Shown: in pieces, positions 1 through 42,764 of the stretch | Position numbering within the stretch: position 1 is the stretch's first letter | Layout of the letters: the number at the start of each line of letters is the position of its first letter | IMG/VR virus record: IMGVR_UViG_3300046834_000044 | Location: 1-42,764 of that record | Source of the DNA: a virus | Direction: 5' to 3' (one strand) | Length of the DNA: 42,764 nucleotides | Position numbers and translations under genes: made by a program | The notes under the pieces: model-generated | The model's input: only the letters and a program-made list of their open reading frames with translations | The model's database searches: none | Told to the model about the DNA's origin: nothing

Positions 1-48
1 GTCTCCGAACCTGCTCGTCCGTCTAAAAAGCCGACCCTATTTGCGCCG

Positions 49-393
49 CTAGTCGAGTGGACGTTCATAGGCTTCAATCAATGGGGCGTCACCACGCACC
101 TGATTACACTTGACATTGCATATTGGGCATCCTCGCACTCCGTGTGCTGGTCGTCCTGTGCGGTAGTCGGTGTGGTTGTCTGCGAAGTGCGCGTGTGGCT
201 TGAGGTGGTCTACATCCCATGCACCTCCGTGCCCGCAGAGGTGACACACGTGGCCATAGTGCGCGAACACTTCTTGACGCCAGATACGGTATCTGTGTCC
301 GTTTCTCAACGGTACCTCCCGGGGGGGTGTATATCTCACACGTCGGGTCTGGATACAGGTAGGGGGGTTGCGTCCCTTCCCCAACGGACGCAA
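49..393 (-). CDS. HNH endonuclease
   Basis: This 114-residue protein carries an HNH/zinc-finger nuclease core: a CHLCGHGGAWDVDHLKP segment (CxxC, then DVDH) followed by a GCPICNVKCN segment that supplies the second cysteine pair. HNH proteins of this size next to the packaging end commonly help terminase cut at cos in long-tailed phages. It is the last gene before the left window end, and terminase is at the right end, so on a circular map the two would be neighbours. The furthest start is a TTG at 391-393 that falls inside a 10-bp hairpin (about 367-393). A GTG about 20 codons downstream (VRYTPPREV) is an alternative, so the start is uncertain. Confidence 0.8.
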   Translation of the reverse strand: MRPLGKGRNPPTCIQTRRVRYTPPREVPLRNGHRYRIWRQEVFAHYGHVCHLCGHGGAWDVDHLKPHAHFADNHTDYRTGRPAHGVRGCPICNVKCNQVRGDAPLIEAYERPLD

Positions 394-465
394 CCCCCCA
401 GCCCTTACCTTCTCACCCCTGAGAGGACCGAGCGACGGGAGGTCCGGCGCGATCGGCGTACCCCC

Positions 466-495
466 AGGATACCATGCCGTTTAGCCTGCTGTCGA
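466..495 (-). promoter_or_regulatory. Putative promoter for the HNH gene
   Basis: On the minus strand: TCGACA, an 18-bp spacer ending ATGG, then TATCCT. This matches the promoter plan found repeatedly elsewhere in the window. It reads toward the HNH gene with a leader of roughly 65 nt. Confidence 0.45.
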
Positions 496-1014
496 GGGGT
501 GGTCCGGGACGACTCTCGTCCCGAGAACCTCTTTAGCGGGGGGGTTCTCCAGGTAGTGGATCATGGCCTTGAAATAGGTGATGTCGTCCCGGATTCTGCC
601 GAGCAGGTCGTTGCAGTGTTTGCACAGCCGACCTCGGACTTCACCTGTCTTGTGGTCGTGGTCGGTGGAAAGGCTGCGTCCGCCGGAACCGTCGTAGTTG
701 GTCCAGGGTGCGCAGATACAACCTCCGCCCTGATGCTCCTCGATCGCCAAGGCTTCCTCGAGGGTGATGCCGTAAACTCGGCGCTGCCTCGCGTCGCGGG
801 ATTTCGCTGAGGCGGTCCTGCGGTGGGCGCGTCCGCAGGTCGAGCAGTGATATCCGGTCTTACGCTGCGGGATCGGCTTGAGTTTCTTGTTGGCTGCCTT
901 GCAGACCGCGCAGAATAATCCGGCAGCCAACCGCTGCTGTGCTTGCCCCGCCGTGACTCGCCCCAGATCGAACCATGGCTTGAGGTATTCCGGGGTCGGG
1001 TCGCTCTCGCTCAT
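481..1014 (-). CDS. Endonuclease VII-like (recombination endonuclease) protein
   Basis: This 177-residue protein has two paired-cysteine zinc sites near the N terminus (FCAVC and YHCSTC). They are followed by the endonuclease VII core: ICAPW, then STDHDHKTGEVRGRLCKHCN and LGRIRDD. In this family the DHDH and RGRLCxxCN elements form the His-Me finger active site and zinc site. Such proteins resolve branched DNA or nick DNA near packaging and replication sites. The ATG at 1014 has a good ribosome site (GGAAGGTG) and overlaps the stop of the preceding small gene (TGATG-type coupling). A longer in-frame start exists but lacks this site. Confidence 0.85.
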   Translation of the reverse strand: MSESDPTPEYLKPWFDLGRVTAGQAQQRLAAGLFCAVCKAANKKLKPIPQRKTGYHCSTCGRAHRRTASAKSRDARQRRVYGITLEEALAIEEHQGGGCICAPWTNYDGSGGRSLSTDHDHKTGEVRGRLCKHCNDLLGRIRDDITYFKAMIHYLENPPAKEVLGTRVVPDHPSTAG

Positions 1015-1181
1015 CGGTGGCACCTTCCGATCCAGTCGATCTGCCCGCCCACTTTGGCGCACTGGTTGTCGGCACCGGTGACGAACATCGCCATCCCGCA
1101 GATTGCTCCGACGAGGCAGAACAGGAGCAGGAAGACCAGCGCGGTCCCGGCGGACTCTCCCGGCTTCGGTTCCGTCCTCAC
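1011..1181 (-). CDS. Small single-pass membrane protein
   Basis: This 56-residue ORF starts with a GTG that overlaps the TGA of the upstream winged-helix gene (GTGA); its own TGA overlaps the ATG of the endonuclease VII-like gene. Residues about 13-33 (ALVFLLLFCLVGAICGMAMF) form one hydrophobic helix, followed by a short tail with two cysteines (NQCAKV, GRCHR). The four-base overlaps on both sides argue that it is translated. No family recognised. Confidence 0.65.
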   Translation of the reverse strand: MRTEPKPGESAGTALVFLLLFCLVGAICGMAMFVTGADNQCAKVGGQIDWIGRCHR

Positions 1182-1399
1182 CAGCTCGGGCCCTTCACGC
1201 GGTATTGGTGGTGGCCCTGCCCGTTCTTCTCGTCCTTGATGAGCCCCTTCGCTTCGAGGGCTTGGAGCAGGTCCCGCGTCGGGCTCGGGTTCATGTTGAG
1301 CTTCGTGGTGATGTTGCTGATGCTGGTGTCGGGGTTGTCCCTGATGAACTGCAAGATGCGGTCTGCGTTCGTGCCGGGTTGTGGGTATACTCGCGCCAT
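1178..1399 (-). CDS. Small winged-helix DNA-binding protein
   Basis: This 73-residue protein (start MARVYPQPG) looks like a single winged helix: RILQFIRDNPDTSISNI, then KLNMNPSPTRDLLQALEAKG as recognition helix, then a short wing ending HHQYRVKG. It is MarR/ArsR-like in size and pattern. A second protein of this type is encoded at 19624-20001. The start is set by the ATG at 1399, preceded by GGTAGGATAGG; that stretch could be a ribosome site or a -10 box of a nearly leaderless transcript. It may regulate early genes, but its target is unknown. Confidence 0.6.
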   Translation of the reverse strand: MARVYPQPGTNADRILQFIRDNPDTSISNITTKLNMNPSPTRDLLQALEAKGLIKDEKNGQGHHQYRVKGPSW

Positions 1400-1415
1400 G
1401 GGTCCTATCCTACCG

Positions 1416-1778
1416 TCAGTATGGTGGGGTGTCTGCAGCCGATCCCGAATCCAGCCGCCCTCCCCCTGGGAGCCTCGCAGGCCATCGAACCCCACACCGA
1501 TGTTCCGGGTACCGAGCCCCGAACTTCGGATCCTGGATCCGATAAGAGTCGAGTTCGATAAGCCCGCTCCTACGCATCGCGAACAGGCGCATCCCCCCGA
1601 GAACGACGAGCTGTTGTTGAATCAGGTCGAGCGCCACGAGGTCAGCCTCCACGTGGAGACCCTCGGCTATTCCGGCAGCCAACCACAAACGGCACTTGCG
1701 ACATCGCCGGATGACGGGGATTGTCGTGTCGAAATGCCGGAAGAATCGCGGAGGTTTGATCTTCTTCTTTGAAACCAT
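1416..1778 (-). CDS. Small CxxC protein, origin-proximal
   Basis: This 120-residue protein begins MVSKKKIKPPRFF, has a CRKC pair near residues 25-30 and ends with an EHRCG segment. The pattern of CxxC, then an aliphatic middle (ADLVALDLIQQQLVVLGG), then EHRC resembles small zinc-binding hypothetical proteins common in actinophages and actinobacteria. Function unknown. It starts just outside the repeat-rich origin-like region, on the side away from the primase-helicase gene, which would fit a replication accessory role, but this is inference. The ATG at 1778 has GGGAGTGACG upstream. Confidence 0.6.
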   Translation of the reverse strand: MVSKKKIKPPRFFRHFDTTIPVIRRCRKCRLWLAAGIAEGLHVEADLVALDLIQQQLVVLGGMRLFAMRRSGLIELDSYRIQDPKFGARYPEHRCGVRWPARLPGGGRLDSGSAADTPPY

Positions 1779-1794
1779 CGTCACTCCCTGTATA

Positions 1795-2041
1795 GCGTGG
1801 AGCGTGGAGAGCGTGGAGAGCGTGGAGAGGGGGTACGCAGCGTGGAGAGGGGGAGGAATCCTACGGGGGAACAATGGGGGGAATCCCCCCTCTGACCGGC
1901 CCACAGAAAAAAGGAATCCTATCCTTTTTCTACGCTGAAAAAGAGGACGCTGCTCCTCTCTGTGCGCGGCCCCCCCCTCTCCACGCTCCACGCTCCACGC
2001 TATCACCATGCGTTTTGGCTGCCGCTCCACGCTCTCCACGC
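1795..2041. repeat. Iteron-rich putative replication origin
   Basis: Five copies of GCGTGGAG lie in direct orientation at 1795-1802, 1802-1809, 1811-1818, 1820-1827 and 1840-1847. Five inverted copies (CTCCACGC) lie at 1979-1986, 1986-1993, 1993-2000, 2025-2032 and 2034-2041. Between the arrays lie a GGGGGGAATCCCCCC palindrome, an A/T-rich near-palindrome (AAAAAGGA-ATCCTA-TCCTTTTT, about 1908-1927) and no convincing gene. Iteron clusters flanking an easily melted segment, placed just beyond the 3' end of the primase-helicase gene (stop at 2054), are the usual arrangement of a phage or plasmid origin. The TTGGCTGCC word also occurs here at 2015-2023, outside any gene. The inverted arrays could also fold as a long hairpin and serve as a terminator. 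Confidence 0.6.
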
Positions 2042-2053
2042 TGTCTCCACATA

Positions 2054-4543
2054 CTAGCCGTGATAGGACATCTTCCGGATTCGTCGACCACCGGCTGCGA
2101 TCTCCGGTCCCTCCACCACCCCGGGGGTCGCAGCGAGGGATGCTCGAACGTCCTCCCAGTATTCTTTGCGGCTGCGGGCGTCCATGGCCTGTTGCAGCTC
2201 CCGGGGGCTGAACTCCTTCCCGGGGTTGGCCTGCATCAGCTCCAGGAGCTTCGTTCCCAATTCGTAGATCCGGCCTGTCCGCTCGTCTCTGATCACCACC
2301 TCGGCGATCTGCTCGTGGACCCGGGCGACAGCACGGTTCTTGCCCCGGCGGGCGTGGTCATCGCGTTCTGCCTCGTCGAGTGCTTTCTGGCAGATCGACC
2401 GGGTCTGGTCGCTGATCCTCATGACGATCCGGGCGAGTCGCCAGTCATCGTCGGTGACCTCCAATCTTCGATCCAGGAACCCCAGCATCGCGGCGACCTT
2501 CAGTTGTGTCAGGAACGAGTGCGAGTCCATCCCCCCGTGTTCTGAGGCCAGGTTCTCCTCGCGGGCGTCGATGATCTCGTTCTCGACCTGGCGACTGACT
2601 GGGATCTCGTACCGGGGTTTCTGTTCGACGGGTTCCGGCTCGTCCTTCTCACCGCGCTGCGGACCTTCCGGCAACCAGACGTCGTATTCGATCTGCGGCG
2701 GCTGCCCGGCGTAGAGCGGGGGTTGCAGCTTATCGGTCCGTCGCAGGAGATTCGGATCGTGTACTGGCAGCCACAGGAACCGCTGCGGCAGCCCGCCGTC
2801 TGCGTCCTGGAGCAGAACCCCCGACCGTGCGGGCTGGATGCCGACCACAGCCGACGCACGGTACCGGTGAGCCGCGACCGGCCTCCTGCGCTCTTTGGCT
2901 GCGTACTGCGCTCCGAGCCGTTCGCCGCTGTACATCTTGCGCAGGTGGGGGATCAGCGCCGATCCGGTCATCTCGGCGTGTGCCTTCATCGTGTCGATTT
3001 CCGGCACGTAGAAGAACGCCACGTCGTTGTACTGCACGGCCCCCAGCTTGGGTGTGGACTCTGTGAACGTGGCATCCACGCCCTGTGGGGTGCCGACCTC
3101 CTCTACCGGGAACCGCCCCTCACAGTCGAGGTATTCCAGGGCGACCGACCACGCCGCCCCTTTGCCCTTGCCGGACGGACCGACCAATCCCACCAGCATG
3201 TTCAGGCTCGCGAGCCCACCGACGATCCGTGGCAACACGACGTGCGGGCCGACCCTGCACGAGGCGAGGGCGAGGACCGACCCGAGCATCGCCCACGGCG
3301 ACACCCGGCGCTGCCTGGCCAACCATCTGATGTCGCTGAGGTATGACCTCTCCTGCCAGAACGTGGTTTCTATCGGCAGGAGCCCCGTCCCGGTGCTGGC
3401 GGGGGCCGGGGGGGTGTCGGTGCGGGCCGGGGGCGTCTGATTCGCGGGTGGACCTCCCAGGGGTGTCGTCGGTGCCACGGGGGCGGCTGGCCGTGCCCGC
3501 TGCGGCATCATGGCGCTTCTGATTGTGTTGGCTGCCGCGCGGAGATCGCCCCCGTGGTTCATCCAGGCGTAGAGTTGCCCAGGGCTCAACGCCCGATCGG
3601 TGGGCAGCTCGGTGCTCGAACTGAAGCTGTAGAACACCTGCCGACCGTCCGGCATGGTCGCGATGTTGCCCGACACTCCGTCTTTCTGGTCTTTGCCCGG
3701 ACGCACGAAGTATCGTTTATCTTGGTGTTCGTAGGCGTAGGACCACCCGGCAGCCAACAACATCGACTCCAGGTCGTATTGCCGACCGTACCAGTCGAGC
3801 GGGCTCTCCTCGCCCACCGCGTCATCGAATCCTCGCAGCGGGGCGACCAGCTTCGACGCTCCGGGGCCACGGGGCGGGCCCGGAGCGGGCGGGGGTGCGT
3901 ACGTGCGGGGTGGGGCCGTCTGATTCGTCCCCGTGGACGCGGGACGGGTCTTCTGGGCCACGCCGGGGGCGGCTGCGATCGTCTCCCACAGCGGTGTGGG
4001 CCCGAGCAGGTCAGGGACGAGCCCACGAATCGTGTAGCCGGGGTTGCCGGGGGCGAGAATCCAGCCGTGGTGGGCACGCAGGTCGACGCCCCACACCTCA
4101 TCGGCATTCTGTTTGTTGTGCGCCGCGCTCCCTGCGAACCACAGGTGACGGCCCCCGCTGGGAGTCACCACCAACATCGACTTCTCCGGATTGATCGTGC
4201 CGCTGTCCAGCAACGCCGTCAGCTGCTGGATTCCAGGCTTGCCCTCCGAGACGTCGAAGTCCAACACGTCGGGTCCATCCTGGCATCCGCACCCACAGGC
4301 GAGGCCTGTCTTGATCCCGACCCGCGCCCCCGCGTCCCACTTCGATTTCCACCCGAGGATCGTCTGCGGGTTGGTTGTTGCCTGCCGTTCCCAGCCCTTG
4401 CCCATCCACGGCGCTTTGGTCGTGGGATCCGCCGGGCCTACAGCGAACCCCCGCGATGCCCAGACCAGGGCAAGGCTAAGGGGCGTGTCGGCGATCGCCA
4501 GGGCTTCTTTAATTGGCATGAGCTGATTGCTGCTAAGGTCCAT
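2054..4543 (-). CDS. Bifunctional primase-polymerase / helicase (PrimPol fusion)
   Basis: This 829-residue replication protein has an N-terminal archaeo-eukaryotic primase/polymerase domain (about 20-195). The metal-binding pair is in DVLDFDV (D95, D97), the SGGRHLWF histidine motif is near 129-136 and GVDLRAHHGWILAPG is near 152-166. A Pro/Ala-rich linker leads to a central region (250-340) and an ATPase domain of the DUF3987/RepA-like helicase type, with Walker A GPSGKGKG (455-462) and a Walker B-like FFYVPEID. Family knowledge says it primes and probably extends DNA and unwinds the fork. It is the only polymerase-like gene in the window. The start is the ATG with GGAGGGAAG just upstream; the gene is followed by the iteron region. 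Confidence 0.88.
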   Translation of the reverse strand: MDLSSNQLMPIKEALAIADTPLSLALVWASRGFAVGPADPTTKAPWMGKGWERQATTNPQTILGWKSKWDAGARVGIKTGLACGCGCQDGPDVLDFDVSEGKPGIQQLTALLDSGTINPEKSMLVVTPSGGRHLWFAGSAAHNKQNADEVWGVDLRAHHGWILAPGNPGYTIRGLVPDLLGPTPLWETIAAAPGVAQKTRPASTGTNQTAPPRTYAPPPAPGPPRGPGASKLVAPLRGFDDAVGEESPLDWYGRQYDLESMLLAAGWSYAYEHQDKRYFVRPGKDQKDGVSGNIATMPDGRQVFYSFSSSTELPTDRALSPGQLYAWMNHGGDLRAAANTIRSAMMPQRARPAAPVAPTTPLGGPPANQTPPARTDTPPAPASTGTGLLPIETTFWQERSYLSDIRWLARQRRVSPWAMLGSVLALASCRVGPHVVLPRIVGGLASLNMLVGLVGPSGKGKGAAWSVALEYLDCEGRFPVEEVGTPQGVDATFTESTPKLGAVQYNDVAFFYVPEIDTMKAHAEMTGSALIPHLRKMYSGERLGAQYAAKERRRPVAAHRYRASAVVGIQPARSGVLLQDADGGLPQRFLWLPVHDPNLLRRTDKLQPPLYAGQPPQIEYDVWLPEGPQRGEKDEPEPVEQKPRYEIPVSRQVENEIIDAREENLASEHGGMDSHSFLTQLKVAAMLGFLDRRLEVTDDDWRLARIVMRISDQTRSICQKALDEAERDDHARRGKNRAVARVHEQIAEVVIRDERTGRIYELGTKLLELMQANPGKEFSPRELQQAMDARSRKEYWEDVRASLAATPGVVEGPEIAAGGRRIRKMSYHG

Positions 4544-4579
4544 CTTCCCTCCAGGGTGGGGAACGAGCTTGGAGACGGA

Positions 4580-4616
4580 CCGACCCCCGGCTCACTTTCA
4601 CTGAGTCGGGGGTCGG
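4580..4616. terminator. Intrinsic terminator hairpin
   Basis: A 10-bp perfect outer stem (CCGACCCCCG with CGGGGGTCGG) encloses an inner CTCA/TGAG stem. It lies between the 4637-5410 gene and the PrimPol gene, so it would end or attenuate transcription between them. Confidence 0.65.
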
Positions 4617-4636
4617 CCTCTAGGAGGGTCGGTCGG

Positions 4637-5410
4637 TCAGCTGGCCGCGTTGCCCTGGTTCTGCATGATCGCGATCATCTTGGCCTGCTCCTCCGGCGGC
4701 AGCCCTGCGATCATCGCCATGTAGTCCATTCCGTTACCGGCCGGGGCCACTGCCGCCGGAGCGAGCGCCGGGATGGCAACCGCAGCCGGAACTGTCGCCG
4801 GAGCGACGGCAGCCTGTGCGAACTGTGCGGCAGGGGCCGGGACCGCAACGGGCGCAGGGGCCGGGGGTGCCGCAACAGCCGGGGGGCGAGCGGCCACCGG
4901 AGCGGGAGCCGGAGGAGCCGGAGGTGCGGTCGGGTTGGCTGCCGGGGGGGTCGTGGCCGGAGCGCTGAGGTTGCTCGCGTCCCGGATGGCCTCGACGGTC
5001 TCGGCCTGGAAACCCTGGCCCTCCGGCGTGTGGTCCAACCACGACCCCAGGAACGCCATCCATTCGGGTTCGAGGGTGACGTCCTGGAGCAGCCACGGGG
5101 CGGACTGTCCCGGCTTGGCCTGTCCCTGGTAGATCCGACCGGCGATGAACTCACCGATCTGCTTGCGCAGGTTGTTGTACAGGCTCACGTTGAAGAACAG
5201 CACACCCCGGTAGATCGTCGGGTTCTGCGGGTCCTCAGCGAAGTCGGCCACGTTGCACTTGATGGCCTGACTGGTGTCGTCGCCCTTGTCGTACTCGGTC
5301 TTGATCGACGGGATGTACTCGATCGGGCCGAGGATCAGCGTGTGACCGACGATGTCCTTGGGCTTGAGCTGGTCGCCCTGCTCCATCTGCTTCGGGGCGG
5401 AAAGGCCCAT
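4637..5410 (-). CDS. Hypothetical DNA-metabolism protein with Ala/Pro-rich tail
   Basis: This 257-residue protein has a compact N-terminal domain (about 1-165) with KPKDIVGHTLILGPIEYIPS, then CNVADF and GVLFFNVSLYNNLRKQIGEFIAGRI. This beta-rich pattern resembles small actinophage proteins often found beside primases and suspected to bind ssDNA, but I see no diagnostic motif. Residues about 170-245 are low-complexity Ala/Pro/Val, followed by a short tail ending EEQAKMIAIMQNQGNAAS. An acidic or flexible tail after a folded core fits an SSB-like architecture; this is inference only. It starts at an ATG with AAGGAGAA upstream and lies directly before the PrimPol gene. Confidence 0.55.
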   Translation of the reverse strand: MGLSAPKQMEQGDQLKPKDIVGHTLILGPIEYIPSIKTEYDKGDDTSQAIKCNVADFAEDPQNPTIYRGVLFFNVSLYNNLRKQIGEFIAGRIYQGQAKPGQSAPWLLQDVTLEPEWMAFLGSWLDHTPEGQGFQAETVEAIRDASNLSAPATTPPAANPTAPPAPPAPAPVAARPPAVAAPPAPAPVAVPAPAAQFAQAAVAPATVPAAVAIPALAPAAVAPAGNGMDYMAMIAGLPPEEQAKMIAIMQNQGNAAS

Positions 5411-5479
5411 CTCTCGTTCTCCTTCTCTCGTCCTGTCCCGGCGTGCCGGGCGGGGTGGTATCCCTATCTGATCACGGGC

Positions 5480-5495
5480 CTTGCCTAGCTGTCAA
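5480..5495 (-). promoter_or_regulatory. TTGACA-containing conserved promoter/operator element
   Basis: The minus strand reads TTGACAGCTAGGCAAG. Nearly the same 16 bases occur at 12150-12165 (minus, one difference) and 19562-19577 (plus, three differences), each upstream of a gene start. The perfect TTGACA suggests a -35 box for the gene starting at 5410, though a clear TANNNT at normal spacing is not obvious. The conserved GGCAA tail suggests a protein site over the -35. Confidence 0.45.
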
Positions 5496-5686
5496 GACGC
5501 CGGGTTGATCTCCCAGACGACCACCCTCAGGTCGTCGCTGGTGTCGCTGGTGCCGACGGTCGGCGGACCGATCGTCCGACCCAGAGCCCTTGCTTCGGTC
5601 TCCGCGTGGCTGGTGAGGATCAGCATTCCTTCGAGGCTCTGGGTGATCGCGAACGGCACCTCGACATACAGCACGCCCTTAACCAC
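5492..5686 (-). CDS. Small hypothetical protein
   Basis: This 64-residue protein starts at a GTG (VKGVLYVEVPFAITQSLEG) that overlaps the TAA of the DUF397 gene. Predicted strands at both ends (LYVEVPF and LRVVVWEI) suggest a small beta-containing fold. No family recognised. Its stop codon lies inside the conserved TTGACA element, showing how tightly control sequences are packed here. Confidence 0.5.
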   Translation of the reverse strand: MVKGVLYVEVPFAITQSLEGMLILTSHAETEARALGRTIGPPTVGTSDTSDDLRVVVWEINPAS

Positions 5687-5882
5687 GGGGGGCGATCCCG
5701 TCGAACTCTCCGGCCTTCACGCCGTCGATGAATGCCCACCACTCGTCCAGGCCGAACACCAGGATCGGCTGTTTCGCCAGGACGTCCTGTTTGGTGTCCC
5801 GGACGATGACCGCACCCTTGCCAGCCGCAGTCACGTCGACGCAGTTGTTGCCACCGTTGCCGTTGCTGAAGCTGCTCTTCAC
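5679..5882 (-). CDS. DUF397 domain protein
   Basis: This 67-residue protein is a clear DUF397 member: KSSFSNGNGGNNCVDV, then AVIVRDTKQ, then LVFGLDEWWAFIDGVKAGEFD. DUF397 proteins are small and almost confined to actinobacteria such as Streptomyces, where they usually pair with an XRE-type regulator, often near WhiJ/BldB-like genes. A phage copy supports an actinomycete host and suggests interference with, or borrowing of, that regulatory system. The GTG start at 5882 has GGGAGG upstream and overlaps the TGA of the preceding small membrane protein. Confidence 0.85.
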   Translation of the reverse strand: MKSSFSNGNGGNNCVDVTAAGKGAVIVRDTKQDVLAKQPILVFGLDEWWAFIDGVKAGEFDGIAPRG

Positions 5883-5995
5883 CGCTTGCGCCTCCCACCG
5901 AAATCGGTGAACCAAGCAACGACCAGCAGCAACCCGGCGATGATGCCATACCGGTCGCAGACCTGTGGGGTGTAGTCGCCGTCTTCCTTCTTCAT
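5879..5995 (-). CDS. Very small membrane protein
   Basis: This 38-residue ORF (MKKEDGDYTPQVCDRYG, then IIAGLLLVVAWF, then FGGRRKR) has one hydrophobic segment and a basic tail. Its ATG overlaps the previous gene's stop (ATGA), and its TGA overlaps the GTG of the DUF397 gene. These couplings on both sides are the evidence that it is real. Function unknown. Confidence 0.6.
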   Translation of the reverse strand: MKKEDGDYTPQVCDRYGIIAGLLLVVAWFTDFGGRRKR

Positions 5996-6192
5996 TTCTC
6001 GTCCTCCTGGGGAGCGTGTTGCTCAAGGATCTCGCCGATCTCGCGGGCAAAGTACTCGCCCTCGCCCCTGCCGTTGTCGAACCCCCGGATCTCCTCCTGC
6101 AACGTCCGTAGCGACACGATCATGGCACTCAGCCGATTGCACACCTCGACCCCGTTAATAACGATATCGAAAGTCACCTTCGACGTGGCCAT
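5992..6192 (-). CDS. Small hypothetical protein
   Basis: This 66-residue protein begins MATSKVTFDIVINGVEVCNRL and continues into a helix rich in charged residues, ending EQHAPQEDEK. The ATG at 6192 overlaps the TGA of the exonuclease gene (TGATG), so it is probably translated by coupling; the longer upstream start would lie inside the exonuclease gene. No family recognised. Confidence 0.55.
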   Translation of the reverse strand: MATSKVTFDIVINGVEVCNRLSAMIVSLRTLQEEIRGFDNGRGEGEYFAREIGEILEQHAPQEDEK

Positions 6193-6953
6193 CAGTCGTC
6201 CTTTACCGATCCGTGGCCCGGACACGAGGTCCGACCCAACTCAACGTGGGGGCGGTAGAACGGGCACCAGATGGTGCAATCCCCGGCAGGGAACGACTCC
6301 GGTGCCATCCCCGCGTTGACCAGGGTCTCGATCGTGCCGACTCGTTGCAGTGCCTGGTGCGCCAACTCCGGCTCGAACGGCAGCGAATCGAGGATCATCT
6401 TGTCCAGGAAGTTCGACCTCGGCAGGTAGCAGATCAGGATTTCTTTGACCTCGAATCCGGCCTGGACCCAACCTTCGCCGTAGGTGTTCCCCTGGACCCG
6501 GTACTGCTGAGACGTGCCATCCTTGATGACCTTGCGCATCGTGGTCGTGCCGACGATCTTCCAGTCGATCACCCGGCAGTTGTCGACGTCGTACAGGTCG
6601 GTGTGCCCGGCGGTGTCGTAACCAGACGCCCGGGACTGGATCTTCACCCGATTCTCGATCAGGAACCGGGGGTTCTTGTCTCGACCGAGGTGTGTGTTGT
6701 ACCACATCGCCGCGTCACCCAACCAGGCGTGCACGGCGGTACCGATCACCGGGAACCACGGGTCGGCAGTCTCGTTGACCTCCGGCGTGTGCCCCAGCTT
6801 GTACGCCAACTGGCGATCGCACCCCGCCCCGATCTCACTCGGGCCGAGGTGCTTCTGAAGGGAGCGGGGGCGGCTTGCGTCGTATCCCCGCACCATCCGG
6901 ATGATCTCCTGCTTGAACGGATGCGCGGATCCGACCGGCTTACTGAGTGGCAT
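6192..6953 (-). CDS. Cas4/RecB-like PD-(D/E)XK exonuclease with Fe-S cysteines
   Basis: This 253-residue protein has the PD-(D/E)XK nuclease core: an SEIGAGCDRQ segment with C45, GHTDLYDV (H117, D119), VIDWKIVG (D130, K132) and a QQYRVQGNTYGEGW helix. Three further cysteines near the C terminus (C226, C230, C244 in DCTIWC and TSCPG) complete the one-plus-three pattern used by Cas4 and AddB-type nucleases to bind a 4Fe-4S cluster. It probably degrades or processes DNA ends in recombination, perhaps with the UvrD-like helicase at 8829-10361 in the same gene block. The ATG at 6953 has AAAGGA upstream. Confidence 0.82.
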   Translation of the reverse strand: MPLSKPVGSAHPFKQEIIRMVRGYDASRPRSLQKHLGPSEIGAGCDRQLAYKLGHTPEVNETADPWFPVIGTAVHAWLGDAAMWYNTHLGRDKNPRFLIENRVKIQSRASGYDTAGHTDLYDVDNCRVIDWKIVGTTTMRKVIKDGTSQQYRVQGNTYGEGWVQAGFEVKEILICYLPRSNFLDKMILDSLPFEPELAHQALQRVGTIETLVNAGMAPESFPAGDCTIWCPFYRPHVELGRTSCPGHGSVKDD

Positions 6954-7047
6954 GCTCGTCCTTTCGAGGGGGGCGGGCCGAACCTGTCGCAAGCAGGCTC
7001 GGACCACCACCATCCGATGCTACACCCGGGGTACGACAACCCGGCTT

Positions 7048-7167
7048 CTAAACCGGGTCTACGCCCTCGCCGATCGGGGGAGGGGGCGGGGGCGGCAGAA
7101 CGACCACCGATCCGCTCTCGTCCTCCGGTTCGGGTGGGACCTCGACCGGCTCGATCGGGTCGGTCAC
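7048..7167 (-). CDS. Tiny proline-rich protein
   Basis: This 39-residue ORF starts at a GTG overlapping the TGA of the upstream gene (GTGA). It reads TDPIEPVEVPPEPEDESG, then VVVL, then seven prolines and GEGVDPV. It is acidic, disordered and coupled to its neighbour. The polyproline run might bind a partner. Too short to assign, and the call rests on the start/stop overlap. Confidence 0.4.
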   Translation of the reverse strand: MTDPIEPVEVPPEPEDESGSVVVLPPPPPPPIGEGVDPV

Positions 7168-7421
7168 GCCTTGCGGTCCTCAGCCCACCCGTCGGCGAGC
7201 ACCATCACTCCCGGGTGCGGGACCTCGACCTGGTTGCCGTTGCCGTCCCAGTGCTGGCCCTCGCGTCCGACCTCGACACCGCAGTAACCGCAGTGGTAGC
7301 CGGTCGGCTCGGAGGGGCGTTCGTTCTGGAGCCCCCCGATCGGGGCGGGTTCGGTGGCCTGGTTGGCTGCCGGGGCAACCTCCGGCTTGGCCGGTTCAGG
7401 GGCCTTCTTGGCGTCTGCCAT
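7164..7421 (-). CDS. Small zinc-ribbon-like protein
   Basis: This 85-residue protein has an Ala/Pro/Glu-rich N-terminal half and then YHCGYCGVEVGREGQHWDGNGN, where CxxC and H could form part of a zinc site. Function unknown. The ATG is preceded by GGAGGAACA. It lies in a run of small genes between the exonuclease and helicase. Confidence 0.55.
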   Translation of the reverse strand: MADAKKAPEPAKPEVAPAANQATEPAPIGGLQNERPSEPTGYHCGYCGVEVGREGQHWDGNGNQVEVPHPGVMVLADGWAEDRKA

Positions 7422-7449
7422 TGTTCCTCCTCGTGTAGACAGGACGTGT

Positions 7450-7800
7450 TCAGAATAGCATGTCCTCTTCGTACCCGCACGCCGGATCGATCGGCGGGAC
7501 GGGCTTCCCCATGGTCTTCACCCTGACCAACGGCACGCCGTCTTCAGCCCCGACCTGGTCACCCCCCTTCTCCTTCTTGACCGTCTTCGGGCGCAGGCCG
7601 ACATTCAATCGGTGGGTGGTGAGCGGACGGACTCCGTCGGGGCTGGAGGCGTCCGGGATGTTCACCTTGACGTACGGCCACTGGGTTTTCACGTCGACCA
7701 ACACGGCAGCCAACCGCGCGTAGCATTCAGCCGACGCTTGTTTCGTCCCCGGGCGCAGCCAGACCGTCTCGCCCGGCTGCGCGTCGTCTTGGTTGATCAT
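7450..7800 (-). CDS. Hypothetical protein
   Basis: This 116-residue protein begins MINQDDAQPGETVWLRPG. The first half (ECYARLAAVLVDVKTQWPYVKVNIPD) resembles a small beta-barrel-like domain; the second half is basic and ends YEEDMLF. The ATG overlaps the TGA of the upstream gene. No family recognised. Confidence 0.55.
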   Translation of the reverse strand: MINQDDAQPGETVWLRPGTKQASAECYARLAAVLVDVKTQWPYVKVNIPDASSPDGVRPLTTHRLNVGLRPKTVKKEKGGDQVGAEDGVPLVRVKTMGKPVPPIDPACGYEEDMLF

Positions 7801-7976
7801 GCTTCCTCCAGCATCGGGCCCCCGAGTCGGAGTTCAGCCGCCAGGATGACCAGAGCCTTGCCGATCTCAGCCTGCGCCGAGGCCACAGCCGGGTAATCGT
7901 TCGCGTTCGAGGCAGCGGTCTCCAACATCCTGGCTGCCTGCTGTAGCACCTCCGCCCTGCCCACCGACCTCATCAT
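7797..7976 (-). CDS. Small helical protein
   Basis: This 59-residue ORF (MMRSVGRAEVLQQAARMLE, then ANDYPAVASAQAEIGKALV, then ILAAELRLGG) appears to be two amphipathic helices. Its ATGATGA start overlaps the stop of the upstream gene, and its TGA overlaps the ATG of the downstream gene. Function unknown. Confidence 0.55.
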   Translation of the reverse strand: MMRSVGRAEVLQQAARMLETAASNANDYPAVASAQAEIGKALVILAAELRLGGPMLEEA

Positions 7977-8314
7977 TGGAGTGTCACCACCACTTCGATC
8001 GGGATGTGCACCGGGATGGGGATTTCGCCCGGGGGGGCGAACTCAAGCGCGGTGGAGACCTTGATGCCGGGTTGCACGGCCATGCGGTGCCAGACGGGCG
8101 ATCCGGGGATCTGCAGGCCGACCACGATCGTCGGCTCGGTCCGTTCCTCCCGCTCGTCCAGAATCGCCAGGAGCTGGCGCAAGGAGGTCGACCCACGCAG
8201 GTTCTGCACCAACGATCCGAACAGCTCGAACTCCTTGGCGTTCTCGGCACTGCCCCGGACCGTGAGGATCACCTCCTCCCCGAACCGTCTTACGTCGAGC
8301 CCAAGCAACTGCAT
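7973..8314 (-). CDS. Hypothetical protein
   Basis: This 113-residue protein begins MQLLGLDVRRFGEEVILTVRGS and ends in alternating strands (PIPVHIPIEVVVTLQ). A central helix contains SLRQLLAILDEREE. The ATG has GAGAGGTGGAAAG directly upstream. No recognised family. The gap of about 90 bases upstream (8315-8407) holds only this ribosome site and no gene that I can support. Confidence 0.55.
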   Translation of the reverse strand: MQLLGLDVRRFGEEVILTVRGSAENAKEFELFGSLVQNLRGSTSLRQLLAILDEREERTEPTIVVGLQIPGSPVWHRMAVQPGIKVSTALEFAPPGEIPIPVHIPIEVVVTLQ

Positions 8315-8407
8315 CTTTCCACCTCTCGTCGGGGAAGAGCGGGTGCCCTTCCCAGGGGTCTACTGCAGGGCCAACCGGGACGACCGGACGGCGTTCATCC
8401 ATGTCGA

Positions 8408-8686
8408 TCACGGGAATCCGCACAGGTGCTCGCCGATGGTCCCGTCGCAGCTCGCGCGGTGAACGTGAGCGGGGGCGGGCTCGAACTTCAACAGCCAGTC
8501 GATCAGGGCGCGTCGCTCGTCGGGACCGAGGTAAGCGACCCCGTCGTGGGAGCAGCAGCAACTCGATGCCACGTTGATCCCGAACTCCACCTCGTTGTCG
8601 ATGTCCGGCTCCCCGACTTCGAGGGCGTTGCCAGCCGACCCGGACAGCGACAATGCCCCGCCGGAGGTCTCGTATTTGATCGTCAC
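8408..8686 (-). CDS. Hypothetical protein with CCC cluster
   Basis: This 92-residue protein starts at a GTG (TIKYETSGGALSLSG) overlapping the TGA of the small membrane protein. It has an unusual ASSCCCSH run followed by DGVAYLGPDERRALIDWLLKFE and a final cysteine-containing segment. The ALIDWLLKFE helix after a beta-rich region recalls small actinophage proteins of unknown function. A longer ATG start exists but would lie inside the upstream gene. Confidence 0.5.
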   Translation of the reverse strand: MTIKYETSGGALSLSGSAGNALEVGEPDIDNEVEFGINVASSCCCSHDGVAYLGPDERRALIDWLLKFEPAPAHVHRASCDGTIGEHLCGFP

Positions 8687-8838
8687 TCGTCCATCACCCT
8701 TTCGTGCCACATCCGCTCCCACTGGATCGAGCGGTTCAGTTCGTCCATCTCGATGGTGTGCGCCAACCAGTGGAGCGCGAGCCCCACCGCTGCAACCACT
8801 ACTCCGAATAGAATGACCAGCCAGTCGCTTATCGCCAT
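8683..8838 (-). CDS. Small membrane protein
   Basis: This 51-residue ORF begins MAISDWLVILFGVVVAAVGL. One transmembrane helix (residues about 5-25) precedes a charged C-terminal helix rich in Glu, Arg and Trp. The start lies inside the last codons of the helicase gene and the stop overlaps the next GTG, so it sits in a coupled chain. Function unknown. Confidence 0.55.
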   Translation of the reverse strand: MAISDWLVILFGVVVAAVGLALHWLAHTIEMDELNRSIQWERMWHERVMDE

Positions 8839-10361
8839 AGCGTCGGGTCCAGAGGTCCGGGGTCGAGCATCAGCTTGGCCCGAGTGACGGTTACGTAGTT
8901 GAGCATGGAGTCTTCGGGGGCCGGGGGGAGCAGGTCACCGGTCTCCTTGTCCGCCGGGGGTACGAAGTCGTCCGCGACCCGAACGCTGTCCCATTCGAGA
9001 CCCTTCGCCTTGTGCGCCGTGCTCACGGTTACCTTGGCGTCCTTCTCGGCAGCCAACCCACGCACGGCGTCGATCACCTTTGAGACGCCGATCCGGTTGA
9101 TGATGCCGACCATGCGCTTCAGGTCGTCGGTGTCCTCTTCCTCGTCGACGTACTTGCAGAGCTGGTCCCAGTCGGTGAACCCCACCAGGTCGGGGTGGTC
9201 GGTCCCGTTGGCCTGCATCAGATCCCGAGCTGCCCACGCGAACCGCTCGATATCCTTGCCTGCCGACTTGTCCCCCGGGGCCAGCGCCACCGGCACCTCG
9301 CGCTCCTGGAACCGGAGCACCCAACCCAGCGCGGTTCCGTTCCCCCGGCAGAGGATCGCCCGGGGCTCGGGCAGCATGTCCGGCGTGACCACCCGAGACT
9401 GGATCTTGTCGTAACCCACCACCCTCTGCTTCGAGCCGAGACGCTCCAACCAGCCATTCGCGAACGCCGCGATGACCAGCCCGAACCGGAAGCTCATTGT
9501 GAGGCTGAGGCGCACGGCGTCTTCGATCTGGCTCATCGCGTCGACCGCGCCCCGCCAACCGTAGATGGCCTGGTTGGGGTCACCGATCCAGACGATCTGG
9601 GAGCCGAACGCCTCCTGCCGACGGACGATCGCTGCCATCACCGGGTCGGCATCCTGCGCCTCGTCGAAGATCAACAGGTCGCTCGGGATTCGCATGTCCT
9701 GGAGCTGCGCCAGCTTGAGGTACACGTCGGGCGTGAAGCGGAATCGCCCCCTCGGGTTGGTCAGGTCTTCCCAGATCTTCTCCGCCACGGGCAGGATCAC
9801 ATCGGCCAGGGCAACCGGGTCGTGCAGCCCGAGCACCCGCTGCGGGATGTGATGCGCGGCAACGGTCGGGTCTGCGGTCTTCATGTAGGCGTTCACCGTG
9901 GCCTGCGCCATCCGGGTCACGACCACCGGGTTGAGCGTAGCGGAGTCCAGGAGTGCGGGCTTCACCTTCATCGCTCGGGCCATCGCCTGCGCCGTGATCC
10001 GTGATGCGCCCGGGTTGCCCGGCAGACGGTTGGCATAGGGCTTGGCTGCGGCGTGATAGGCCAGACTGTGCCCAGTGCGGCAATCGACCCACTCGACCGG
10101 GAATCGCCCTTCGGCCTCGCGCTGCACGCTCTTGTTGAAGGCGATGTAGGTAGTCGGCACCCCCGGCATGGCCTTAGTGATCTCGACGGCCGTGCTGGTC
10201 TTGCCGGTGCCTGCCAGCGCCTCACCCACCACGCGGTTACCACCACGGGCGGCGTCGACAATCGCGACCTGCTCGTCTGTCATCGCAAACGCGGGCTTCA
10301 GGGCGGGATGGGTCGGTGCCACGTGGAACCGCCGGGATTGCCCGGGGGCTGAGAGCGGCAT
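8829..10361 (-). CDS. UvrD/Rep-type superfamily I DNA helicase
   Basis: This 510-residue protein carries the full SF1 motif set: a Q-motif region (TDEQVAIVDAA), Walker A in GEALAGTGKTSTA (about 46-58), Walker B in LLIFDEAQDADP, motif III in VWIGDPNQAIYGWRGA, motif V in STAHKAKGLEWDSV and motif VI in NYVTVTRAK. It unwinds DNA with 3'-5' polarity in its family and probably works in recombination or replication with the Cas4-like nuclease downstream. It is shorter than UvrD, lacking large insert domains. The ATG at 10361 has GGAGGTCAGTA upstream. A good candidate promoter lies at 10440-10469. Confidence 0.9.
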   Translation of the reverse strand: MPLSAPGQSRRFHVAPTHPALKPAFAMTDEQVAIVDAARGGNRVVGEALAGTGKTSTAVEITKAMPGVPTTYIAFNKSVQREAEGRFPVEWVDCRTGHSLAYHAAAKPYANRLPGNPGASRITAQAMARAMKVKPALLDSATLNPVVVTRMAQATVNAYMKTADPTVAAHHIPQRVLGLHDPVALADVILPVAEKIWEDLTNPRGRFRFTPDVYLKLAQLQDMRIPSDLLIFDEAQDADPVMAAIVRRQEAFGSQIVWIGDPNQAIYGWRGAVDAMSQIEDAVRLSLTMSFRFGLVIAAFANGWLERLGSKQRVVGYDKIQSRVVTPDMLPEPRAILCRGNGTALGWVLRFQEREVPVALAPGDKSAGKDIERFAWAARDLMQANGTDHPDLVGFTDWDQLCKYVDEEEDTDDLKRMVGIINRIGVSKVIDAVRGLAAEKDAKVTVSTAHKAKGLEWDSVRVADDFVPPADKETGDLLPPAPEDSMLNYVTVTRAKLMLDPGPLDPTLWR

Positions 10362-10437
10362 TACTGACCTCCAGGGGTAGGGAGATTGCTGGTCGGTGCC
10401 CGGACCGCCGTTAGCTTCAGCGCCATCTGAACAACCC

Positions 10438-10659
10438 CTATCCTACCGTACGGGTTGCCCATCGCGCAATCCACTCCTTCTGCCAGCTTAACGGACAGGG
10501 CTCCAGGTCTGTTTCACGTGGAACGATGCGGAGGAGCTTGCGATTCCCCCGGCCGAGGGCTCGCTTCCTCAGGTTGGTGTACGCGTTGCGCCCTGTCGGG
10601 CTCCAGTGCTCGCATTCGAACACCAGGGCCCGACAGGCACCACACGGGCGGGGTGTCAT
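10438..10659 (-). CDS. Small CxxC protein
   Basis: This 73-residue protein starts MTPRPCGACRALVFECEHW. Its CGAC and EC segments suggest a small zinc site, followed by a very basic middle (NLRKRALGRGNRKLLR) that could contact nucleic acid, and a Trp-rich C terminus. The ATG overlaps the TGA of the helix-turn-helix gene (ATGA). Function unknown. Confidence 0.55.
   Translation of the reverse strand: MTPRPCGACRALVFECEHWSPTGRNAYTNLRKRALGRGNRKLLRIVPRETDLEPCPLSWQKEWIARWATRTVG
10440..10469 (-). promoter_or_regulatory. Putative promoter for the helicase gene block
   Basis: On the minus strand: TTGCGC, an 18-bp spacer ending ACGG, then TAGGAT. It lies at the 3' end of the preceding small gene and reads toward the helicase and the chain of coupled genes after it. 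Confidence 0.45.
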
Positions 10660-10865
10660 TCGGTTGGCTGCCGCGCCATCCGCTGTTCGAGATCCCACCC
10701 GTACGTTCCGTTTCTGATCGACTCCGACTGTTCGTCCATGCTCCAGTCGAGCTGTTGCTTGATCAACCACATCAGCTCGACGCTCGGTCGTCGCTTCCCG
10801 TCGAGCAGACGACTGATCGTAGCATCCGACCTGCCGACCAGACGGGCCAGCTCGGACGCGATCAC
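10656..10865 (-). CDS. Small helix-turn-helix (XRE/Cro-like) protein
   Basis: This 69-residue protein contains a Cro/C1-type HTH: SELARLVGRSDATISRLLDG, followed by KRRPSVELMWLIKQQLDW. It starts at a GTG overlapping the TGA of purB. It is the only XRE-type regulator in the window and is co-transcribed with purB, so it may control the purB/purZ divergent region. It is too small and too embedded to look like a lysogeny repressor. Confidence 0.75.
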   Translation of the reverse strand: MIASELARLVGRSDATISRLLDGKRRPSVELMWLIKQQLDWSMDEQSESIRNGTYGWDLEQRMARQPTE

Positions 10866-12094
10866 GGCTTAGCCCAATGCCGGAGGTACCAGGTCGGGTC
10901 GGTCGGCTGCCGGTCGGTCACGATCGGGTGGAGGAGGCACTGCATCAGGGCGTGCTCTCGTGCCGCTTTGGCGTCCATCCCTGAGCTTATCGCCTCGAGG
11001 GTTACCTTGTGCACAGACAGCTCGCTCTCGTGTTCGTGCAGCGCCAGTTCTGCTCCCTGCCCCAGTTCGAACGACTCCAGGAGCTTCACGGTCTCTCGTT
11101 CCACGTGAAACAGGACGTGCCAGAGGTCGGGAACCGCGACCCGTTCGACGCAGCTGTTGCTGATGTCTCGTTCGAGCCACAGGTCGAGGGGCTGGAGACT
11201 GGCGGCGTACGCGGCAGCCAACCGCTGCATGCCCGTGATCTGCTCCGCCCGGATCGGGTTGGTCTTGTGTGCCATCGACGACGAACCGACCTGGCCTGCC
11301 GGGTGGACGAGCTTGCCCTCCCCGAGCAGCAACATCAACCGGATGTCCATCGCGATCTTGGCACAAGCCGACACCACCTGGGCTGCGTCGGTTGCCCAAT
11401 GCGCCAGCCGGTCACGCGGCGCGATCTGAGAGGCTCCCTGCCCGCAACTGACCAAGCCCAACTCAATCGCGACCTTGGACTCGACCCACGGGCCGTTGTG
11501 TGCGTAATTGCCGACCGGACCGCTCGTCTTGGCCACCTGCATCTCGCCGATCGCGCCTTGAAGCCGTTCGAGCGCGGGGGACAGCAGCGCGTTCCAGTGC
11601 GACGCCCGCATCCCCATCGAGATCGGCTCGGCGGGTTCGCCGTGAGTCCGACCCACTACCATCTGCTCGCTCTTCACCCACCGATCAACAGCCTGCCGGA
11701 GGTTGCAAGCCAGACGCCATGCCCTCGGCCCCAAAGACCGGAACCGCATGCCCTGCGCGGTGTCGACGATGTCGGACGAGGTGAGGCCGTAGTGGATCCA
11801 CCGGCCGTGCGGTTCTCCGTACCAATCACGCATGAACCGCACGAACGCGGCGACGTCGTGTCGATCTTCAGCCTCGTACGCGGCCAGGCCGGTCAGAGTC
11901 CAGGGATCGTCGAAGTCGGGGTGCACGGCCAACAGCGGCTTCGTCTGCTCCGCGCGTTCCTGCTTGTCCGGGTCCTTGCCGCACTGCTCGATCTGCGCTC
12001 GGGCGACCGCTCGTTCGACCTGCCACCACGCGTTGTACGTCCACTGTCTCGACCAGAGAGCCGTCACATGGGAATCTCGGTACCTGTCGTCCAT
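10862..12094 (-). CDS. purB: Adenylosuccinate lyase
   Basis: This 410-residue protein is a full fumarase/aspartase-superfamily lyase. Visible PurB hallmarks are RHDVAAFVR (78-86), GLTSSDIVDT (103-112), the catalytic-histidine segment RTHGEPAEP (149-157), the flexible-loop signature GSSSMAHKTNP (270-280) and LERDISNSCVER (307-318). PurB removes fumarate from adenylosuccinate; in phages with 2-aminoadenine DNA the same step converts the PurZ product to 2-amino-dAMP. Known Z-phages generally rely on the host enzyme, so a phage copy divergent from purZ is notable. The ATG at 12094 with GAGGAG upstream is chosen over a longer start that would cover the shared promoter region. Confidence 0.92.
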   Translation of the reverse strand: MDDRYRDSHVTALWSRQWTYNAWWQVERAVARAQIEQCGKDPDKQERAEQTKPLLAVHPDFDDPWTLTGLAAYEAEDRHDVAAFVRFMRDWYGEPHGRWIHYGLTSSDIVDTAQGMRFRSLGPRAWRLACNLRQAVDRWVKSEQMVVGRTHGEPAEPISMGMRASHWNALLSPALERLQGAIGEMQVAKTSGPVGNYAHNGPWVESKVAIELGLVSCGQGASQIAPRDRLAHWATDAAQVVSACAKIAMDIRLMLLLGEGKLVHPAGQVGSSSMAHKTNPIRAEQITGMQRLAAAYAASLQPLDLWLERDISNSCVERVAVPDLWHVLFHVERETVKLLESFELGQGAELALHEHESELSVHKVTLEAISSGMDAKAAREHALMQCLLHPIVTDRQPTDPTWYLRHWAKP

Positions 12095-12149
12095 CTTGGC
12101 TCCTCGTCGGGGTGCGGGGGGATCGTTGTGGCCCCATGGGACCATGGCT

Positions 12150-12180
12150 CTTGCCTGGCTGTCAAGGGCTGTGGTAGAGT
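12150..12180 (+). promoter_or_regulatory. Divergent purZ/purB control region with promoter
   Basis: On the plus strand: TTGCCT (12151-12156), 18-bp spacer ending TGTGG, then TAGAGT (12175-12180), about 48 nt upstream of the purZ start. The -35 lies within CTTGCCTGGCTGTCAA, whose reverse gives TTGACAGCCAGGCAAG, matching the elements at 5480 and 19562 and giving a perfect -35 box pointing to purB. One site may therefore set both transcripts. Confidence 0.6.
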
Positions 12181-12228
12181 ACCGTAATCCCCAGCCGGAC
12201 GGCCGGGGCACACACCCTAGGGGGATGA

Positions 12229-13278
12229 GTGACCAACGTCATCGTGGTCGTCGGAGCGCAGTTCGGCTCTGAGGCTAAGGGGGCCATCACTGGTCGGTTG
12301 GCTGCCGATCTGGGCCCGCACGACGTGAACATCCGGGTGGCTGGCCCGAACGCCGGACACACCGCCTACGACCCGGACGGTCGGGAATGGAAGCTCCGCA
12401 CGATTCCGGTCGGAGCGGTCACCAGCAGGACCTGCCAGCTCCACCTGGCTGCCGGTTCGGAGATCGACCCGCTTGTTTTGGCGACTGAGATGTCCATGTT
12501 GGAGGAGGCTGGTCACGACGTCACCCGGCGGCTGACCATCCACCCGTCAGCCACGATCCTCGAACCCCGGCACCAACGGCAGGAGTCCGAGGCCGGGATC
12601 GTCGGCCGGGTGGGCTCGACCGGCAAGGGCATCGGCGCAGCTCGGGCCGAACGGGTCATGCGGACTGCTTTCACCTACCGGGAGTTCGCTGCGGGCAAGC
12701 CCTCGGCGTCTGCTCTGATGAGCGAGTCGGGGCCGTTCGATCTGGACGGCGTGGGCACGGTGGTCATCGAGGGAACCCAGGGCTACGGGCTCGGCCTGCA
12801 CACCCGGTTCTACCCGCAGGTGACCTCGTCCGACTGCCGGGCGATCGACTTCCTGGCGATGGCGGGGATCTCGCCCTGGGACGATCAGGTTCTGGACCTC
12901 CAGGTCATCCTGGTCGCCCGGACCTTCCCGATTCGGGTGGCGGGCAACTCGGGCCCGCTGAAGGGTGAGTCGACCTGGGCGGACCTCGGGCTGCCGGAGG
13001 AACGGACCACGGTCACTAACAACATCCGCCGGGTCGGCACCTGGGACGCACAGCTTCTCGACGAGGCGATCCGGGCAAACGGGGGCGGCAACTGGTCGCA
13101 GAACGTCACGCTCGCCATCACGATGCTCGACCAGCTCTTCCCCGAGAGCGCGGGCAAGACCGAAAGCGACCTCCCTGCCGACGCCCGCGAATGGCTGGTC
13201 GAGATCCAGGACGCGTTCGAAACCACCATCTCGTACGTCGGCACCGGCCCGACTACTCACTTCGAAGTGGAGCTGTAA
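12229..13278 (+). CDS. purZ: PurZ: 2-aminodeoxyadenylosuccinate synthetase (Z-genome pathway)
   Basis: This 349-residue PurA homologue is shorter than bacterial PurA (about 430). The N-terminal loop reads GAQFGSEAKG, with serine at position 14 where PurA has the catalytic aspartate of GDEGKG; that change is the known mark of PurZ. Other conserved parts are NAGHT (41-45), STGKGIG (130-136), EGTQGYGL (181-188) and VTSSDC. PurZ joins aspartate to dGMP to make the precursor of 2-amino-dAMP (base Z). The start is a GTG at 12229 preceded by AGGGGG; it has its own promoter, and its TAATG junction couples it to the MazZ-like gene. Assignment as PurZ rather than PurA rests on the Ser, the length and the neighbours. 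Confidence 0.88.
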   Translation: MTNVIVVVGAQFGSEAKGAITGRLAADLGPHDVNIRVAGPNAGHTAYDPDGREWKLRTIPVGAVTSRTCQLHLAAGSEIDPLVLATEMSMLEEAGHDVTRRLTIHPSATILEPRHQRQESEAGIVGRVGSTGKGIGAARAERVMRTAFTYREFAAGKPSASALMSESGPFDLDGVGTVVIEGTQGYGLGLHTRFYPQVTSSDCRAIDFLAMAGISPWDDQVLDLQVILVARTFPIRVAGNSGPLKGESTWADLGLPEERTTVTNNIRRVGTWDAQLLDEAIRANGGGNWSQNVTLAITMLDQLFPESAGKTESDLPADAREWLVEIQDAFETTISYVGTGPTTHFEVEL

Positions 13279-13943
13279 TGACCAACCCCCTGATCTGCGG
13301 GGTCCTCAGCCCGAGCACCGACCGTCCCTGTCTGAAGCCGGACAGCCACCGCCGGACCGAGGAACGGCCCGTCCACCAGAACGGCTCGCTGACCTGGAGC
13401 CTGCCGCTGCCGGAGGAACTGAGGATGCGGGGGCACACCCCGACCTACGAAGTGCAGGACGAGGCGTTCACTCACCTCCGGGGCCTCCAGGACACCACGG
13501 TCTCGTTCAAGGGCGTGTTCGACTCGGCAGCCATGAAAGACAACTTCGCCAAGCTGTTCAGGGACGTCCCGCCGAGCTACAAGGTCGTGTCGTTCTCGAC
13601 CGGCATCCCCGAGCCCACCCCCGGTGAACGGCTGGCAGCCTGGTGGCGCGAGCAGGCCGAATACGAGATCGAGCAGACGGTCAGCAAGGCGGTCGAGTAC
13701 GGGTCGACCGACCTGATCGACATCGGCAGGTCGCTGGCTCGGATCTGCGACCGCGAGGTCGACGACGAGGAAGCAGCCGAGATGGGTGTCTTCTTCTACC
13801 TGGAGGGCAAGTTCGCTCGGTGGCGTTCGGCACTCCAGCGGGGCCAGCGTCCCTCGGACGATACCCTGCTGGACATCGGGGTCTACGTCCGGATGGCCCA
13901 GCGGATCCGCGAGGCTGGCGGCTGGCCCGGAGTTGGAGAATGA
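13278..13943 (+). CDS. mazZ: MazG-like nucleotide pyrophosphohydrolase (MazZ candidate)
   Basis: This 221-residue protein has an unrecognised N-terminal part (1-115) and a C-terminal all-alpha NTP-pyrophosphohydrolase domain. That domain contains VEYGSTDL (139-146), REVDDEEAAEMGVFFYLEGKFARW (the ExxE region, about 159-182) and PSDDTLLDIGVYVRMAQRIREAGGWPG (acidic residues near 194-199). This pattern matches actinophage MazG-like proteins and the dGTP/dATP diphosphohydrolase family. In Z-phages, MazZ converts dGTP to dGMP, the PurZ substrate. Its ATG shares a base with the purZ stop (TAATG), so the two are made together. Specificity for dGTP is inferred from context. Confidence 0.7.
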   Translation: MTNPLICGVLSPSTDRPCLKPDSHRRTEERPVHQNGSLTWSLPLPEELRMRGHTPTYEVQDEAFTHLRGLQDTTVSFKGVFDSAAMKDNFAKLFRDVPPSYKVVSFSTGIPEPTPGERLAAWWREQAEYEIEQTVSKAVEYGSTDLIDIGRSLARICDREVDDEEAAEMGVFFYLEGKFARWRSALQRGQRPSDDTLLDIGVYVRMAQRIREAGGWPGVGE

Positions 13944-14359
13944 GCCTGATGACCACACCCGTCGGTAAGTACACGTCGATGGACAAGCTACCCACCACGA
14001 CCGGTTCGGACGTCCAGGCACAGTACGCCCGGATGATGGCTCGGCTGGTCGCCCGGTACAAACTGGCTGCCGTGCCTGGTCGGCCCGAGGAGCTGATCGT
14101 CCCGGGTCGGGACCGTGGGGCCTCGATGGGGATCTGCGGCAAGAGCATCCGGGTCCGGCTGATGCACGGTCGGCAGTGGCTCCGGTCAATCGACTTCCAG
14201 ATCGAGGAGGGCTGGCAGAAGAAGCTATACGACGCCTGCGACACCTACTTCGGCAGGTGCCCGGTCGCTGACAACCCCGACCTCGGGAACGACGCCTGCA
14301 CCTGCAAGGCCCATAGGCCGACTCCCGCGACGGTCTACCGCGCCAAGAACGAGATCTAG
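13940..14359 (+). CDS. Hypothetical protein of the Z operon
   Basis: This 139-residue protein starts with an ATG overlapping the stop of the MazZ-like gene (ATGA). It has a helical N-terminal half (AQYARMMARLVARYKLAAVPG), an RDRGASMGICGKSIRVRLMHG segment and a cysteine-rich C terminus (YDACDTYFGRCP, then DACTCKAH), which may bind zinc. No family recognised. It has no HD motif, so it is not an obvious DatZ. Confidence 0.6.
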   Translation: MSLMTTPVGKYTSMDKLPTTTGSDVQAQYARMMARLVARYKLAAVPGRPEELIVPGRDRGASMGICGKSIRVRLMHGRQWLRSIDFQIEEGWQKKLYDACDTYFGRCPVADNPDLGNDACTCKAHRPTPATVYRAKNEI

Positions 14360-14470
14360 ATGAAGAGACTCGGCCCCCTGATTGACATGCTGGTGCTGGC
14401 GCTCCCGTCGCTCCTGCTCTATGCAGCGATCTGGGGGGCCGGTCTCGGTCCCATCCGATTCCACCCCTGA
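14360..14470 (+). CDS. Very small membrane protein
   Basis: This 36-residue ORF starts one base after the preceding stop. A hydrophobic helix (LIDMLVLALPSLLLYAAIWG) occupies most of the protein. It sits in frame-tight order between two operon genes. Function unknown. Confidence 0.5.
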   Translation: MKRLGPLIDMLVLALPSLLLYAAIWGAGLGPIRFHP

Positions 14471-14476
14471 AAGGGA

Positions 14477-15406
14477 ATGATGTTCGTCTACCTCGCCAAC
14501 CCGATCGACCAGGCGGACAGTCTGCTCGGCATCGACAACATCACACACACCTTGAGCACCTGCGGGATCTCCTGGTACCACCCGGCTACCGCCTTCCACC
14601 TTAACAACATGTGTGGCCCCCTGGACCTGCGGGCGATCGACCGGATCAACCAAGAGGCACTCAGCCGCGCCGATGCGTTGTTGGTTTGGCTGCCGCGTGG
14701 TGTGCCGACCCTCGGGGTCCCGGTGGAGATCGAAACCGCGCTCCAGGCCAACACCCCCACCGTGATCCTGACCAACATCGACCGGAGCGTCCAGTTGACC
14801 TCCTGGGAGTCGAGGGGCGCGTCGGTCATCCGGTGGGACCACACGATCTCACAGCAGTGGGAGAACAACCCGAAACAGCTGCTCGCGCTCCTCCGGGTTC
14901 AGCCGGAGACCATCGGTCTTTACGACGTCGCGGCAGCCAACCACACCAAGCAGGTCGCGTTGATGCGGCACCCCGGCCCGAAGACCGATGACCTGCAGAT
15001 CAAGCTGGACCCCCGGGCGATCATGCCGAGTCGGGCGCACGACGATGACGCTGGGCTCGACCTGGCGCTGTTCCGCAATGAGAAGCTGGAGGCCGGAGAA
15101 TGCCGGATGTTGGCGACGGGGATCAAGGCAGCGCTTCCGGCTGGCTACTGGGGTTTGATCATCCCTCGGTCGTCCACCTGGGTGAAGTATCAGGTCGACG
15201 TTCGGCTGGCCGTCATCGACGCCGGGTATCGTGGCGAGCTTATGGTCCAGGCGCACAATCAAAGCACGCGGCCAATCACGTTCGTCGCCGGAACTCGGCT
15301 GGCGCAGTACGTGCTGCTGCCGACGTGGCTCGGGAAGCCGACCGAGGTGTCGGAGCTGCCGGAGCACACTCGGGGCGAGAAGGGCTACGGGAGCAGCGGC
15401 AGCTGA
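14477..15406 (+). CDS. Nucleoside deoxyribosyltransferase-like / dUTPase fusion
   Basis: This 309-residue protein has two domains. Residues 1 to about 145 resemble nucleoside 2-deoxyribosyltransferases: MFVYLANPIDQADS, WYHPATAFHL, AIDRINQEALSRADALLVWLP and VEIETALQANTPTVIL. Residues about 165-309 hold the five dUTPase motifs: DDDAGLDL, PRSSTW, VIDAGYRGELMV, GTRLAQYVL and RGEKGYGSSG. The dUTPase half converts dUTP to dUMP and keeps uracil out of DNA. The first half may hydrolyse or exchange bases of deoxynucleotides; in this operon it could act on unwanted dNMPs, which is speculation. Starts at ATGATG (14477 or 14480) after AAAGGGA. Confidence 0.85.
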   Translation: MMFVYLANPIDQADSLLGIDNITHTLSTCGISWYHPATAFHLNNMCGPLDLRAIDRINQEALSRADALLVWLPRGVPTLGVPVEIETALQANTPTVILTNIDRSVQLTSWESRGASVIRWDHTISQQWENNPKQLLALLRVQPETIGLYDVAAANHTKQVALMRHPGPKTDDLQIKLDPRAIMPSRAHDDDAGLDLALFRNEKLEAGECRMLATGIKAALPAGYWGLIIPRSSTWVKYQVDVRLAVIDAGYRGELMVQAHNQSTRPITFVAGTRLAQYVLLPTWLGKPTEVSELPEHTRGEKGYGSSGS

Positions 15407-15483
15407 CCTACTTCTGGATCGCTGCGGTGGGGATCGTCCTCGGATACGTCACCGCGACCGGTCTGATCCTCCTCAGCTACTGA
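15403..15483 (+). CDS. Possible tiny membrane peptide
   Basis: An open frame of 26 codons overlapping the dUTPase stop by one base (CTGA) encodes TYFWIAAVGIVLGYV, then TATGLILLSY, a clear transmembrane segment. The only start placed well is CTG, with GGGAG upstream, so translation is doubtful unless it is coupled. Confidence 0.3.
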   Translation: MTYFWIAAVGIVLGYVTATGLILLSY

Positions 15484-15491
15484 CATAGACG

Positions 15492-15521
15492 CGCCCCCCG
15501 CCCCTTGCCGGGCGGGGGGCG
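15492..15521. terminator. Bidirectional terminator
   Basis: A 12-bp perfect stem (CGCCCCCCGCCC with GGGCGGGGGGCG) and a 6-nt loop lie between the convergent ends of the purZ operon and the 15533-15736 gene. On the minus side it is preceded by TGAACACACGACAAC, the same 15 bases that precede the 15844-15869 terminator. Confidence 0.8.
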
Positions 15522-15532
15522 TTGTCGTGTGT

Positions 15533-15736
15533 TCAGGAGATTGCGTCGCGCAGGGTGGGGAGGGTGCGGGTTTCGCCTGCGCGTGCGGTCCGGCCGATGG
15601 TGTAGGCTGCGCTGCGGTCGCCCTCGGCCAGGGTGCGGATGGCGTTTGCGTCGGCCTCCGCCTTCGTCTTGCCCTCGATGGTCGCGGTGATGGTCTCGTC
15701 GGTGCCGAGGAAACGGAATTCGATGATTTTCGCCAT
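15533..15736 (-). CDS. Small hypothetical protein
   Basis: This 67-residue protein begins MAKIIEFRFLGTDETITATIEG, then has a helix (TKAEADANAIRTLAEGD) and a short basic tail. Beta-alpha arrangement; no family recognised. It is a monocistronic unit with its own promoter (15785-15814), a CRP-like site and an AGGGAG ribosome site shared in sequence with neighbouring units. Confidence 0.6.
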   Translation of the reverse strand: MAKIIEFRFLGTDETITATIEGKTKAEADANAIRTLAEGDRSAAYTIGRTARAGETRTLPTLRDAIS

Positions 15737-15784
15737 TTTGGTCTCCCTGGGGTGTCTGGGCGGCTCCCCCGCCCCTATATTAAA

Positions 15785-15814
15785 AGTTTACCACACGGGC
15801 GCGGATTCGCACAA
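15785..15814 (-). promoter_or_regulatory. Promoter of the 15533-15736 unit
   Basis: On the minus strand: TTGTGC, 18-bp spacer ending GTGG, then TAAACT. A CRP-like palindrome lies 5 bp upstream of the -35. Confidence 0.65.
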
Positions 15815-15819
15815 TCCTC

Positions 15820-15835
15820 TGTGGCACGTGTCACA
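15820..15835. promoter_or_regulatory. CRP-like site 1
   Basis: TGTGGCACGTGTCACA fits TGTGN8TCACA, the CRP/GlxR half-site pattern with one G in place of A. It is 5 bp upstream of the -35 of the promoter at 15785-15814. Confidence 0.5.
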
Positions 15836-15843
15836 TAAACTCC

Positions 15844-15869
15844 CGGCCCCGGGGGGCTCCCGGGGCCGG
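15844..15869. terminator. Terminator after the NADAR gene
   Basis: An 11-bp perfect stem (CCGGCCCCGGG with CCCGGGGCCGG) and 4-nt loop follow the stop at 15881, preceded on the minus strand by the same TGAACACACGACAAC block seen at the previous terminator. Confidence 0.7.
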
Positions 15870-15880
15870 TTGTCGTGTGT

Positions 15881-16321
15881 TCAGTTTGCGCCGCGCCGGT
15901 TCTCCTCGCGGATTTTCATCAGTAAATTTCCGAGGGTGTTCTTGCCCTTGCCCTTGCATGCTTCGTGCCGGGTGCATTGTCCCCAAAAATTGTCGTGCCA
16001 AATGTTTCCCTCGATAATTTGCGCGTCGCCAGTTTCCTCAAGCAAATTGCGGAGGGTTGCGTCGCGGAATTTGCGCCGCAAAATTTCCTCCATGATATTT
16101 ACTTTGAGCAATTCCCAGTCTTCGCGGAGGGTGCATCGTTTGCCTGCGTGCTTGGCCTGCCCCGGCTTCGGTCGGGAAAGGATGTGGGCCCTTTCCTCGC
16201 GGCTCTCGGTCTTGGCCGCCTGGAAAATGTGCTCGGCTGTTTTCCCGTTGGCTTCCGTGTGGAAATTGCTGAGGGGGGCCCATTTGCCGGTGAGGCTCTT
16301 GATTGTTTCGCTCTCTCTCAT
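15881..16321 (-). CDS. NADAR-family protein (possible anti-DarT1 glycohydrolase)
   Basis: This 146-residue protein is a clear NADAR (YbiA-like) domain: PLSNF (16-20), TAEHIFQAAK (28-37), PGQAKHAGKRC, METFIX-like IMEEILRRKFRD helix, ETGDAQIIEGNIWHDNFWG (96-114) and GKNTLGNLLMKIRE (127-140). NADAR enzymes cleave ADP-ribose from guanine in DNA and act as antitoxins to DarT1; orphan phage copies have been shown to counter DarTG1 defence. It has its own strong promoter, and the ATG lies only six bases after a TAAAAT box, so its mRNA looks leaderless. Its codon use is more A/T-rich than the neighbours, suggesting recent transfer. Confidence 0.82.
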   Translation of the reverse strand: MRESETIKSLTGKWAPLSNFHTEANGKTAEHIFQAAKTESREERAHILSRPKPGQAKHAGKRCTLREDWELLKVNIMEEILRRKFRDATLRNLLEETGDAQIIEGNIWHDNFWGQCTRHEACKGKGKNTLGNLLMKIREENRRGAN

Positions 16322-16327
16322 ATTTTA

Positions 16328-16357
16328 ATTTTACCATAGGTATCCGCCCCGGGGGAA
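16328..16357 (-). promoter_or_regulatory. Promoter of the NADAR gene (leaderless type)
   Basis: On the minus strand: TTCCCC, 18-bp spacer ending ATGG, TAAAAT, a second TAAAAT, then ATG. The -35 lies inside the hairpin at 16344-16371. Confidence 0.65.
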
Positions 16358-16371
16358 TCCCCTCGGGGCGG
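16344..16371. terminator. Hairpin with embedded -35 box
   Basis: CCGCCCCG and CGGGGCGG form an 8-bp stem with an inner GGGG/CCCC pair. It follows the stop of the 16392-16673 gene and carries the -35 of the NADAR promoter in its upper part. Confidence 0.6.
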
Positions 16372-16380
16372 TGGGCTTTG

Positions 16381-16396
16381 TGTGAATCGGATCACA
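16381..16396. promoter_or_regulatory. CRP-like site 2
   Basis: TGTGAATCGGATCACA has perfect TGTGA and TCACA half-sites. It lies 23 bp upstream of the NADAR -35 box and overlaps the stop codon of the upstream gene. Confidence 0.5.
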
Positions 16397-16673
16397 GGTT
16401 CCAGGTCTGCGGGGTGTCGATGCCCTCTGCCCGGCAGGCCTTCGCCAGTTCGGCGTGCAGCGCGTTGTATTTGGCGTGGGCCCTGGTCTCGCGGGTCGAT
16501 TGGATCGGCTTGAGGTTGGCAGCCTTGGCGATCCGGTAGGCGCGGTGGGCCTTGATGGCGGCGGTGGTGAGGCGGGCGACGGGGCTCTTGGCGGGCTTGG
16601 TCTTCGGGGCCTTGAAGGACTCGCAGAGGGCGTTCGCGGCGGCGGTGTTGACGTGAAGGCAGTTGGTGTGCAT
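16392..16673 (-). CDS. Small basic hypothetical protein
   Basis: This 93-residue protein begins MHTNCLHVNTAAANALCESF and is rich in Ala, Lys and Arg, with long predicted helices (ARLTTAAIKAHRAYRIAKAAN and TRAHAKYNALHAELAKACRAEG). The charge suggests nucleic-acid contact, but no family is recognised. The ribosome site CGGGAG lies before the ATG at 16673; the promoter is at 16729-16758. Confidence 0.55.
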   Translation of the reverse strand: MHTNCLHVNTAAANALCESFKAPKTKPAKSPVARLTTAAIKAHRAYRIAKAANLKPIQSTRETRAHAKYNALHAELAKACRAEGIDTPQTWNL

Positions 16674-16728
16674 TTCGGGCTCCCGGGGCGTTTGGGGTTT
16701 GGGCTGTTTCCCTCTCCCCTATATAATA

Positions 16729-16758
16729 AGTTTACCATAGGGGTGGGGGCTCGCATAA
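16729..16758 (-). promoter_or_regulatory. Promoter of the 16392-16673 unit
   Basis: On the minus strand: TTATGC, 18-bp spacer ending ATGG, then TAAACT. A CRP-like site starts 5 bp upstream of the -35. Confidence 0.65.
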
Positions 16759-16763
16759 TCCCC

Positions 16764-16779
16764 TGTGGCGTACGTCACA
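16764..16779. promoter_or_regulatory. CRP-like site 3
   Basis: TGTGGCGTACGTCACA, TGTGR-N6-TCACA pattern with a CGTACG palindromic centre, 5 bp from the adjacent -35 box, exactly the spacing seen for site 1. Confidence 0.5.
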
Positions 16780-16898
16780 CAGATTCGAGCGCGGGCGTCC
16801 ACGGGGCGGGCCCGCCGGGGCCAGGGGTGTGTACGCACCGGGGGCTGCGTGCGAGGTCGCGGACGGCCACGCGGGGCGGGCTCCCGGGGGTACGGGCT

Positions 16899-16923
16899 CG
16901 CCCCCGGCGGGGGGCCGGGGGCG
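16899..16923. terminator. Terminator after the 16940-17479 gene
   Basis: A 9-bp stem (CGCCCCCGG with CCGGGGGCG) just beyond the stop codon on the minus strand. The rest of the 265-base gap (16674-16939) holds this hairpin, the promoter and CRP-like site 3, and further GC-rich inverted repeats, but no gene that I can support. Confidence 0.5.
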
Positions 16924-16939
16924 GTGGGTTGCCCTGCGA

Positions 16940-17479
16940 TCAGTTGACCAGAGCGAACTTGCCCTGGGGCACGGCGACCGTGTTGCCCTTCTTGTCCTCG
17001 TAGACGAAGTCGCCGGTGACGGGGCCGATGAAGCCCTCGTAGGTCCAGCGGCCAACCTTGGCGGTCACGGGGGCGGGAGCGGGGGCCGGGGCCTCGACGG
17101 GGGAGTCGGCCTTCTTGCCCTTGCGGTTGGCTGCCGCCTCGCGCTTCATGGCCTTGGCGATCCCCACGGCCAGCTGCGCCGCGACCTTGGCCGCGAAGGC
17201 GTCGCTGATGGTCTGGGCTGCGTGGACCGCGCCGAGGAAGGTCCGGATCACGCCGCCCTGCGCCAGCCGGATCTCCTCGCCGTTGATCTCCGCCCGGACC
17301 AGGAAACCCGCCAGCTTGGCGTCGTGGCCCATCGCGAAGGTCCGGAAGGTCGACTGGGTGCACTCGGTGGTGTAGGTCTCGTAGTAGTCGCCCGGGTCGG
17401 CACCTTCGGGGACGTCGGCGGTCCAGGTGCCGAACTCGAAGTTGACGCAGGAGCAGCGGGCCATGATCTTGGCGGACAT
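16940..17479 (-). CDS. GHDAKL-module protein A
   Basis: This 179-residue protein begins MSAKIMARCSCVNFEFG. It shares with the 18668-19441 protein an N-terminal module: a CxC pair, then a TEC-x3-STFRTFAMGHDAKLAGFLVRAE segment, then a stretch with GAVHAAQTISDAFAAK. The Cys and His residues could form a zinc site. A basic Lys/Ala-rich linker leads to a small beta domain (KVGRWTYEGFIG to VPQGKFALVN), which also has a counterpart in the paralogue. Function unknown. It is a single-gene unit with its own promoter, and AGGGAG before the ATG. Confidence 0.6.
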   Translation of the reverse strand: MSAKIMARCSCVNFEFGTWTADVPEGADPGDYYETYTTECTQSTFRTFAMGHDAKLAGFLVRAEINGEEIRLAQGGVIRTFLGAVHAAQTISDAFAAKVAAQLAVGIAKAMKREAAANRKGKKADSPVEAPAPAPAPVTAKVGRWTYEGFIGPVTGDFVYEDKKGNTVAVPQGKFALVN

Positions 17480-17535
17480 TTTGTTCTCCCTGGGGTGAGG
17501 GGGCGGGGGGTTTGTCCCCCCTCCGTTCTATGTTT

Positions 17536-17565
17536 ATTTTACCATACCCCCCGGGGGGAAGGAAA
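17536..17565 (-). promoter_or_regulatory. Promoter with -35 in a hairpin loop
   Basis: On the minus strand: TTTCCT, 18-bp spacer ending ATGG, then TAAAAT. The TTTCCT box falls wholly in the 8-nt loop of the hairpin at 17549-17576. Confidence 0.65.
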
Positions 17566-17576
17566 TCCCCCCGGGG
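17549..17576. terminator. Hairpin enclosing the -35 box
   Basis: A 10-bp perfect stem (CCCCGGGGGG with CCCCCCGGGG), loop 17559-17566. It follows the 17589-17792 gene and would end its transcript while carrying the next promoter's -35 in the loop. Confidence 0.65.
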
Positions 17577-17577
17577 C

Positions 17578-17593
17578 TGTGATCTACGTCACA
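17578..17593. promoter_or_regulatory. CRP-like site 4
   Basis: TGTGATCTACGTCACA matches the GlxR/Crp-type consensus TGTGA-N6-TCACA. It overlaps the stop codon of the 17589-17792 gene and lies 12 bp upstream of the next -35. Confidence 0.55.
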
Positions 17594-17792
17594 CGATCCG
17601 CTGCAGGTCGGCCATCGCGTGAGCTTCAGCGGCCTCGTCAGCCGTCATCGCCCACGTCGATTTAACTCCGACGTCCTCGCGGTCCGACCAGGCCCACGCC
17701 TTGTCCTGCGCGTCGTCGGTGTCGGTAGCCTCAACCAGAACCGCCATGTCCTCGGCCTCATCGAATTCGAGGACGACCACGAAATCCGCCAT
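17589..17792 (-). CDS. Small acidic hypothetical protein
   Basis: This 67-residue protein begins MADFVVVLEFDEAEDMAVLVEATD and continues as an acidic helix with several Trp and Asp residues (AQDKAWAWSDRED). Alternating strand and helix; possibly a small ferredoxin-like fold or DNA mimic, but unassigned. Its leader (CATAGAACGGAGGGGGGA ... CACCCCAGGGAG) is nearly the same as the leader of the 16940-17479 gene. Confidence 0.6.
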   Translation of the reverse strand: MADFVVVLEFDEAEDMAVLVEATDTDDAQDKAWAWSDREDVGVKSTWAMTADEAAEAHAMADLQRIV

Positions 17793-17846
17793 GTCGTGCT
17801 CCCTGGGGTGGGGGCGGGGGGCCGATCCCCCCTCCGTTCTATGAAA

Positions 17847-17876
17847 ATCATACCGCATCAACCTCCGCCCCCATAA
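17847..17876 (-). promoter_or_regulatory. Divergent promoter, minus arm
   Basis: On the minus strand: TTATGG, 18-bp spacer ending GCGG, then TATGAT. Its -35 is 10 bp from CRP-like site 5. Confidence 0.65.
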
Positions 17877-17886
17877 CTATGAATCG

Positions 17887-17902
17887 TGTGATGCGCGTCA
17901 CA
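17887..17902. promoter_or_regulatory. CRP-like site 5, between divergent promoters
   Basis: TGTGATGCGCGTCACA, perfect half-sites. It is exactly 10 bp from the -35 box on each side (17871-17876 and 17913-17918), so one dimer could control both. Confidence 0.6.
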
Positions 17903-17912
17903 TCGGTCTGGG

Positions 17913-17942
17913 TTATGCTGAACCTGCGCCCCGTGGTACGAT
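17913..17942 (+). promoter_or_regulatory. Divergent promoter, plus arm
   Basis: TTATGC, 18-bp spacer ending GTGG, then TACGAT, reading into the 17994-18173 gene. Confidence 0.65.
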
Positions 17943-17993
17943 TTTCATACAACGCGGGGGAGCGGCCCCCGCACCCGCCCCGGGAGGAACAGA

Positions 17994-18173
17994 ATGGCAA
18001 AGAAGATCGGCAAGGGCAGCATCCGGCGCAGCCGGGAAACCCCGACCACCGGCAACGGCCGGACGGGCAGTCAGAAGCCGAAGCTCTCCGAGACCAACCT
18101 TTCGGGGGGCCGGAAGACCTCCTGGATCGCTGGACTCTTCACCCGGCGCAGCCAACCCGGCAAGCACGAATAG
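17994..18173 (+). CDS. Small basic protein
   Basis: This 59-residue ORF begins MAKKIGKGSIRRSRETPTTG. It is strongly basic and rich in Gly, Ser and Thr, with a final hydrophobic patch (SWIAGLFTRRSQPGKHE). It looks disordered and could bind nucleic acid. GGGAGGAACAGA lies upstream of the ATG, and it has its own promoter and a following hairpin. Confidence 0.55.
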   Translation: MAKKIGKGSIRRSRETPTTGNGRTGSQKPKLSETNLSGGRKTSWIAGLFTRRSQPGKHE

Positions 18174-18180
18174 AAGGCAA

Positions 18181-18208
18181 CCGCCCCGGGGGGATTCCCT
18201 CGGGGCGG
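18181..18208. terminator. Hairpin with embedded -35 box
   Basis: CCGCCCCG and CGGGGCGG (8 bp, extendable inward by three G-C pairs) follow the stop at 18173; the loop side holds TTCCCT, the -35 of the next promoter. Confidence 0.6.
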
Positions 18209-18224
18209 ACCTGTGTGGTAAAAT
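18195..18224 (+). promoter_or_regulatory. Promoter of the 18273-18437 gene
   Basis: TTCCCT, 18-bp spacer ending GTGG, then TAAAAT; leader about 42 nt. Confidence 0.65.
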
Positions 18225-18272
18225 TGAATTTAGAGGGAGCGGCCAGCGCTCCCCCTCACCCCGGAGGTCGAG

Positions 18273-18437
18273 ATGGAAACCACCCCCCGCCTGGTCGCGG
18301 ATATGATCGCCAAGGGCGCGCAGGCGGTCGGCGCGAGAGTCACCTACAATAACGCAGACGAGCACGGCCGGTTCGGCCTTATGCACGTTCAGATGCCGGA
18401 CACCGAGGTCGTCACGATCCGGATCGAGCTTAACTGA
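18273..18437 (+). CDS. Small hypothetical protein
   Basis: This 54-residue ORF begins METTPRLVADMIAKGAQAVGA, then VTYNNADEHGRFGLMHVQM and TEVVTIRIELN: a helix followed by beta strands. GGAGGTCGAG precedes the ATG. No family recognised. Confidence 0.55.
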   Translation: METTPRLVADMIAKGAQAVGARVTYNNADEHGRFGLMHVQMPDTEVVTIRIELN

Positions 18438-18443
18438 AGACAG

Positions 18444-18471
18444 CCGCCCCGGGGGGATTCCTCCGGGGCGG
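18444..18471. terminator. Hairpin with embedded -35 box
   Basis: A 9-bp stem (CCGCCCCGG with CCGGGGCGG) and 10-nt loop follow the stop at 18437. The -35 TTCCTC (18458-18463) lies in the loop. Confidence 0.6.
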
Positions 18472-18487
18472 AGCTGTATGTTAAACT
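18458..18487 (+). promoter_or_regulatory. Leaderless promoter of the 18494-18613 gene
   Basis: TTCCTC, 18-bp spacer ending ATGT, then TAAACT; six bases later comes the ATG, so the transcript should begin at the start codon. Confidence 0.6.
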
Positions 18488-18493
18488 GAACGT

Positions 18494-18613
18494 ATGACGA
18501 AGAAGCAGAAGCCCCCGGCGGCAGCCAACCCACACGGCCCGCACCACTGGGGCAACGGACCAAAGCCCTACGGCATCATCAAGCGCCTCGCCCTGAAGCT
18601 CCAAGGCAAGTAG
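18494..18613 (+). CDS. Tiny basic protein
   Basis: This 39-residue ORF begins MTKKQKPPAAANPHGPHHWG and ends IIKRLALKLQGK. It is basic, with several histidines. The ATG lies at the expected transcription start, with no ribosome site, which suggests leaderless translation. Followed by a strong terminator. Function unknown. Confidence 0.5.
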   Translation: MTKKQKPPAAANPHGPHHWGNGPKPYGIIKRLALKLQGK

Positions 18614-18621
18614 ACACGACA

Positions 18622-18654
18622 CGACCCCCGGGGGGCGACATCCCCCGGGGGTCG
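18622..18654. terminator. Bidirectional terminator
   Basis: A 13-bp perfect stem (CGACCCCCGGGGG with CCCCCGGGGGTCG) between the convergent 18494-18613 and 18668-19441 genes. Confidence 0.8.
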
Positions 18655-18667
18655 CTCTGTGCCGGAA

Positions 18668-19441
18668 TCAGGCTTCGGTGAGAACCCGGACGGTGTCGGA
18701 CGGGCGAGTCTGCGGCTTGCCGGAAGCGTCGATCCAGCGCACCTCGGTCTTGTCGGCGTTCAGAGTGGCGGGGATCTCAGTCCGGCCGATCTTGATGGTC
18801 ACGGCCTCCTCGCCATCCTCCGGCTCGGGTCGGGAGGGCTTCGCCTTGCTGTCGCCCTCCTGCGAGCCCGCGACCACCTTCGCCTTCTCGGCGATCGCAG
18901 CCTGCTTGGCCTCGGCCTTCTGGGCCTTCTCGGCCTCCTTCGCCGCGAGCTTGGTCGCCCGGAGCGCGTCCCGCGCTGCCTCGCGCTCGGCCTTGGCGGT
19001 GGCCTTGAGGGCGTCCCGCTCGGCCCCACCGACCAGCGCCTTGTCGGCCTTCCTGCCGAGCGCCTCGCTCACGGAAGCCGCAGCGTGACCGGCCCCGGTG
19101 AACGCGATCCGCGCGCCGTTCTCGCCGTCGGTGCGCAGCGGCTTGTAGCCGTCACGCTCGCCCTGCACCAGGAAGCTGACGAGCTTGGCGTCGTGGCCCT
19201 GTGCGAACCCGGACCGCGAGGTCGACTCGCATTCGGTGTTGAACTCGGCGTCCTTGTCCTCGGGGTCGATGAGGAGGAACGAGCGGCACAGGCAGGGCTT
19301 CGGTTCCGCCGGGGCCTTCTTGGTCGGCTTGGCTGCCGCCTCCTCCGCCGGGGCCTCCTCCGCCGGGGCCTCGACCTCCGCGCTGTTCTCCTCGGCCACC
19401 TGGGCCTCGACCTCGTCCACGATCTGCTCGGCAGTCGACAT
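18668..19441 (-). CDS. GHDAKL-module protein B
   Basis: This 257-residue protein has an acidic Ala/Glu-rich N-terminal tail (1-50), then a module shared with the 16940-17479 protein: PCLCRSFLL, TECESTSRSGFAQGHDAKLVSFLVQGE and GAGHAAASVSEALGRKADK. A long charged, helical Ala/Lys/Glu region (about 140-200) looks like coiled coil, and the C terminus is a small beta domain (VTIKIGRTEIPATLN to SDTVRVLTEA). The two genes look like diverged duplicates. Function unknown; a DNA- or RNA-binding scaffold is possible. Own promoter at 19498-19526. Confidence 0.6.
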   Translation of the reverse strand: MSTAEQIVDEVEAQVAEENSAEVEAPAEEAPAEEAAAKPTKKAPAEPKPCLCRSFLLIDPEDKDAEFNTECESTSRSGFAQGHDAKLVSFLVQGERDGYKPLRTDGENGARIAFTGAGHAAASVSEALGRKADKALVGGAERDALKATAKAEREAARDALRATKLAAKEAEKAQKAEAKQAAIAEKAKVVAGSQEGDSKAKPSRPEPEDGEEAVTIKIGRTEIPATLNADKTEVRWIDASGKPQTRPSDTVRVLTEA

Positions 19442-19497
19442 GTGCTCGCCCTCTCAGGACGGTTCGGTGAGGCGTGTCCTCCCCGAATCCGATGATC

Positions 19498-19526
19498 ATC
19501 GTACCACACCGCCCCTGGCAGCATAA
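19498..19526 (-). promoter_or_regulatory. Promoter of the 18668-19441 gene
   Basis: On the minus strand: TTATGC, 17-bp spacer ending GTGG, then TACGAT. Confidence 0.6.
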
Positions 19527-19561
19527 CCCCCATGTCATGCGGAAACCCGACGAGGCCGGTA

Positions 19562-19577
19562 TTGACAACCAGGCAAC
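19562..19577 (+). promoter_or_regulatory. TTGACA-containing conserved element, plus-strand operon
   Basis: TTGACAACCAGGCAAC, third copy of the element seen at 5480 and 12150. It lies 47 bp upstream of the start of the 19624-20001 gene and would provide the -35 box; a -10 box at normal spacing is not clear. Confidence 0.45.
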
Positions 19578-19623
19578 CCGGATGATTGGCTATTCCTATC
19601 TCTCACCCACACCAGGAGGAACG

Positions 19624-20001
19624 ATGACCAACGGCAAACGGACGAGCGGGCTCGGCGAGCCACTGATCACCTACGCACAGGCCAACGCTGGCCGCGTCCT
19701 CACCATCGACGAGCTGATGCAGAACCACCCGCTCGGCACCACGCTGGAACGGTCGCAGATCAGCTCGGCGATGAACAACCTGGTCGTCCGAGGGATCGTC
19801 CCCGGCTTGGCCAGGGGTAGGGCTCGCGGCACCTGGGTCTACACCCCCGGGGGTAAGGCGGCAGCCAACCCGACACTGCCGCCCAAGGACGAGAACCTTG
19901 GCGTGGCTATCGTCGACCTCGTCGGCATGGACAAAGAAGGCCTGTACATCGGGGTCGACAAGGACAACGGGCGCGTCTTCAAGATGGAGAGGATTGCATG
20001 A
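19624..20001 (+). CDS. Winged-helix-like regulatory protein
   Basis: This 125-residue protein begins MTNGKRTSGLGEPLITYAQ. It has a winged-helix-like section: GRVLTIDELMQ, then LERSQISSAMNNLVVRGIV, then a wing with GTWVYTPGGK. A linker leads to a C-terminal beta part (LGVAIVDLVGMDKEGLYIGVDK). It resembles the smaller protein at 1178-1399. The start is the ATG at 19624 with AGGAGGAACG upstream. It precedes whiB in the operon, with an ATGA overlap, suggesting joint regulatory roles. Confidence 0.65.
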   Translation: MTNGKRTSGLGEPLITYAQANAGRVLTIDELMQNHPLGTTLERSQISSAMNNLVVRGIVPGLARGRARGTWVYTPGGKAAANPTLPPKDENLGVAIVDLVGMDKEGLYIGVDKDNGRVFKMERIA

Positions 20002-20285
20002 ACAAGAGGCGCAGCCGGGGTGGCCAGGCCACCCCGGCGTGCCGGGAATATGACCCGGACATCTGGTTTCCGGTCGGGTACACGGGCGAGGCCAACCTAA
20101 GCCAGATCATGCTTGCTACGCTGGTCTGCGCGAGCTGTCCACTGCGGATCGGCTGCCTCGAATATGCACTGTCGAACAACGAAGGCGTCGGGATCTGGGG
20201 TGGACTCACCCCCGAAGAACGTCGCGGGATGCGTGGTGTGGAAGGTGGCAAGGATGAGCTTCATGCAGCGCTGGCAACGGCGTAG
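19998..20285 (+). CDS. whiB: WhiB-family transcription factor
   Basis: This 95-residue Wbl protein has the four Fe-S-cluster cysteines (C15, C44, C47, C53, spaced as C-x28-C-x2-C-x5-C) and the GIWGG turn (65-69) followed by TPEERR. Wbl proteins bind a 4Fe-4S cluster and contact the primary sigma factor. They are restricted to actinobacteria and their phages; phage versions such as WhiB of mycobacteriophage TM4 interfere with host WhiB2 and septation. The basic N-terminal MNKRRSRGG and the ATGA overlap with the upstream gene are visible. Confidence 0.92.
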   Translation: MNKRRSRGGQATPACREYDPDIWFPVGYTGEANLSQIMLATLVCASCPLRIGCLEYALSNNEGVGIWGGLTPEERRGMRGVEGGKDELHAALATA

Positions 20286-20403
20286 GGACGCGCGACGTCA
20301 AGCGCGGGATCGGTCGGCCTGGGACAACCCGATCACCGGAACGGACCTGCTCGTCGTGATGCTGGAGACCAAACGGGTTCGGGCTGCGAGGCGGCTGCCG
20401 TGA
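20254..20403 (+). CDS. Small basic protein overlapping whiB
   Basis: This 49-residue ORF begins MSFMQRWQRRRDARRQARD. It overlaps the end of whiB by 32 bases in another frame, with GAAGGTGGCAAGG before the ATG. The stop overlaps the following GTG. Strongly basic N terminus; function unknown. Confidence 0.45.
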   Translation: MSFMQRWQRRRDARRQARDRSAWDNPITGTDLLVVMLETKRVRAARRLP

Positions 20404-20807
20404 CCGAACGAGGGTACACAACGAACCCGCTCAAGGTCGGGGCTCCACTGCCCGAGTCGTTGGTTTCGCTGCCGGGTGCGCCGACGCTCCGGGAGATCGA
20501 GATGGAGATGATCCGAGCTGAAGCCGAGCTGATGTACGCCCTGGCCCGTCGTCGCAAGGCGTGGTCGGCGATGCGCCGTCGAGCCGAGGAGCGCGAGATC
20601 CTGGCCGACAAGCCGGGGGCCCTCACCCACCTCGACTCCGACCACATCTGGAAGAAGCGGGTTGGCGACGTCGGCTGGTGGCGTGACGAGGTCCAGACGC
20701 ATTCAGCCGCTCTGCTTGCTTTGCAGGGGATGCGGGACCGTCGGCACGACACCTCCTCGCCGAGCACACCTGGTCTTTACAACCTGGCCAGCAACCAGCT
20801 TGCATAG
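20400..20807 (+). CDS. Hypothetical coiled-coil-like protein
   Basis: This 135-residue protein starts at a GTG overlapping the previous TGA (GTGA). Its middle is a long charged helix (REIEMEMIRAEAELMYALARR and WSAMRRRAEEREILADK), followed by WKKRVGDVGWWRDEVQTHSAALLALQ. Probably a helical bundle. No family recognised. Confidence 0.55.
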   Translation: MTERGYTTNPLKVGAPLPESLVSLPGAPTLREIEMEMIRAEAELMYALARRRKAWSAMRRRAEEREILADKPGALTHLDSDHIWKKRVGDVGWWRDEVQTHSAALLALQGMRDRRHDTSSPSTPGLYNLASNQLA

Positions 20808-20809
20808 GG

Positions 20810-20839
20810 TTACGGCGTCGGCAAATCGCATGGTATGAT
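20810..20839 (+). promoter_or_regulatory. Promoter of the 20886-21437 gene
   Basis: TTACGG, 18-bp spacer ending ATGG, then TATGAT. Confidence 0.6.
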
Positions 20840-20885
20840 AGGGGTGTCGGGGTTTCCCGGCACCCCCTCACCCTAGGGAGCAGGC

Positions 20886-21437
20886 GTGAACCGCACGAGG
20901 TTGCACCAGATTACGTGGAAGCGGCTGGACAACGGGGACTGGCACATCAAGGTCGCAGGGGTCATCCGGTCGGGGTTCGCCCGACAGGAGCACGGAGGAT
21001 GGACGGTCGGGGTTCCGAGCCGCGACCGCATCCGCTGGACCACGGTCGCCCGGCTGGCGCAGGCGAAGTCCATCCTGATCAGCTGGTGGTTGACCCATGA
21101 AGAATTCCTGGCGACTGCCGAGAGCATGGCCTACGAAGCCGAACTCGTGCGTCTCGCGCTGCTGGGCAAGGAACTCGGCGTGCCGCAGCCGGAGGTCGCG
21201 GTCGACGACCCGCGCGTCGGGGTCGAGCGCCGGGTGAGCTTCGCCCGTGAGTGGATCCGCACCGGGTTGGACCGAGTGATCAAGCAGGCAGGCCGGAATG
21301 CTCAAATCGACGACGATCACTACGACTTCGGATTCCATGTCGCCCTGGCCACCCGAGCGACGGACATCCCCGACGGTGAAGGCGAGATGGACCGCGCCGT
21401 GATCGACCAAGCGCAGAAGGCCAAAGCGCTCCTCTAG
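20886..21437 (+). CDS. Hypothetical protein
   Basis: This 183-residue protein begins (GTG) MNRTRLHQITWKRLDNGDWHIK. The first part is beta-rich (WTVGVPSRDRIRW), followed by helices (ARLAQAKSILISWWLTHEEFL and REWIRTGLDRVIKQAGR) and an acidic IDDDHYDFGFH segment. I looked for an HD phosphohydrolase pattern and did not find one. CCTAGGGAGCAG precedes the start. Monocistronic with its own promoter and terminator. Confidence 0.55.
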   Translation: MNRTRLHQITWKRLDNGDWHIKVAGVIRSGFARQEHGGWTVGVPSRDRIRWTTVARLAQAKSILISWWLTHEEFLATAESMAYEAELVRLALLGKELGVPQPEVAVDDPRVGVERRVSFAREWIRTGLDRVIKQAGRNAQIDDDHYDFGFHVALATRATDIPDGEGEMDRAVIDQAQKAKALL

Positions 21438-21444
21438 ACGGAGA

Positions 21445-21475
21445 CGGCCCCCCGCGCGGCAGTGGCGGGGGGCCG
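21445..21475. terminator. Terminator between convergent blocks
   Basis: An 11-bp stem (CGGCCCCCCGC with GCGGGGGGCCG) after the 20886-21437 gene; it also faces the end of the late operon. The following gap to 21588 shows GC-rich inverted repeats but no gene. Confidence 0.75.
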
Positions 21476-21588
21476 ATCCGTACCCGGCGGGGGCACCGGG
21501 AGCCGCGCCCGAGAACGGGCCGTCGGCGGGGGTGCGTCAGGACGGGGGCGGGCCCGCTAGGCTCTCCCCGTGGATCCCAGACGGCGAA

Positions 21589-21777
21589 TCAGGCGGGCTC
21601 GTTGGCCTTCGCGAAGTACACGGCAAAGAAGCCGAGCACGAAACCGGTGACGGCGACCCCGGCGACGTGCCCGAGCTGCTCCGTCCACTCCCCGTAGCCC
21701 CAAGCGAACCCAGCGACCGCTGTGGACGCTCCGGCGATCCCGCCAGCGATGGCCTTGCGAATCTTTTTGATGCTCAT
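21589..21777 (-). CDS. Small membrane protein, holin-like
   Basis: This 62-residue protein begins MSIKKIRKAIAGGIAGASTAVAGF. It has two hydrophobic segments (AGGIAGASTAVAGFAWGYG and HVAGVAVTGFVLGFFAVYF) separated by EWTEQLG, a typical class II holin layout. It ends the lysis region downstream of the endolysin. Coupled to the previous gene by an ATGA overlap. Holin is the best guess, though the 22015-22266 protein is a second candidate. Confidence 0.6.
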   Translation of the reverse strand: MSIKKIRKAIAGGIAGASTAVAGFAWGYGEWTEQLGHVAGVAVTGFVLGFFAVYFAKANEPA

Positions 21778-21989
21778 GCCTCGTCCTCATCCGGGTAAGT
21801 CGCGGCGATCTCGACTTCCCCTGCTGTGTCGAATGAACCATCTTTGTAGACGACCACGGTGACCTCGTCGAGGGGCGAGTCGGCAGCCAACCGCACACGC
21901 CGCTGCGGACGTGAATCCGGCAGAGCGGTCCACGCCTCCTCCGGGTGCTTGGTGATGACGTGGGTCGCGTTGATCTCGCGCTCTGTCAT
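21774..21989 (-). CDS. Small hypothetical protein in the lysis region
   Basis: This 71-residue protein begins MTEREINATHVITKHPEEAWTALPD and has a short strand-rich half (RRVRLAADSPLDEVTVVVYKDG) with an acidic tail. No transmembrane segment. It lies between two holin-like genes with overlaps on both sides. Function unknown. Confidence 0.5.
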   Translation of the reverse strand: MTEREINATHVITKHPEEAWTALPDSRPQRRVRLAADSPLDEVTVVVYKDGSFDTAGEVEIAATYPDEDEA

Positions 21990-22090
21990 TGGCTGCCGCC
22001 TAGGACTCTCGCGATCAAATAGCAGATTGCTCCGATGACGCTGGAACCGGAGAGGAGGATGGCTCCCCAACGGTACGCATCATTGTCCAA
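21986..22090 (-). CDS. Possible tiny membrane peptide
   Basis: An open frame ending with an ATGA overlap to the next gene encodes a hydrophobic segment (RWGAILLSGSSVIGAICYLI) with a basic end. A TTG start at 22090 would give 34 residues; a longer version from 22270 is open but overlaps the holin-like gene in another frame. Low confidence. Confidence 0.3.
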   Translation of the reverse strand: MDNDAYRWGAILLSGSSVIGAICYLIARVLGGSQ

Positions 22091-22266
22091 ACGGCCAGTG
22101 CGCCCGGGACTCCGGCTGCCACCATCCCCCCGAGGAACACTGTCGTGTTGAACGGGTCGGCCGCCACTGCCTCGTACACCATCAGGCCCCATCCCCCCAG
22201 GAACGAAAGGGAATCCCTGCTGGGCACCCACCCCGGGCGTTTGCGACCACCGCGCCGAGCGCTCAC
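22015..22266 (-). CDS. Membrane protein, holin candidate
   Basis: This 83-residue protein starts at a GTG (SARRGGRKRPGWVPSRDS) four bases from the endolysin stop. It has a basic N terminus and two hydrophobic stretches (LSFLGGWGLMVYEAVAA and TTVFLGGMVAAGVPGALAVW), then a Ser/Pro-rich tail. A basic end plus two helices just after the endolysin is typical of holins. It overlaps another open frame on the same strand (see 21986-22090). Confidence 0.5.
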   Translation of the reverse strand: MSARRGGRKRPGWVPSRDSLSFLGGWGLMVYEAVAADPFNTTVFLGGMVAAGVPGALAVWTMMRTVGEPSSSPVPASSEQSAI

Positions 22267-22269
22267 TCA

Positions 22270-23103
22270 TTACGCGCCAACGCCGTTGCGCAACACGTCG
22301 CGCAGGGCAGCTTTGATCTCGTCACTGCTGAGGTCGAGCTGCGATTCGAGCCGGGCGGCGAGGGCGTCCACGTCGACCGTCGGGGTGGTGATTGCGGCGA
22401 TCTGGGCCGACAGGGCAGAGAACCCCGACTCGGTCTGCGCCTTCAGAGCGGCGACATCGGCGTTGATCACGTTGAACTCGTACGGAGGGAGGTTCGCACC
22501 GACCTGGTCGGCCTCGTTCAGGCCGTAGGCGAATCGCCACAGTGTGGTGACGAGGCCTCGGTCTGAACGGTTCGTGCTGTCGGCGATCTCTCCGTCGGTC
22601 ACGGCTTTAGCAGCGCTCTGGAAGAACGCGCGCACGTGCTCCACACTCATGGTTTCTCCTAGCTCGTCCAGTCTGAAGTCGAAGTCGCTCTCGTCGCCTT
22701 CGTCGGTCCATGCGCCCTCGAAGTGAACATGGGTCTCGTGCCCCGACGAGGGTTCCGGGTTGAAGCCGTTGTTGACGTGGTAGATCTTTGCCTTGTAGAT
22801 GATGTAGCGGATCGCCGAGCCGACGCCTTCGAGGTGCCGGATGTAGTCTACCAGCTCCTGCGCGCTGATCTCCGAATCATGCAGGTCGTGATCCATGTCC
22901 CACGCCCGGACCTCCGGGTTGGAATCCTTGTCGCCATTCCACGCGGGCAGGGAGCCGGGGGTGTCGTCCGGGTTGTGACCGGATGTCCTCTCCTGGTGGT
23001 CAGCATTGCCGATCGTCCCGTCGGTCTCGGTGTCCCGCCCGGGGAACCGCGCATTGACCTGCTGCCGGAGGTTGTCCAGCCCGTTCGTCAGTTTCCAGCC
23101 CAT
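22270..23103 (-). CDS. Endolysin, peptidase type
   Basis: This 277-residue protein has an N-terminal peptidase-like domain (about 1-150). Histidine and aspartate-rich motifs are visible: RTSGHNPDD, EVRAWDMDHDLHD and SGHETHVHFEG, which match the zinc-binding pattern of VanY/LAS-like endolysins of Streptomyces phages. The C-terminal part (160-277) has no clear wall-binding repeat but a helical end (DVDALAARLESQLDLSSDEI). It would cut cross-link or stem peptides of peptidoglycan. ATG with AAGGGACGAG upstream. Confidence 0.75.
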   Translation of the reverse strand: MGWKLTNGLDNLRQQVNARFPGRDTETDGTIGNADHQERTSGHNPDDTPGSLPAWNGDKDSNPEVRAWDMDHDLHDSEISAQELVDYIRHLEGVGSAIRYIIYKAKIYHVNNGFNPEPSSGHETHVHFEGAWTDEGDESDFDFRLDELGETMSVEHVRAFFQSAAKAVTDGEIADSTNRSDRGLVTTLWRFAYGLNEADQVGANLPPYEFNVINADVAALKAQTESGFSALSAQIAAITTPTVDVDALAARLESQLDLSSDEIKAALRDVLRNGVGA

Positions 23104-23114
23104 CTCGTCCCTTC

Positions 23115-23630
23115 CTACTGGTCTGCCTCGAACTGATACTCCAGGACTGAGGCGAATTGTGTGGAAACCACGGTGCCGCTGGTGCCAGCACCCGACCGGA
23201 CGGTCCGGGCCAGCAGCTCGACGTAATCGGTCGTACCGTTGAACAATATCAGCGCCGTGGTTCCGATCACGAGCGTCTGGTTGGCTGCGCTCGGCGAGAT
23301 TCTGCCTGCCGGGGGGTAACCGCCCGTGCCGTTGGACCGAAGGAACACCTCAATGGTGGTGTAGTCGGTCTGTCCGGCGAAGCTGACCGACCCGTGCACC
23401 CGGTACCATCCGGCTTTGGTCGGGGTGATCCGGGTGTTGTTGGTGACGTTGTTGTGCGCGTTCCCGGAGTCGACGTCCTCGGTGGTGAACGTGATCGGGA
23501 TGCCTGTGTTGTTTGCCCATCCGCTCTGGGCCACGGTCTGCGCGCAACGCCCGATCGGCTTCAGGTTGCTGCCCGCCGAGATCGCAGCGAAGTCGGTGTC
23601 GAGGGCGATCTGTGCCGCTGCAAGTGACAT
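23115..23630 (-). CDS. Tail protein with C1q/TNF-like jelly roll
   Basis: This 171-residue protein resembles phage C1q-like receptor-binding modules: TFTTEDVDSGNAHNN, then RITPTKAGWYRVHGSVSFAG, IEVFLRSNGTGG, a middle strand set and STQFASVLEYQFEA at the end. Its N terminus (QIALDTDFAAISAGSN) looks like a connector to the tail. It likely sits at the tail tip or side fibre and contacts the cell. The ATG closely follows the stop of the large minor tail protein. Confidence 0.7.
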   Translation of the reverse strand: MSLAAAQIALDTDFAAISAGSNLKPIGRCAQTVAQSGWANNTGIPITFTTEDVDSGNAHNNVTNNTRITPTKAGWYRVHGSVSFAGQTDYTTIEVFLRSNGTGGYPPAGRISPSAANQTLVIGTTALILFNGTTDYVELLARTVRSGAGTSGTVVSTQFASVLEYQFEADQ

Positions 23631-26600
23631 TAGAGGCTATCTCCCCATCCGACACGGAAGGCATCCGTGATCCTGATCTTACTCCCCGACGGGATCACCT
23701 TCCCAGTCACCCCAAACTCGGCATTGACTGGAACCTGCTCGACCTGGAGCTTCTGCGTGGCAGAGGTGTAGTCGGTGGTCAGCTGCAACCGAAGCTTGTC
23801 CACCCACGCCCGGTAGGAGGCCGTGTAAACGAAGCGGGTCTTGATCCGGCCCCTGGCTGCCAGCGCCGGAGCAACCACCACCGCGCTGTACCACGTCCAC
23901 ACGTTGGCCGACAGGGCGACTGCCGTGGGGAGCGTCGTGCTGATGAAAGTCGTGTTGTCGGCCTGGTACCAGTCGATGGCAATCCGGGCGTCGGCGGTCG
24001 CGGTCTCCACCTTGATCCAGCCCGAGACGAGGTAGCTCGCTCCGGGCGTGGTGGTTGTGCTGTTGGCTGCCGCCTGCACGATCCCGTCCGTCCCAGCGGC
24101 TGCGGCGTGCATCCGAAGGCAGTAGGTGCCGCTCCGGGGCGAGAACCGGTCGCGGGCGTTACTGACGTTGGCGCTGGTGTTTGCCCATTCGGTCGGCGAG
24201 GTCTCGAAGTCCGAGTTGGCGTTAAGGATCGGGCTGGTCTGGACGACCCGGAGACGCACCCCGGCAACATCGATGTCGAACGGCCAGTGGATGTCCGGTG
24301 AAGCGACGTCCGGCCGCACGAACGCCATCCCGTTAGACGAGGTGACCGAAAGCGCGGTGTCCGTCCCGGCCGTAAACGAAGCAGCCGTGACCATGCTCTC
24401 CGAGCCGACCCTGGTGTCCGTGTTGACCACCCCCGCCAGCCGGGTGTCATTCGGCAACGCGGTGTAGACCAGCTCCCACGAGTAGATGTCGTCGACCGAC
24501 TCGGTATACGACTGGATGCCCTGGTTGCGCGGGATGTAATCGGTCTCGGTATTGTACAGCAACACACGGTCGGCGAGGTCCAGCCCCATCACGTCGGCAG
24601 CCAACGCCTGAGACGCCTGGAACACCGACGCTGCCATGTTGCACGTGAAACTGGGATATCGAGGGGCTTCGAGAGTTCCGCGCCCCATCCGGTAGTTCGC
24701 GTGGCTGGTGCACAGGTCGTCGTTCCCGACATTGACCGAGACCTGCTCATCGTAGACCCCGACCCCCTCCGGGTCGTCCTCCGGCAAATTGACGTTCAGG
24801 GGCCCCGTCTCCTTGATGGCCCTGCGGAACGAGCCCCCCGGCCGCGAGACCGTGACGTCATTCCGAGTCTGCTGGTCGTCGGTGTCCGGATCGAGCGGGG
24901 CCGTCAGGTGGCCTTGGTCGATGTGGAGAATCCGGGGCAACCGGTTCCAGATCGAGTTGCGCGCCACGATCGTGAGACCGAAGTCGTCGCGTTCTTCCAT
25001 CAAGAACCCGCCGTCAGCTTCAGCCGTCTCCTCCAGCAACTCCGTCAGCTTGCTTGGCGTCTGCGGGCCCATCGTGGCCGTGACCGTGCTCGCTCCGGTT
25101 TGGATGATCGGGACTCCGGCGTTCGACCCGAGCCGGAGCGCACGGGTCCCGGCCTTCTCCTGGTCGTACGCCCGTGCTGCTCGGGCGAACTCGGTGGTGA
25201 CGAACGGCAGGTCATCAGCGTAGTGCATGATCTGAGTGATCTGCAGGTTCCCTGCCGACACCAACGCGGCATTGCTGTTCATCTTCAGACCGGTGTACAC
25301 GCCGACCGTCCCCGCGACCGAGCCGGTGCAGGTGAAGAAACTAGACGACCCCGGGCGGTGGTGGTTCAGAGCCCAGTCGACGTTGCCGCCGTTCTGGAGC
25401 AGATAAAGAGTGAAGGCGATCCACGAGCCGGTCGGCAGGTCTGCATTGCCGTTCCACCCGGCGACCGTAGCCGTGGTGAGCACAGCACCGAAGCGATCGA
25501 TCCCGGTGATCGTGAACGCGCCGGACGTGCTAACCTTCCACTGCCAGGTGCGGATCGTTCCCGTGCTGTAGAGCGTCGCGATGGTCGAATCACTGCCCGG
25601 CAACGCGGGGATCCGGGCGAACCAAAGGATCGTCTCTTTGCCGCTGCTCGTGTGATTCGGAATGCCCAGACTCAGCGTGGAGGTGTCGGCCTCGAAGGCA
25701 GCCGCCCCCTGGACTCCCGGCAGCGCTGCGGCCCCCGACGAATCCAGGTCGGAGATGGTGATCCCGGTGATCGCTCCGGCTTGCCCACCCTGAATCGCGT
25801 TGCCTGCCGACTGGCCTTCGTCCTTTTCCAGCGGCAGCCAACCAAAAGACAGCGGAGTGTACGCGTTCAGGTGGAGCGTGACCGGGGACTGCAGCGCCTT
25901 GCGCCCCTGGTTGAGTCGCCGGAGGATGCCTCGGCTCTGCACCGGCACCCAGAAGTCCTGGCGGCTGATGTCGAACCGCGCGGGCAGCTTGCTGATCTCG
26001 GTGTGTGCGCGCCACTGGTCAACCTGGAACCGGTCGACGGTGAGGGTCGTCGCCCCACCGTTCGAGACCACGCCGACCTCACCAGTGCGATCCACCTGAG
26101 GTTCCCGCATGACGTAGTTGTCGTAGGTGCGCAGAGTCCAAGGGACAGGTTCCGGGTCGGCGTCTGCCCAGATTTTGAAACGCAGACGCATCCCCGTCAT
26201 CTGGACGCGCATCCAGTAGTCGGTTGCCACAGCGAGGGTGGGCGGGAAGGTGAACAGCCCGAGTTCCCGGACGGTACCGCCTGCTGACCTGTAGATCCGG
26301 ACCTGGTTGGTTGCCAGCAGGAGAGTCACCGCGTAGTATTCAGCCGCGACCGGGTCTTGCACCTCCGGGTCTGACATCCAGAACTGCCAGCCGCTGGTCA
26401 CGCCAGACCCGGTGCTGTAACCCGAGAAAATCCGAGCGTAGTAGGCGTCCTGCGGGGGCGAACTGGAGATCTGGAACCACGTCCAGGTGTTGGCTGCCGG
26501 AGTAAAATCGGTGGTGGTGGAGGCGAGGAACGTCGAACCGTCCTCGGCGTACCAGGACACCCCGACTCGGCAGTTCGCTGAATGGTCGGCTCGGATCCAA

Positions 26601-27409
26601 GCACCGACGGTGTACGTGTTGCTGTTCGTCGAGTTGGGAGCCGGAACCATCGTCGCTGCGGAGATGTTGGCAAAGATCGTGGCGGTCGCCGGGGCGACCG
26701 AGGTAACGGCCATCTTCAACGAGGTGGTGTTGTTGCCCCGGAAGGTCGTGGCGTCTGCTGTGAGCGTCCCGGCCGTGCTGCCCCACCCCGTCGGCCCGTT
26801 CTTGGCCAGACCGGAAGGAAACGGGAGGCTGAATTGGCTCATCCGGGTAATGATGCCGACCTCGGAGGTCAGTGCGCCTGCCAGCCGAAACCGCATCTTG
26901 GTATCGTGGTCTCGGTACTGCCGGGTGAGCAACGCCGCCTTGAACGTAGAATCTGCGGTGATCGTGCCCTTGCTGCTCCCGACGCTGAACAGGTCCTGGT
27001 CGCCCCAGTAGTGCCAGGGCTCGCCAACCACGGTGGTCGTCCCGTCGGCGTGCAGCCTGTTCGGCAGCTTACCCCAGCCACCGGCGATCGTGCCTGCCCA
27101 GACGTTGTCGTGCCGCCGGTCATACCCGACTCGAACCCGCTGATTGCGTCCGAGTAGGCCGAACCACGGGCCCATCGGGTTGCTGGGGGAGTAGACCCCC
27201 GAATACCCCGGCATCGCCTTACTCACGCCGTTGTTGAGCGTGAAGTTGAACTGTGTGGGCTCGGCGACGTTGCCTTCGTTCGGGATGCCCCGGGTGATCT
27301 CGAAGCCGCCGCCCGAGTCTGCCGACCCCTGCCGACAATCCGACGTGATGTCCATCCAGTCGCCGTCGACCTGCAACTCGACAATCGGGTCTACCGGTGT
27401 CGTGGTCAT
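23630..27409 (-). CDS. Large minor tail protein with carbohydrate-binding-like modules
   Basis: This 1259-residue protein starts with a distal-tail-like part (VELQVDGDWMDITSDCRQG; FNFTLNNGVSKAMPG; GRNQRVRVGYD). It contains beta-sandwich modules resembling CBM4/9 domains, which seem to occur twice: TVGAWIRADHSANCRVGVSW with TWTWFQISS near 280-340, and LVSGWIKVETATADARIAIDW with VWTWYSAVVV near 1150-1210. A LamG/concanavalin-like stretch lies near 610-720, then a conserved baseplate-like region with NVNLPEDD. It combines tail-tip, adhesin and perhaps receptor-binding roles. ATG overlaps the tape-measure stop (ATGA). Confidence 0.82.
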   Translation of the reverse strand: MTTTPVDPIVELQVDGDWMDITSDCRQGSADSGGGFEITRGIPNEGNVAEPTQFNFTLNNGVSKAMPGYSGVYSPSNPMGPWFGLLGRNQRVRVGYDRRHDNVWAGTIAGGWGKLPNRLHADGTTTVVGEPWHYWGDQDLFSVGSSKGTITADSTFKAALLTRQYRDHDTKMRFRLAGALTSEVGIITRMSQFSLPFPSGLAKNGPTGWGSTAGTLTADATTFRGNNTTSLKMAVTSVAPATATIFANISAATMVPAPNSTNSNTYTVGAWIRADHSANCRVGVSWYAEDGSTFLASTTTDFTPAANTWTWFQISSSPPQDAYYARIFSGYSTGSGVTSGWQFWMSDPEVQDPVAAEYYAVTLLLATNQVRIYRSAGGTVRELGLFTFPPTLAVATDYWMRVQMTGMRLRFKIWADADPEPVPWTLRTYDNYVMREPQVDRTGEVGVVSNGGATTLTVDRFQVDQWRAHTEISKLPARFDISRQDFWVPVQSRGILRRLNQGRKALQSPVTLHLNAYTPLSFGWLPLEKDEGQSAGNAIQGGQAGAITGITISDLDSSGAAALPGVQGAAAFEADTSTLSLGIPNHTSSGKETILWFARIPALPGSDSTIATLYSTGTIRTWQWKVSTSGAFTITGIDRFGAVLTTATVAGWNGNADLPTGSWIAFTLYLLQNGGNVDWALNHHRPGSSSFFTCTGSVAGTVGVYTGLKMNSNAALVSAGNLQITQIMHYADDLPFVTTEFARAARAYDQEKAGTRALRLGSNAGVPIIQTGASTVTATMGPQTPSKLTELLEETAEADGGFLMEERDDFGLTIVARNSIWNRLPRILHIDQGHLTAPLDPDTDDQQTRNDVTVSRPGGSFRRAIKETGPLNVNLPEDDPEGVGVYDEQVSVNVGNDDLCTSHANYRMGRGTLEAPRYPSFTCNMAASVFQASQALAADVMGLDLADRVLLYNTETDYIPRNQGIQSYTESVDDIYSWELVYTALPNDTRLAGVVNTDTRVGSESMVTAASFTAGTDTALSVTSSNGMAFVRPDVASPDIHWPFDIDVAGVRLRVVQTSPILNANSDFETSPTEWANTSANVSNARDRFSPRSGTYCLRMHAAAAGTDGIVQAAANSTTTTPGASYLVSGWIKVETATADARIAIDWYQADNTTFISTTLPTAVALSANVWTWYSAVVVAPALAARGRIKTRFVYTASYRAWVDKLRLQLTTDYTSATQKLQVEQVPVNAEFGVTGKVIPSGSKIRITDAFRVGWGDSL

Positions 27410-29253
27410 CTCGGCGTCAACACCTTCACCGGATCGCCCCCCTGGTCTCGGATTCCGTCTCGCAGCAGCTCCAGGAGGATGCGAACGACCTTCGCCTCTC
27501 CGCCCGTGATGTGGATCGTAGCACCTCCACCACCACCGCCGGATCCGGCACCTGGACCCGTACGCCGCGCCACTGCCGCCTTGCTGATTCGTTCTCCCCG
27601 GTGGACCACGGCGAGGCCGGTGCGCTGGATGTCACCACCCGAAGCGAGATACGGGATGTTGGGGGTGCCGAACGAGGCCGACGGGACGTTGATCCCCATG
27701 AACGACCCACCACCGATGGTGAAACTGAGGTTGTTCCACCCGCCGATGATCCGGTTGACGATCCCCTTGAACCCGGACCACAGGGGGCTAAACATGTTGC
27801 TCAACGCACCCCGGACCTTGCCCGGTAGCCTGCCGATGAACGAGATGAACTGGCTGATCCTGGAGGTTACGCCGTTCCAGACCGAGGCGATTCCATGCCC
27901 TAGTCCTATGAAGAAGTTTTTGATCTGGTTGACTGCCAGCAGGAGCGAGTTCTTCTGGGAAACGAACACGCTCACGATCATGTGCCACGCCGCGACGAAG
28001 AAGTTGGCGAACGGTCCGGCGAACCACGCCCCCACCGCCTTGAGGAAGCCCCAGACGCCGCGCCAGATGGTTTGGAAGAACTGCGTCTTGGTTGCCAATA
28101 GAACGATGACCGCGATCGCCACGATGATTGCGGCGACGATCCAGGTAATCGGGCTTGCCCAGAACGCCGAGTTCATCATCCAGGTGGCTACGGTCAACAC
28201 GCCCTCGACCACGGCCAGGATCTTCATGGCTCCTTGGAAGGCGATGAACCCCGCCACCAGTGCGGTGATGACGTTGGGGGGGATTGCGGCGATCAGCGAC
28301 GCCAGACCGGAGGCGATGGCCAACGAAATCGGAGCGAGCGGGGCGACAGCCTGCGCGATGTGGACTGCCGCTGTCGCCAGGTTCCCCAGTAGCGCGAGCA
28401 CGGCCGGACCGTTCTGCTGTGCGTAGGCAAGGAACCGCGAGAATCCCGAATCAGAATCGGTGCTCTTTGCCCACGTCGCCCACTTGCCGGTCATCCGCTC
28501 GATCCAGTCCAGCATGCCCTGTCCACCGGCAGCCGACCGACCAAACATGTTGCCCAGCGCGGTAGTCACGTTGACGATGATCCGCCACAGGGAGTCCATC
28601 GCGGGGCGGGCCCGCGCGGCGAGGCGCTCGATGAATCCGCCTGCCACGACTCGCTCCAGGGCTGACAGGAGTCTGCTGGCTGCCGCCTTGCCGATGTCGA
28701 ACAACGGCTGGAGCTTGCCGATGCTCGTCTCCAGCAGTTTGTACCCACGACCGATCAACCCGAACACTCCGGGCTTGTTCTTGTCGACGAACTTGTCCCA
28801 GCTGTCTTTCATACCGATGTACGCCATCGTCGCGTTGCGCGTCTCGGGCGGCAGGTTGGCGAGGCGAGCCTGAAGCTCCAGCGACGCGTCGGCCTGCTTC
28901 TTCAGGTATTTGGCGTTGTCCTGTCCCGCTGCGGCAGCCAACTGCGCCTCGCGTCCGTACAGGGCCATCTTGTCCCGAAGACCCTCGACCTTGGTGGCCG
29001 CTTCGTTGACGTCGCCCATCGCGCTACCTGTCACGGCACCGAAGACCCCGGCCGCAGCTCCTGCCGCCCCCAACGCCACGCCGAACCCCATGACGGCTGT
29101 TCCGGCTGACGCGAGGACGGGCAGGAGCGCAGGTCCACCCAGTGCTTTAGCAACGAAAGACCCGGTGTTCTCGGCGGTCCGCTTGAGCTTGGCCATCACG
29201 CCCTGCGTGTGGTCCCGGGCGATGATCTTGAAGATCAGGCTCGTGTCGGCCAC
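27406..29253 (-). CDS. Tape measure protein
   Basis: This 615-residue protein has the usual features: N-terminal IFKIIARDHTQGVMAKLKR, Gly/Ala-rich hydrophobic stretches (LASAGTAVMGFGVALGAAGAA), long helical segments, repeated membrane-like runs in the middle (ITWIVAAIIVAIAVIVLLA) and a C-terminal part ending GGDPVKVLTPR. It sets tail length and helps DNA entry; at about 1.5 angstrom per residue it predicts a short tail of roughly 90 nm. It starts at GTG 29253 with AGGGGGG upstream, just after the tail-chaperone frameshift ORF. Confidence 0.88.
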   Translation of the reverse strand: MADTSLIFKIIARDHTQGVMAKLKRTAENTGSFVAKALGGPALLPVLASAGTAVMGFGVALGAAGAAAGVFGAVTGSAMGDVNEAATKVEGLRDKMALYGREAQLAAAAGQDNAKYLKKQADASLELQARLANLPPETRNATMAYIGMKDSWDKFVDKNKPGVFGLIGRGYKLLETSIGKLQPLFDIGKAAASRLLSALERVVAGGFIERLAARARPAMDSLWRIIVNVTTALGNMFGRSAAGGQGMLDWIERMTGKWATWAKSTDSDSGFSRFLAYAQQNGPAVLALLGNLATAAVHIAQAVAPLAPISLAIASGLASLIAAIPPNVITALVAGFIAFQGAMKILAVVEGVLTVATWMMNSAFWASPITWIVAAIIVAIAVIVLLATKTQFFQTIWRGVWGFLKAVGAWFAGPFANFFVAAWHMIVSVFVSQKNSLLLAVNQIKNFFIGLGHGIASVWNGVTSRISQFISFIGRLPGKVRGALSNMFSPLWSGFKGIVNRIIGGWNNLSFTIGGGSFMGINVPSASFGTPNIPYLASGGDIQRTGLAVVHRGERISKAAVARRTGPGAGSGGGGGGATIHITGGEAKVVRILLELLRDGIRDQGGDPVKVLTPR

Positions 29254-29268
29254 CGGTCACCCCCCTCG

Positions 29269-29852
29269 CTACTTGTCAAGCTCGGCCCGGATCGCGTCAA
29301 CTGCCGCGCATGCCTGGTGGTATCTTAGCACGGACATCCGGTCCTGCTCTCCCGGCGGGATGTGGAGGTGGATGCAGATCTCGATCCAGTACTCCTCAAA
29401 CAGCTGGGCTAGTTTGCTTTTCCCACTTCTTCGATCTCGCCCGAGATCACACCGGTCTCGCGCTCCATCGCGTCGGCAATGTCACGGTCGAACGCAGCCT
29501 CGAACGCCTCGCGGACCTCGTCCGCCATCTTGGTCTTGGCGATCCGCTCGCGCAGTTCACGCAGCTCGTCCACCGACATCTCAACCTTGAGCTGACGACG
29601 CTTGAAGTTCGGGGCGTCTTTGTAGGCGAGACTCCGGTGTTCGAGTCGCAGCAGGTGCCAGAGCAGGACCGAACGGGCCCGCATGTTCGCTCCGCGCACC
29701 AGCTCCAGCCAGGTGTCGAAGTTGGCCGGAGCGCCACCGATCGGGCCCATCGCCTTCTCGATGTCCTCGCCCTGCCGACGGTCTACGTCGTCGGGGTCGA
29801 ACACCCAAGTCCTCAGCGGGCTGCCGTCTTCCAGATCGTAGGTTACGAACAT
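29269..29852 (-). CDS. Tail assembly chaperones with programmed -1 frameshift
   Basis: The in-frame product (29409-29852, 147 residues, MFVTYDLEDGSPLRTWVFDPDD) is a tail assembly chaperone like lambda gpG. Near its end lies GGGAAAA (29418-29424), a canonical X XXY YYZ slippery heptamer in the correct phase (GTG GGA AAA). Slipping back one base opens a frame of 49 codons (SKLAQLFEEYWIEICIHLHI ... VDAIRAELDK) to a TAG at 29269-29271, giving a gpGT-like fusion of about 194 residues. Position immediately upstream of the tape measure gene is where this conserved device is expected. It is annotated here as one joined span. Confidence 0.88.
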
Positions 29853-29875
29853 CAGTCTCGTCCTCCTGGGTCCGA

Positions 29876-30376
29876 TTACCGGATGCGCCGGATCTCGTTG
29901 GCCATCTTACCAGCCACCTCGTCCAGAGCTTGAATGATCTCTTGCCGGACCATCGGGTAATCCGTGGAGGACGCGCCGTCGAACCAATCGGTCGGTTCCA
30001 TCCGCTGGGTGGTCACGGTCCCGCCGAGATTCTGCGGGTGCCAGCCGCTCTCCCGGTTGAACGCCCTGCCCGCGTACTGGAAGTCTCGAGGCATGCCGCG
30101 CGCTCGTTGAACGATCGAGACCCCGGTGTTCCGCCCGGACCACCTCGTGTTGGCCGAGATCTTCCGTGCGATCGCCTGCCGCATCGAGGTCTTCGACTTG
30201 CCCTGCGAAGGGAGCGCCAGCACCCGTGCCTTACGTTCGGCCACCATCGGTGCCAGGATCGACCGCAGCCGCTTGCTGACACTGCGCTTGATGTCCTTGG
30301 AGACGCCCTCGGCTCGGAATGCCCTTCCAAGGTGGTTCATCGCCCGGCGGAGGTCTCGGTCGTCTATCCGGATCAT
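29876..30376 (-). CDS. Minor tail / tail completion-like protein
   Basis: This 166-residue basic protein begins MIRIDDRDLRRAMNHLGRAF, with helices in the first half (KDIKRSVSKRLRSILAPM) and YAGRAFNRESGWHPQN in the middle. This resembles HK97 gp10-like or minor tail proteins usually found near the tail tube and chaperones. Its place after the tail-tube genes, past a terminator, rather than before them, is slightly unusual. Function inferred from position and pattern only. Confidence 0.6.
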   Translation of the reverse strand: MIRIDDRDLRRAMNHLGRAFRAEGVSKDIKRSVSKRLRSILAPMVAERKARVLALPSQGKSKTSMRQAIARKISANTRWSGRNTGVSIVQRARGMPRDFQYAGRAFNRESGWHPQNLGGTVTTQRMEPTDWFDGASSTDYPMVRQEIIQALDEVAGKMANEIRRIR

Positions 30377-30432
30377 GCCGTGCCTCCCGGCGGTATCGTC
30401 GTGGTATCTCCTGTGCCCGTCCGCGAATTAGC

Positions 30433-30469
30433 GGGGCCGGGTGGGGCTGTCCGTACCCCACCCGGCCCC
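30433..30469. terminator. Terminator after the second tail-tube gene
   Basis: A 14-bp perfect stem (GGGGCCGGGTGGGG with CCCCACCCGGCCCC) and 9-nt loop. It would lower expression of downstream tail genes relative to the abundant tube protein. Confidence 0.8.
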
Positions 30470-30491
30470 CACCCCCGGAGAAGGCCTCTTC

Positions 30492-30905
30492 TTATGTCGA
30501 AGTCGCTCGCGCCATCGGGCCGGACATCGGGAACGTCACGTCGACCTCAGCCACGTCACCAACCGCGCCGGAGATCGGCACCCACTCATTCACCAGCAGA
30601 GAGCCGGAGTACTGCGGGTTCGACGTGGTCACGGCGTCGAGGTCGGCCCGCGCTTTCCAGGTCACCACGCTCCGGCGCAGTGCCCACATCAGCGCGTCCA
30701 GCTCGCCCACGGTGTAGCTGTTCTTGAAGGTGATGCCGATGGTGCCGGATTCCAGCCCGCCGAGCACCTCCTCGGCTCCACCCGACGCGTACGTCGTGGT
30801 CTTCTTGTCCTCGAACTTGTCGTCCAGCTCAAGCTTAGCGCACCACTGCGTCAGATCGACGCCGTTGATGTCAAGCTGCGCATCGAGCAGCACCTTCTTG
30901 GGCAT
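30492..30905 (-). CDS. Tail tube-like protein, short paralogue
   Basis: This 137-residue protein reads KKVLLDAQLDINGVDLTQWC, then DDKFEDKKTTTYASGGAEEV, then LGGLESGTIGITFKN and a beta-rich end. The DKFEDKKTTTYASGGAEEVLGGLESG part closely parallels the upstream gene (EKWEDKKTTNFKSGGAEELLGGLGSV). This pattern is typical of actinophage tail tube (major tail) proteins. A strong terminator follows, as expected after an abundant structural gene. Confidence 0.75.
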   Translation of the reverse strand: MPKKVLLDAQLDINGVDLTQWCAKLELDDKFEDKKTTTYASGGAEEVLGGLESGTIGITFKNSYTVGELDALMWALRRSVVTWKARADLDAVTTSNPQYSGSLLVNEWVPISGAVGDVAEVDVTFPMSGPMARATST

Positions 30906-30916
30906 GGTTCACACTC

Positions 30917-31663
30917 CTACTCGATACCCAGCGTGACTAGAAACAGGAAACTCGGGGTCGTACCGGTGATCGTCCACACGATTCGCCAGTACCGCTCGTT
31001 TCCGGGGCTGACGATCTCCAGCGCCTCGCCCCCGATGGCAGTCTTGGCAGCGAACGTCCCACGCAGGGTCGGGGTGGTCATGCCGCTGTTGTCATCCGAC
31101 TGAACGGAGACTGTGAGGGTCGGCGTGCCCGTCCCGGAGACCGAGAGCACATGCAGGTTGGCGTAGACTCTCTGCCCCGTGGTCGGACCTGCCGAGAAAT
31201 CGACAGCGGTGCCGTTACCGGCTGCGATCCGGGGGGTTCCGCTCTGGTGCATCGACTGACCGCGCACCAGCGGCTTCGATCCGGTGGCGTCGGCCTCCCA
31301 CGGGGCGACCTCACCCACCGCATCGAACAGCTTGCTTGAGGTGCGCAGCGCGGATGTCAGGTACATCAGGTTGCCGGGGGCGGTGTCGCTGGCGTTGGTC
31401 GGGCCGACTGACCACGGCTCGATCACCCGGCGGTTCTCCCAGAACGTGTCGTCTGGCTTGCCGGAGTCGCCAGCTTCCCACTGCCCCGATCCGTTGATGC
31501 TGACCGACCCGAGCCCGCCGAGCAGCTCTTCAGCACCACCGGACTTGAAGTTGGTGGTCTTCTTGTCTTCCCACTTCTCACCGATGCTGATCTTATTCGA
31601 CCAGCCGGACAGGTCGGCTCCCGAGACGAAGACCCGGGTGTCGAGCATGACCATCTTACCCAT
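30917..31663 (-). CDS. Tail tube-like protein, long paralogue
   Basis: This 248-residue protein shares its N-terminal core with the 30492-30905 product (VMLDTRVFVSGADLSGW, KWEDKKTTNFKSGGAEEL). It then carries an insert with DDTFWENRRVIEPWSVGPTN and a large beta region (QRVYANLHVLSVSGTGTPTL, YWRIVWTITGTTPSFLFLV). One of the two is probably the major tail protein and the other a decorated or terminal ring version. Which one forms the tube cannot be told from sequence alone. Confidence 0.7.
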   Translation of the reverse strand: MGKMVMLDTRVFVSGADLSGWSNKISIGEKWEDKKTTNFKSGGAEELLGGLGSVSINGSGQWEAGDSGKPDDTFWENRRVIEPWSVGPTNASDTAPGNLMYLTSALRTSSKLFDAVGEVAPWEADATGSKPLVRGQSMHQSGTPRIAAGNGTAVDFSAGPTTGQRVYANLHVLSVSGTGTPTLTVSVQSDDNSGMTTPTLRGTFAAKTAIGGEALEIVSPGNERYWRIVWTITGTTPSFLFLVTLGIE

Positions 31664-32094
31664 TAGGCGTCTCCGATCACGAAGATGTCGAGTTCGACCC
31701 CGTAGAACTTCGACTCGCCCACCACGAACAGGCGGTTGCCCTTCATGGACTTGACCTGAGACGAGTCGACGGTCCCGCCGAGGGTCTTATCGGCGGAGAG
31801 TGCCTGGACCAACGCGGTCGGCCCGGTGCCTGACATGAACGTGCGCAGTTTGCGCTGTGCCGCCTTGTCATCGAACCTGGCCACCAGGACTCGGCAGGTG
31901 ATGATCGCCTCGTCGGTGCCAGTCCGCCCGGGGGTGACCGGCCTGCGCCGGAATGTCACATCGAAGTCGACATCGATCTCTCCGACGTAGAAGCCGATGT
32001 TGGCGAGGTCGTCCGGCACCTCGGAGTACGCGTTGATGCCAGGCACTGTGTTGGCTGCCGCCTCCAGGGCGTCCGCAACCGCGTTCCAGTCCAT
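31663..32094 (-). CDS. Tail terminator-like protein
   Basis: This 143-residue protein begins MDWNAVADALEAAANTVPGIN, then NIGFYVGEIDVDFDVTFRR, EAIITCRVLVARFDDKAAQR and a final beta strand set. That order (an N-terminal helix, then strands, position before the tube gene) matches tail terminator or minor tail subunit proteins of siphophages. The ATG at 32094 overlaps the stop of the upstream connector gene (TGATG). Assigned by position and fold pattern. Confidence 0.6.
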   Translation of the reverse strand: MDWNAVADALEAAANTVPGINAYSEVPDDLANIGFYVGEIDVDFDVTFRRRPVTPGRTGTDEAIITCRVLVARFDDKAAQRKLRTFMSGTGPTALVQALSADKTLGGTVDSSQVKSMKGNRLFVVGESKFYGVELDIFVIGDA

Positions 32095-32687
32095 CAGCCG
32101 ATCCCGGGGTTGATGTAGCCGCCACCCTCGAGGATGGCTTGAACGTCGGGGTCGAGGCGGGGGATCCGAGTGAGACCCCATTCTGCCGACCCGGCGATGC
32201 CCTCCGGGGATCCGCGCCGTCGGTAGAACCGGTGCGCCTGGAGCTGGTTGGCCATGACGATATCGTCCGGCACCTGAGGCCAGCCCCAATACGCTTGGAC
32301 GCTGAACTCCTCGGGGATGGTGGTGCCCCACGGGATCTTGATCGCCTTGACCGGCTTGTTCTCCCGGAACTGGATGCTCGCCTCGAACAGGGTCGCTCCG
32401 GTGACTCCGGAGACCGAGAAGCCTGTTGCCGACGCGATGGCGTCCGGGAGGAGCAGTTTGTAGTACGCGAGGCCGCTGCGTCGCACCGGGCGGATTCGCC
32501 CTTCGGTTGCGATCGCGATCGTCTCCAGGTCGCTGCCCTTCCAGAACGTCGTGTAGCCCGTCCGGTTGTTGATCGCCCTCGCAGCACCCATCACCGCGCG
32601 CTCGCCAAGCTCATCCTCGGCGGAGTCGGTCACGCCGAGCACATCTTTGAGCTGAGTCCACGTGATGTACGGGTCTCCGACTGCCAA
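32094..32687 (-). CDS. Head-tail connector protein
   Basis: This 197-residue protein begins MAVGDPYITWTQLKDVLGV and has helical ends with a central beta part: ELGERAVMGAARAINNRTG, then VKAIKIPWGTTIPEEFSVQAYWG and VMANQLQAHRFYRRRGSPEGIAG. This matches gp6/adaptor-type connectors of HK97-like phages. It follows the glycosylation cassette. Confidence 0.75.
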   Translation of the reverse strand: MAVGDPYITWTQLKDVLGVTDSAEDELGERAVMGAARAINNRTGYTTFWKGSDLETIAIATEGRIRPVRRSGLAYYKLLLPDAIASATGFSVSGVTGATLFEASIQFRENKPVKAIKIPWGTTIPEEFSVQAYWGWPQVPDDIVMANQLQAHRFYRRRGSPEGIAGSAEWGLTRIPRLDPDVQAILEGGGYINPGIG

Positions 32688-32697
32688 CGCGACACCT

Positions 32698-32743
32698 CCC
32701 CCTCGGCCCCTGCACGTACGGGCAGTGTACCAGGCCGAGGGGG
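32698..32743. terminator. Hairpin between the glycosyl cassette and the connector gene
   Basis: An 11-bp stem (CCCCCTCGGCC with GGCCGAGGGGG) and 24-nt loop. On the minus strand the loop contains TGGTACACT (-10-like, 32724-32729), so it may again combine a terminator with a promoter, although no good -35 is visible. Confidence 0.5.
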
Positions 32744-32760
32744 GCGGCGTGCTCTAACAA

Positions 32761-33462
32761 TCAACCCCGCAGGGCTGCGATCTGCTCTGCCTGCTGCTTC
32801 CGGCTCGAACGCAACCAGCGGATGTACGCCGACCGGTCCCGCTCGTACTGATCGGGCCCGTTCACCCTGACGTACCCGCTGTCCCATTCGCTCTTGTTGG
32901 CGACCGGGTGCATGTGCTCAATGAACACGGACGGCAGGTACCGGATGCACCTGGCCGCCTTGCCGAGTTCGAGAACCGCATTGTCACAGTAGAGGTGCTC
33001 GACATCGGCGGGGACCATCCGACCCAACGTGCGGATGATCGGCTCGGACATCGCCCACCACGTCGGCAGCTTGATGTCCTTCAGCCCGTCTCGACCGTAG
33101 AAGATCCCGGGGCCGTGTGTCCTGGAGGCGGCAGCCAACGCAACAGCCCACCCCGGTGTGCGTGGAAGGTGGTCGTCACCCATGAACCCCACGACATCGG
33201 CCTGGACCGTCACGGCGACCTCGTTCAACTTGCGCACCATCGGGGTCCAGTACTGAACGCACGCAACCTCCATCCACGGGTGTCGCGCCAACGCGTCCTG
33301 GTACTGAATGGCCATCGGGTCGTCGAGGTCGAGAATCCAGATCAGTCGGGCCTCTTTGAGCGGGTCAGTCTGCTCCCAGGCCTCTGCCTGCCTGTCGACA
33401 GACTCCGGTCGCCCCCTGCTGGGGATCAGCATCGCCACGCCGGTCACTGCGTCTTCTTCCAC
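32761..33462 (-). CDS. Glycosyltransferase (GT-A, family 2-like)
   Basis: This 233-residue protein starts with a GT-A pattern: GVAMLIPSRGRPESVDRQAEAW, then LIWILDLDDP with acidic residues, then VVGFMGDDHLPRTPGW, whose DD supplies the metal/nucleotide-sugar site. Later segments have HLYCDNAVLELGK and VFIEHMHPVANKSEW. It probably transfers a sugar to a virion protein or the host surface. It lies in a three-gene cassette with a methyltransferase and another glycosyltransferase, between the capsid and connector genes. Confidence 0.8.
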   Translation of the reverse strand: MEEDAVTGVAMLIPSRGRPESVDRQAEAWEQTDPLKEARLIWILDLDDPMAIQYQDALARHPWMEVACVQYWTPMVRKLNEVAVTVQADVVGFMGDDHLPRTPGWAVALAAASRTHGPGIFYGRDGLKDIKLPTWWAMSEPIIRTLGRMVPADVEHLYCDNAVLELGKAARCIRYLPSVFIEHMHPVANKSEWDSGYVRVNGPDQYERDRSAYIRWLRSSRKQQAEQIAALRG

Positions 33463-34106
33463 CAGCCGCAGGGTGAGTGCGACACCGAAAAGGCACCCTC
33501 GATTTCAGTGTCGCGATACCAGCCGCCCCGGGCCTCCGGGTTCCACGTGCGGATTGCGGCGAGGGGCCCACCGACCTCGGGGATCTTCGCCCCGCCTCGC
33601 CGAGCATCCTCGTCGTACCACGTGTCGAAGCAGCCGTCCTCGACCACCAGGAAGCTGCCCGGGGTGACCAGCTCGGAATAGAGCCGGATCTCCTCCAGGA
33701 CGTGCGGGGCGTGGTGGTCCGAATCAAGGATCACCATGGTCCGCTTGCCGCGCGCCCACTCGGCGACCACCGAGTACAAGTGCCGGTCGGTCGAGTCACC
33801 GATGACGTACTGAATGTTCCGGTTGTGGGTGTCGTAGTTCTTGGCAGTCCACCCGATCAGCGGGTTGGTGTCGATCGAGACCACGAGGGCGTTGCGTGCA
33901 GTCTCGTGCAGCCATCCGGCCGAACCGCCCCACCGGGTGCCGGTCTCGATGATCACTTCGGGCTGCGCGATCCCGATCCCCATCTGCAACCGGCTGAGGT
34001 CCTGCCAGCATTTCTGGGTCTTGCGCCCGTACGCGAACACCTCGAATGTACCCTCGTGGAACGTCGCGAGGGTTTGGTCATTGCTCCAGTTAGGCAGGGG
34101 CTCCAT
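33444..34106 (-). CDS. CmcI-like SAM-dependent methyltransferase
   Basis: This 220-residue protein has a class I methyltransferase pattern: PEVIIETGTRWGGSAGW (SAM loop), NALVVSIDTNPLIGW, then RTMVILDSDHHAPHVLEEI and LVTPGSFLVVEDG. The DSDHHAPHVLEEIRLYSELV string is typical of the cephalosporin hydroxylase (CmcI) family, which phages carry beside glycosyltransferases. It overlaps both neighbours (33444-33462 and 34090-34106), so the three genes form one unit, and it may methylate a sugar added to the virion. Confidence 0.78.
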   Translation of the reverse strand: MEPLPNWSNDQTLATFHEGTFEVFAYGRKTQKCWQDLSRLQMGIGIAQPEVIIETGTRWGGSAGWLHETARNALVVSIDTNPLIGWTAKNYDTHNRNIQYVIGDSTDRHLYSVVAEWARGKRTMVILDSDHHAPHVLEEIRLYSELVTPGSFLVVEDGCFDTWYDEDARRGGAKIPEVGGPLAAIRTWNPEARGGWYRDTEIEGAFSVSHSPCGWWKKTQ

Positions 34107-34956
34107 CGCTGCCTCCCCCGAACACCGGATCGACGTCGGGCTGTTCGTACATGTCGGCCGAGATCCAGATGTCCTTGTGATGGGTCGTCTGGATTCCGGT
34201 GTGGACGTACGCCGGGTAGCCCGCCCGGTTGGCCCGGTAGCAGAATGACAGGTCCTCAGAGATCGGCTTACCGTCTCCGTAGGCCACCGGCGTGTACCAG
34301 TGATCGCCGTCCTTCAGCTCGATAGCCTCGAGGACCGTTCGGTGAATCAGGATGAACGCAGACCCGGTTCCGGCGACCGGCACCAGCTCGTTCTCCGGGT
34401 ACGTGCTCATGTTGATGAACCCGAGCGTCCCGGCTCGATCTCGCGCCATGCCGAACATCGTTGGCAGCGGACGGACGATGAATCCACCCGACCCGTCCGG
34501 TCGGATGTTCCTCGCGGCGAAGCACAGCCCACCGACGATCGGTCGGTCGATCGGGTCAGCGGCAGCCACCAACCGATCCAGCGCGTCGGCCTCGAACCCC
34601 ATGTCGGTATCGACCCAGAAGAACCACTCGTGGGGGCTGTTGTCCAGGAACCACCGAACGGCGGTGTTGCGTCCCTCGACCAGGCCGTGCGGGCCCGAAC
34701 AGAACACTCGGTACGGTGCGCTGCCGACGAGGTTCATGCCGACCGACTTGTCGTAGGCGAGCATGTCCATCATCGAAGAGTGCCACGAATGCGACACCCG
34801 GTGCTCGTGCGCGTATGCGATCTGCACCCGGCCGTCCCACCCCACGAGGATGCCCTCGTCGGTCACGCCCGCGAACTCGTCGGGGCTCTGGGGCACTGGG
34901 GCCGGGGTGGCGGCTGCCGTCGTCTCCGGAGCGGTCTCCGGCGTCGAATCAGGCAT
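34090..34956 (-). CDS. Glycosyltransferase-like protein
   Basis: This 288-residue protein has a Pro/Thr/Ala-rich N terminus, then an IAYAHEHRVSHSWHSS region, GLVEGRNTAVRWFLDN, EWFFWVDTDMGFEADALDRL (DTD metal motif of GT-A enzymes), IVGGLCFAARNI and a C-terminal EDLSFCYRANRAGYPAYVHTG segment with HHKD. It is a second sugar transferase in the cassette. The start is at MPDSTPETAPE (34956), just inside the end of the upstream gene. Confidence 0.75.
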   Translation of the reverse strand: MPDSTPETAPETTAAATPAPVPQSPDEFAGVTDEGILVGWDGRVQIAYAHEHRVSHSWHSSMMDMLAYDKSVGMNLVGSAPYRVFCSGPHGLVEGRNTAVRWFLDNSPHEWFFWVDTDMGFEADALDRLVAAADPIDRPIVGGLCFAARNIRPDGSGGFIVRPLPTMFGMARDRAGTLGFINMSTYPENELVPVAGTGSAFILIHRTVLEAIELKDGDHWYTPVAYGDGKPISEDLSFCYRANRAGYPAYVHTGIQTTHHKDIWISADMYEQPDVDPVFGGGSDGAPA

Positions 34957-35197
34957 TGCGGGGCGGGGCCTGCACGACCGGCGGGGTGACCGTACGTTCC
35001 ATCCGGTTCTCGCCCGGACGCTGCATCGCGGAGCGCACGATATCCGGCCCCTGGATCTCCGCACCCGGCTCCTTGTCCGTGAACAGGTCGGGGCGTTCCT
35101 TCGCCAGGGCGTGATTCTCGTCGATCGACTGGCCCTTGCGCAGCGGCATCATGCCGCCGCTCCAGGTCACGGCCCCGGCGGTTTTGGCGTACAACAC
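34949..35197 (-). CDS. Small head-region protein
   Basis: This 82-residue protein starts at a GTG (LYAKTAGAVTWSGGMMPLRKG). It has ENHALAKERPDLFTDKEPG in the middle and a Pro-rich end (TVTPPVVQAPPRNA). Position directly after the capsid gene and its terminator suggests a head accessory or decoration role, but there is no diagnostic motif. ACAGGAGACC lies upstream. Confidence 0.5.
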   Translation of the reverse strand: MLYAKTAGAVTWSGGMMPLRKGQSIDENHALAKERPDLFTDKEPGAEIQGPDIVRSAMQRPGENRMERTVTPPVVQAPPRNA

Positions 35198-35287
35198 GGT
35201 GGTCTCCTGTCTCGTCCCAGTGTGGACGCCGGGGTCGACCAGAACGGGGGGAACGACCGGCCCCGGCGTCCATCCTAGTATAGACCA

Positions 35288-35329
35288 CGGCCCCCCGCAT
35301 CCGGGGACGAGTCCGAATGCGGGGGGCCG
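35288..35329. terminator. Terminator after the major capsid gene
   Basis: A 13-bp perfect stem (CGGCCCCCCGCAT with ATGCGGGGGGCCG) just after the capsid stop; TATACT lies downstream of it on the minus strand and may restart transcription. Confidence 0.8.
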
Positions 35330-35344
35330 GGGGCGAGGGACGGG

Positions 35345-36937
35345 TTAGCTGGTCTTGTTCTGGAGGAGCTGGAACGCGGTCGGGTCCACAACGTCCGCAC
35401 CGACTCGGGCGTAGGCGAACCATCCGCGCTGGCCGGTCGGGCGGTTGTTGGTCACGTCGAACAGCATCGGCACGAACTCGATGTTCATGCCCGCGCGCTG
35501 CGCGACGAGGTAGCCCTTCATGTTGCCGACGATGAGTTCGTTGGCTGCCGCCGTGCCCGCAGCCGCAGAGTCCATGTAGTCGGTCATCGGGTACTCGCGA
35601 CCGAACAGACGCGGGATGGCCGACTCGGTGATGTTGACCGTGAAGTTCGGGTCCACCGTGCCGAGCTGGCGGATCGCGTTCTGGACCGAGGTCGAAGAGA
35701 GCCAGGTCGCCTCGTCGCGGTGACGCTCCGGCAGGCGGGCCCACATCGCGTAGATGTCGGAAGCCGCGATGACGCCGGAAGCCGCAACCGCAGTCGAGAC
35801 GTCCGGGCTGGTCTGGAGCACCAGCCGGGAGACCAGACCGCGCGGGGTGCTGCTCGCCGAACCCGTGATGAGCTTGTCGGCCAGCAGCTCGCGGTAACCG
35901 CGACCCAGCATCTCCGACATGGCCTCCGCGAAACCGGGCCAGTCCTGCCCGATCTCGATCGAGTACGGGATGAAGCCGTCGGCACGCTGCGCCGCGACCT
36001 CCGGCTGAGTGATCGTCGGAGAGTTGTCGTTGGCCGTCGCCGCTTCCGCGTCGAACTTCCAGGAGACACCCGCCGAGCTGAGACCCTTCCAGCGGTCGGT
36101 GGTGATCGTCTCGACCCGTGCCCGGCTGAGCAGGGCGTTGGAGCTGCCCTGCGCGGTCAGGATGATGGTCGGGTCGATCACGACGGGGACAGCGAAGCCA
36201 CCCGCACCACCGGAACCGATCGCCATGGCCCGCTGGATCGTCTGGACTTCCTGGACCGCGCGACCCTCCTCCGGCGTGAACACCGGGTGCAGGCTGCCCG
36301 TGGCCTTCTGGAACGCCGACCGGTATGCCGGGTTCGAGGTGGCGATCAGGTACGCAGCGAGGAGCTGGCCGTCGGTGTCGCCGTTCTTGGTCCGGAGCGT
36401 CTTCTCGATCCGCTCCTTCTGGTCGGCCCGCAGGTGCGCGCCGATGGCCTTGTCGTCGAGGATGCCCAGCGACCGGCTGACCAGGTCCATGTGGATCGAC
36501 GGGTCGGAGGCGAAGGCCGCGTGACGCGACAGGTCGAACCGAGTGTCCTTGTCGACTCCCGGGCGAACCGAGACACTACCATATTTGGCCCGCGCGGCAG
36601 CCAACCGAGACGCCCGAGTCTCCCGAGCGGTGATCTCGGACCGCAGTGTCTTCAGCTGCTCCTCGTTGCCGTCGAACTCGGCCTGCAGCTTGTCGAACTC
36701 GGTCTGCTTGCCCGACCGGGTCTCGGTCGAACCGGCCTCGCTGATCTCCTCGTTGAGGACGTCGAGGTTGGCCAGGAGTTCCCGCTGGCGGGCTTCGAGC
36801 CGCTCGATCGGGTCCTCGTCAGCCGCCCCACCGACGAACCAGACCGGAGCGCCGTTCTTGCGGTAGCCGATGATTCGCTGCGCGTTCTTGCGGACGAATG
36901 CCGCGTGAATCGCGTCCTTGACGTTCTGCATGTTCAC
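35345..36937 (-). CDS. Major capsid protein (HK97 fold)
   Basis: This 530-residue protein has a long N-terminal coiled-coil scaffold-like (delta) region: IERLEARQRELLANLDVLNEE and EFDKLQAEFDGNEEQLKTL (about 40-110). This is followed by an HK97-type shell domain with AGGFAVPVVIDPTII, WKGLSSAGVSW, IPYSIEIGQDWPGFAEAM and a C-terminal WFAYARVGADVVDPTAFQLLQ. The encoded protease would remove the delta part. It is followed by a strong terminator. The GTG at 36937 overlaps the protease stop; the ATG two codons later is the likelier start. Confidence 0.92.
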   Translation of the reverse strand: MNMQNVKDAIHAAFVRKNAQRIIGYRKNGAPVWFVGGAADEDPIERLEARQRELLANLDVLNEEISEAGSTETRSGKQTEFDKLQAEFDGNEEQLKTLRSEITARETRASRLAAARAKYGSVSVRPGVDKDTRFDLSRHAAFASDPSIHMDLVSRSLGILDDKAIGAHLRADQKERIEKTLRTKNGDTDGQLLAAYLIATSNPAYRSAFQKATGSLHPVFTPEEGRAVQEVQTIQRAMAIGSGGAGGFAVPVVIDPTIILTAQGSSNALLSRARVETITTDRWKGLSSAGVSWKFDAEAATANDNSPTITQPEVAAQRADGFIPYSIEIGQDWPGFAEAMSEMLGRGYRELLADKLITGSASSTPRGLVSRLVLQTSPDVSTAVAASGVIAASDIYAMWARLPERHRDEATWLSSTSVQNAIRQLGTVDPNFTVNITESAIPRLFGREYPMTDYMDSAAAGTAAANELIVGNMKGYLVAQRAGMNIEFVPMLFDVTNNRPTGQRGWFAYARVGADVVDPTAFQLLQNKTS

Positions 36938-37725
36938 CTACCTGCCTTCATCAGTCGAAGTCGCATCGAACGCAAGGTGTCCTCGCGTCGGGTGCGTTCC
37001 GCATCGACGAGGCGGGCCGGGACGTCAGTCTCGGGTGCCGAGGTGAAGGGAACCGCGTCCGGGGTGCGTCGTGCCGCCCGGAATGCCTGGAGGCATCGTA
37101 CCAGCTCGTCGTGCCGCCCGGAAGAACGGATGGCAACCTGATCGAGCCACACATCAGTGAGGGAGCGCATCCCGACACTCGCAGTCGGCGAGGCGGGCCA
37201 GGTGACCGGTCCGGCCTCGAACGTCCGGGTCTCGGAGATCGTCCGTTCCGGGAGGCCATCCGGGTTGTGATCCGAGACCCCGGGTTCATTCACCCAGTCC
37301 TCACGCATGACATCGAACATGAAGCTCGACCCGTACGCGCCGTCTCGGATACCCGGGAGCAGGTCTCGGTTGTAGGAGGTGTCATAAAGCGGCACTTCCA
37401 GCTCCGGCCCGTGATATCCGTCTACGTTCACCTCCTCGAACCTGGTGGGCAGGCCGAGGAGCTTGTCACCAACGTGGAGGTCCGTGCCGTGGTTGTAGAG
37501 CACCTTGGTGTTGTACCGGCCGTCCGAGCGCTTCGCGTTGGCTGCCGTCCGCTTGAACGCCCCCGGCATCGTGCGCTCCAGGAACCGACCCTCCCACATC
37601 GAGTTGATCTCGTACCAGGTGTCGAACGGCGAGAACCGGACAACCATGGTCCCGAGATCGTCCTCACCTGCGTCGCGGGTCTTCAACTCGGCAGCGCGAG
37701 CGACGAGTAGGCCTTTGATTCGCAT
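36934..37725 (-). CDS. Prohead (HK97-type) maturation protease
   Basis: This 263-residue protein fits the U35-type prohead protease: TMVVRFSPFDTWYEI, then FLERTMPGAFKRT, VLYNHGTDLHVGDKLLGLP (catalytic His region), YGSSFMFDV (Ser region) and TRTFEAGPVTWPASPTASVG. It cleaves the capsid scaffold region during maturation. The end of the protein (about 215-263) is a charged extension. It lies directly before the major capsid gene with an overlap. Confidence 0.88.
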   Translation of the reverse strand: MRIKGLLVARAAELKTRDAGEDDLGTMVVRFSPFDTWYEINSMWEGRFLERTMPGAFKRTAANAKRSDGRYNTKVLYNHGTDLHVGDKLLGLPTRFEEVNVDGYHGPELEVPLYDTSYNRDLLPGIRDGAYGSSFMFDVMREDWVNEPGVSDHNPDGLPERTISETRTFEAGPVTWPASPTASVGMRSLTDVWLDQVAIRSSGRHDELVRCLQAFRAARRTPDAVPFTSAPETDVPARLVDAERTRREDTLRSMRLRLMKAGR

Positions 37726-37740
37726 TCTTACCTCCCAGTC

Positions 37741-38307
37741 CTACGCGCGGTTGAAGACGAAGTCACAAAACAGGTTGAGCGTGGTCGGTGACGTGGGGAA
37801 CGCCAGGTCTGCCGCAGCCACGAAGTACGCCCCATCTGCGGTCAGGTCGCCCGAGACGTGAGGCCACGGGTACGACGGAGTGTACGGGTACCGGTTCTGC
37901 GTCCACCCCACCGCCATGTAATCAACTCCAGCGGTGATGGGAACCACCGGGGTAAATGCGGCGTTGTTCCAGGCGTTGGCTGTCGGAGCACCGAACGTCG
38001 CTGTCTTCAGTTGGGCCATGTCCGACACTCGGTAGATCGCGCACTTGGCCGTGGTCGGGGGCGACGAACCGAAGTACCACCGACCCATCGAGATGTTGCC
38101 GTTCCGGCTCGAACGGAATCGGACGCCCTGGGAGAGGGCAAGCCCGTCCTCCGCGATCCCGAACGGGGTCTCGCCAGTGAACAGCGACTGATCGCCGGGG
38201 TCGGGGTCGCCCGGACCGAAGTCTACCCACACTCCGCCAATCCGAGCCTGCGCCACCGCAGTCGAATCGACCAGCACTCCCCCGATGCAGATCTTGACGG
38301 CTGTCAT
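37741..38307 (-). CDS. Fibre/adhesin-like protein between portal and protease
   Basis: This 188-residue protein begins MTAVKICIGGVLVDSTAVAQA, then has a jelly-roll-like domain: GVRFRSSRNGNISMGRWYFG, CAIYRVSDMAQLKTATFGA, WNNAAFTPVVPITAGVDYMA and LNLFCDFVFNRA. This resembles DUF4082-like or appendage domains. It lies with the 38304-38951 gene between portal and protease, where fibre genes are rare; a head fibre or collar appendage is the best guess. Confidence 0.55.
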   Translation of the reverse strand: MTAVKICIGGVLVDSTAVAQARIGGVWVDFGPGDPDPGDQSLFTGETPFGIAEDGLALSQGVRFRSSRNGNISMGRWYFGSSPPTTAKCAIYRVSDMAQLKTATFGAPTANAWNNAAFTPVVPITAGVDYMAVGWTQNRYPYTPSYPWPHVSGDLTADGAYFVAAADLAFPTSPTTLNLFCDFVFNRA

Positions 38308-38951
38308 GTCGAGAACACCACATCACCGTTGACGGGGGACACCGGGCCAGACCCACCGACGTAAACCCCCGCCCCGGGGGCTGCGACGTACGCCGAGCCG
38401 TTCCAGTAGAACACGGAGGGCGCTCCGATGGCCGACGGGGTCGGCAGAGCAGGCGTGCCGTGTCGGTGGTCCGACCGAGAGATCGAATCCTCCGACCCGC
38501 TGTTCGAGGCGAGGCCGTAGGTTGTCTGCGCCGAGACCGCGCCGTAGGTGACCGAACCTCCGCCCGGGTGGGTGTGGGCGACCAGAGCGTACAGCTCGCC
38601 GGTTCCATCCTGCGGCACCGGGGCCAGGTCGTTCAGGTCGATCTCTCCGCCGGGTGCGTCGAACGGCACCAGGATGACGAAAGGCTTCTTCCAACCCGGG
38701 AAGTCCGGACGAACGTCGTAAGTCCAGCCGGTCGGGCTGGCCGCTGGATCGTTGCCCGCGTACAGCGGAACCGACAGGATACCGTCCGCTGCGACGATCG
38801 CCTCAGTCTGCCCAGGGATCAGAAAGTTGTCGTCGTCCGAAGCGGAGGGGAAGATCACCGTGGTGCGTGTGAAGACCAGCCGACCTGCGACCAACGCGCC
38901 GTCTTGGTCCCGGATGGTCCCCCTGACCGTGATGAGAGCGGGAAGGGTCAC
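38304..38951 (-). CDS. Fibre-like protein with HTH/DHRHG repeats
   Basis: This 215-residue protein starts MTLPALITVRGTIRDQDGALV with a beta-domain like tail-fibre starts (GRLVFTRTTVIFPS; FVILVPFDAPGGEID). It then carries VAHTHPGGGSVTYG and SISRSDHRHGTPALPTP, His-rich trimer signatures common in phage fibres, and a GSAYVAAPGAGVYVGGSG end. Together with the next gene it forms a fibre pair in the head gene block. ATG overlaps the portal stop. Confidence 0.7.
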   Translation of the reverse strand: MTLPALITVRGTIRDQDGALVAGRLVFTRTTVIFPSASDDDNFLIPGQTEAIVAADGILSVPLYAGNDPAASPTGWTYDVRPDFPGWKKPFVILVPFDAPGGEIDLNDLAPVPQDGTGELYALVAHTHPGGGSVTYGAVSAQTTYGLASNSGSEDSISRSDHRHGTPALPTPSAIGAPSVFYWNGSAYVAAPGAGVYVGGSGPVSPVNGDVVFST

Positions 38952-40165
38952 GCGGCACCTCCGGGCGGGTTGGTCGGTTCACCTTCGCCCGGGGGGGCCG
39001 CTTCAGCCTTCTGTGCTCCGAGGGTGAGCGCCATCGGCTCGTCGCCCCACTCGACCGGCGGCTGGTTGTCGTCCGCCCGGATCTCGTTGATCTTGTACGC
39101 TCCGGTGTCGAGCTTGAGCTTGTTGACCTGCCAGCGCTGCATGGCGTTCGTCTCCAAGAACGCGTCACGTTCAAGGATGGCCACCTGGGGTCGCGGCAGC
39201 CAACCGAACCACACACGCTCGATTCGGTTGACCACCTTGCCCACCGTGTACTTCAACAGGGCGATGTCGCGGTCGACCATGTTGCTGTAGGTCATCGAGC
39301 CACCGGTGTCGTAACCGAGCACCTCAGCGACGCCGGGGCCGACAATCCGGGCGCACTGCGCCTCAGCGTAACCCTGCGTCTCCAGGAACTGCGATTCCTC
39401 CGGCGTGACCTGAAGAGCGGAGTATTTCCAGCCCTTACCGAGGACCACCGGCTCCCGAGTGCCGTACAAGGCAGCCATGAACCGGTCTTTGGCCGTGCGG
39501 ACCACGTTCTCGTCGGAGAGGTCCGCCAGGTCGTTCGTCAACAGGCCGGTCGGGTGTCCGCCGTCCTGGAACCAAGAGACTCCGAATCGGGTGGCCGAGA
39601 TCGACAGACCGAGAGTCGCCGCGTGCGCCTGGACCTGGGACAATCCCATCAGAGTCCCAGCGACCGGGTTGATCCGCTTGTGGTAGAACCGGTTGCTCGC
39701 GATCGGCTGGCCAGACACCGACCAACTCGGCACGCCGTCGAGCACGCTCACCGAAACCGTGTCCGGGTGGTACAGGTCGGTCTGCCGGATCATTCCGGTC
39801 GGACCCTGGTCGATGATCTGGCCGAACACGTTGCCGCGCATGAACCACGACTGGATGAGCTGATAGGTCCAATCCTGCCGCCCGTGCCCCGAACCGTCTG
39901 GATCCTCAAGGTAACCAGGGGTCGGACGCTTCCGACGGGTCGGCCCCTCGCCCGAGTAGACACTCAAGGGCAGCTCGGAGACGATCGACGCCACCAGGTC
40001 CACGCCGGATCCGAACGCAACCGACTGGAGCGCGGTCTCACCGATCGTGGCGTCGACTTGGTCGTATGTCCCGCCGATGGTTCCATACGTGAACGGGTAG
40101 GTTGGCTGCCACGGCTGTGCACGCTTGGCCGTTTGACTACTCCGGCGTGGCCACCACAGACTCAC
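38948..40165 (-). CDS. Portal protein
   Basis: This 405-residue protein is a HK97-type portal: ATIGETALQSVAFGSGVDLVASIVSELP, then QDWTYQLIQSWFMRGNVFGQII, GLSQVQAHAATLGLS, EVLGYDTGGSMTYSNMVDRDIALLK and RIERVWFGWLPRPQVA. It forms the twelve-subunit DNA channel at one vertex. Its C terminus (GEGEPTNPPGGAA) is short. It follows TerL and a small membrane protein and overlaps the fibre-like gene. Confidence 0.9.
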   Translation of the reverse strand: MSLWWPRRSSQTAKRAQPWQPTYPFTYGTIGGTYDQVDATIGETALQSVAFGSGVDLVASIVSELPLSVYSGEGPTRRKRPTPGYLEDPDGSGHGRQDWTYQLIQSWFMRGNVFGQIIDQGPTGMIRQTDLYHPDTVSVSVLDGVPSWSVSGQPIASNRFYHKRINPVAGTLMGLSQVQAHAATLGLSISATRFGVSWFQDGGHPTGLLTNDLADLSDENVVRTAKDRFMAALYGTREPVVLGKGWKYSALQVTPEESQFLETQGYAEAQCARIVGPGVAEVLGYDTGGSMTYSNMVDRDIALLKYTVGKVVNRIERVWFGWLPRPQVAILERDAFLETNAMQRWQVNKLKLDTGAYKINEIRADDNQPPVEWGDEPMALTLGAQKAEAAPPGEGEPTNPPGGAA

Positions 40166-40377
40166 TTGTCACCCCGGGGGGTCTCGCGAGGCGGGACGGA
40201 CGCCACGATATCTACAGCCCACACCACCAGGCCTGCGACGATGTACCCCGCTGGCCGGTAGACGAGCCAGACGCCGTAGATGGCTATTACGGGCCCCACC
40301 ACCCCCGGCGCGGCCCGGAGGAGGGACGCTAGAAGCCGAACCGTGAAACCCAGTCCTGCCGCGATCGCTCCGACCAT
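40162..40377 (-). CDS. Small membrane protein between TerL and portal
   Basis: This 71-residue protein begins MVGAIAAGLGFTVRLLASLL and has two hydrophobic stretches (VVGPVIAIYGVWLVY and YIVAGLVVWAVDIVA). It overlaps the portal start. GTGGTACACT lies upstream at 40401-40406, perhaps a -10 box, but with no good -35. A membrane protein here is unusual; possibly a superinfection or holin-like function. Unassigned. Confidence 0.55.
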   Translation of the reverse strand: MVGAIAAGLGFTVRLLASLLRAAPGVVGPVIAIYGVWLVYRPAGYIVAGLVVWAVDIVASVPPRETPRGDK

Positions 40378-40426
40378 CACGCCCCCTCTCGTCGGTATGC
40401 AGTGTACCACGGAAGGGGCCCCTGGC

Positions 40427-41977
40427 CTACCAGATGTTCTCAAGGGGATTGTAGTCATCTTTGATTTTCTCGATCCGCTCTCGGTATGCCCACATCGCCT
40501 CGCTGGCGGTCTTGGCCGGACCGACCTCCACACCGCGCCTGTGGTCGAAAGTGGAACCCCGGACGCCTGCCGGACGGGACGGAACCGAGACAGCCGAGTT
40601 CAGGGGGGCCGAATCGTCGTGTCGGATGTTGTTGTTGTTCGCCGAGTCGACAATCATGCCGAAAGCCGTGCCGACGTCGACCGTGTTGGGCAGAATCAGG
40701 TCTCCGCGCTTCGGTTCCTCAGCCGACTCCGGCAGCTTGATCTTGATATCAGCCAGGTCGTCAACCGTGGTCTCTCCGGCCGAGTCCGTGGTGAACGCGA
40801 TTGGGTTGTACTTCTCTTTGATCTCGGCCAGCTTTGGGAATAGCCAGCCTGTCCCCGGCTTGTGCGCGATGACCCCGACGTACCACTTGCCGTCGCGCAT
40901 CGTGGCGAACCCGATCGTGGCGTGGGTGCGTCGGGCGTTCACGTGGAACGAGACAGCGAAGGGGTTCAACTCGGAGAGCGGGACGTGGCCCTGTGCCCGT
41001 TCAGCCCAGACCTCCGGGTCGATCGCCGAGTCGCCCTCCTCCCGGGCACGCGGCAGCCACATGCCACACCGGTCCATCGCAAAGGCCTGACCAGCACCCA
41101 GAGTCCGCAGCTCACCTCGGATCGCTCGCTCCCGGAGACCGGTTCCGTTCTCACGCACCAGGCCTAGACTCGGATTCGTCGCCTGCCAGGTCTCCGGGTC
41201 GCGCAGGGTCGCCATGCTTGACCGGTCAGACAGGTCGAGCGTCTCGATGCCGTAGTTGAACCAAGCGATACCATCCTCGCCGTTCTCCCCCGCCTCCATG
41301 AGGTTGTAGATCCAGGCGTCGTTCTCGCGGGGCGGCGTACCGAAGAACCAAATCTGCGGGTCCTGTTGCGCTGACAGAACGGGCTGAATCGTCTGCATCA
41401 GGTCCTCGGTCAGCGCCTGTGCCTCGTCCAGTACGAGCCGGGGGGCCGAGAACCCCAGACCGGTACCGCCCTGCCTCGCCATGAAGCGCAGGCGCGTACC
41501 GAACCGGGTCTCGATGCCCTGCTCGCCTTTTGATTTGGCGATGGCCTTGATGTGTCGCCCGAGCAGGTTGTTGTTTGCCTCCGCCAGCGCCTGAATCCGA
41601 AGGAACGCCTCCGCCGCAGTTGGGTACAGGTGCGCCGAGTGGATAATCAAGGGGACCTTGTAGATGAACAGCCAGCCGATTTCGAGCGCCATGATGATGT
41701 CGCCCTTGCCGTTCTGGCGGGGGACCCAACACCCGCACTGGTCGGCTGCGTTCTCAAGCAGGCCGGTGATCCCCCGGTTCTGCCCGAGCCCTCTTTGCAA
41801 GATCCACTGCTGCCACGGGTCGAGCGGACGCTTCAACTGCGACATGAGGTCGATGACCTCGCCTGCCGCAGTCTGGCTGTAGGCCGGGTAGTTTGCAACT
41901 CGGGGCGTCATGCTACCCGGCTGCACGACGCTCCACTGCGCGTTGGAAGCTGAGGATGGTGTCGCCGTCGTCGACAT
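40427..41977 (-). CDS. Terminase large subunit
   Basis: This 516-residue protein has an ATPase domain with CWVPRQNGKGD (Walker A) near 84-94, RLVLDEAQAL (Walker B) and the coupling segment WFFGTPPREND. A nuclease domain follows with acidic residues (ATIGFATMRDGKW, FTTDSAGETTVDDLADI). It cuts and packages DNA into the prohead. The longest start overlaps TerS by 65 bases; an ATG at 41911 (MTPRVANYPA), one base past the TerS stop, is an equally likely start. Confidence 0.9.
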   Translation of the reverse strand: MSTTATPSSASNAQWSVVQPGSMTPRVANYPAYSQTAAGEVIDLMSQLKRPLDPWQQWILQRGLGQNRGITGLLENAADQCGCWVPRQNGKGDIIMALEIGWLFIYKVPLIIHSAHLYPTAAEAFLRIQALAEANNNLLGRHIKAIAKSKGEQGIETRFGTRLRFMARQGGTGLGFSAPRLVLDEAQALTEDLMQTIQPVLSAQQDPQIWFFGTPPRENDAWIYNLMEAGENGEDGIAWFNYGIETLDLSDRSSMATLRDPETWQATNPSLGLVRENGTGLRERAIRGELRTLGAGQAFAMDRCGMWLPRAREEGDSAIDPEVWAERAQGHVPLSELNPFAVSFHVNARRTHATIGFATMRDGKWYVGVIAHKPGTGWLFPKLAEIKEKYNPIAFTTDSAGETTVDDLADIKIKLPESAEEPKRGDLILPNTVDVGTAFGMIVDSANNNNIRHDDSAPLNSAVSVPSRPAGVRGSTFDHRRGVEVGPAKTASEAMWAYRERIEKIKDDYNPLENIW

Positions 41978-42305
41978 TCGTCGTCTCGTCCTTCGACTTA
42001 GCCGGTCCTGTTTGCTTCAGTCCGGTCTGCCGGATTTCAAGCATGACGTTTTTGAACACGGACTGTTGGTTGCGGATCTCCGCCAGCACGCCGTTGACCT
42101 CAAGCGTGAACTCGGTCCCGTCGTTGGTTACCAAGGATGCCCAGACCTCGATGTCCCCGGCAGCCAGCAACTGCAGCTTGTCCAGTGTGTCCGCCAGCCG
42201 GGCTGCTTCATGAACGAGCGCGCGGTGTCCAGCCGCCAAGCCAGTTGCGTCGTAAGCGTCCCAGATAGCCTGGCCACGCTGGCCCAATGCCGCACGCTCG
42301 TTCAT
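41913..42305 (-). CDS. Terminase small subunit
   Basis: This 130-residue protein is mostly helical (AALGQRGQAIWDAYDATGLA; LVHEAARLADTLDKLQLLAAG; VNGVLAEIRNQQSVFKNVML) and lies directly before TerL, as P27-like terminase small subunits of actinophages do. It would recognise the packaging site. The last part is charged. Starts MNERAALG with TAGGATAGG upstream. Confidence 0.75.
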   Translation of the reverse strand: MNERAALGQRGQAIWDAYDATGLAAGHRALVHEAARLADTLDKLQLLAAGDIEVWASLVTNDGTEFTLEVNGVLAEIRNQQSVFKNVMLEIRQTGLKQTGPAKSKDETTNVDDGDTILSFQRAVERRAAG

Positions 42306-42703
42306 CAGCCTATCCTATCAGTGGGTGGGGGCCCGTACGTCGTCGGCGTGTGACCCGGTGCAGGCGGGGGCGACGTCATCGACACTCCGAACGCCAGGAG
42401 CGCCAGGAGCAGCATCACCAACCCCATCGCGACGATCGCGAGCCCGAAGAACCACTCCGGGGGCTCGGCCCCGTCCGGATGCCACGCCCGCTCGTCCTCG
42501 CCCAACACGGCCCCGCAGTCGATGCACCACCGGCCTCGCCCGTTTGCATCGTACCTGCAAGCAGCCGGGGTTAGGCAAGACACCCCGTCTTCATGCCTTC
42601 GTTTTGCCCAGGGGACGCCCCTGAACGTCTCGGTCTGAATCCAGACCCCGGGTTGGGCCGGACGCACGATCCCGCCCTCTTTGAACTTACGCAAATCTGC
42701 CAT
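42305..42703 (-). CDS. Membrane protein with zinc-ribbon-like head
   Basis: This 132-residue protein has an N-terminal soluble part with CLTPAACRYDANGRGRWCIDCG (four cysteines, possible zinc site), a transmembrane helix (FFGLAIVAMGLVMLLLALLAF) and a Pro/Thr-rich tail. It is the first late gene. Only 61 bases separate it from the right window end. The ATG lies six bases after TAGGAT, so a very short leader is likely. Function unknown. Confidence 0.6.
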   Translation of the reverse strand: MADLRKFKEGGIVRPAQPGVWIQTETFRGVPWAKRRHEDGVSCLTPAACRYDANGRGRWCIDCGAVLGEDERAWHPDGAEPPEWFFGLAIVAMGLVMLLLALLAFGVSMTSPPPAPGHTPTTYGPPPTDRIG

Positions 42704-42714
42704 ATCCCCATCCT

Positions 42715-42743
42715 ATCGTAGGTGTCAAGACCTTCTTTGGTAA
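42715..42743 (-). promoter_or_regulatory. Putative late promoter at the right end
   Basis: On the minus strand: TTACCA, 17-bp spacer, then TACGAT, followed within 11 bases by the ATG of the first late gene. A CTTGACA is also present inside the spacer, so the exact promoter is uncertain. Confidence 0.4.
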
Positions 42744-42764
42744 GGAGAGAAAGACAAAGGTGAG

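Follow-up and report, generated by a model that had tools for sequence, protein, structure and literature searches.

What is the role of the dense cluster of short repeats that lies directly beyond the 3' end of the primase-helicase gene in this viral genome? The window, by which we mean the entire 42,764-base IMG/VR virus record analysed here, codes for a large terminase, an HK97-type portal, a prohead protease and a capsid protein, and additionally for an exonuclease with weak matches to the Cas4 family and a UvrD-type helicase. Genes for WhiB and DUF397 proteins (19998-20285, plus strand, and 5679-6050, minus strand, respectively) are typical of actinobacterial hosts. Further genes include a Lyase_1 family member resembling adenylosuccinate lyase (10862-12211, minus strand), a possible fusion of a C-terminal dUTPase domain to a region weakly matching nucleoside deoxyribosyltransferases (14477-15406, plus strand) and a CmcI/rhamnosyl O-methyltransferase-like gene beside the structural genes (33444-34106, minus strand). 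Judging from the sequence, structure models and analogy with characterised replicons, the region 1794-2042 is very probably the DNA replication origin of a tailed actinophage, with the PrimPol-helicase as its initiator; the array could instead serve regulation or partition. The array and its flanking genes are arranged as follows:

1178-1399, minus strand: gene for a small winged-helix protein, the conserved next gene in close relatives
1416-1778, minus strand: gene for a conserved CxxC protein adjoining the array, found in close relatives only
1794-1847, plus strand: PrimPol-distal iteron arm, with AGCGTGGAG at 1794, 1801, 1810, 1819 and 1839
1979-2042, minus strand: PrimPol-proximal iteron arm, with AGCGTGGAG at 1979, 1986, 1993, 2025 and 2034
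2054-4543, minus strand: PrimPol-helicase of 829 residues, the predicted initiator, with an N-terminal Prim-Pol and a DUF3987-type helicase

The first-pass annotation had described ten repeats, five in each orientation, in an arrangement too regular for chance, and an exact count bears this out. All ten copies of AGCGTGGAG between 1794 and 2042 are exact, and its nine nucleotides are the fully conserved unit; copies with one mismatch are absent from 1701-2110. The 8-mer GCGTGGAG has 11 copies in the whole window against 3.56 expected, the largest value in 100 shuffles being 9, and ten of the 11 copies fall within the 247 bases of 1795-2041 (plus strand at 1795, 1802, 1811, 1820 and 1840; minus strand at 1979, 1986, 1993, 2025 and 2034). 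Chance is thus disfavoured. When the whole window is scored in 600-base tiles the array is unmatched, the runner-up being a score of 7 within a gene at about 4.7 kb. Its outer edge (2042) lies 11 nucleotides from the PrimPol stop codon (2054-2056), confirming the placement just past the primase-helicase gene. The claim that the array contains no gene also holds: a 207-residue open reading frame (1416-2039) runs through it but is open in the window only, and in three relatives (G003, G004 and G010) stop codons interrupt that frame between the array and the CxxC gene.

An inverted array might act through pairing, as a structured RNA, an attenuator or a single-stranded DNA hairpin with some other use. 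The region does fold far better than its shuffled versions (z of -8.3) and the paired arms change together between relatives; however, any inverted array folds. Moreover, the copies within an arm are identical as well, an identity that pairing alone would not demand, and the intra-arm spacings are irregular and not mirror images (outside in, 7, 9, 9 and 20 versus 9, 32, 7 and 7 nucleotides). These two features therefore favour recognition of individual sites over pairing. Lineages with the copy order ++-/+-- pair their arms locally instead, no Rfam family scores above threshold (only miRNA models are hit, at 30.7 against 137 bits), and no terminator was found. We accordingly regard a role as a stem as remote.

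None of the phage records searched showed DNA similarity to the window, and relatives were therefore reached through the terminase and PrimPol proteins. The terminase recovered 15 viral contigs, six of which carry the PrimPol. The closest relative, G003, whose PrimPol is 61% identical, has an array of AGCGATGAG immediately after the PrimPol stop codon; G004 and G010 have arrays of GTGTAGGAC in the same place, and the unit in G001 is GTGTACG. Loss of the repeats in close relatives, which would have spoken against an origin, was not found: G003 retains nine copies, all with the changed unit. The contig of G005 breaks within its array, with GGTGGGAGG at both contig ends. Contig breaks fall in or at the array in G005, G009 and G001. 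Most other contigs end about 800 bases ahead of the terminase gene, a point that G005 and G001 span. Among more distant relatives the unit is GTTTGCTGG in Gordonia phage Francois and other records of the Betterkatz group, GGTTCCGAGGG in Tsukamurella phage TPA4, of the GTGGACA type in Gordonia phages TinyDot and Hibiscus, GGTGTCAG in the Mycobacterium abscessus prophage prophiGD17-1 and CGTGGCCA in Dulem virus 32. The comparison with relatives proposed earlier thus shows the place of the array conserved and its word changed among genomes that share no DNA similarity. An exact search of viral contigs with a single 24-mer gave three matches, all of them unrelated collagen-like coding repeats, and phrog_28894 had no match in three genomes, where the control was likewise without a match.

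The genes next to the array bear on another explanation, namely that it is a control site at which a repressor or activator, such as the small winged-helix protein or the CxxC protein, regulates an operon or the late genes. In close relatives the two genes that follow the array do encode these proteins, and operators can be repeated. Against this, the array persists in genomes with other neighbours, such as endonuclease VII in Francois and different genes in TPA4, TinyDot, Dulem virus 32 and integrated elements, and the helicase is the sole gene common to all loci. A scan of 1300-2500 for the sigma-70 consensus, to which it was limited, revealed no promoter-like site, and an operator needs no mirrored arms around an AT-rich centre. 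A control site is hence unlikely. The CxxC protein, which had been put forward as a possible binder of this DNA, is for its part unlikely to be a general one, since the array stays beside other genes in Francois, TPA4 and TinyDot.

The units of several lineages contain TGTCCAC, which is part of the actinobacterial DnaA box, whose consensus is TTGTCCACA. This raises the alternative that the repeats are DnaA boxes, at which host DnaA opens the DNA before the helicase is recruited. The unit of the window lacks TGTCCAC. Within the array of the window no TTGTCCACA is present at up to one mismatch, and a single two-mismatch copy lies at its edge (2043-2051); across the window, TTGTCCACA-like sequences occur at the chance level (95 against 92.8 expected). 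Furthermore, the units AGCGATGAG, GTTTGCTGG and GGTTCCGAGGG are far from the DnaA box, although the boxes of the hosts are conserved. A DnaA-box origin is therefore very unlikely, and an origin read by the phage's own PrimPol-helicase is to be preferred.

Such an origin would be expected to melt between the arms, where the following elements are found:

1848-1978, no strand: central stretch, proposed melting region, 54% GC, lowest 30-base window 37% GC
1876-1890, no strand: GC hairpin GGGGGGAATCCCCCC
1890-1897, minus strand: GGTCAGAG motif (as read on the gene strand), common to the G010 and G005 cores and Nonomuraea plasmid III
1908-1929, no strand: A/T-rich palindrome AAAAAGGA-ATCCTA-TCCTTTTT

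The central A/T-rich palindrome noted in the first-pass annotation is thus present. As a whole the centre is modestly AT-rich (54% GC versus 65% in the first 10 kb), and its poorest 30 bases belong to the lowest 0.24% of that region. The same tendency is seen more widely: the GC content of the centre is below that of the locus in 26 of 27 loci, and the poorest 30 bases of the centre lie at a median percentile of 0.1% of the locus. The exception is G003, with a centre of 69% GC that is not AT-rich. The non-coding centre TGTTATACAGCCCARGATAGTTGTTGNGACAAAGATCCCCGGTCAGAGGCC is strongly conserved in G001, G005 and G010 and more weakly in G004, while the arms differ. The sharing of GGTCAGAG among centres is suggestive only: in a search for a motif common to all centres, TTATACAG and GGTCAGAG recur, but their best counts are not clearly above those in shuffled centres. 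A search with the conserved core CAAARATCCCCGSTCAGA gave, past the known relatives, chance matches only (L060, L062 and L063). GC skew, one of the checks proposed for an origin here, shows no switch at the array; it drifts with gene direction and is uninformative.

Pfam detects the Prim-Pol domain in the window's protein (E-value 4e-18) together with a weak DUF3987 match that lies below the cut-off, whereas DUF3987 is above the cut-off in the homolog from prophiGD17-1. The N-terminal PrimPol fold matches ORF904 of pRN1 (E-value 1.5e-5). As the full-length model has a mean pLDDT of 57, with a helicase core too poor to use, only two parts of it were considered, the N-terminal PrimPol and the following C-terminal element:

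2057-2275, minus strand: C-terminal winged-helix domain, residues 757-829, the candidate iteron reader, from structure prediction

These last 73 residues are predicted to adopt a winged helix, with mean pLDDT values per ten residues of 72-91. VIA Z-scores for the model reach 8.7 against winged-helix domains only, values of 7-9 indicating just the common winged-helix fold; a weak profile match is to the C-terminal domain of RPA32, and a Foldseek search gave nothing under an E-value of 0.001. By analogy with SaPI Rep and Cch2 (see below), this domain is most likely the one that reads the iterons. If so, the unit might be expected to change with the protein, and similarity between units does track similarity between helicases (r=0.25, permutation p=0.001). 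Co-divergence of unit and helicase is in this way weakly shown at the sequence level; a partial correlation of the unit with the winged helix beyond the whole helicase is not significant (p=0.08).

Two helicase queries run against about 1,200 genomes of actinobacteria yielded 37 loci (one fetched twice). Helicase loci were scored by any 7-mer occurring at least twice on each strand, and in a first scan, from -60 to +600 relative to the helicase stop codon, 27 loci passed with at least five copies and a value reached in none of 100 dinucleotide shuffles. This range missed arrays overlapping the 3' end of the helicase frame in L073, L076 and L098, where the tail of the protein is therefore partly translated iterons. 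With the range changed to -200 to +400, a post hoc choice made after inspection of the data, an array was present in 31 of the 46 helicase loci and in 8 of 296 control windows drawn from those loci (Fisher test, odds ratio 74, p about 2e-25, a value that overstates independence because the loci are related). In single-linkage clustering with a cut-off of 50% identity in the helicase core, where the pairwise median is 37%, the 46 loci form 24 clusters, 19 of which are positive. The array edge mostly lies between -2 and +33 nucleotides from the helicase stop codon. The order ++-/+-- recurs with different words (GTGTAGG in L030, GTGGACA in L080, GGTGGAC in L081 and L105, and GCGGGGT in L093).

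Fifteen of the 46 loci fail, five of them with four weak copies near the stop codon. No array occurs at the helicase 3' end in a clade with long C-terminal extensions (L072, L088, L091, L101 and L102), the scan finds none after the primase of the cluster O phage Firecracker, and a Tsukamurella plasmid with a distant helicase relative also has none. Several annotated genes overlap or cover arrays (L056, 5712-5984; L069, 6251-6601; L070, 6224-6489; L059, 5757-6491), among such annotations being Hibiscus 55, TinyDot 58, prophiGD17-1 38 and 39, and Dulem XCD05793.1. At least the first of the cases listed are probably not real genes, suggesting that several annotated phage "genes" are the array itself.

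Two loci come from elements of other kinds. Plasmid III of Nonomuraea gerenzanensis, a circular 59-kb record that encodes a P27 terminase small subunit, has TGTGGAC copies in the order +++-+--- around an AT-rich centre directly after its helicase, and the module is therefore tied to an extrachromosomal element. Given its terminase small subunit and helicase-origin module, this plasmid may be a phage-plasmid. The centre at this locus (locus L113; NZ_LT559120.1, locus coordinates 13066-22319) shares a TTATACAGGTCAGAGG-like sequence with the phage cores. In the second locus (L111; G763:C15:711000-723000, 1769-7429), an integrase and an HTH repressor are divergent from a DUF3987 helicase with an iteron array after it, so that this actinobacterial genome contains a PICI-like layout. 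Since repeated arm sites around a core resemble attP in outline, the array might also be imagined as a recombination site, with a core and arm-type integrase sites. Yet in L111 the helicase gene separates the integrase from the array, and the window, a possibly incomplete record, has no match to the tyrosine (PF00589) or serine (PF00239) recombinase families, for which the positive controls worked. The probability of an attP-type site is accordingly negligible.

Taken together, the fact that highly diverged relatives keep the position and architecture of the array but change its word, the AT-rich centre with the predicted C-terminal winged helix, and the exact precedent of PICI/SaPI origins (PMC6092414, PMC7581432) support the earlier reading of this region as a replication origin, which stands as a candidate. 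In the mechanism that we propose, the PrimPol-helicase would bind each arm, most likely via its C-terminal winged helix, and two helicase assemblies would form on the opposed arms, facing each other. The AT-rich centre would then melt and the helicase would load itself there, with the fused Prim-Pol domain laying the first primers. The outcome would be a bidirectional start that requires neither host DnaA nor a separate loader. The freedom of the word to change would come from parallel changes in the reading domain of the initiator, as in SaPI and iteron replicons. Replication start sites of PrimPol-type actinophages are mostly unknown, and the recurrence of this layout with different words makes those of actinobacterial viruses and mobile elements testable. 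As a rule, opposed short repeats around an AT-rich centre right after a PrimPol or helicase gene would mark a candidate origin; this yields sequence-defined candidates in about 19 diverged lineages of the helicase, some of them represented by isolated phages that have laboratory hosts, and small replicating actinobacterial vectors could follow.

Among known systems, several resemble this one in part. The alpha protein of satellite phage P4 combines primase, helicase and an origin-binding C-terminus in one polypeptide and acts with short iterons, as here, but P4 has separate ori and crr sites and a helicase of another family. Cluster O mycobacteriophages, which have a related PrimPol-helicase, have a proposed origin that is likewise an AT-rich element with nearby repeat sets, but it sits between genes 12 and 13 rather than 3' of the primase gene (PMC4351075). 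The origins of extrachromosomal mycobacterial prophages are also those of actinophages, but of the RepA or RNA type and not of the PrimPol-helicase type, and their authors identified no iteron-kind repeats at repA, save for a parS-like set of direct repeats (PMC7157519). Among the searchable papers that deal with Gordonia phages, cluster O phages and mycobacterial phages of the extrachromosomal kind, none describes the layout after a PrimPol gene; within this scope its novelty is provisional. In SCCmec, the isolated C-terminal domain of the helicase Cch2 binds the putative origin, which consists of direct repeats just downstream of its gene (PMC7581432). There, however, the repeats are only three, of 5 nucleotides, no opposed arms are required, and both the helicase family and the primase are different.

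The closest likeness is to PICI and SaPI origins (PMC6092414; for SaPI replication origins, Ubeda et al. 2007 as cited in PMC7581432). These too lie immediately 3' of the initiator gene and have two sets of short iterons flanking an AT-rich centre, and the window has both features. Further common features are a module that includes both primase and helicase, in some cases as one fused protein, and an iteron word that varies among members. In SaPIs, the C-terminal domain of Rep recognises iterons that lie just downstream of the Rep gene (PMC7581432). SaPI Reps are described as being of the DUF927 or D5/Primase_Cterm type, whereas the protein here is of the DUF3987 type with a PrimPol of the pRN1 kind; Pfam gives Prim-Pol and weak DUF3987, which is still compatible with distant kinship to DUF927/D5. 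The carriers also differ, being satellites in the one case and a complete tailed phage with capsid, portal and terminase, or another actinobacterial element, in the other. The window itself is not a PICI element, as it has a capsid, prohead protease, portal and large terminase, and no integrase. The earlier suggestion that such an origin would resemble plasmid systems more than classical siphophages thus proves too narrow, since several unrelated groups of actinophages share the layout and its best match is with phage satellites.

A tentative and rather doubtful extension is that the PICI-type origin, rather than being a trait of PICIs, is the standard replicon of a very broad set of actinobacterial phages, phage-plasmids and integrated elements, with the word under diversifying selection as an incompatibility type, for example through escape from satellites or origin-directed nucleases, or through avoidance of cross-initiation in co-infection. 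The origin-directed nuclease of phage ICP1 cuts at satellite iterons, and counter-defences of this sort, its authors suggest, may favour diversification of the replication machinery in satellites (PMC8263062). By analogy, a pressure like that of the ICP1 nuclease is a possibility behind the change of word seen here. In 2018 the layout was held to be common to no known replicon besides PICIs (PMC6092414), and its occurrence in complete phages therefore bears on the source of the satellites' replicon. As far as sequence can tell, the known PICI/SaPI layout now extends to complete tailed actinophages, to a circle resembling a phage-plasmid and to integrated elements, in association with a helicase of another family.

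Follow-up and report, generated by a model that had tools for sequence, protein, structure and literature searches.

The question raised by this locus is how a phage that carries purZ beside a purB gene of its own might make 2-aminoadenine (Z) DNA, and how much of the route it encodes itself. The window, by which we mean the whole stretch of DNA analysed, is a single IMG/VR record (IMGVR_UViG_3300046834_000044) of 42764 bp with 65% GC and a gene order of the tailed phage type, and is probably nearly complete. Replication genes lie at 481 to 12094 on the minus strand, followed on the plus strand by the Z genes (12229 to 15406) and then by small early genes, after which lysin, tail, capsid (PF05065), portal and terminase genes lie on the minus strand. 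The gene for the WhiB-type regulator is present in 8 of 8 members of the clade formed by the window and its relatives, which indicates actinobacterial hosts; searches of the window yielded no Rfam match and no tRNA. It is very likely that the window represents a near-complete actinophage genome with a PurZ0-type route to Z-DNA and its own lyase (Table 1).

The PurZ protein scores 335.9 bits against the NCBIfam model NF038379 for PurZ (cut-off 300), far under every PurA cut-off, and in its motif GAQFGSEAKG Ser14 replaces the catalytic Asp13 of PurA. Its best match among solved structures is 7vf6 (E 8e-84), of which the aligned residues are identical to gp50 of Gordonia phage Archimedes, and matches to the PurZ structures of S-2L and phiVC8 are weaker (E 8e-39 and 2.5e-25) than that to the PurZ0-type 7vf6. 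In a maximum-likelihood tree the PurA proteins of E. coli and archaea are separated from PurZ and PurZ0 by a branch with 100/100 support, and the window protein is placed among those of PurZ0 phages. A preliminary description of this DNA had taken the protein for PurZ rather than PurA because of the serine, and had predicted a Z-phage; the family score and the phylogeny bear out the assignment and support the prediction. It is less certain that PurZ0 proteins strictly form one group next to ATP-type PurZ, an arrangement recovered in 68% of bootstrap trees. Residue D301 (in TMLD) is invariant in nine PurZ0 proteins and aligns with an Asp of archaeal PurA, which fits the use of GTP; judging from this residue, PurZ probably takes GTP as phosphate donor. 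Alignments were needed for searches of viral contigs, single-sequence scans with PurZ or PurB having given no matches.

The divergent gene encodes a full-length lyase with its active-site residues kept, in line with the complete phage PurB described earlier. Its start is most likely ATG 12094, with GAGGAG just upstream and relatives beginning at the same MxxRY; a longer reading frame from GTG 12211 was rejected on these grounds as an over-extension. Residues H79, T105/S106, H151, Q223, S271/S272, K277, N279 and R309 are invariant in 15 sequences, and the active site was also checked by alignment to 1c3u, the best PDB match (E 9e-49). The PurB-family signature (active-site His, Ser loop, Lys/Asn) is present. 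The protein matches TIGR00928 with E 3e-66, but its 223.9 bits fall short of the equivalog cut-off of 326.2 for cellular PurB, so that its substrate could differ; action on dSMP is our prediction.

Three layouts of the two genes were observed. They are divergent and 100-134 bp apart in 8 genomes, purZ is followed by an Nmad1-like gene and then purB in about ten contigs, and purB and purZ overlap in contig L104; in contigs L124 and L125 a more distant Ser-type PurZ gene stands immediately ahead of purB. The motif CTTGNCNNNNNGNCAAG occurs in the purB/purZ intergenic region of 8/8 related genomes, and was obtained in at most 1 in 10,000 first-order Markov shuffles of each region. Each end of the palindrome resembles a -35 hexamer, one for either direction, and in most genomes a -10-like hexamer stands 18 nt further along; in the window this is TAGAGT towards purZ and, towards purB, the weak TCCCAT. 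In two relatives (L013, L016) the purZ side carries an additional, overlapping TTGAC element. A generic sigma-70 scan of the region found no promoter, because the window hexamers are weak, and the case for one rests on conservation across genomes. The 17-bp palindrome may be an operator, or merely two overlapping -35 elements. In the sequence available for each relative the motif recurs at least once more, and it is also found in the Wayne and Parvaparticeps records; with one mismatch allowed, the 2 copies seen in the window against 1.22 expected are not above chance. The single divergent control region proposed for purB and purZ from this DNA thus extends to eight genomes. Both genes would be fired outward from one promoter region, and we propose that two consecutive steps would in this way be switched on together.

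The third gene overlaps the stop codon of purZ as TAATG, which makes the translational coupling suggested previously plausible, and members of its family follow PurZ0 in most of the related loci. The conserved part of its product comprises the last 105-115 residues. Pfam and PHROGs searches with the protein gave no match, and none was found for its model among solved structures in the PDB; searching PDB sequences with an alignment of the domain returned designed helical proteins only. The AlphaFold model, a confident one (pLDDT 89.7), consists of four helices; once family members from Gordonia and other phages are set aside, its nearest named Foldseek neighbours are predicted viral folds of DUF6378 proteins and of nucleotide modification associated domain proteins (probability 0.9-1.0, TM near 0.5, with weak E values of 0.03-0.3). 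The motifs KxxxYG, KxxR and DxxxY have the order and inner spacing seen in Nmad1 proteins, and hhalign gave 21-46% for Nmad1/DUF6378. The MazZ-like function first assigned to this gene is not upheld: neither MazZ, DUF550 nor DUF5664 gave a Pfam match, and hhalign remained below 1% against the single sequences used for MazZ and DUF5664 (S-2L MazZ, SH-Ab 15497 and Wayne DUF5664). Fold and motifs instead suggest an Nmad1-like protein, which would hydrolyse nucleotides.

The window also encodes a DmtZ-DutZ fusion that the preliminary description had overlooked; it lies beyond the range covered there (10862-13943), and belongs to the same pathway. Its domains match dUTPase (PF00692, E 7e-23) and NDT (PF05014, E 0.008), and it keeps the DmtZ triad Y5/N58/E84 together with D11 and P36, which correspond to Asp12 and Pro57 in PMC12884076. 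The DmtZ-DutZ fusion of Arthrobacter phage Wayne converts dATP mainly to adenine and dGTP to dGMP (PMC12884076). By analogy, the window fusion probably supplies dGMP as the PurZ substrate and removes dATP. A Dut-like gene was found in 29/29 PurZ0 records tested. Between the fusion and the Nmad1-like gene lies a gene whose product is 35-58% identical to those of relatives over 81-111 residues; it gave no Pfam match, nor a convincing alignment to positional counterparts in other phages.

Table 1. Features of the window, with positions counted from its first base.
Feature	Position	Strand	Remarks
PrimPol-helicase, 829 aa	2054..4543	-	PF09250 E 4e-18; only polymerase found
Conserved gene	4637-5410	-	second palindrome copy lies upstream
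Second exact palindrome copy	5480..5496		upstream of 4637-5410(-)
UvrD-like helicase	8829..10322	-	belongs to replication block
Small HTH protein	10656..10865	-	start overlaps purB stop; HTH_3 E 1e-4
PurB-like adenylosuccinate lyase, 410 aa	10862..12094	-	predicted dSMP -> dZMP + fumarate
Control region shared by the divergent purB and purZ	12095..12228		17-bp palindrome at 12150-12166
PurZ (PurZ0 type), 349 aa, Ser14	12229..13278	+	NF038379 score, 7vf6 match, tree
PurZ-coupled gene, C-terminal Nmad1/DUF6378-like four-helix domain	13278..13943	+	candidate nucleotide hydrolase
Gene, function unassigned	13940..14359	+	kept at this position in 8-phage clade
DmtZ-DutZ fusion (NDT-like and Dut-like domains)	14477..15406	+	predicted dATP removal, dGMP supply
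WhiB-type regulator	19998-20285		

In the pathway that we propose, DutZ, possibly with the Nmad1-like protein, would convert dATP and dGTP to dAMP and dGMP. PurZ would then form dSMP from dGMP and aspartate, probably at the expense of GTP, and from this the phage PurB would release fumarate to yield dZMP. DmtZ would destroy dAMP, and may salvage the Z base to dZMP. The phage PrimPol would copy the genome, with depletion of the dATP pool as the main means of keeping A out of the DNA. Since the step from dZMP to dZTP needs kinases, presumably those of the host, to call the pathway self-contained, as had been done, was an overstatement. Nor is the purB-purZ set unusual among PurZ0 phages, as it had seemed. 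Adenylosuccinate lyase is annotated in four Gordonia and four Streptomyces phages, PurB accompanies PurZ in 11 public Gordonia and Streptomyces records and in many metagenomic PurZ0 contigs, and the 11/11 actinophage records with PurB also hold the Nmad1-like gene. The layout of the window is common to seven further IMG/VR contigs (8 genomes in all), and PurB occurs in 21/44 other IMG/VR contigs with PurZ0 that are at least 10 kb long; it was found in none of 12 isolate records that appear to be Arthrobacter phages. The literature has nevertheless described the step from dSMP to dZMP without a phage gene (PMC8342488) or named bacterial PurB for it (PMC12783734), and PurB goes unmentioned in a 2026 survey of PurZ0 phages (PMC12884076). 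We found no paper on phage PurB together with PurZ in the openly accessible literature searched.

Comparison with known systems helps to define what is particular to the window. Gordonia phages Ghobes and Archimedes share PurZ0, an Nmad1-like gene after PurZ, DmtZ, DutZ, PrimPol and a helicase gene adjoining that of PurB, but they possess DNA polymerase I (Pol I), have purB and purZ 6-7 kb apart, and encode DmtZ and DutZ as separate genes. Streptomyces phages Hiyaa, Galactica, Keanu and Spocter likewise have PurZ0, PurB, an Nmad1-like domain and a Dut-like gene near PurZ; unlike the window, they are about 80 kb long with purB downstream on the same strand, and Keanu has Pol I. Arthrobacter phage Wayne shares PurZ0 and the DmtZ-DutZ fusion (PMC12884076), but has DUF5664 in place of the Nmad1-like gene, and Pol I, and no PurB was found in it. 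Cyanophage S-2L, like the window clade, combines PrimPol without Pol I with dATP removal, but with an ATP-type PurZ, with DatZ and MazZ instead of DutZ/DmtZ, and with no PurB annotated (PMC8342488). In its polymerase set the 8-phage clade thus resembles S-2L rather than the known PurZ0 phages. Phage PurB as such is already known from annotation in Gordonia and Streptomyces Z-phages; what seems new is a PurZ0 pathway with phage PurB at one promoter region in a lineage apparently without a Z-selective polymerase.

The lyase of such phages might be an ordinary auxiliary metabolic gene, unrelated to Z, that serves to increase AMP or AICAR flux, given that PurB has a role in general purine synthesis, that some large viruses carry a bacterial-type PurB, and that two PurB-bearing large viruses have an Asp-type PurA. 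Yet these two are the only ones of 39 PurB-bearing viral records with Asp-type PurA, whereas 26 hold a Ser-type PurZ-like protein, a count that depends on a query made from the PurBs of PurZ phages; moreover, purB of the window divergently adjoins purZ at a common promoter region. The phylogeny also argues against this explanation, which we regard as improbable: 28 PurZ-phage PurBs and 36 bacterial and large-virus PurBs fall on opposite sides of one branch (100/100) in a tree without the long-branch rows L104, L114, L116 and L124, in which L120, with no PurZ found on its contig, was counted with the PurZ phages after its position had been seen. The bacterial rows were the closest found, a choice that works against separation; a tree of 68 rows including the long branches is less clear. 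Pro193 (28/29) and Leu230 (23/29) mark the phage group at positions where bacteria mostly have Ala and His, respectively. On the PurZ tree, the presence of PurB requires four changes over 36 rows, and the PurB-less phages of Arthrobacter, Microbacterium, Micrococcus and Curtobacterium form one group (97/94). As sampling was biased to PurB-bearing rows, this suggests, but does not prove, that PurB was present early in PurZ0 phages and was lost later. Should PurB commonly accompany PurZ0, an extra phage step would have to be added to the accepted pathway, and the purB-purZ pair would offer a better kit for Z-DNA in cells.

A further point is how A would be excluded during replication. The preliminary description had overlooked that DNA polymerase I is missing: neither PF00476 nor PF00136 was matched in the window or in any of its seven relatives. 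PF09250 was found in 7/8 clade members, and in the remaining one (G007), for which the PrimPol core model gave no match, a stretch reaching the edge of the locus is matched by the window PrimPol. Since the window contig is possibly incomplete, the missing Pol I rests on the agreement of eight contigs. A PolA-type polymerase is stated to occur in all Z-phages but S-2L (PMC8342488); the window clade, on another branch, would add a second such case, a claim limited by the completeness of the contigs. The PrimPol-only reading would be wrong if Pol I were encoded in sequence missing from the assembly, or if a host polymerase replicated the phage. Any of the records may be incomplete, and near-full-length PurZ0 records outside the clade usually have Pol I; but the eight contigs are independent, at 37-45 kb, and the PrimPol motifs D95xD97, SGGxH133 and D154xR156 are invariant in the six clade members aligned, so that we consider this unlikely, though worth bearing in mind. 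A phage with no Z-selective polymerase might also make Z only as an intermediate or in part, giving mixed A/Z DNA; Pol I is missing here, and the S-2L PrimPol alone accepts both A and Z (PMC8065100). This seems quite unlikely to us, as DmtZ-DutZ should deplete dATP, and S-2L achieves full replacement with PrimPol and dATP removal (PMC8342488, PMC8065100). A joint reading is tempting, and we offer it tentatively, at somewhat short of an even chance: PurB would have been part of the PurZ0 pathway from long ago, as a specialised enzyme passed on together with PurZ0, and the well-studied Arthrobacter/Microbacterium lineage would have lost it; and the window clade would, separately from S-2L, exclude A without a Z-selective polymerase by means of PrimPol and destruction of dATP by DmtZ-DutZ. 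A true PrimPol-only PurZ0 lineage would provide a test of whether emptying the dATP pool suffices for full replacement of A.

A last observation concerns the small HTH gene, which stands behind purB in all relatives except L015; that its product is a regulator is a guess.

The 17-bp palindrome found in the purB/purZ intergenic region of the clade is also present outside it, with five copies in the part of the Arthrobacter phage Wayne genome (L006) examined and two in that of Curtobacterium phage Parvaparticeps (L004), and it may thus represent an actinophage promoter element of wider spread. Genes for a WhiB-like regulator are found in all eight clade members; when 22 further PurZ0 phage records were tested, one had such a gene. 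The NADAR-domain protein of the window has, within the clade, a counterpart only in its closest relative L011 (75% identity).

Six viral contigs of 62–427 kb (L098, L101, L105, L106, L117 and L129) encode PurA/PurZ homologues as well as a bacterial-type PurB. These homologues carry the motif GSSGKG or GSCGKG, with Ser at the catalytic position, and the contigs may harbour additional PurZ-like systems of large phages. The Nmad1-like domain of the PurZ-coupled gene displays weak similarity to a small protein family of Vibrio phage VP2 (L210), itself a PurZ phage, and of records L302–L308, whose members have the tabulated motifs in common.

The CmcI-type methyltransferase lies between two genes without Pfam match, both of which appear glycosyltransferase-like when their sequences are judged by eye; this block is bordered by capsid genes on one side and head-tail genes on the other.

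Locations of further features in the window and in Vibrio phage VP2
Feature	Location	Strand	Match or motifs
Small-family protein	L210 3847-4164		RYG, KxARI, YPDNWHDIxGY
NADAR-domain protein	window 15881-16321	-	PF08719, E 2e-22
WhiB-like regulator	window 19998-20285	+	PF02467
CmcI-type methyltransferase and two flanking genes	window 32761-34956	-	methyltransferase PF04989, E 7e-28

Follow-up and report, generated by a model that had tools for sequence, protein, structure and literature searches.

NADARs from four contexts, namely DarT1-linked, sigma70-linked, E. coli YbiA and phage T4, hydrolyse guanosine-ADP-ribose in vitro (Cihlova et al., PMC11125620), and NADARs also reverse the guanine ADP-ribosylation made by ScARP, both on DNA (PMC11125620) and on RNA. 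T4 gp30.3 and YbiA, the latter encoded in a chromosomal LexA-controlled operon, are active on this substrate in vitro but fail to rescue DarT1 toxicity (PMC11125620). In the NADAR of E. coli C7, residue K115 is required for rescue from DarT1 toxicity and dispensable for catalysis, and the residues contacting ADP-ribose have been named for the eukaryotic NADAR of P. nicotianae (8bau, 189 aa; PMC11543638). Phage-borne orphans that neutralise DarTG1 are reported by Johannesman et al. 2025 (Nat Commun 16:1598), as cited in PMC12548467. AdfB of phage ICP1 is likewise a phage-encoded antitoxin mimic against DarTG, but it binds DarT directly and is not a NADAR (PMC11481870).

The stretch of DNA analysed here (the window) spans an entire IMG/VR virus record (G000) of 42,764 bases, derived from environmental DNA. 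It contains a phage-borne NADAR gene without a cognate toxin:

15881..16321, minus strand: orphan NADAR-domain protein of 146 aa, intact, with an ATG start, assigned by PF08719, an AlphaFold2 model and a fold match

The match to PF08719, the Pfam NADAR family, reaches 80.6 bits (E 2.1e-22, residues 24-140) and exceeds the gathering cut-off of 35.1 bits; the protein also matches PHROG 1017, a family of unknown function (E 2.9e-35). Relatives are encoded in 428 phage records, and the nearest one in the collections (locus L002 of record G001) has 75% amino acid identity. Between these two genes dN is 0.19 and dS 1.01 (dN/dS about 0.18), and 59 of the 108 differences fall on third codon positions, which indicates purifying selection on the NADAR gene. 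The NADAR gene noticed in the preliminary description is confirmed, its resemblance to the family being well outside chance. The gene had also been described as A/T-richer than its neighbours, and its GC content of 55.6% is indeed the lowest among the 36 genes compared (mean of the 35 others 65.1%, z -5.1), a composition consistent with recent acquisition.

The AlphaFold2 model, built on a 51-sequence alignment, has a mean pLDDT of 92.7 and adopts the NADAR/YbiA fold. Among the solved structures compared, also by Foldseek, Z of at least 2 was obtained only for YbiA (2b3w; Z 17.0, 1.9 Å over 139 residues, 35% identity) and the ADP-ribose-bound P. nicotianae NADAR (8bau; Z 15.6, 2.6 Å over 142 residues), and for no non-NADAR family. 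The phage protein shares with YbiA the catalytic Glu/Asp/Trp set and the free-standing domain. In the profile alignment the P. nicotianae residues E43, K50, K75, R79, W89, R93, E125, D130 and W133 correspond to E30, K37, K57, K61, W69, K73, E104, D110 and W113, so that the ADP-ribose site, judged by alignment, is intact, its contacts being kept or conservatively replaced (K61 for R79, K73 for R93). The contact columns are near-invariant over 77 NADARs with the exception of those of K61 and K73. All recognisable NADAR motifs had been attributed to the protein; this holds for the catalytic and ADP-ribose residues (E30, K37, E104, D110, W113), but the WGD motif reads WGQ, and the hairpin preceding the catalytic E30 lacks six of the usual residues, a deletion common to the window protein and L002 only. 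A Cys-rich insertion after W113 (15956-15976, residues 116-122) is partly degenerate in the window protein and complete, CxCxxC-like, in some phage relatives. Assignment to the His-type phage NADAR class (PMC11543638) is ruled out by Glu104.

Residue K57 occupies the alignment column of 8bau K75 and C7 K115. The column holds lysine in 72 of the 77 NADARs, Ala in YbiA and Gln in T4 gp30.3, a very divergent protein on a very long branch (21% identity, with Ser at the E104 column) whose alignment is uncertain. Since the lysine is this common, K57 is compatible with an antitoxin role and no proof of it.

A profile search of the whole window record, of uncalibrated sensitivity for DarT1, detected no DarT (PF14487), nor was PF14487 matched in any of the 53 NADAR-bearing phage or viral records (the window record and 52 others). 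No DarT toxin adjoins the NADAR gene, the neighbouring ORFs lack any Pfam or PHROG match, and none of the adjacent genes could be recognised as belonging to riboflavin or NAD metabolism; the gene thus stands alone, as had been proposed. Elsewhere, the NADAR gene of Enterobacter phage EC151 (L008, 1075-2417) adjoins a queuosine tRNA-ribosyltransferase-like gene, and QueC lies above its cut-off in 5 of the 53 NADAR records, a count drawn from NADAR records only, and the 7-deazaguanine link considered from it was set aside. On a Curtobacterium plasmid (L108, 755-6744) the NADAR gene is lined up with genes for PRPP synthase, TerD, nicotinate phosphoribosyltransferase and NUDIX proteins.

The accessory position of the gene, also part of the preliminary description, is borne out by the variability of its slot. 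Three records (G413, G414 and G415) encode PurZ proteins 59-61% identical to that of the window and have a backbone in common with it (PurZ, the dUTPase fusion described below, and ORFs 16940, 18668 and 20400), yet NADAR is absent from them, both at the slot and throughout the whole records, whereas G001 carries it in the same slot. NADAR is therefore accessory here, having been either acquired within the branch of the window and G001 or retained by that branch alone.

The type of phage is indicated by two further genes:

12229..13278, plus strand: PurZ (2-aminoadenylosuccinate synthetase; phrog_1211, E 8.6e-90), with Ser14 replacing the catalytic Asp of PurA
14477..15406, plus strand: fusion of an NDT-like part and a dUTPase, DmtZ-DutZ-like (dUTPase PF00692, E 7e-23)

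Ser14, a replacement typical of PurZ0, is invariant across a 9-protein PurZ alignment. Along its length the fusion can be aligned, at 30% identity, with the dUTPase gene of BrotherBLo, a Wayne-type phage, DmtZ-DutZ being phage Wayne's own protein (PMC12884076). From Ser14 and the fusion, the phage is probably of the PurZ0 Z-genome kind, though with a Prim-Pol and with no DpoZ or polymerase I recognised among the ORFs scanned, a subset from a record that may be incomplete. The remark that the genome may carry Z was thus a reasonable one, judged from sequence. The Prim-Pol type primase/polymerase (PF09250) lies at 2054-4543. A Lyase_1 family protein (PF00206, E 1.7e-26; 10862-12211) adjoins PurZ and is a candidate for a phage-encoded adenylosuccinate lyase of the Z pathway, a step that has been assigned to the host (PMC12884076). 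Relatives of PurZ, terminase and primase point to hosts that are probably actinobacterial.

On the minus strand, the NADAR gene is framed by the following elements:

16381..16396, minus strand: CRP/GlxR-like palindrome TGTGATCCGATTCACA of an enriched site class, overlapping the stop codon of the upstream gene
16344..16371, minus strand: G+C-rich hairpin CCGCCCCGAGGGGATTCCCCCGGGGCGG between the operator-like palindrome and the -10, found by direct reading, with an equivalent in L002
16328..16338, minus strand: extended -10 promoter TATGGTAAAAT, found by direct reading, with the hexamer TAAAAT at 16333-16328 and the same layout in L002
15843..15869, minus strand: intrinsic-terminator-like hairpin directly after the NADAR stop codon, its stem with 11 G-C pairs
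15820..15835, minus strand: CRP/GlxR-like palindrome TGTGACACGTGCCACA of the unit that comes next (ORF 15533-15736)

By direct reading the extended -10 TGGTAAAAT ends 6 nt upstream of the NADAR ATG, so the expected transcription start is the A of the ATG and a leaderless mRNA is predicted. The layout is TATGGTAAAAT-TAAAAT-ATG in the window and TATGATAAAAT-AAAAAT-ATG in L002 at identical spacing; the predicted leaderless layout is hence conserved in one close relative, in agreement with the leaderless promoter of its own previously ascribed to the gene. The terminator-like hairpin would make NADAR a one-gene transcription unit, in a terminator-hairpin scan that as a whole gave no enrichment over shuffles. 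Leaderless units seem habitual in this cluster, as the layout TATGGTAAAAT-TGTATT-ATG is found in G415, a record without NADAR (L595, minus-strand site 4163 of the reverse-complemented stretch). A T7-like promoter, considered from TATAGGGGAG at neighbouring genes, was dropped in favour of the conserved extended -10; the subset of ORFs scanned contained no recognisable phage RNA polymerase.

CRP/GlxR-like palindromes precede several minus-strand genes of the NADAR cluster and match the CRP/GlxR-type consensus, TGTGA-N6-TCACA. In the window the pattern TGTGAYNNNNRYCACA is matched 6 times where 0.05 matches are expected, and in L107 a looser palindrome pattern is matched 7 times where 0.06 are expected, palindromic sites counting on both strands in each case. 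Palindromes of the form TGTGA-N6-(T/C)CACA lie upstream of TATGGTAAAAT-type extended -10s of several small genes (15820-17902, L107, L593-L596), with 43-61 nt between the palindrome centre and the end of the -10 and often a G+C hairpin after the palindrome; related palindrome/promoter units are also present in G413-G415. The palindromes suggest a common regulation of the cluster, perhaps through a host CRP/GlxR-type protein.

Since NADARs of four contexts are active on guanosine-ADP-ribose, the window protein most likely hydrolyses it too, and the protein is likely to be a guanine de-ADP-ribosylase and counter-toxin. The most plausible role is to keep phage DNA safe from a guanine-specific ADP-ribosyltransferase of the host. 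A host enzyme would ADP-ribosylate guanines of the phage DNA (or RNA); the NADAR, expressed from its own leaderless promoter and acting as an ADP-ribosyl-guanine hydrolase of the YbiA-like class with catalytic Glu104, would strip the ADP-ribose off, and replication of the phage could continue. We hold this explanation to be probable, with moderate confidence; against it count the six-residue deletion before E30, which could alter substrate handling, the failure of T4 gp30.3 and YbiA, although active in vitro, to shield cells from DarT1, and the lack of DarT-NADAR neighbours in the survey of Actinomycetes given below.

The preliminary description went further and named a DarT1-type defence as the target, an interpretation that is supported in part. 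The family, the lack of a toxin partner, the accessory position, the low GC and the leaderless layout are borne out, and the presence of K57 speaks for DarT1, but nothing singles out DarT1 among the guanine-specific ADP-ribosyltransferases (others being of ScARP/scabin type or YarT), and DarT1 is one candidate among several. As a narrower form of the favoured explanation, a specific anti-DarTG1 factor that rescues phage replication in DarTG1-bearing hosts is a tentative reading. It finds a precedent in the phage orphans of Johannesman et al. 2025 as they are cited, antitoxin-like enzymes without a toxin for which anti-DarTG1 activity is reported, while the window NADAR is known from its sequence. 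The general statement that phage orphans neutralise DarTG1 stands for those orphans and fails for T4 gp30.3, a phage NADAR equally without toxin and active on guanine-ADP-ribose that gives no rescue (PMC11125620). K57, equivalent to the lysine essential for DarT1 rescue in C7 (PMC11543638), is missing from the two non-rescuing proteins, T4 gp30.3 and YbiA, but is not diagnostic given its conservation, and the catalytic Asp arrangement linked to DarT1 (C7 D171) is not evident in the window protein, which has the Glu arrangement instead. Among 296 genomes of Actinomycetes, a host class that is itself deduced from relatives, DarT occurs in 20 and NADAR in 68, and around each DarT a stretch of about 1.5 kb was free of NADAR; the missing pairs weigh little against a DarT1 link, since PF14487 may miss DarT1. 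For three of the actinobacterial DarT matches, comparison to solved structures retrieved DarT chains such as 7omv in two cases and none in the third.

Another narrower form of the favoured explanation, possible but well short of probable, makes the NADAR a counter to non-DarT guanine ADP-ribosyltransferases (ScARP/scabin- or YarT-type) or a general repair enzyme of ADP-ribosylated phage DNA or RNA. ScARP, whose product on DNA and RNA is reversed by NADARs, is a Streptomyces enzyme, and relatives of the window phage infect actinobacteria, but the actinobacterial host of the window phage is itself a deduction. Known scabin-type enzymes are, moreover, thought to be secreted. A metabolic N-glycosidase of the YbiA/RibX kind, serving riboflavin intermediates or NAD salvage and not protecting DNA, is unlikely. 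The match to TIGR02464 (riboflavin-intermediate N-glycosidase) amounts to 66.1 bits and stays below the curated equivalog cut-off of 73.7, and the lack of recognised riboflavin or NAD genes beside the predicted one-gene unit speaks against such a role, although the NADAR of the Curtobacterium plasmid does lie amid NAD-salvage genes, with nicotinate phosphoribosyltransferase, PRPP synthase and NUDIX as its company. The YbiA-like protein of phage DLP4 complements the swarming of E. coli ybiA (PMC6469090), and by analogy a metabolic or lysogenic-conversion role of the window NADAR is conceivable. That it excludes superinfecting or competing phages is very improbable, as its similarity to the NADAR family anti-phage protein NF053876 (E 4e-16) yields 58.6 bits against a curated cut-off of 240.

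Protection of guanine, the explanation we favour, bears on the Z genome as well. The exocyclic N2 amino group, at which DarT1 modifies guanine, is also present on 2-aminoadenine, and guanine-directed ADP-ribosyltransferases might therefore also modify Z, with the window NADAR cleaving ADP-ribose off both G and Z as a Z-genome adaptation; we regard this as improbable. NADAR is found in none of the 42 other PurZ phage records (12 isolate records and 30 viral contigs, among them the three backbone-sharing relatives), which argues against a general link between NADAR and Z and, set against 2 of 49 random contigs, led to the rejection of NADAR as a general trait of Z phages. The isolate records with a PurZ match number 13, and the one not counted, a 207-kb Acinetobacter record, likely represents host purA beside hisZ.

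In the opposite direction, PF00709 is present in 10 of the 53 NADAR records, 7 of these with Ser at the catalytic position, and in none of the 49 random contigs. Outside the window lineage it occurs in 8 of the 45 viral contigs with NADAR versus 0 of 49 random ones (Fisher p 0.002), or in 5 of 45 versus 0 of 49 when only PurZ-like PF00709 is considered (Fisher p 0.02); at 70 kb or more the enrichment has p 0.017. These comparisons are confounded by larger contigs and by the choice of NADARs similar to that of the window, both of which may explain the enrichment. The association thus disagrees by direction, being nil from PurZ to NADAR and enriched from NADAR to PF00709. The five other NADAR-bearing viral contigs whose PurZ-like gene has the catalytic Ser are G002, G005, G007, G008 and G019 (loci L191, L192, L189, L193 and L187).

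NADAR is a known family and counter-defence of this sort is known from phages, of which the window gene is a further example; if neither protection of the Z genome nor prediction from K57 holds, it would be one more accessory anti-toxin gene. As a free-standing NADAR with a lysine equivalent to K115, the window protein is a natural one with which to ask whether this residue predicts antitoxin competence in free-standing NADARs. An intact orphan NADAR in a probable Z-genome phage is, furthermore, a combination missing from the 42 other PurZ records checked, and makes the window phage a test case for whether modified-base genomes still have to be guarded against toxins that ADP-ribosylate bases, and whether 2-aminoadenine is itself a possible target of ADP-ribosylation.
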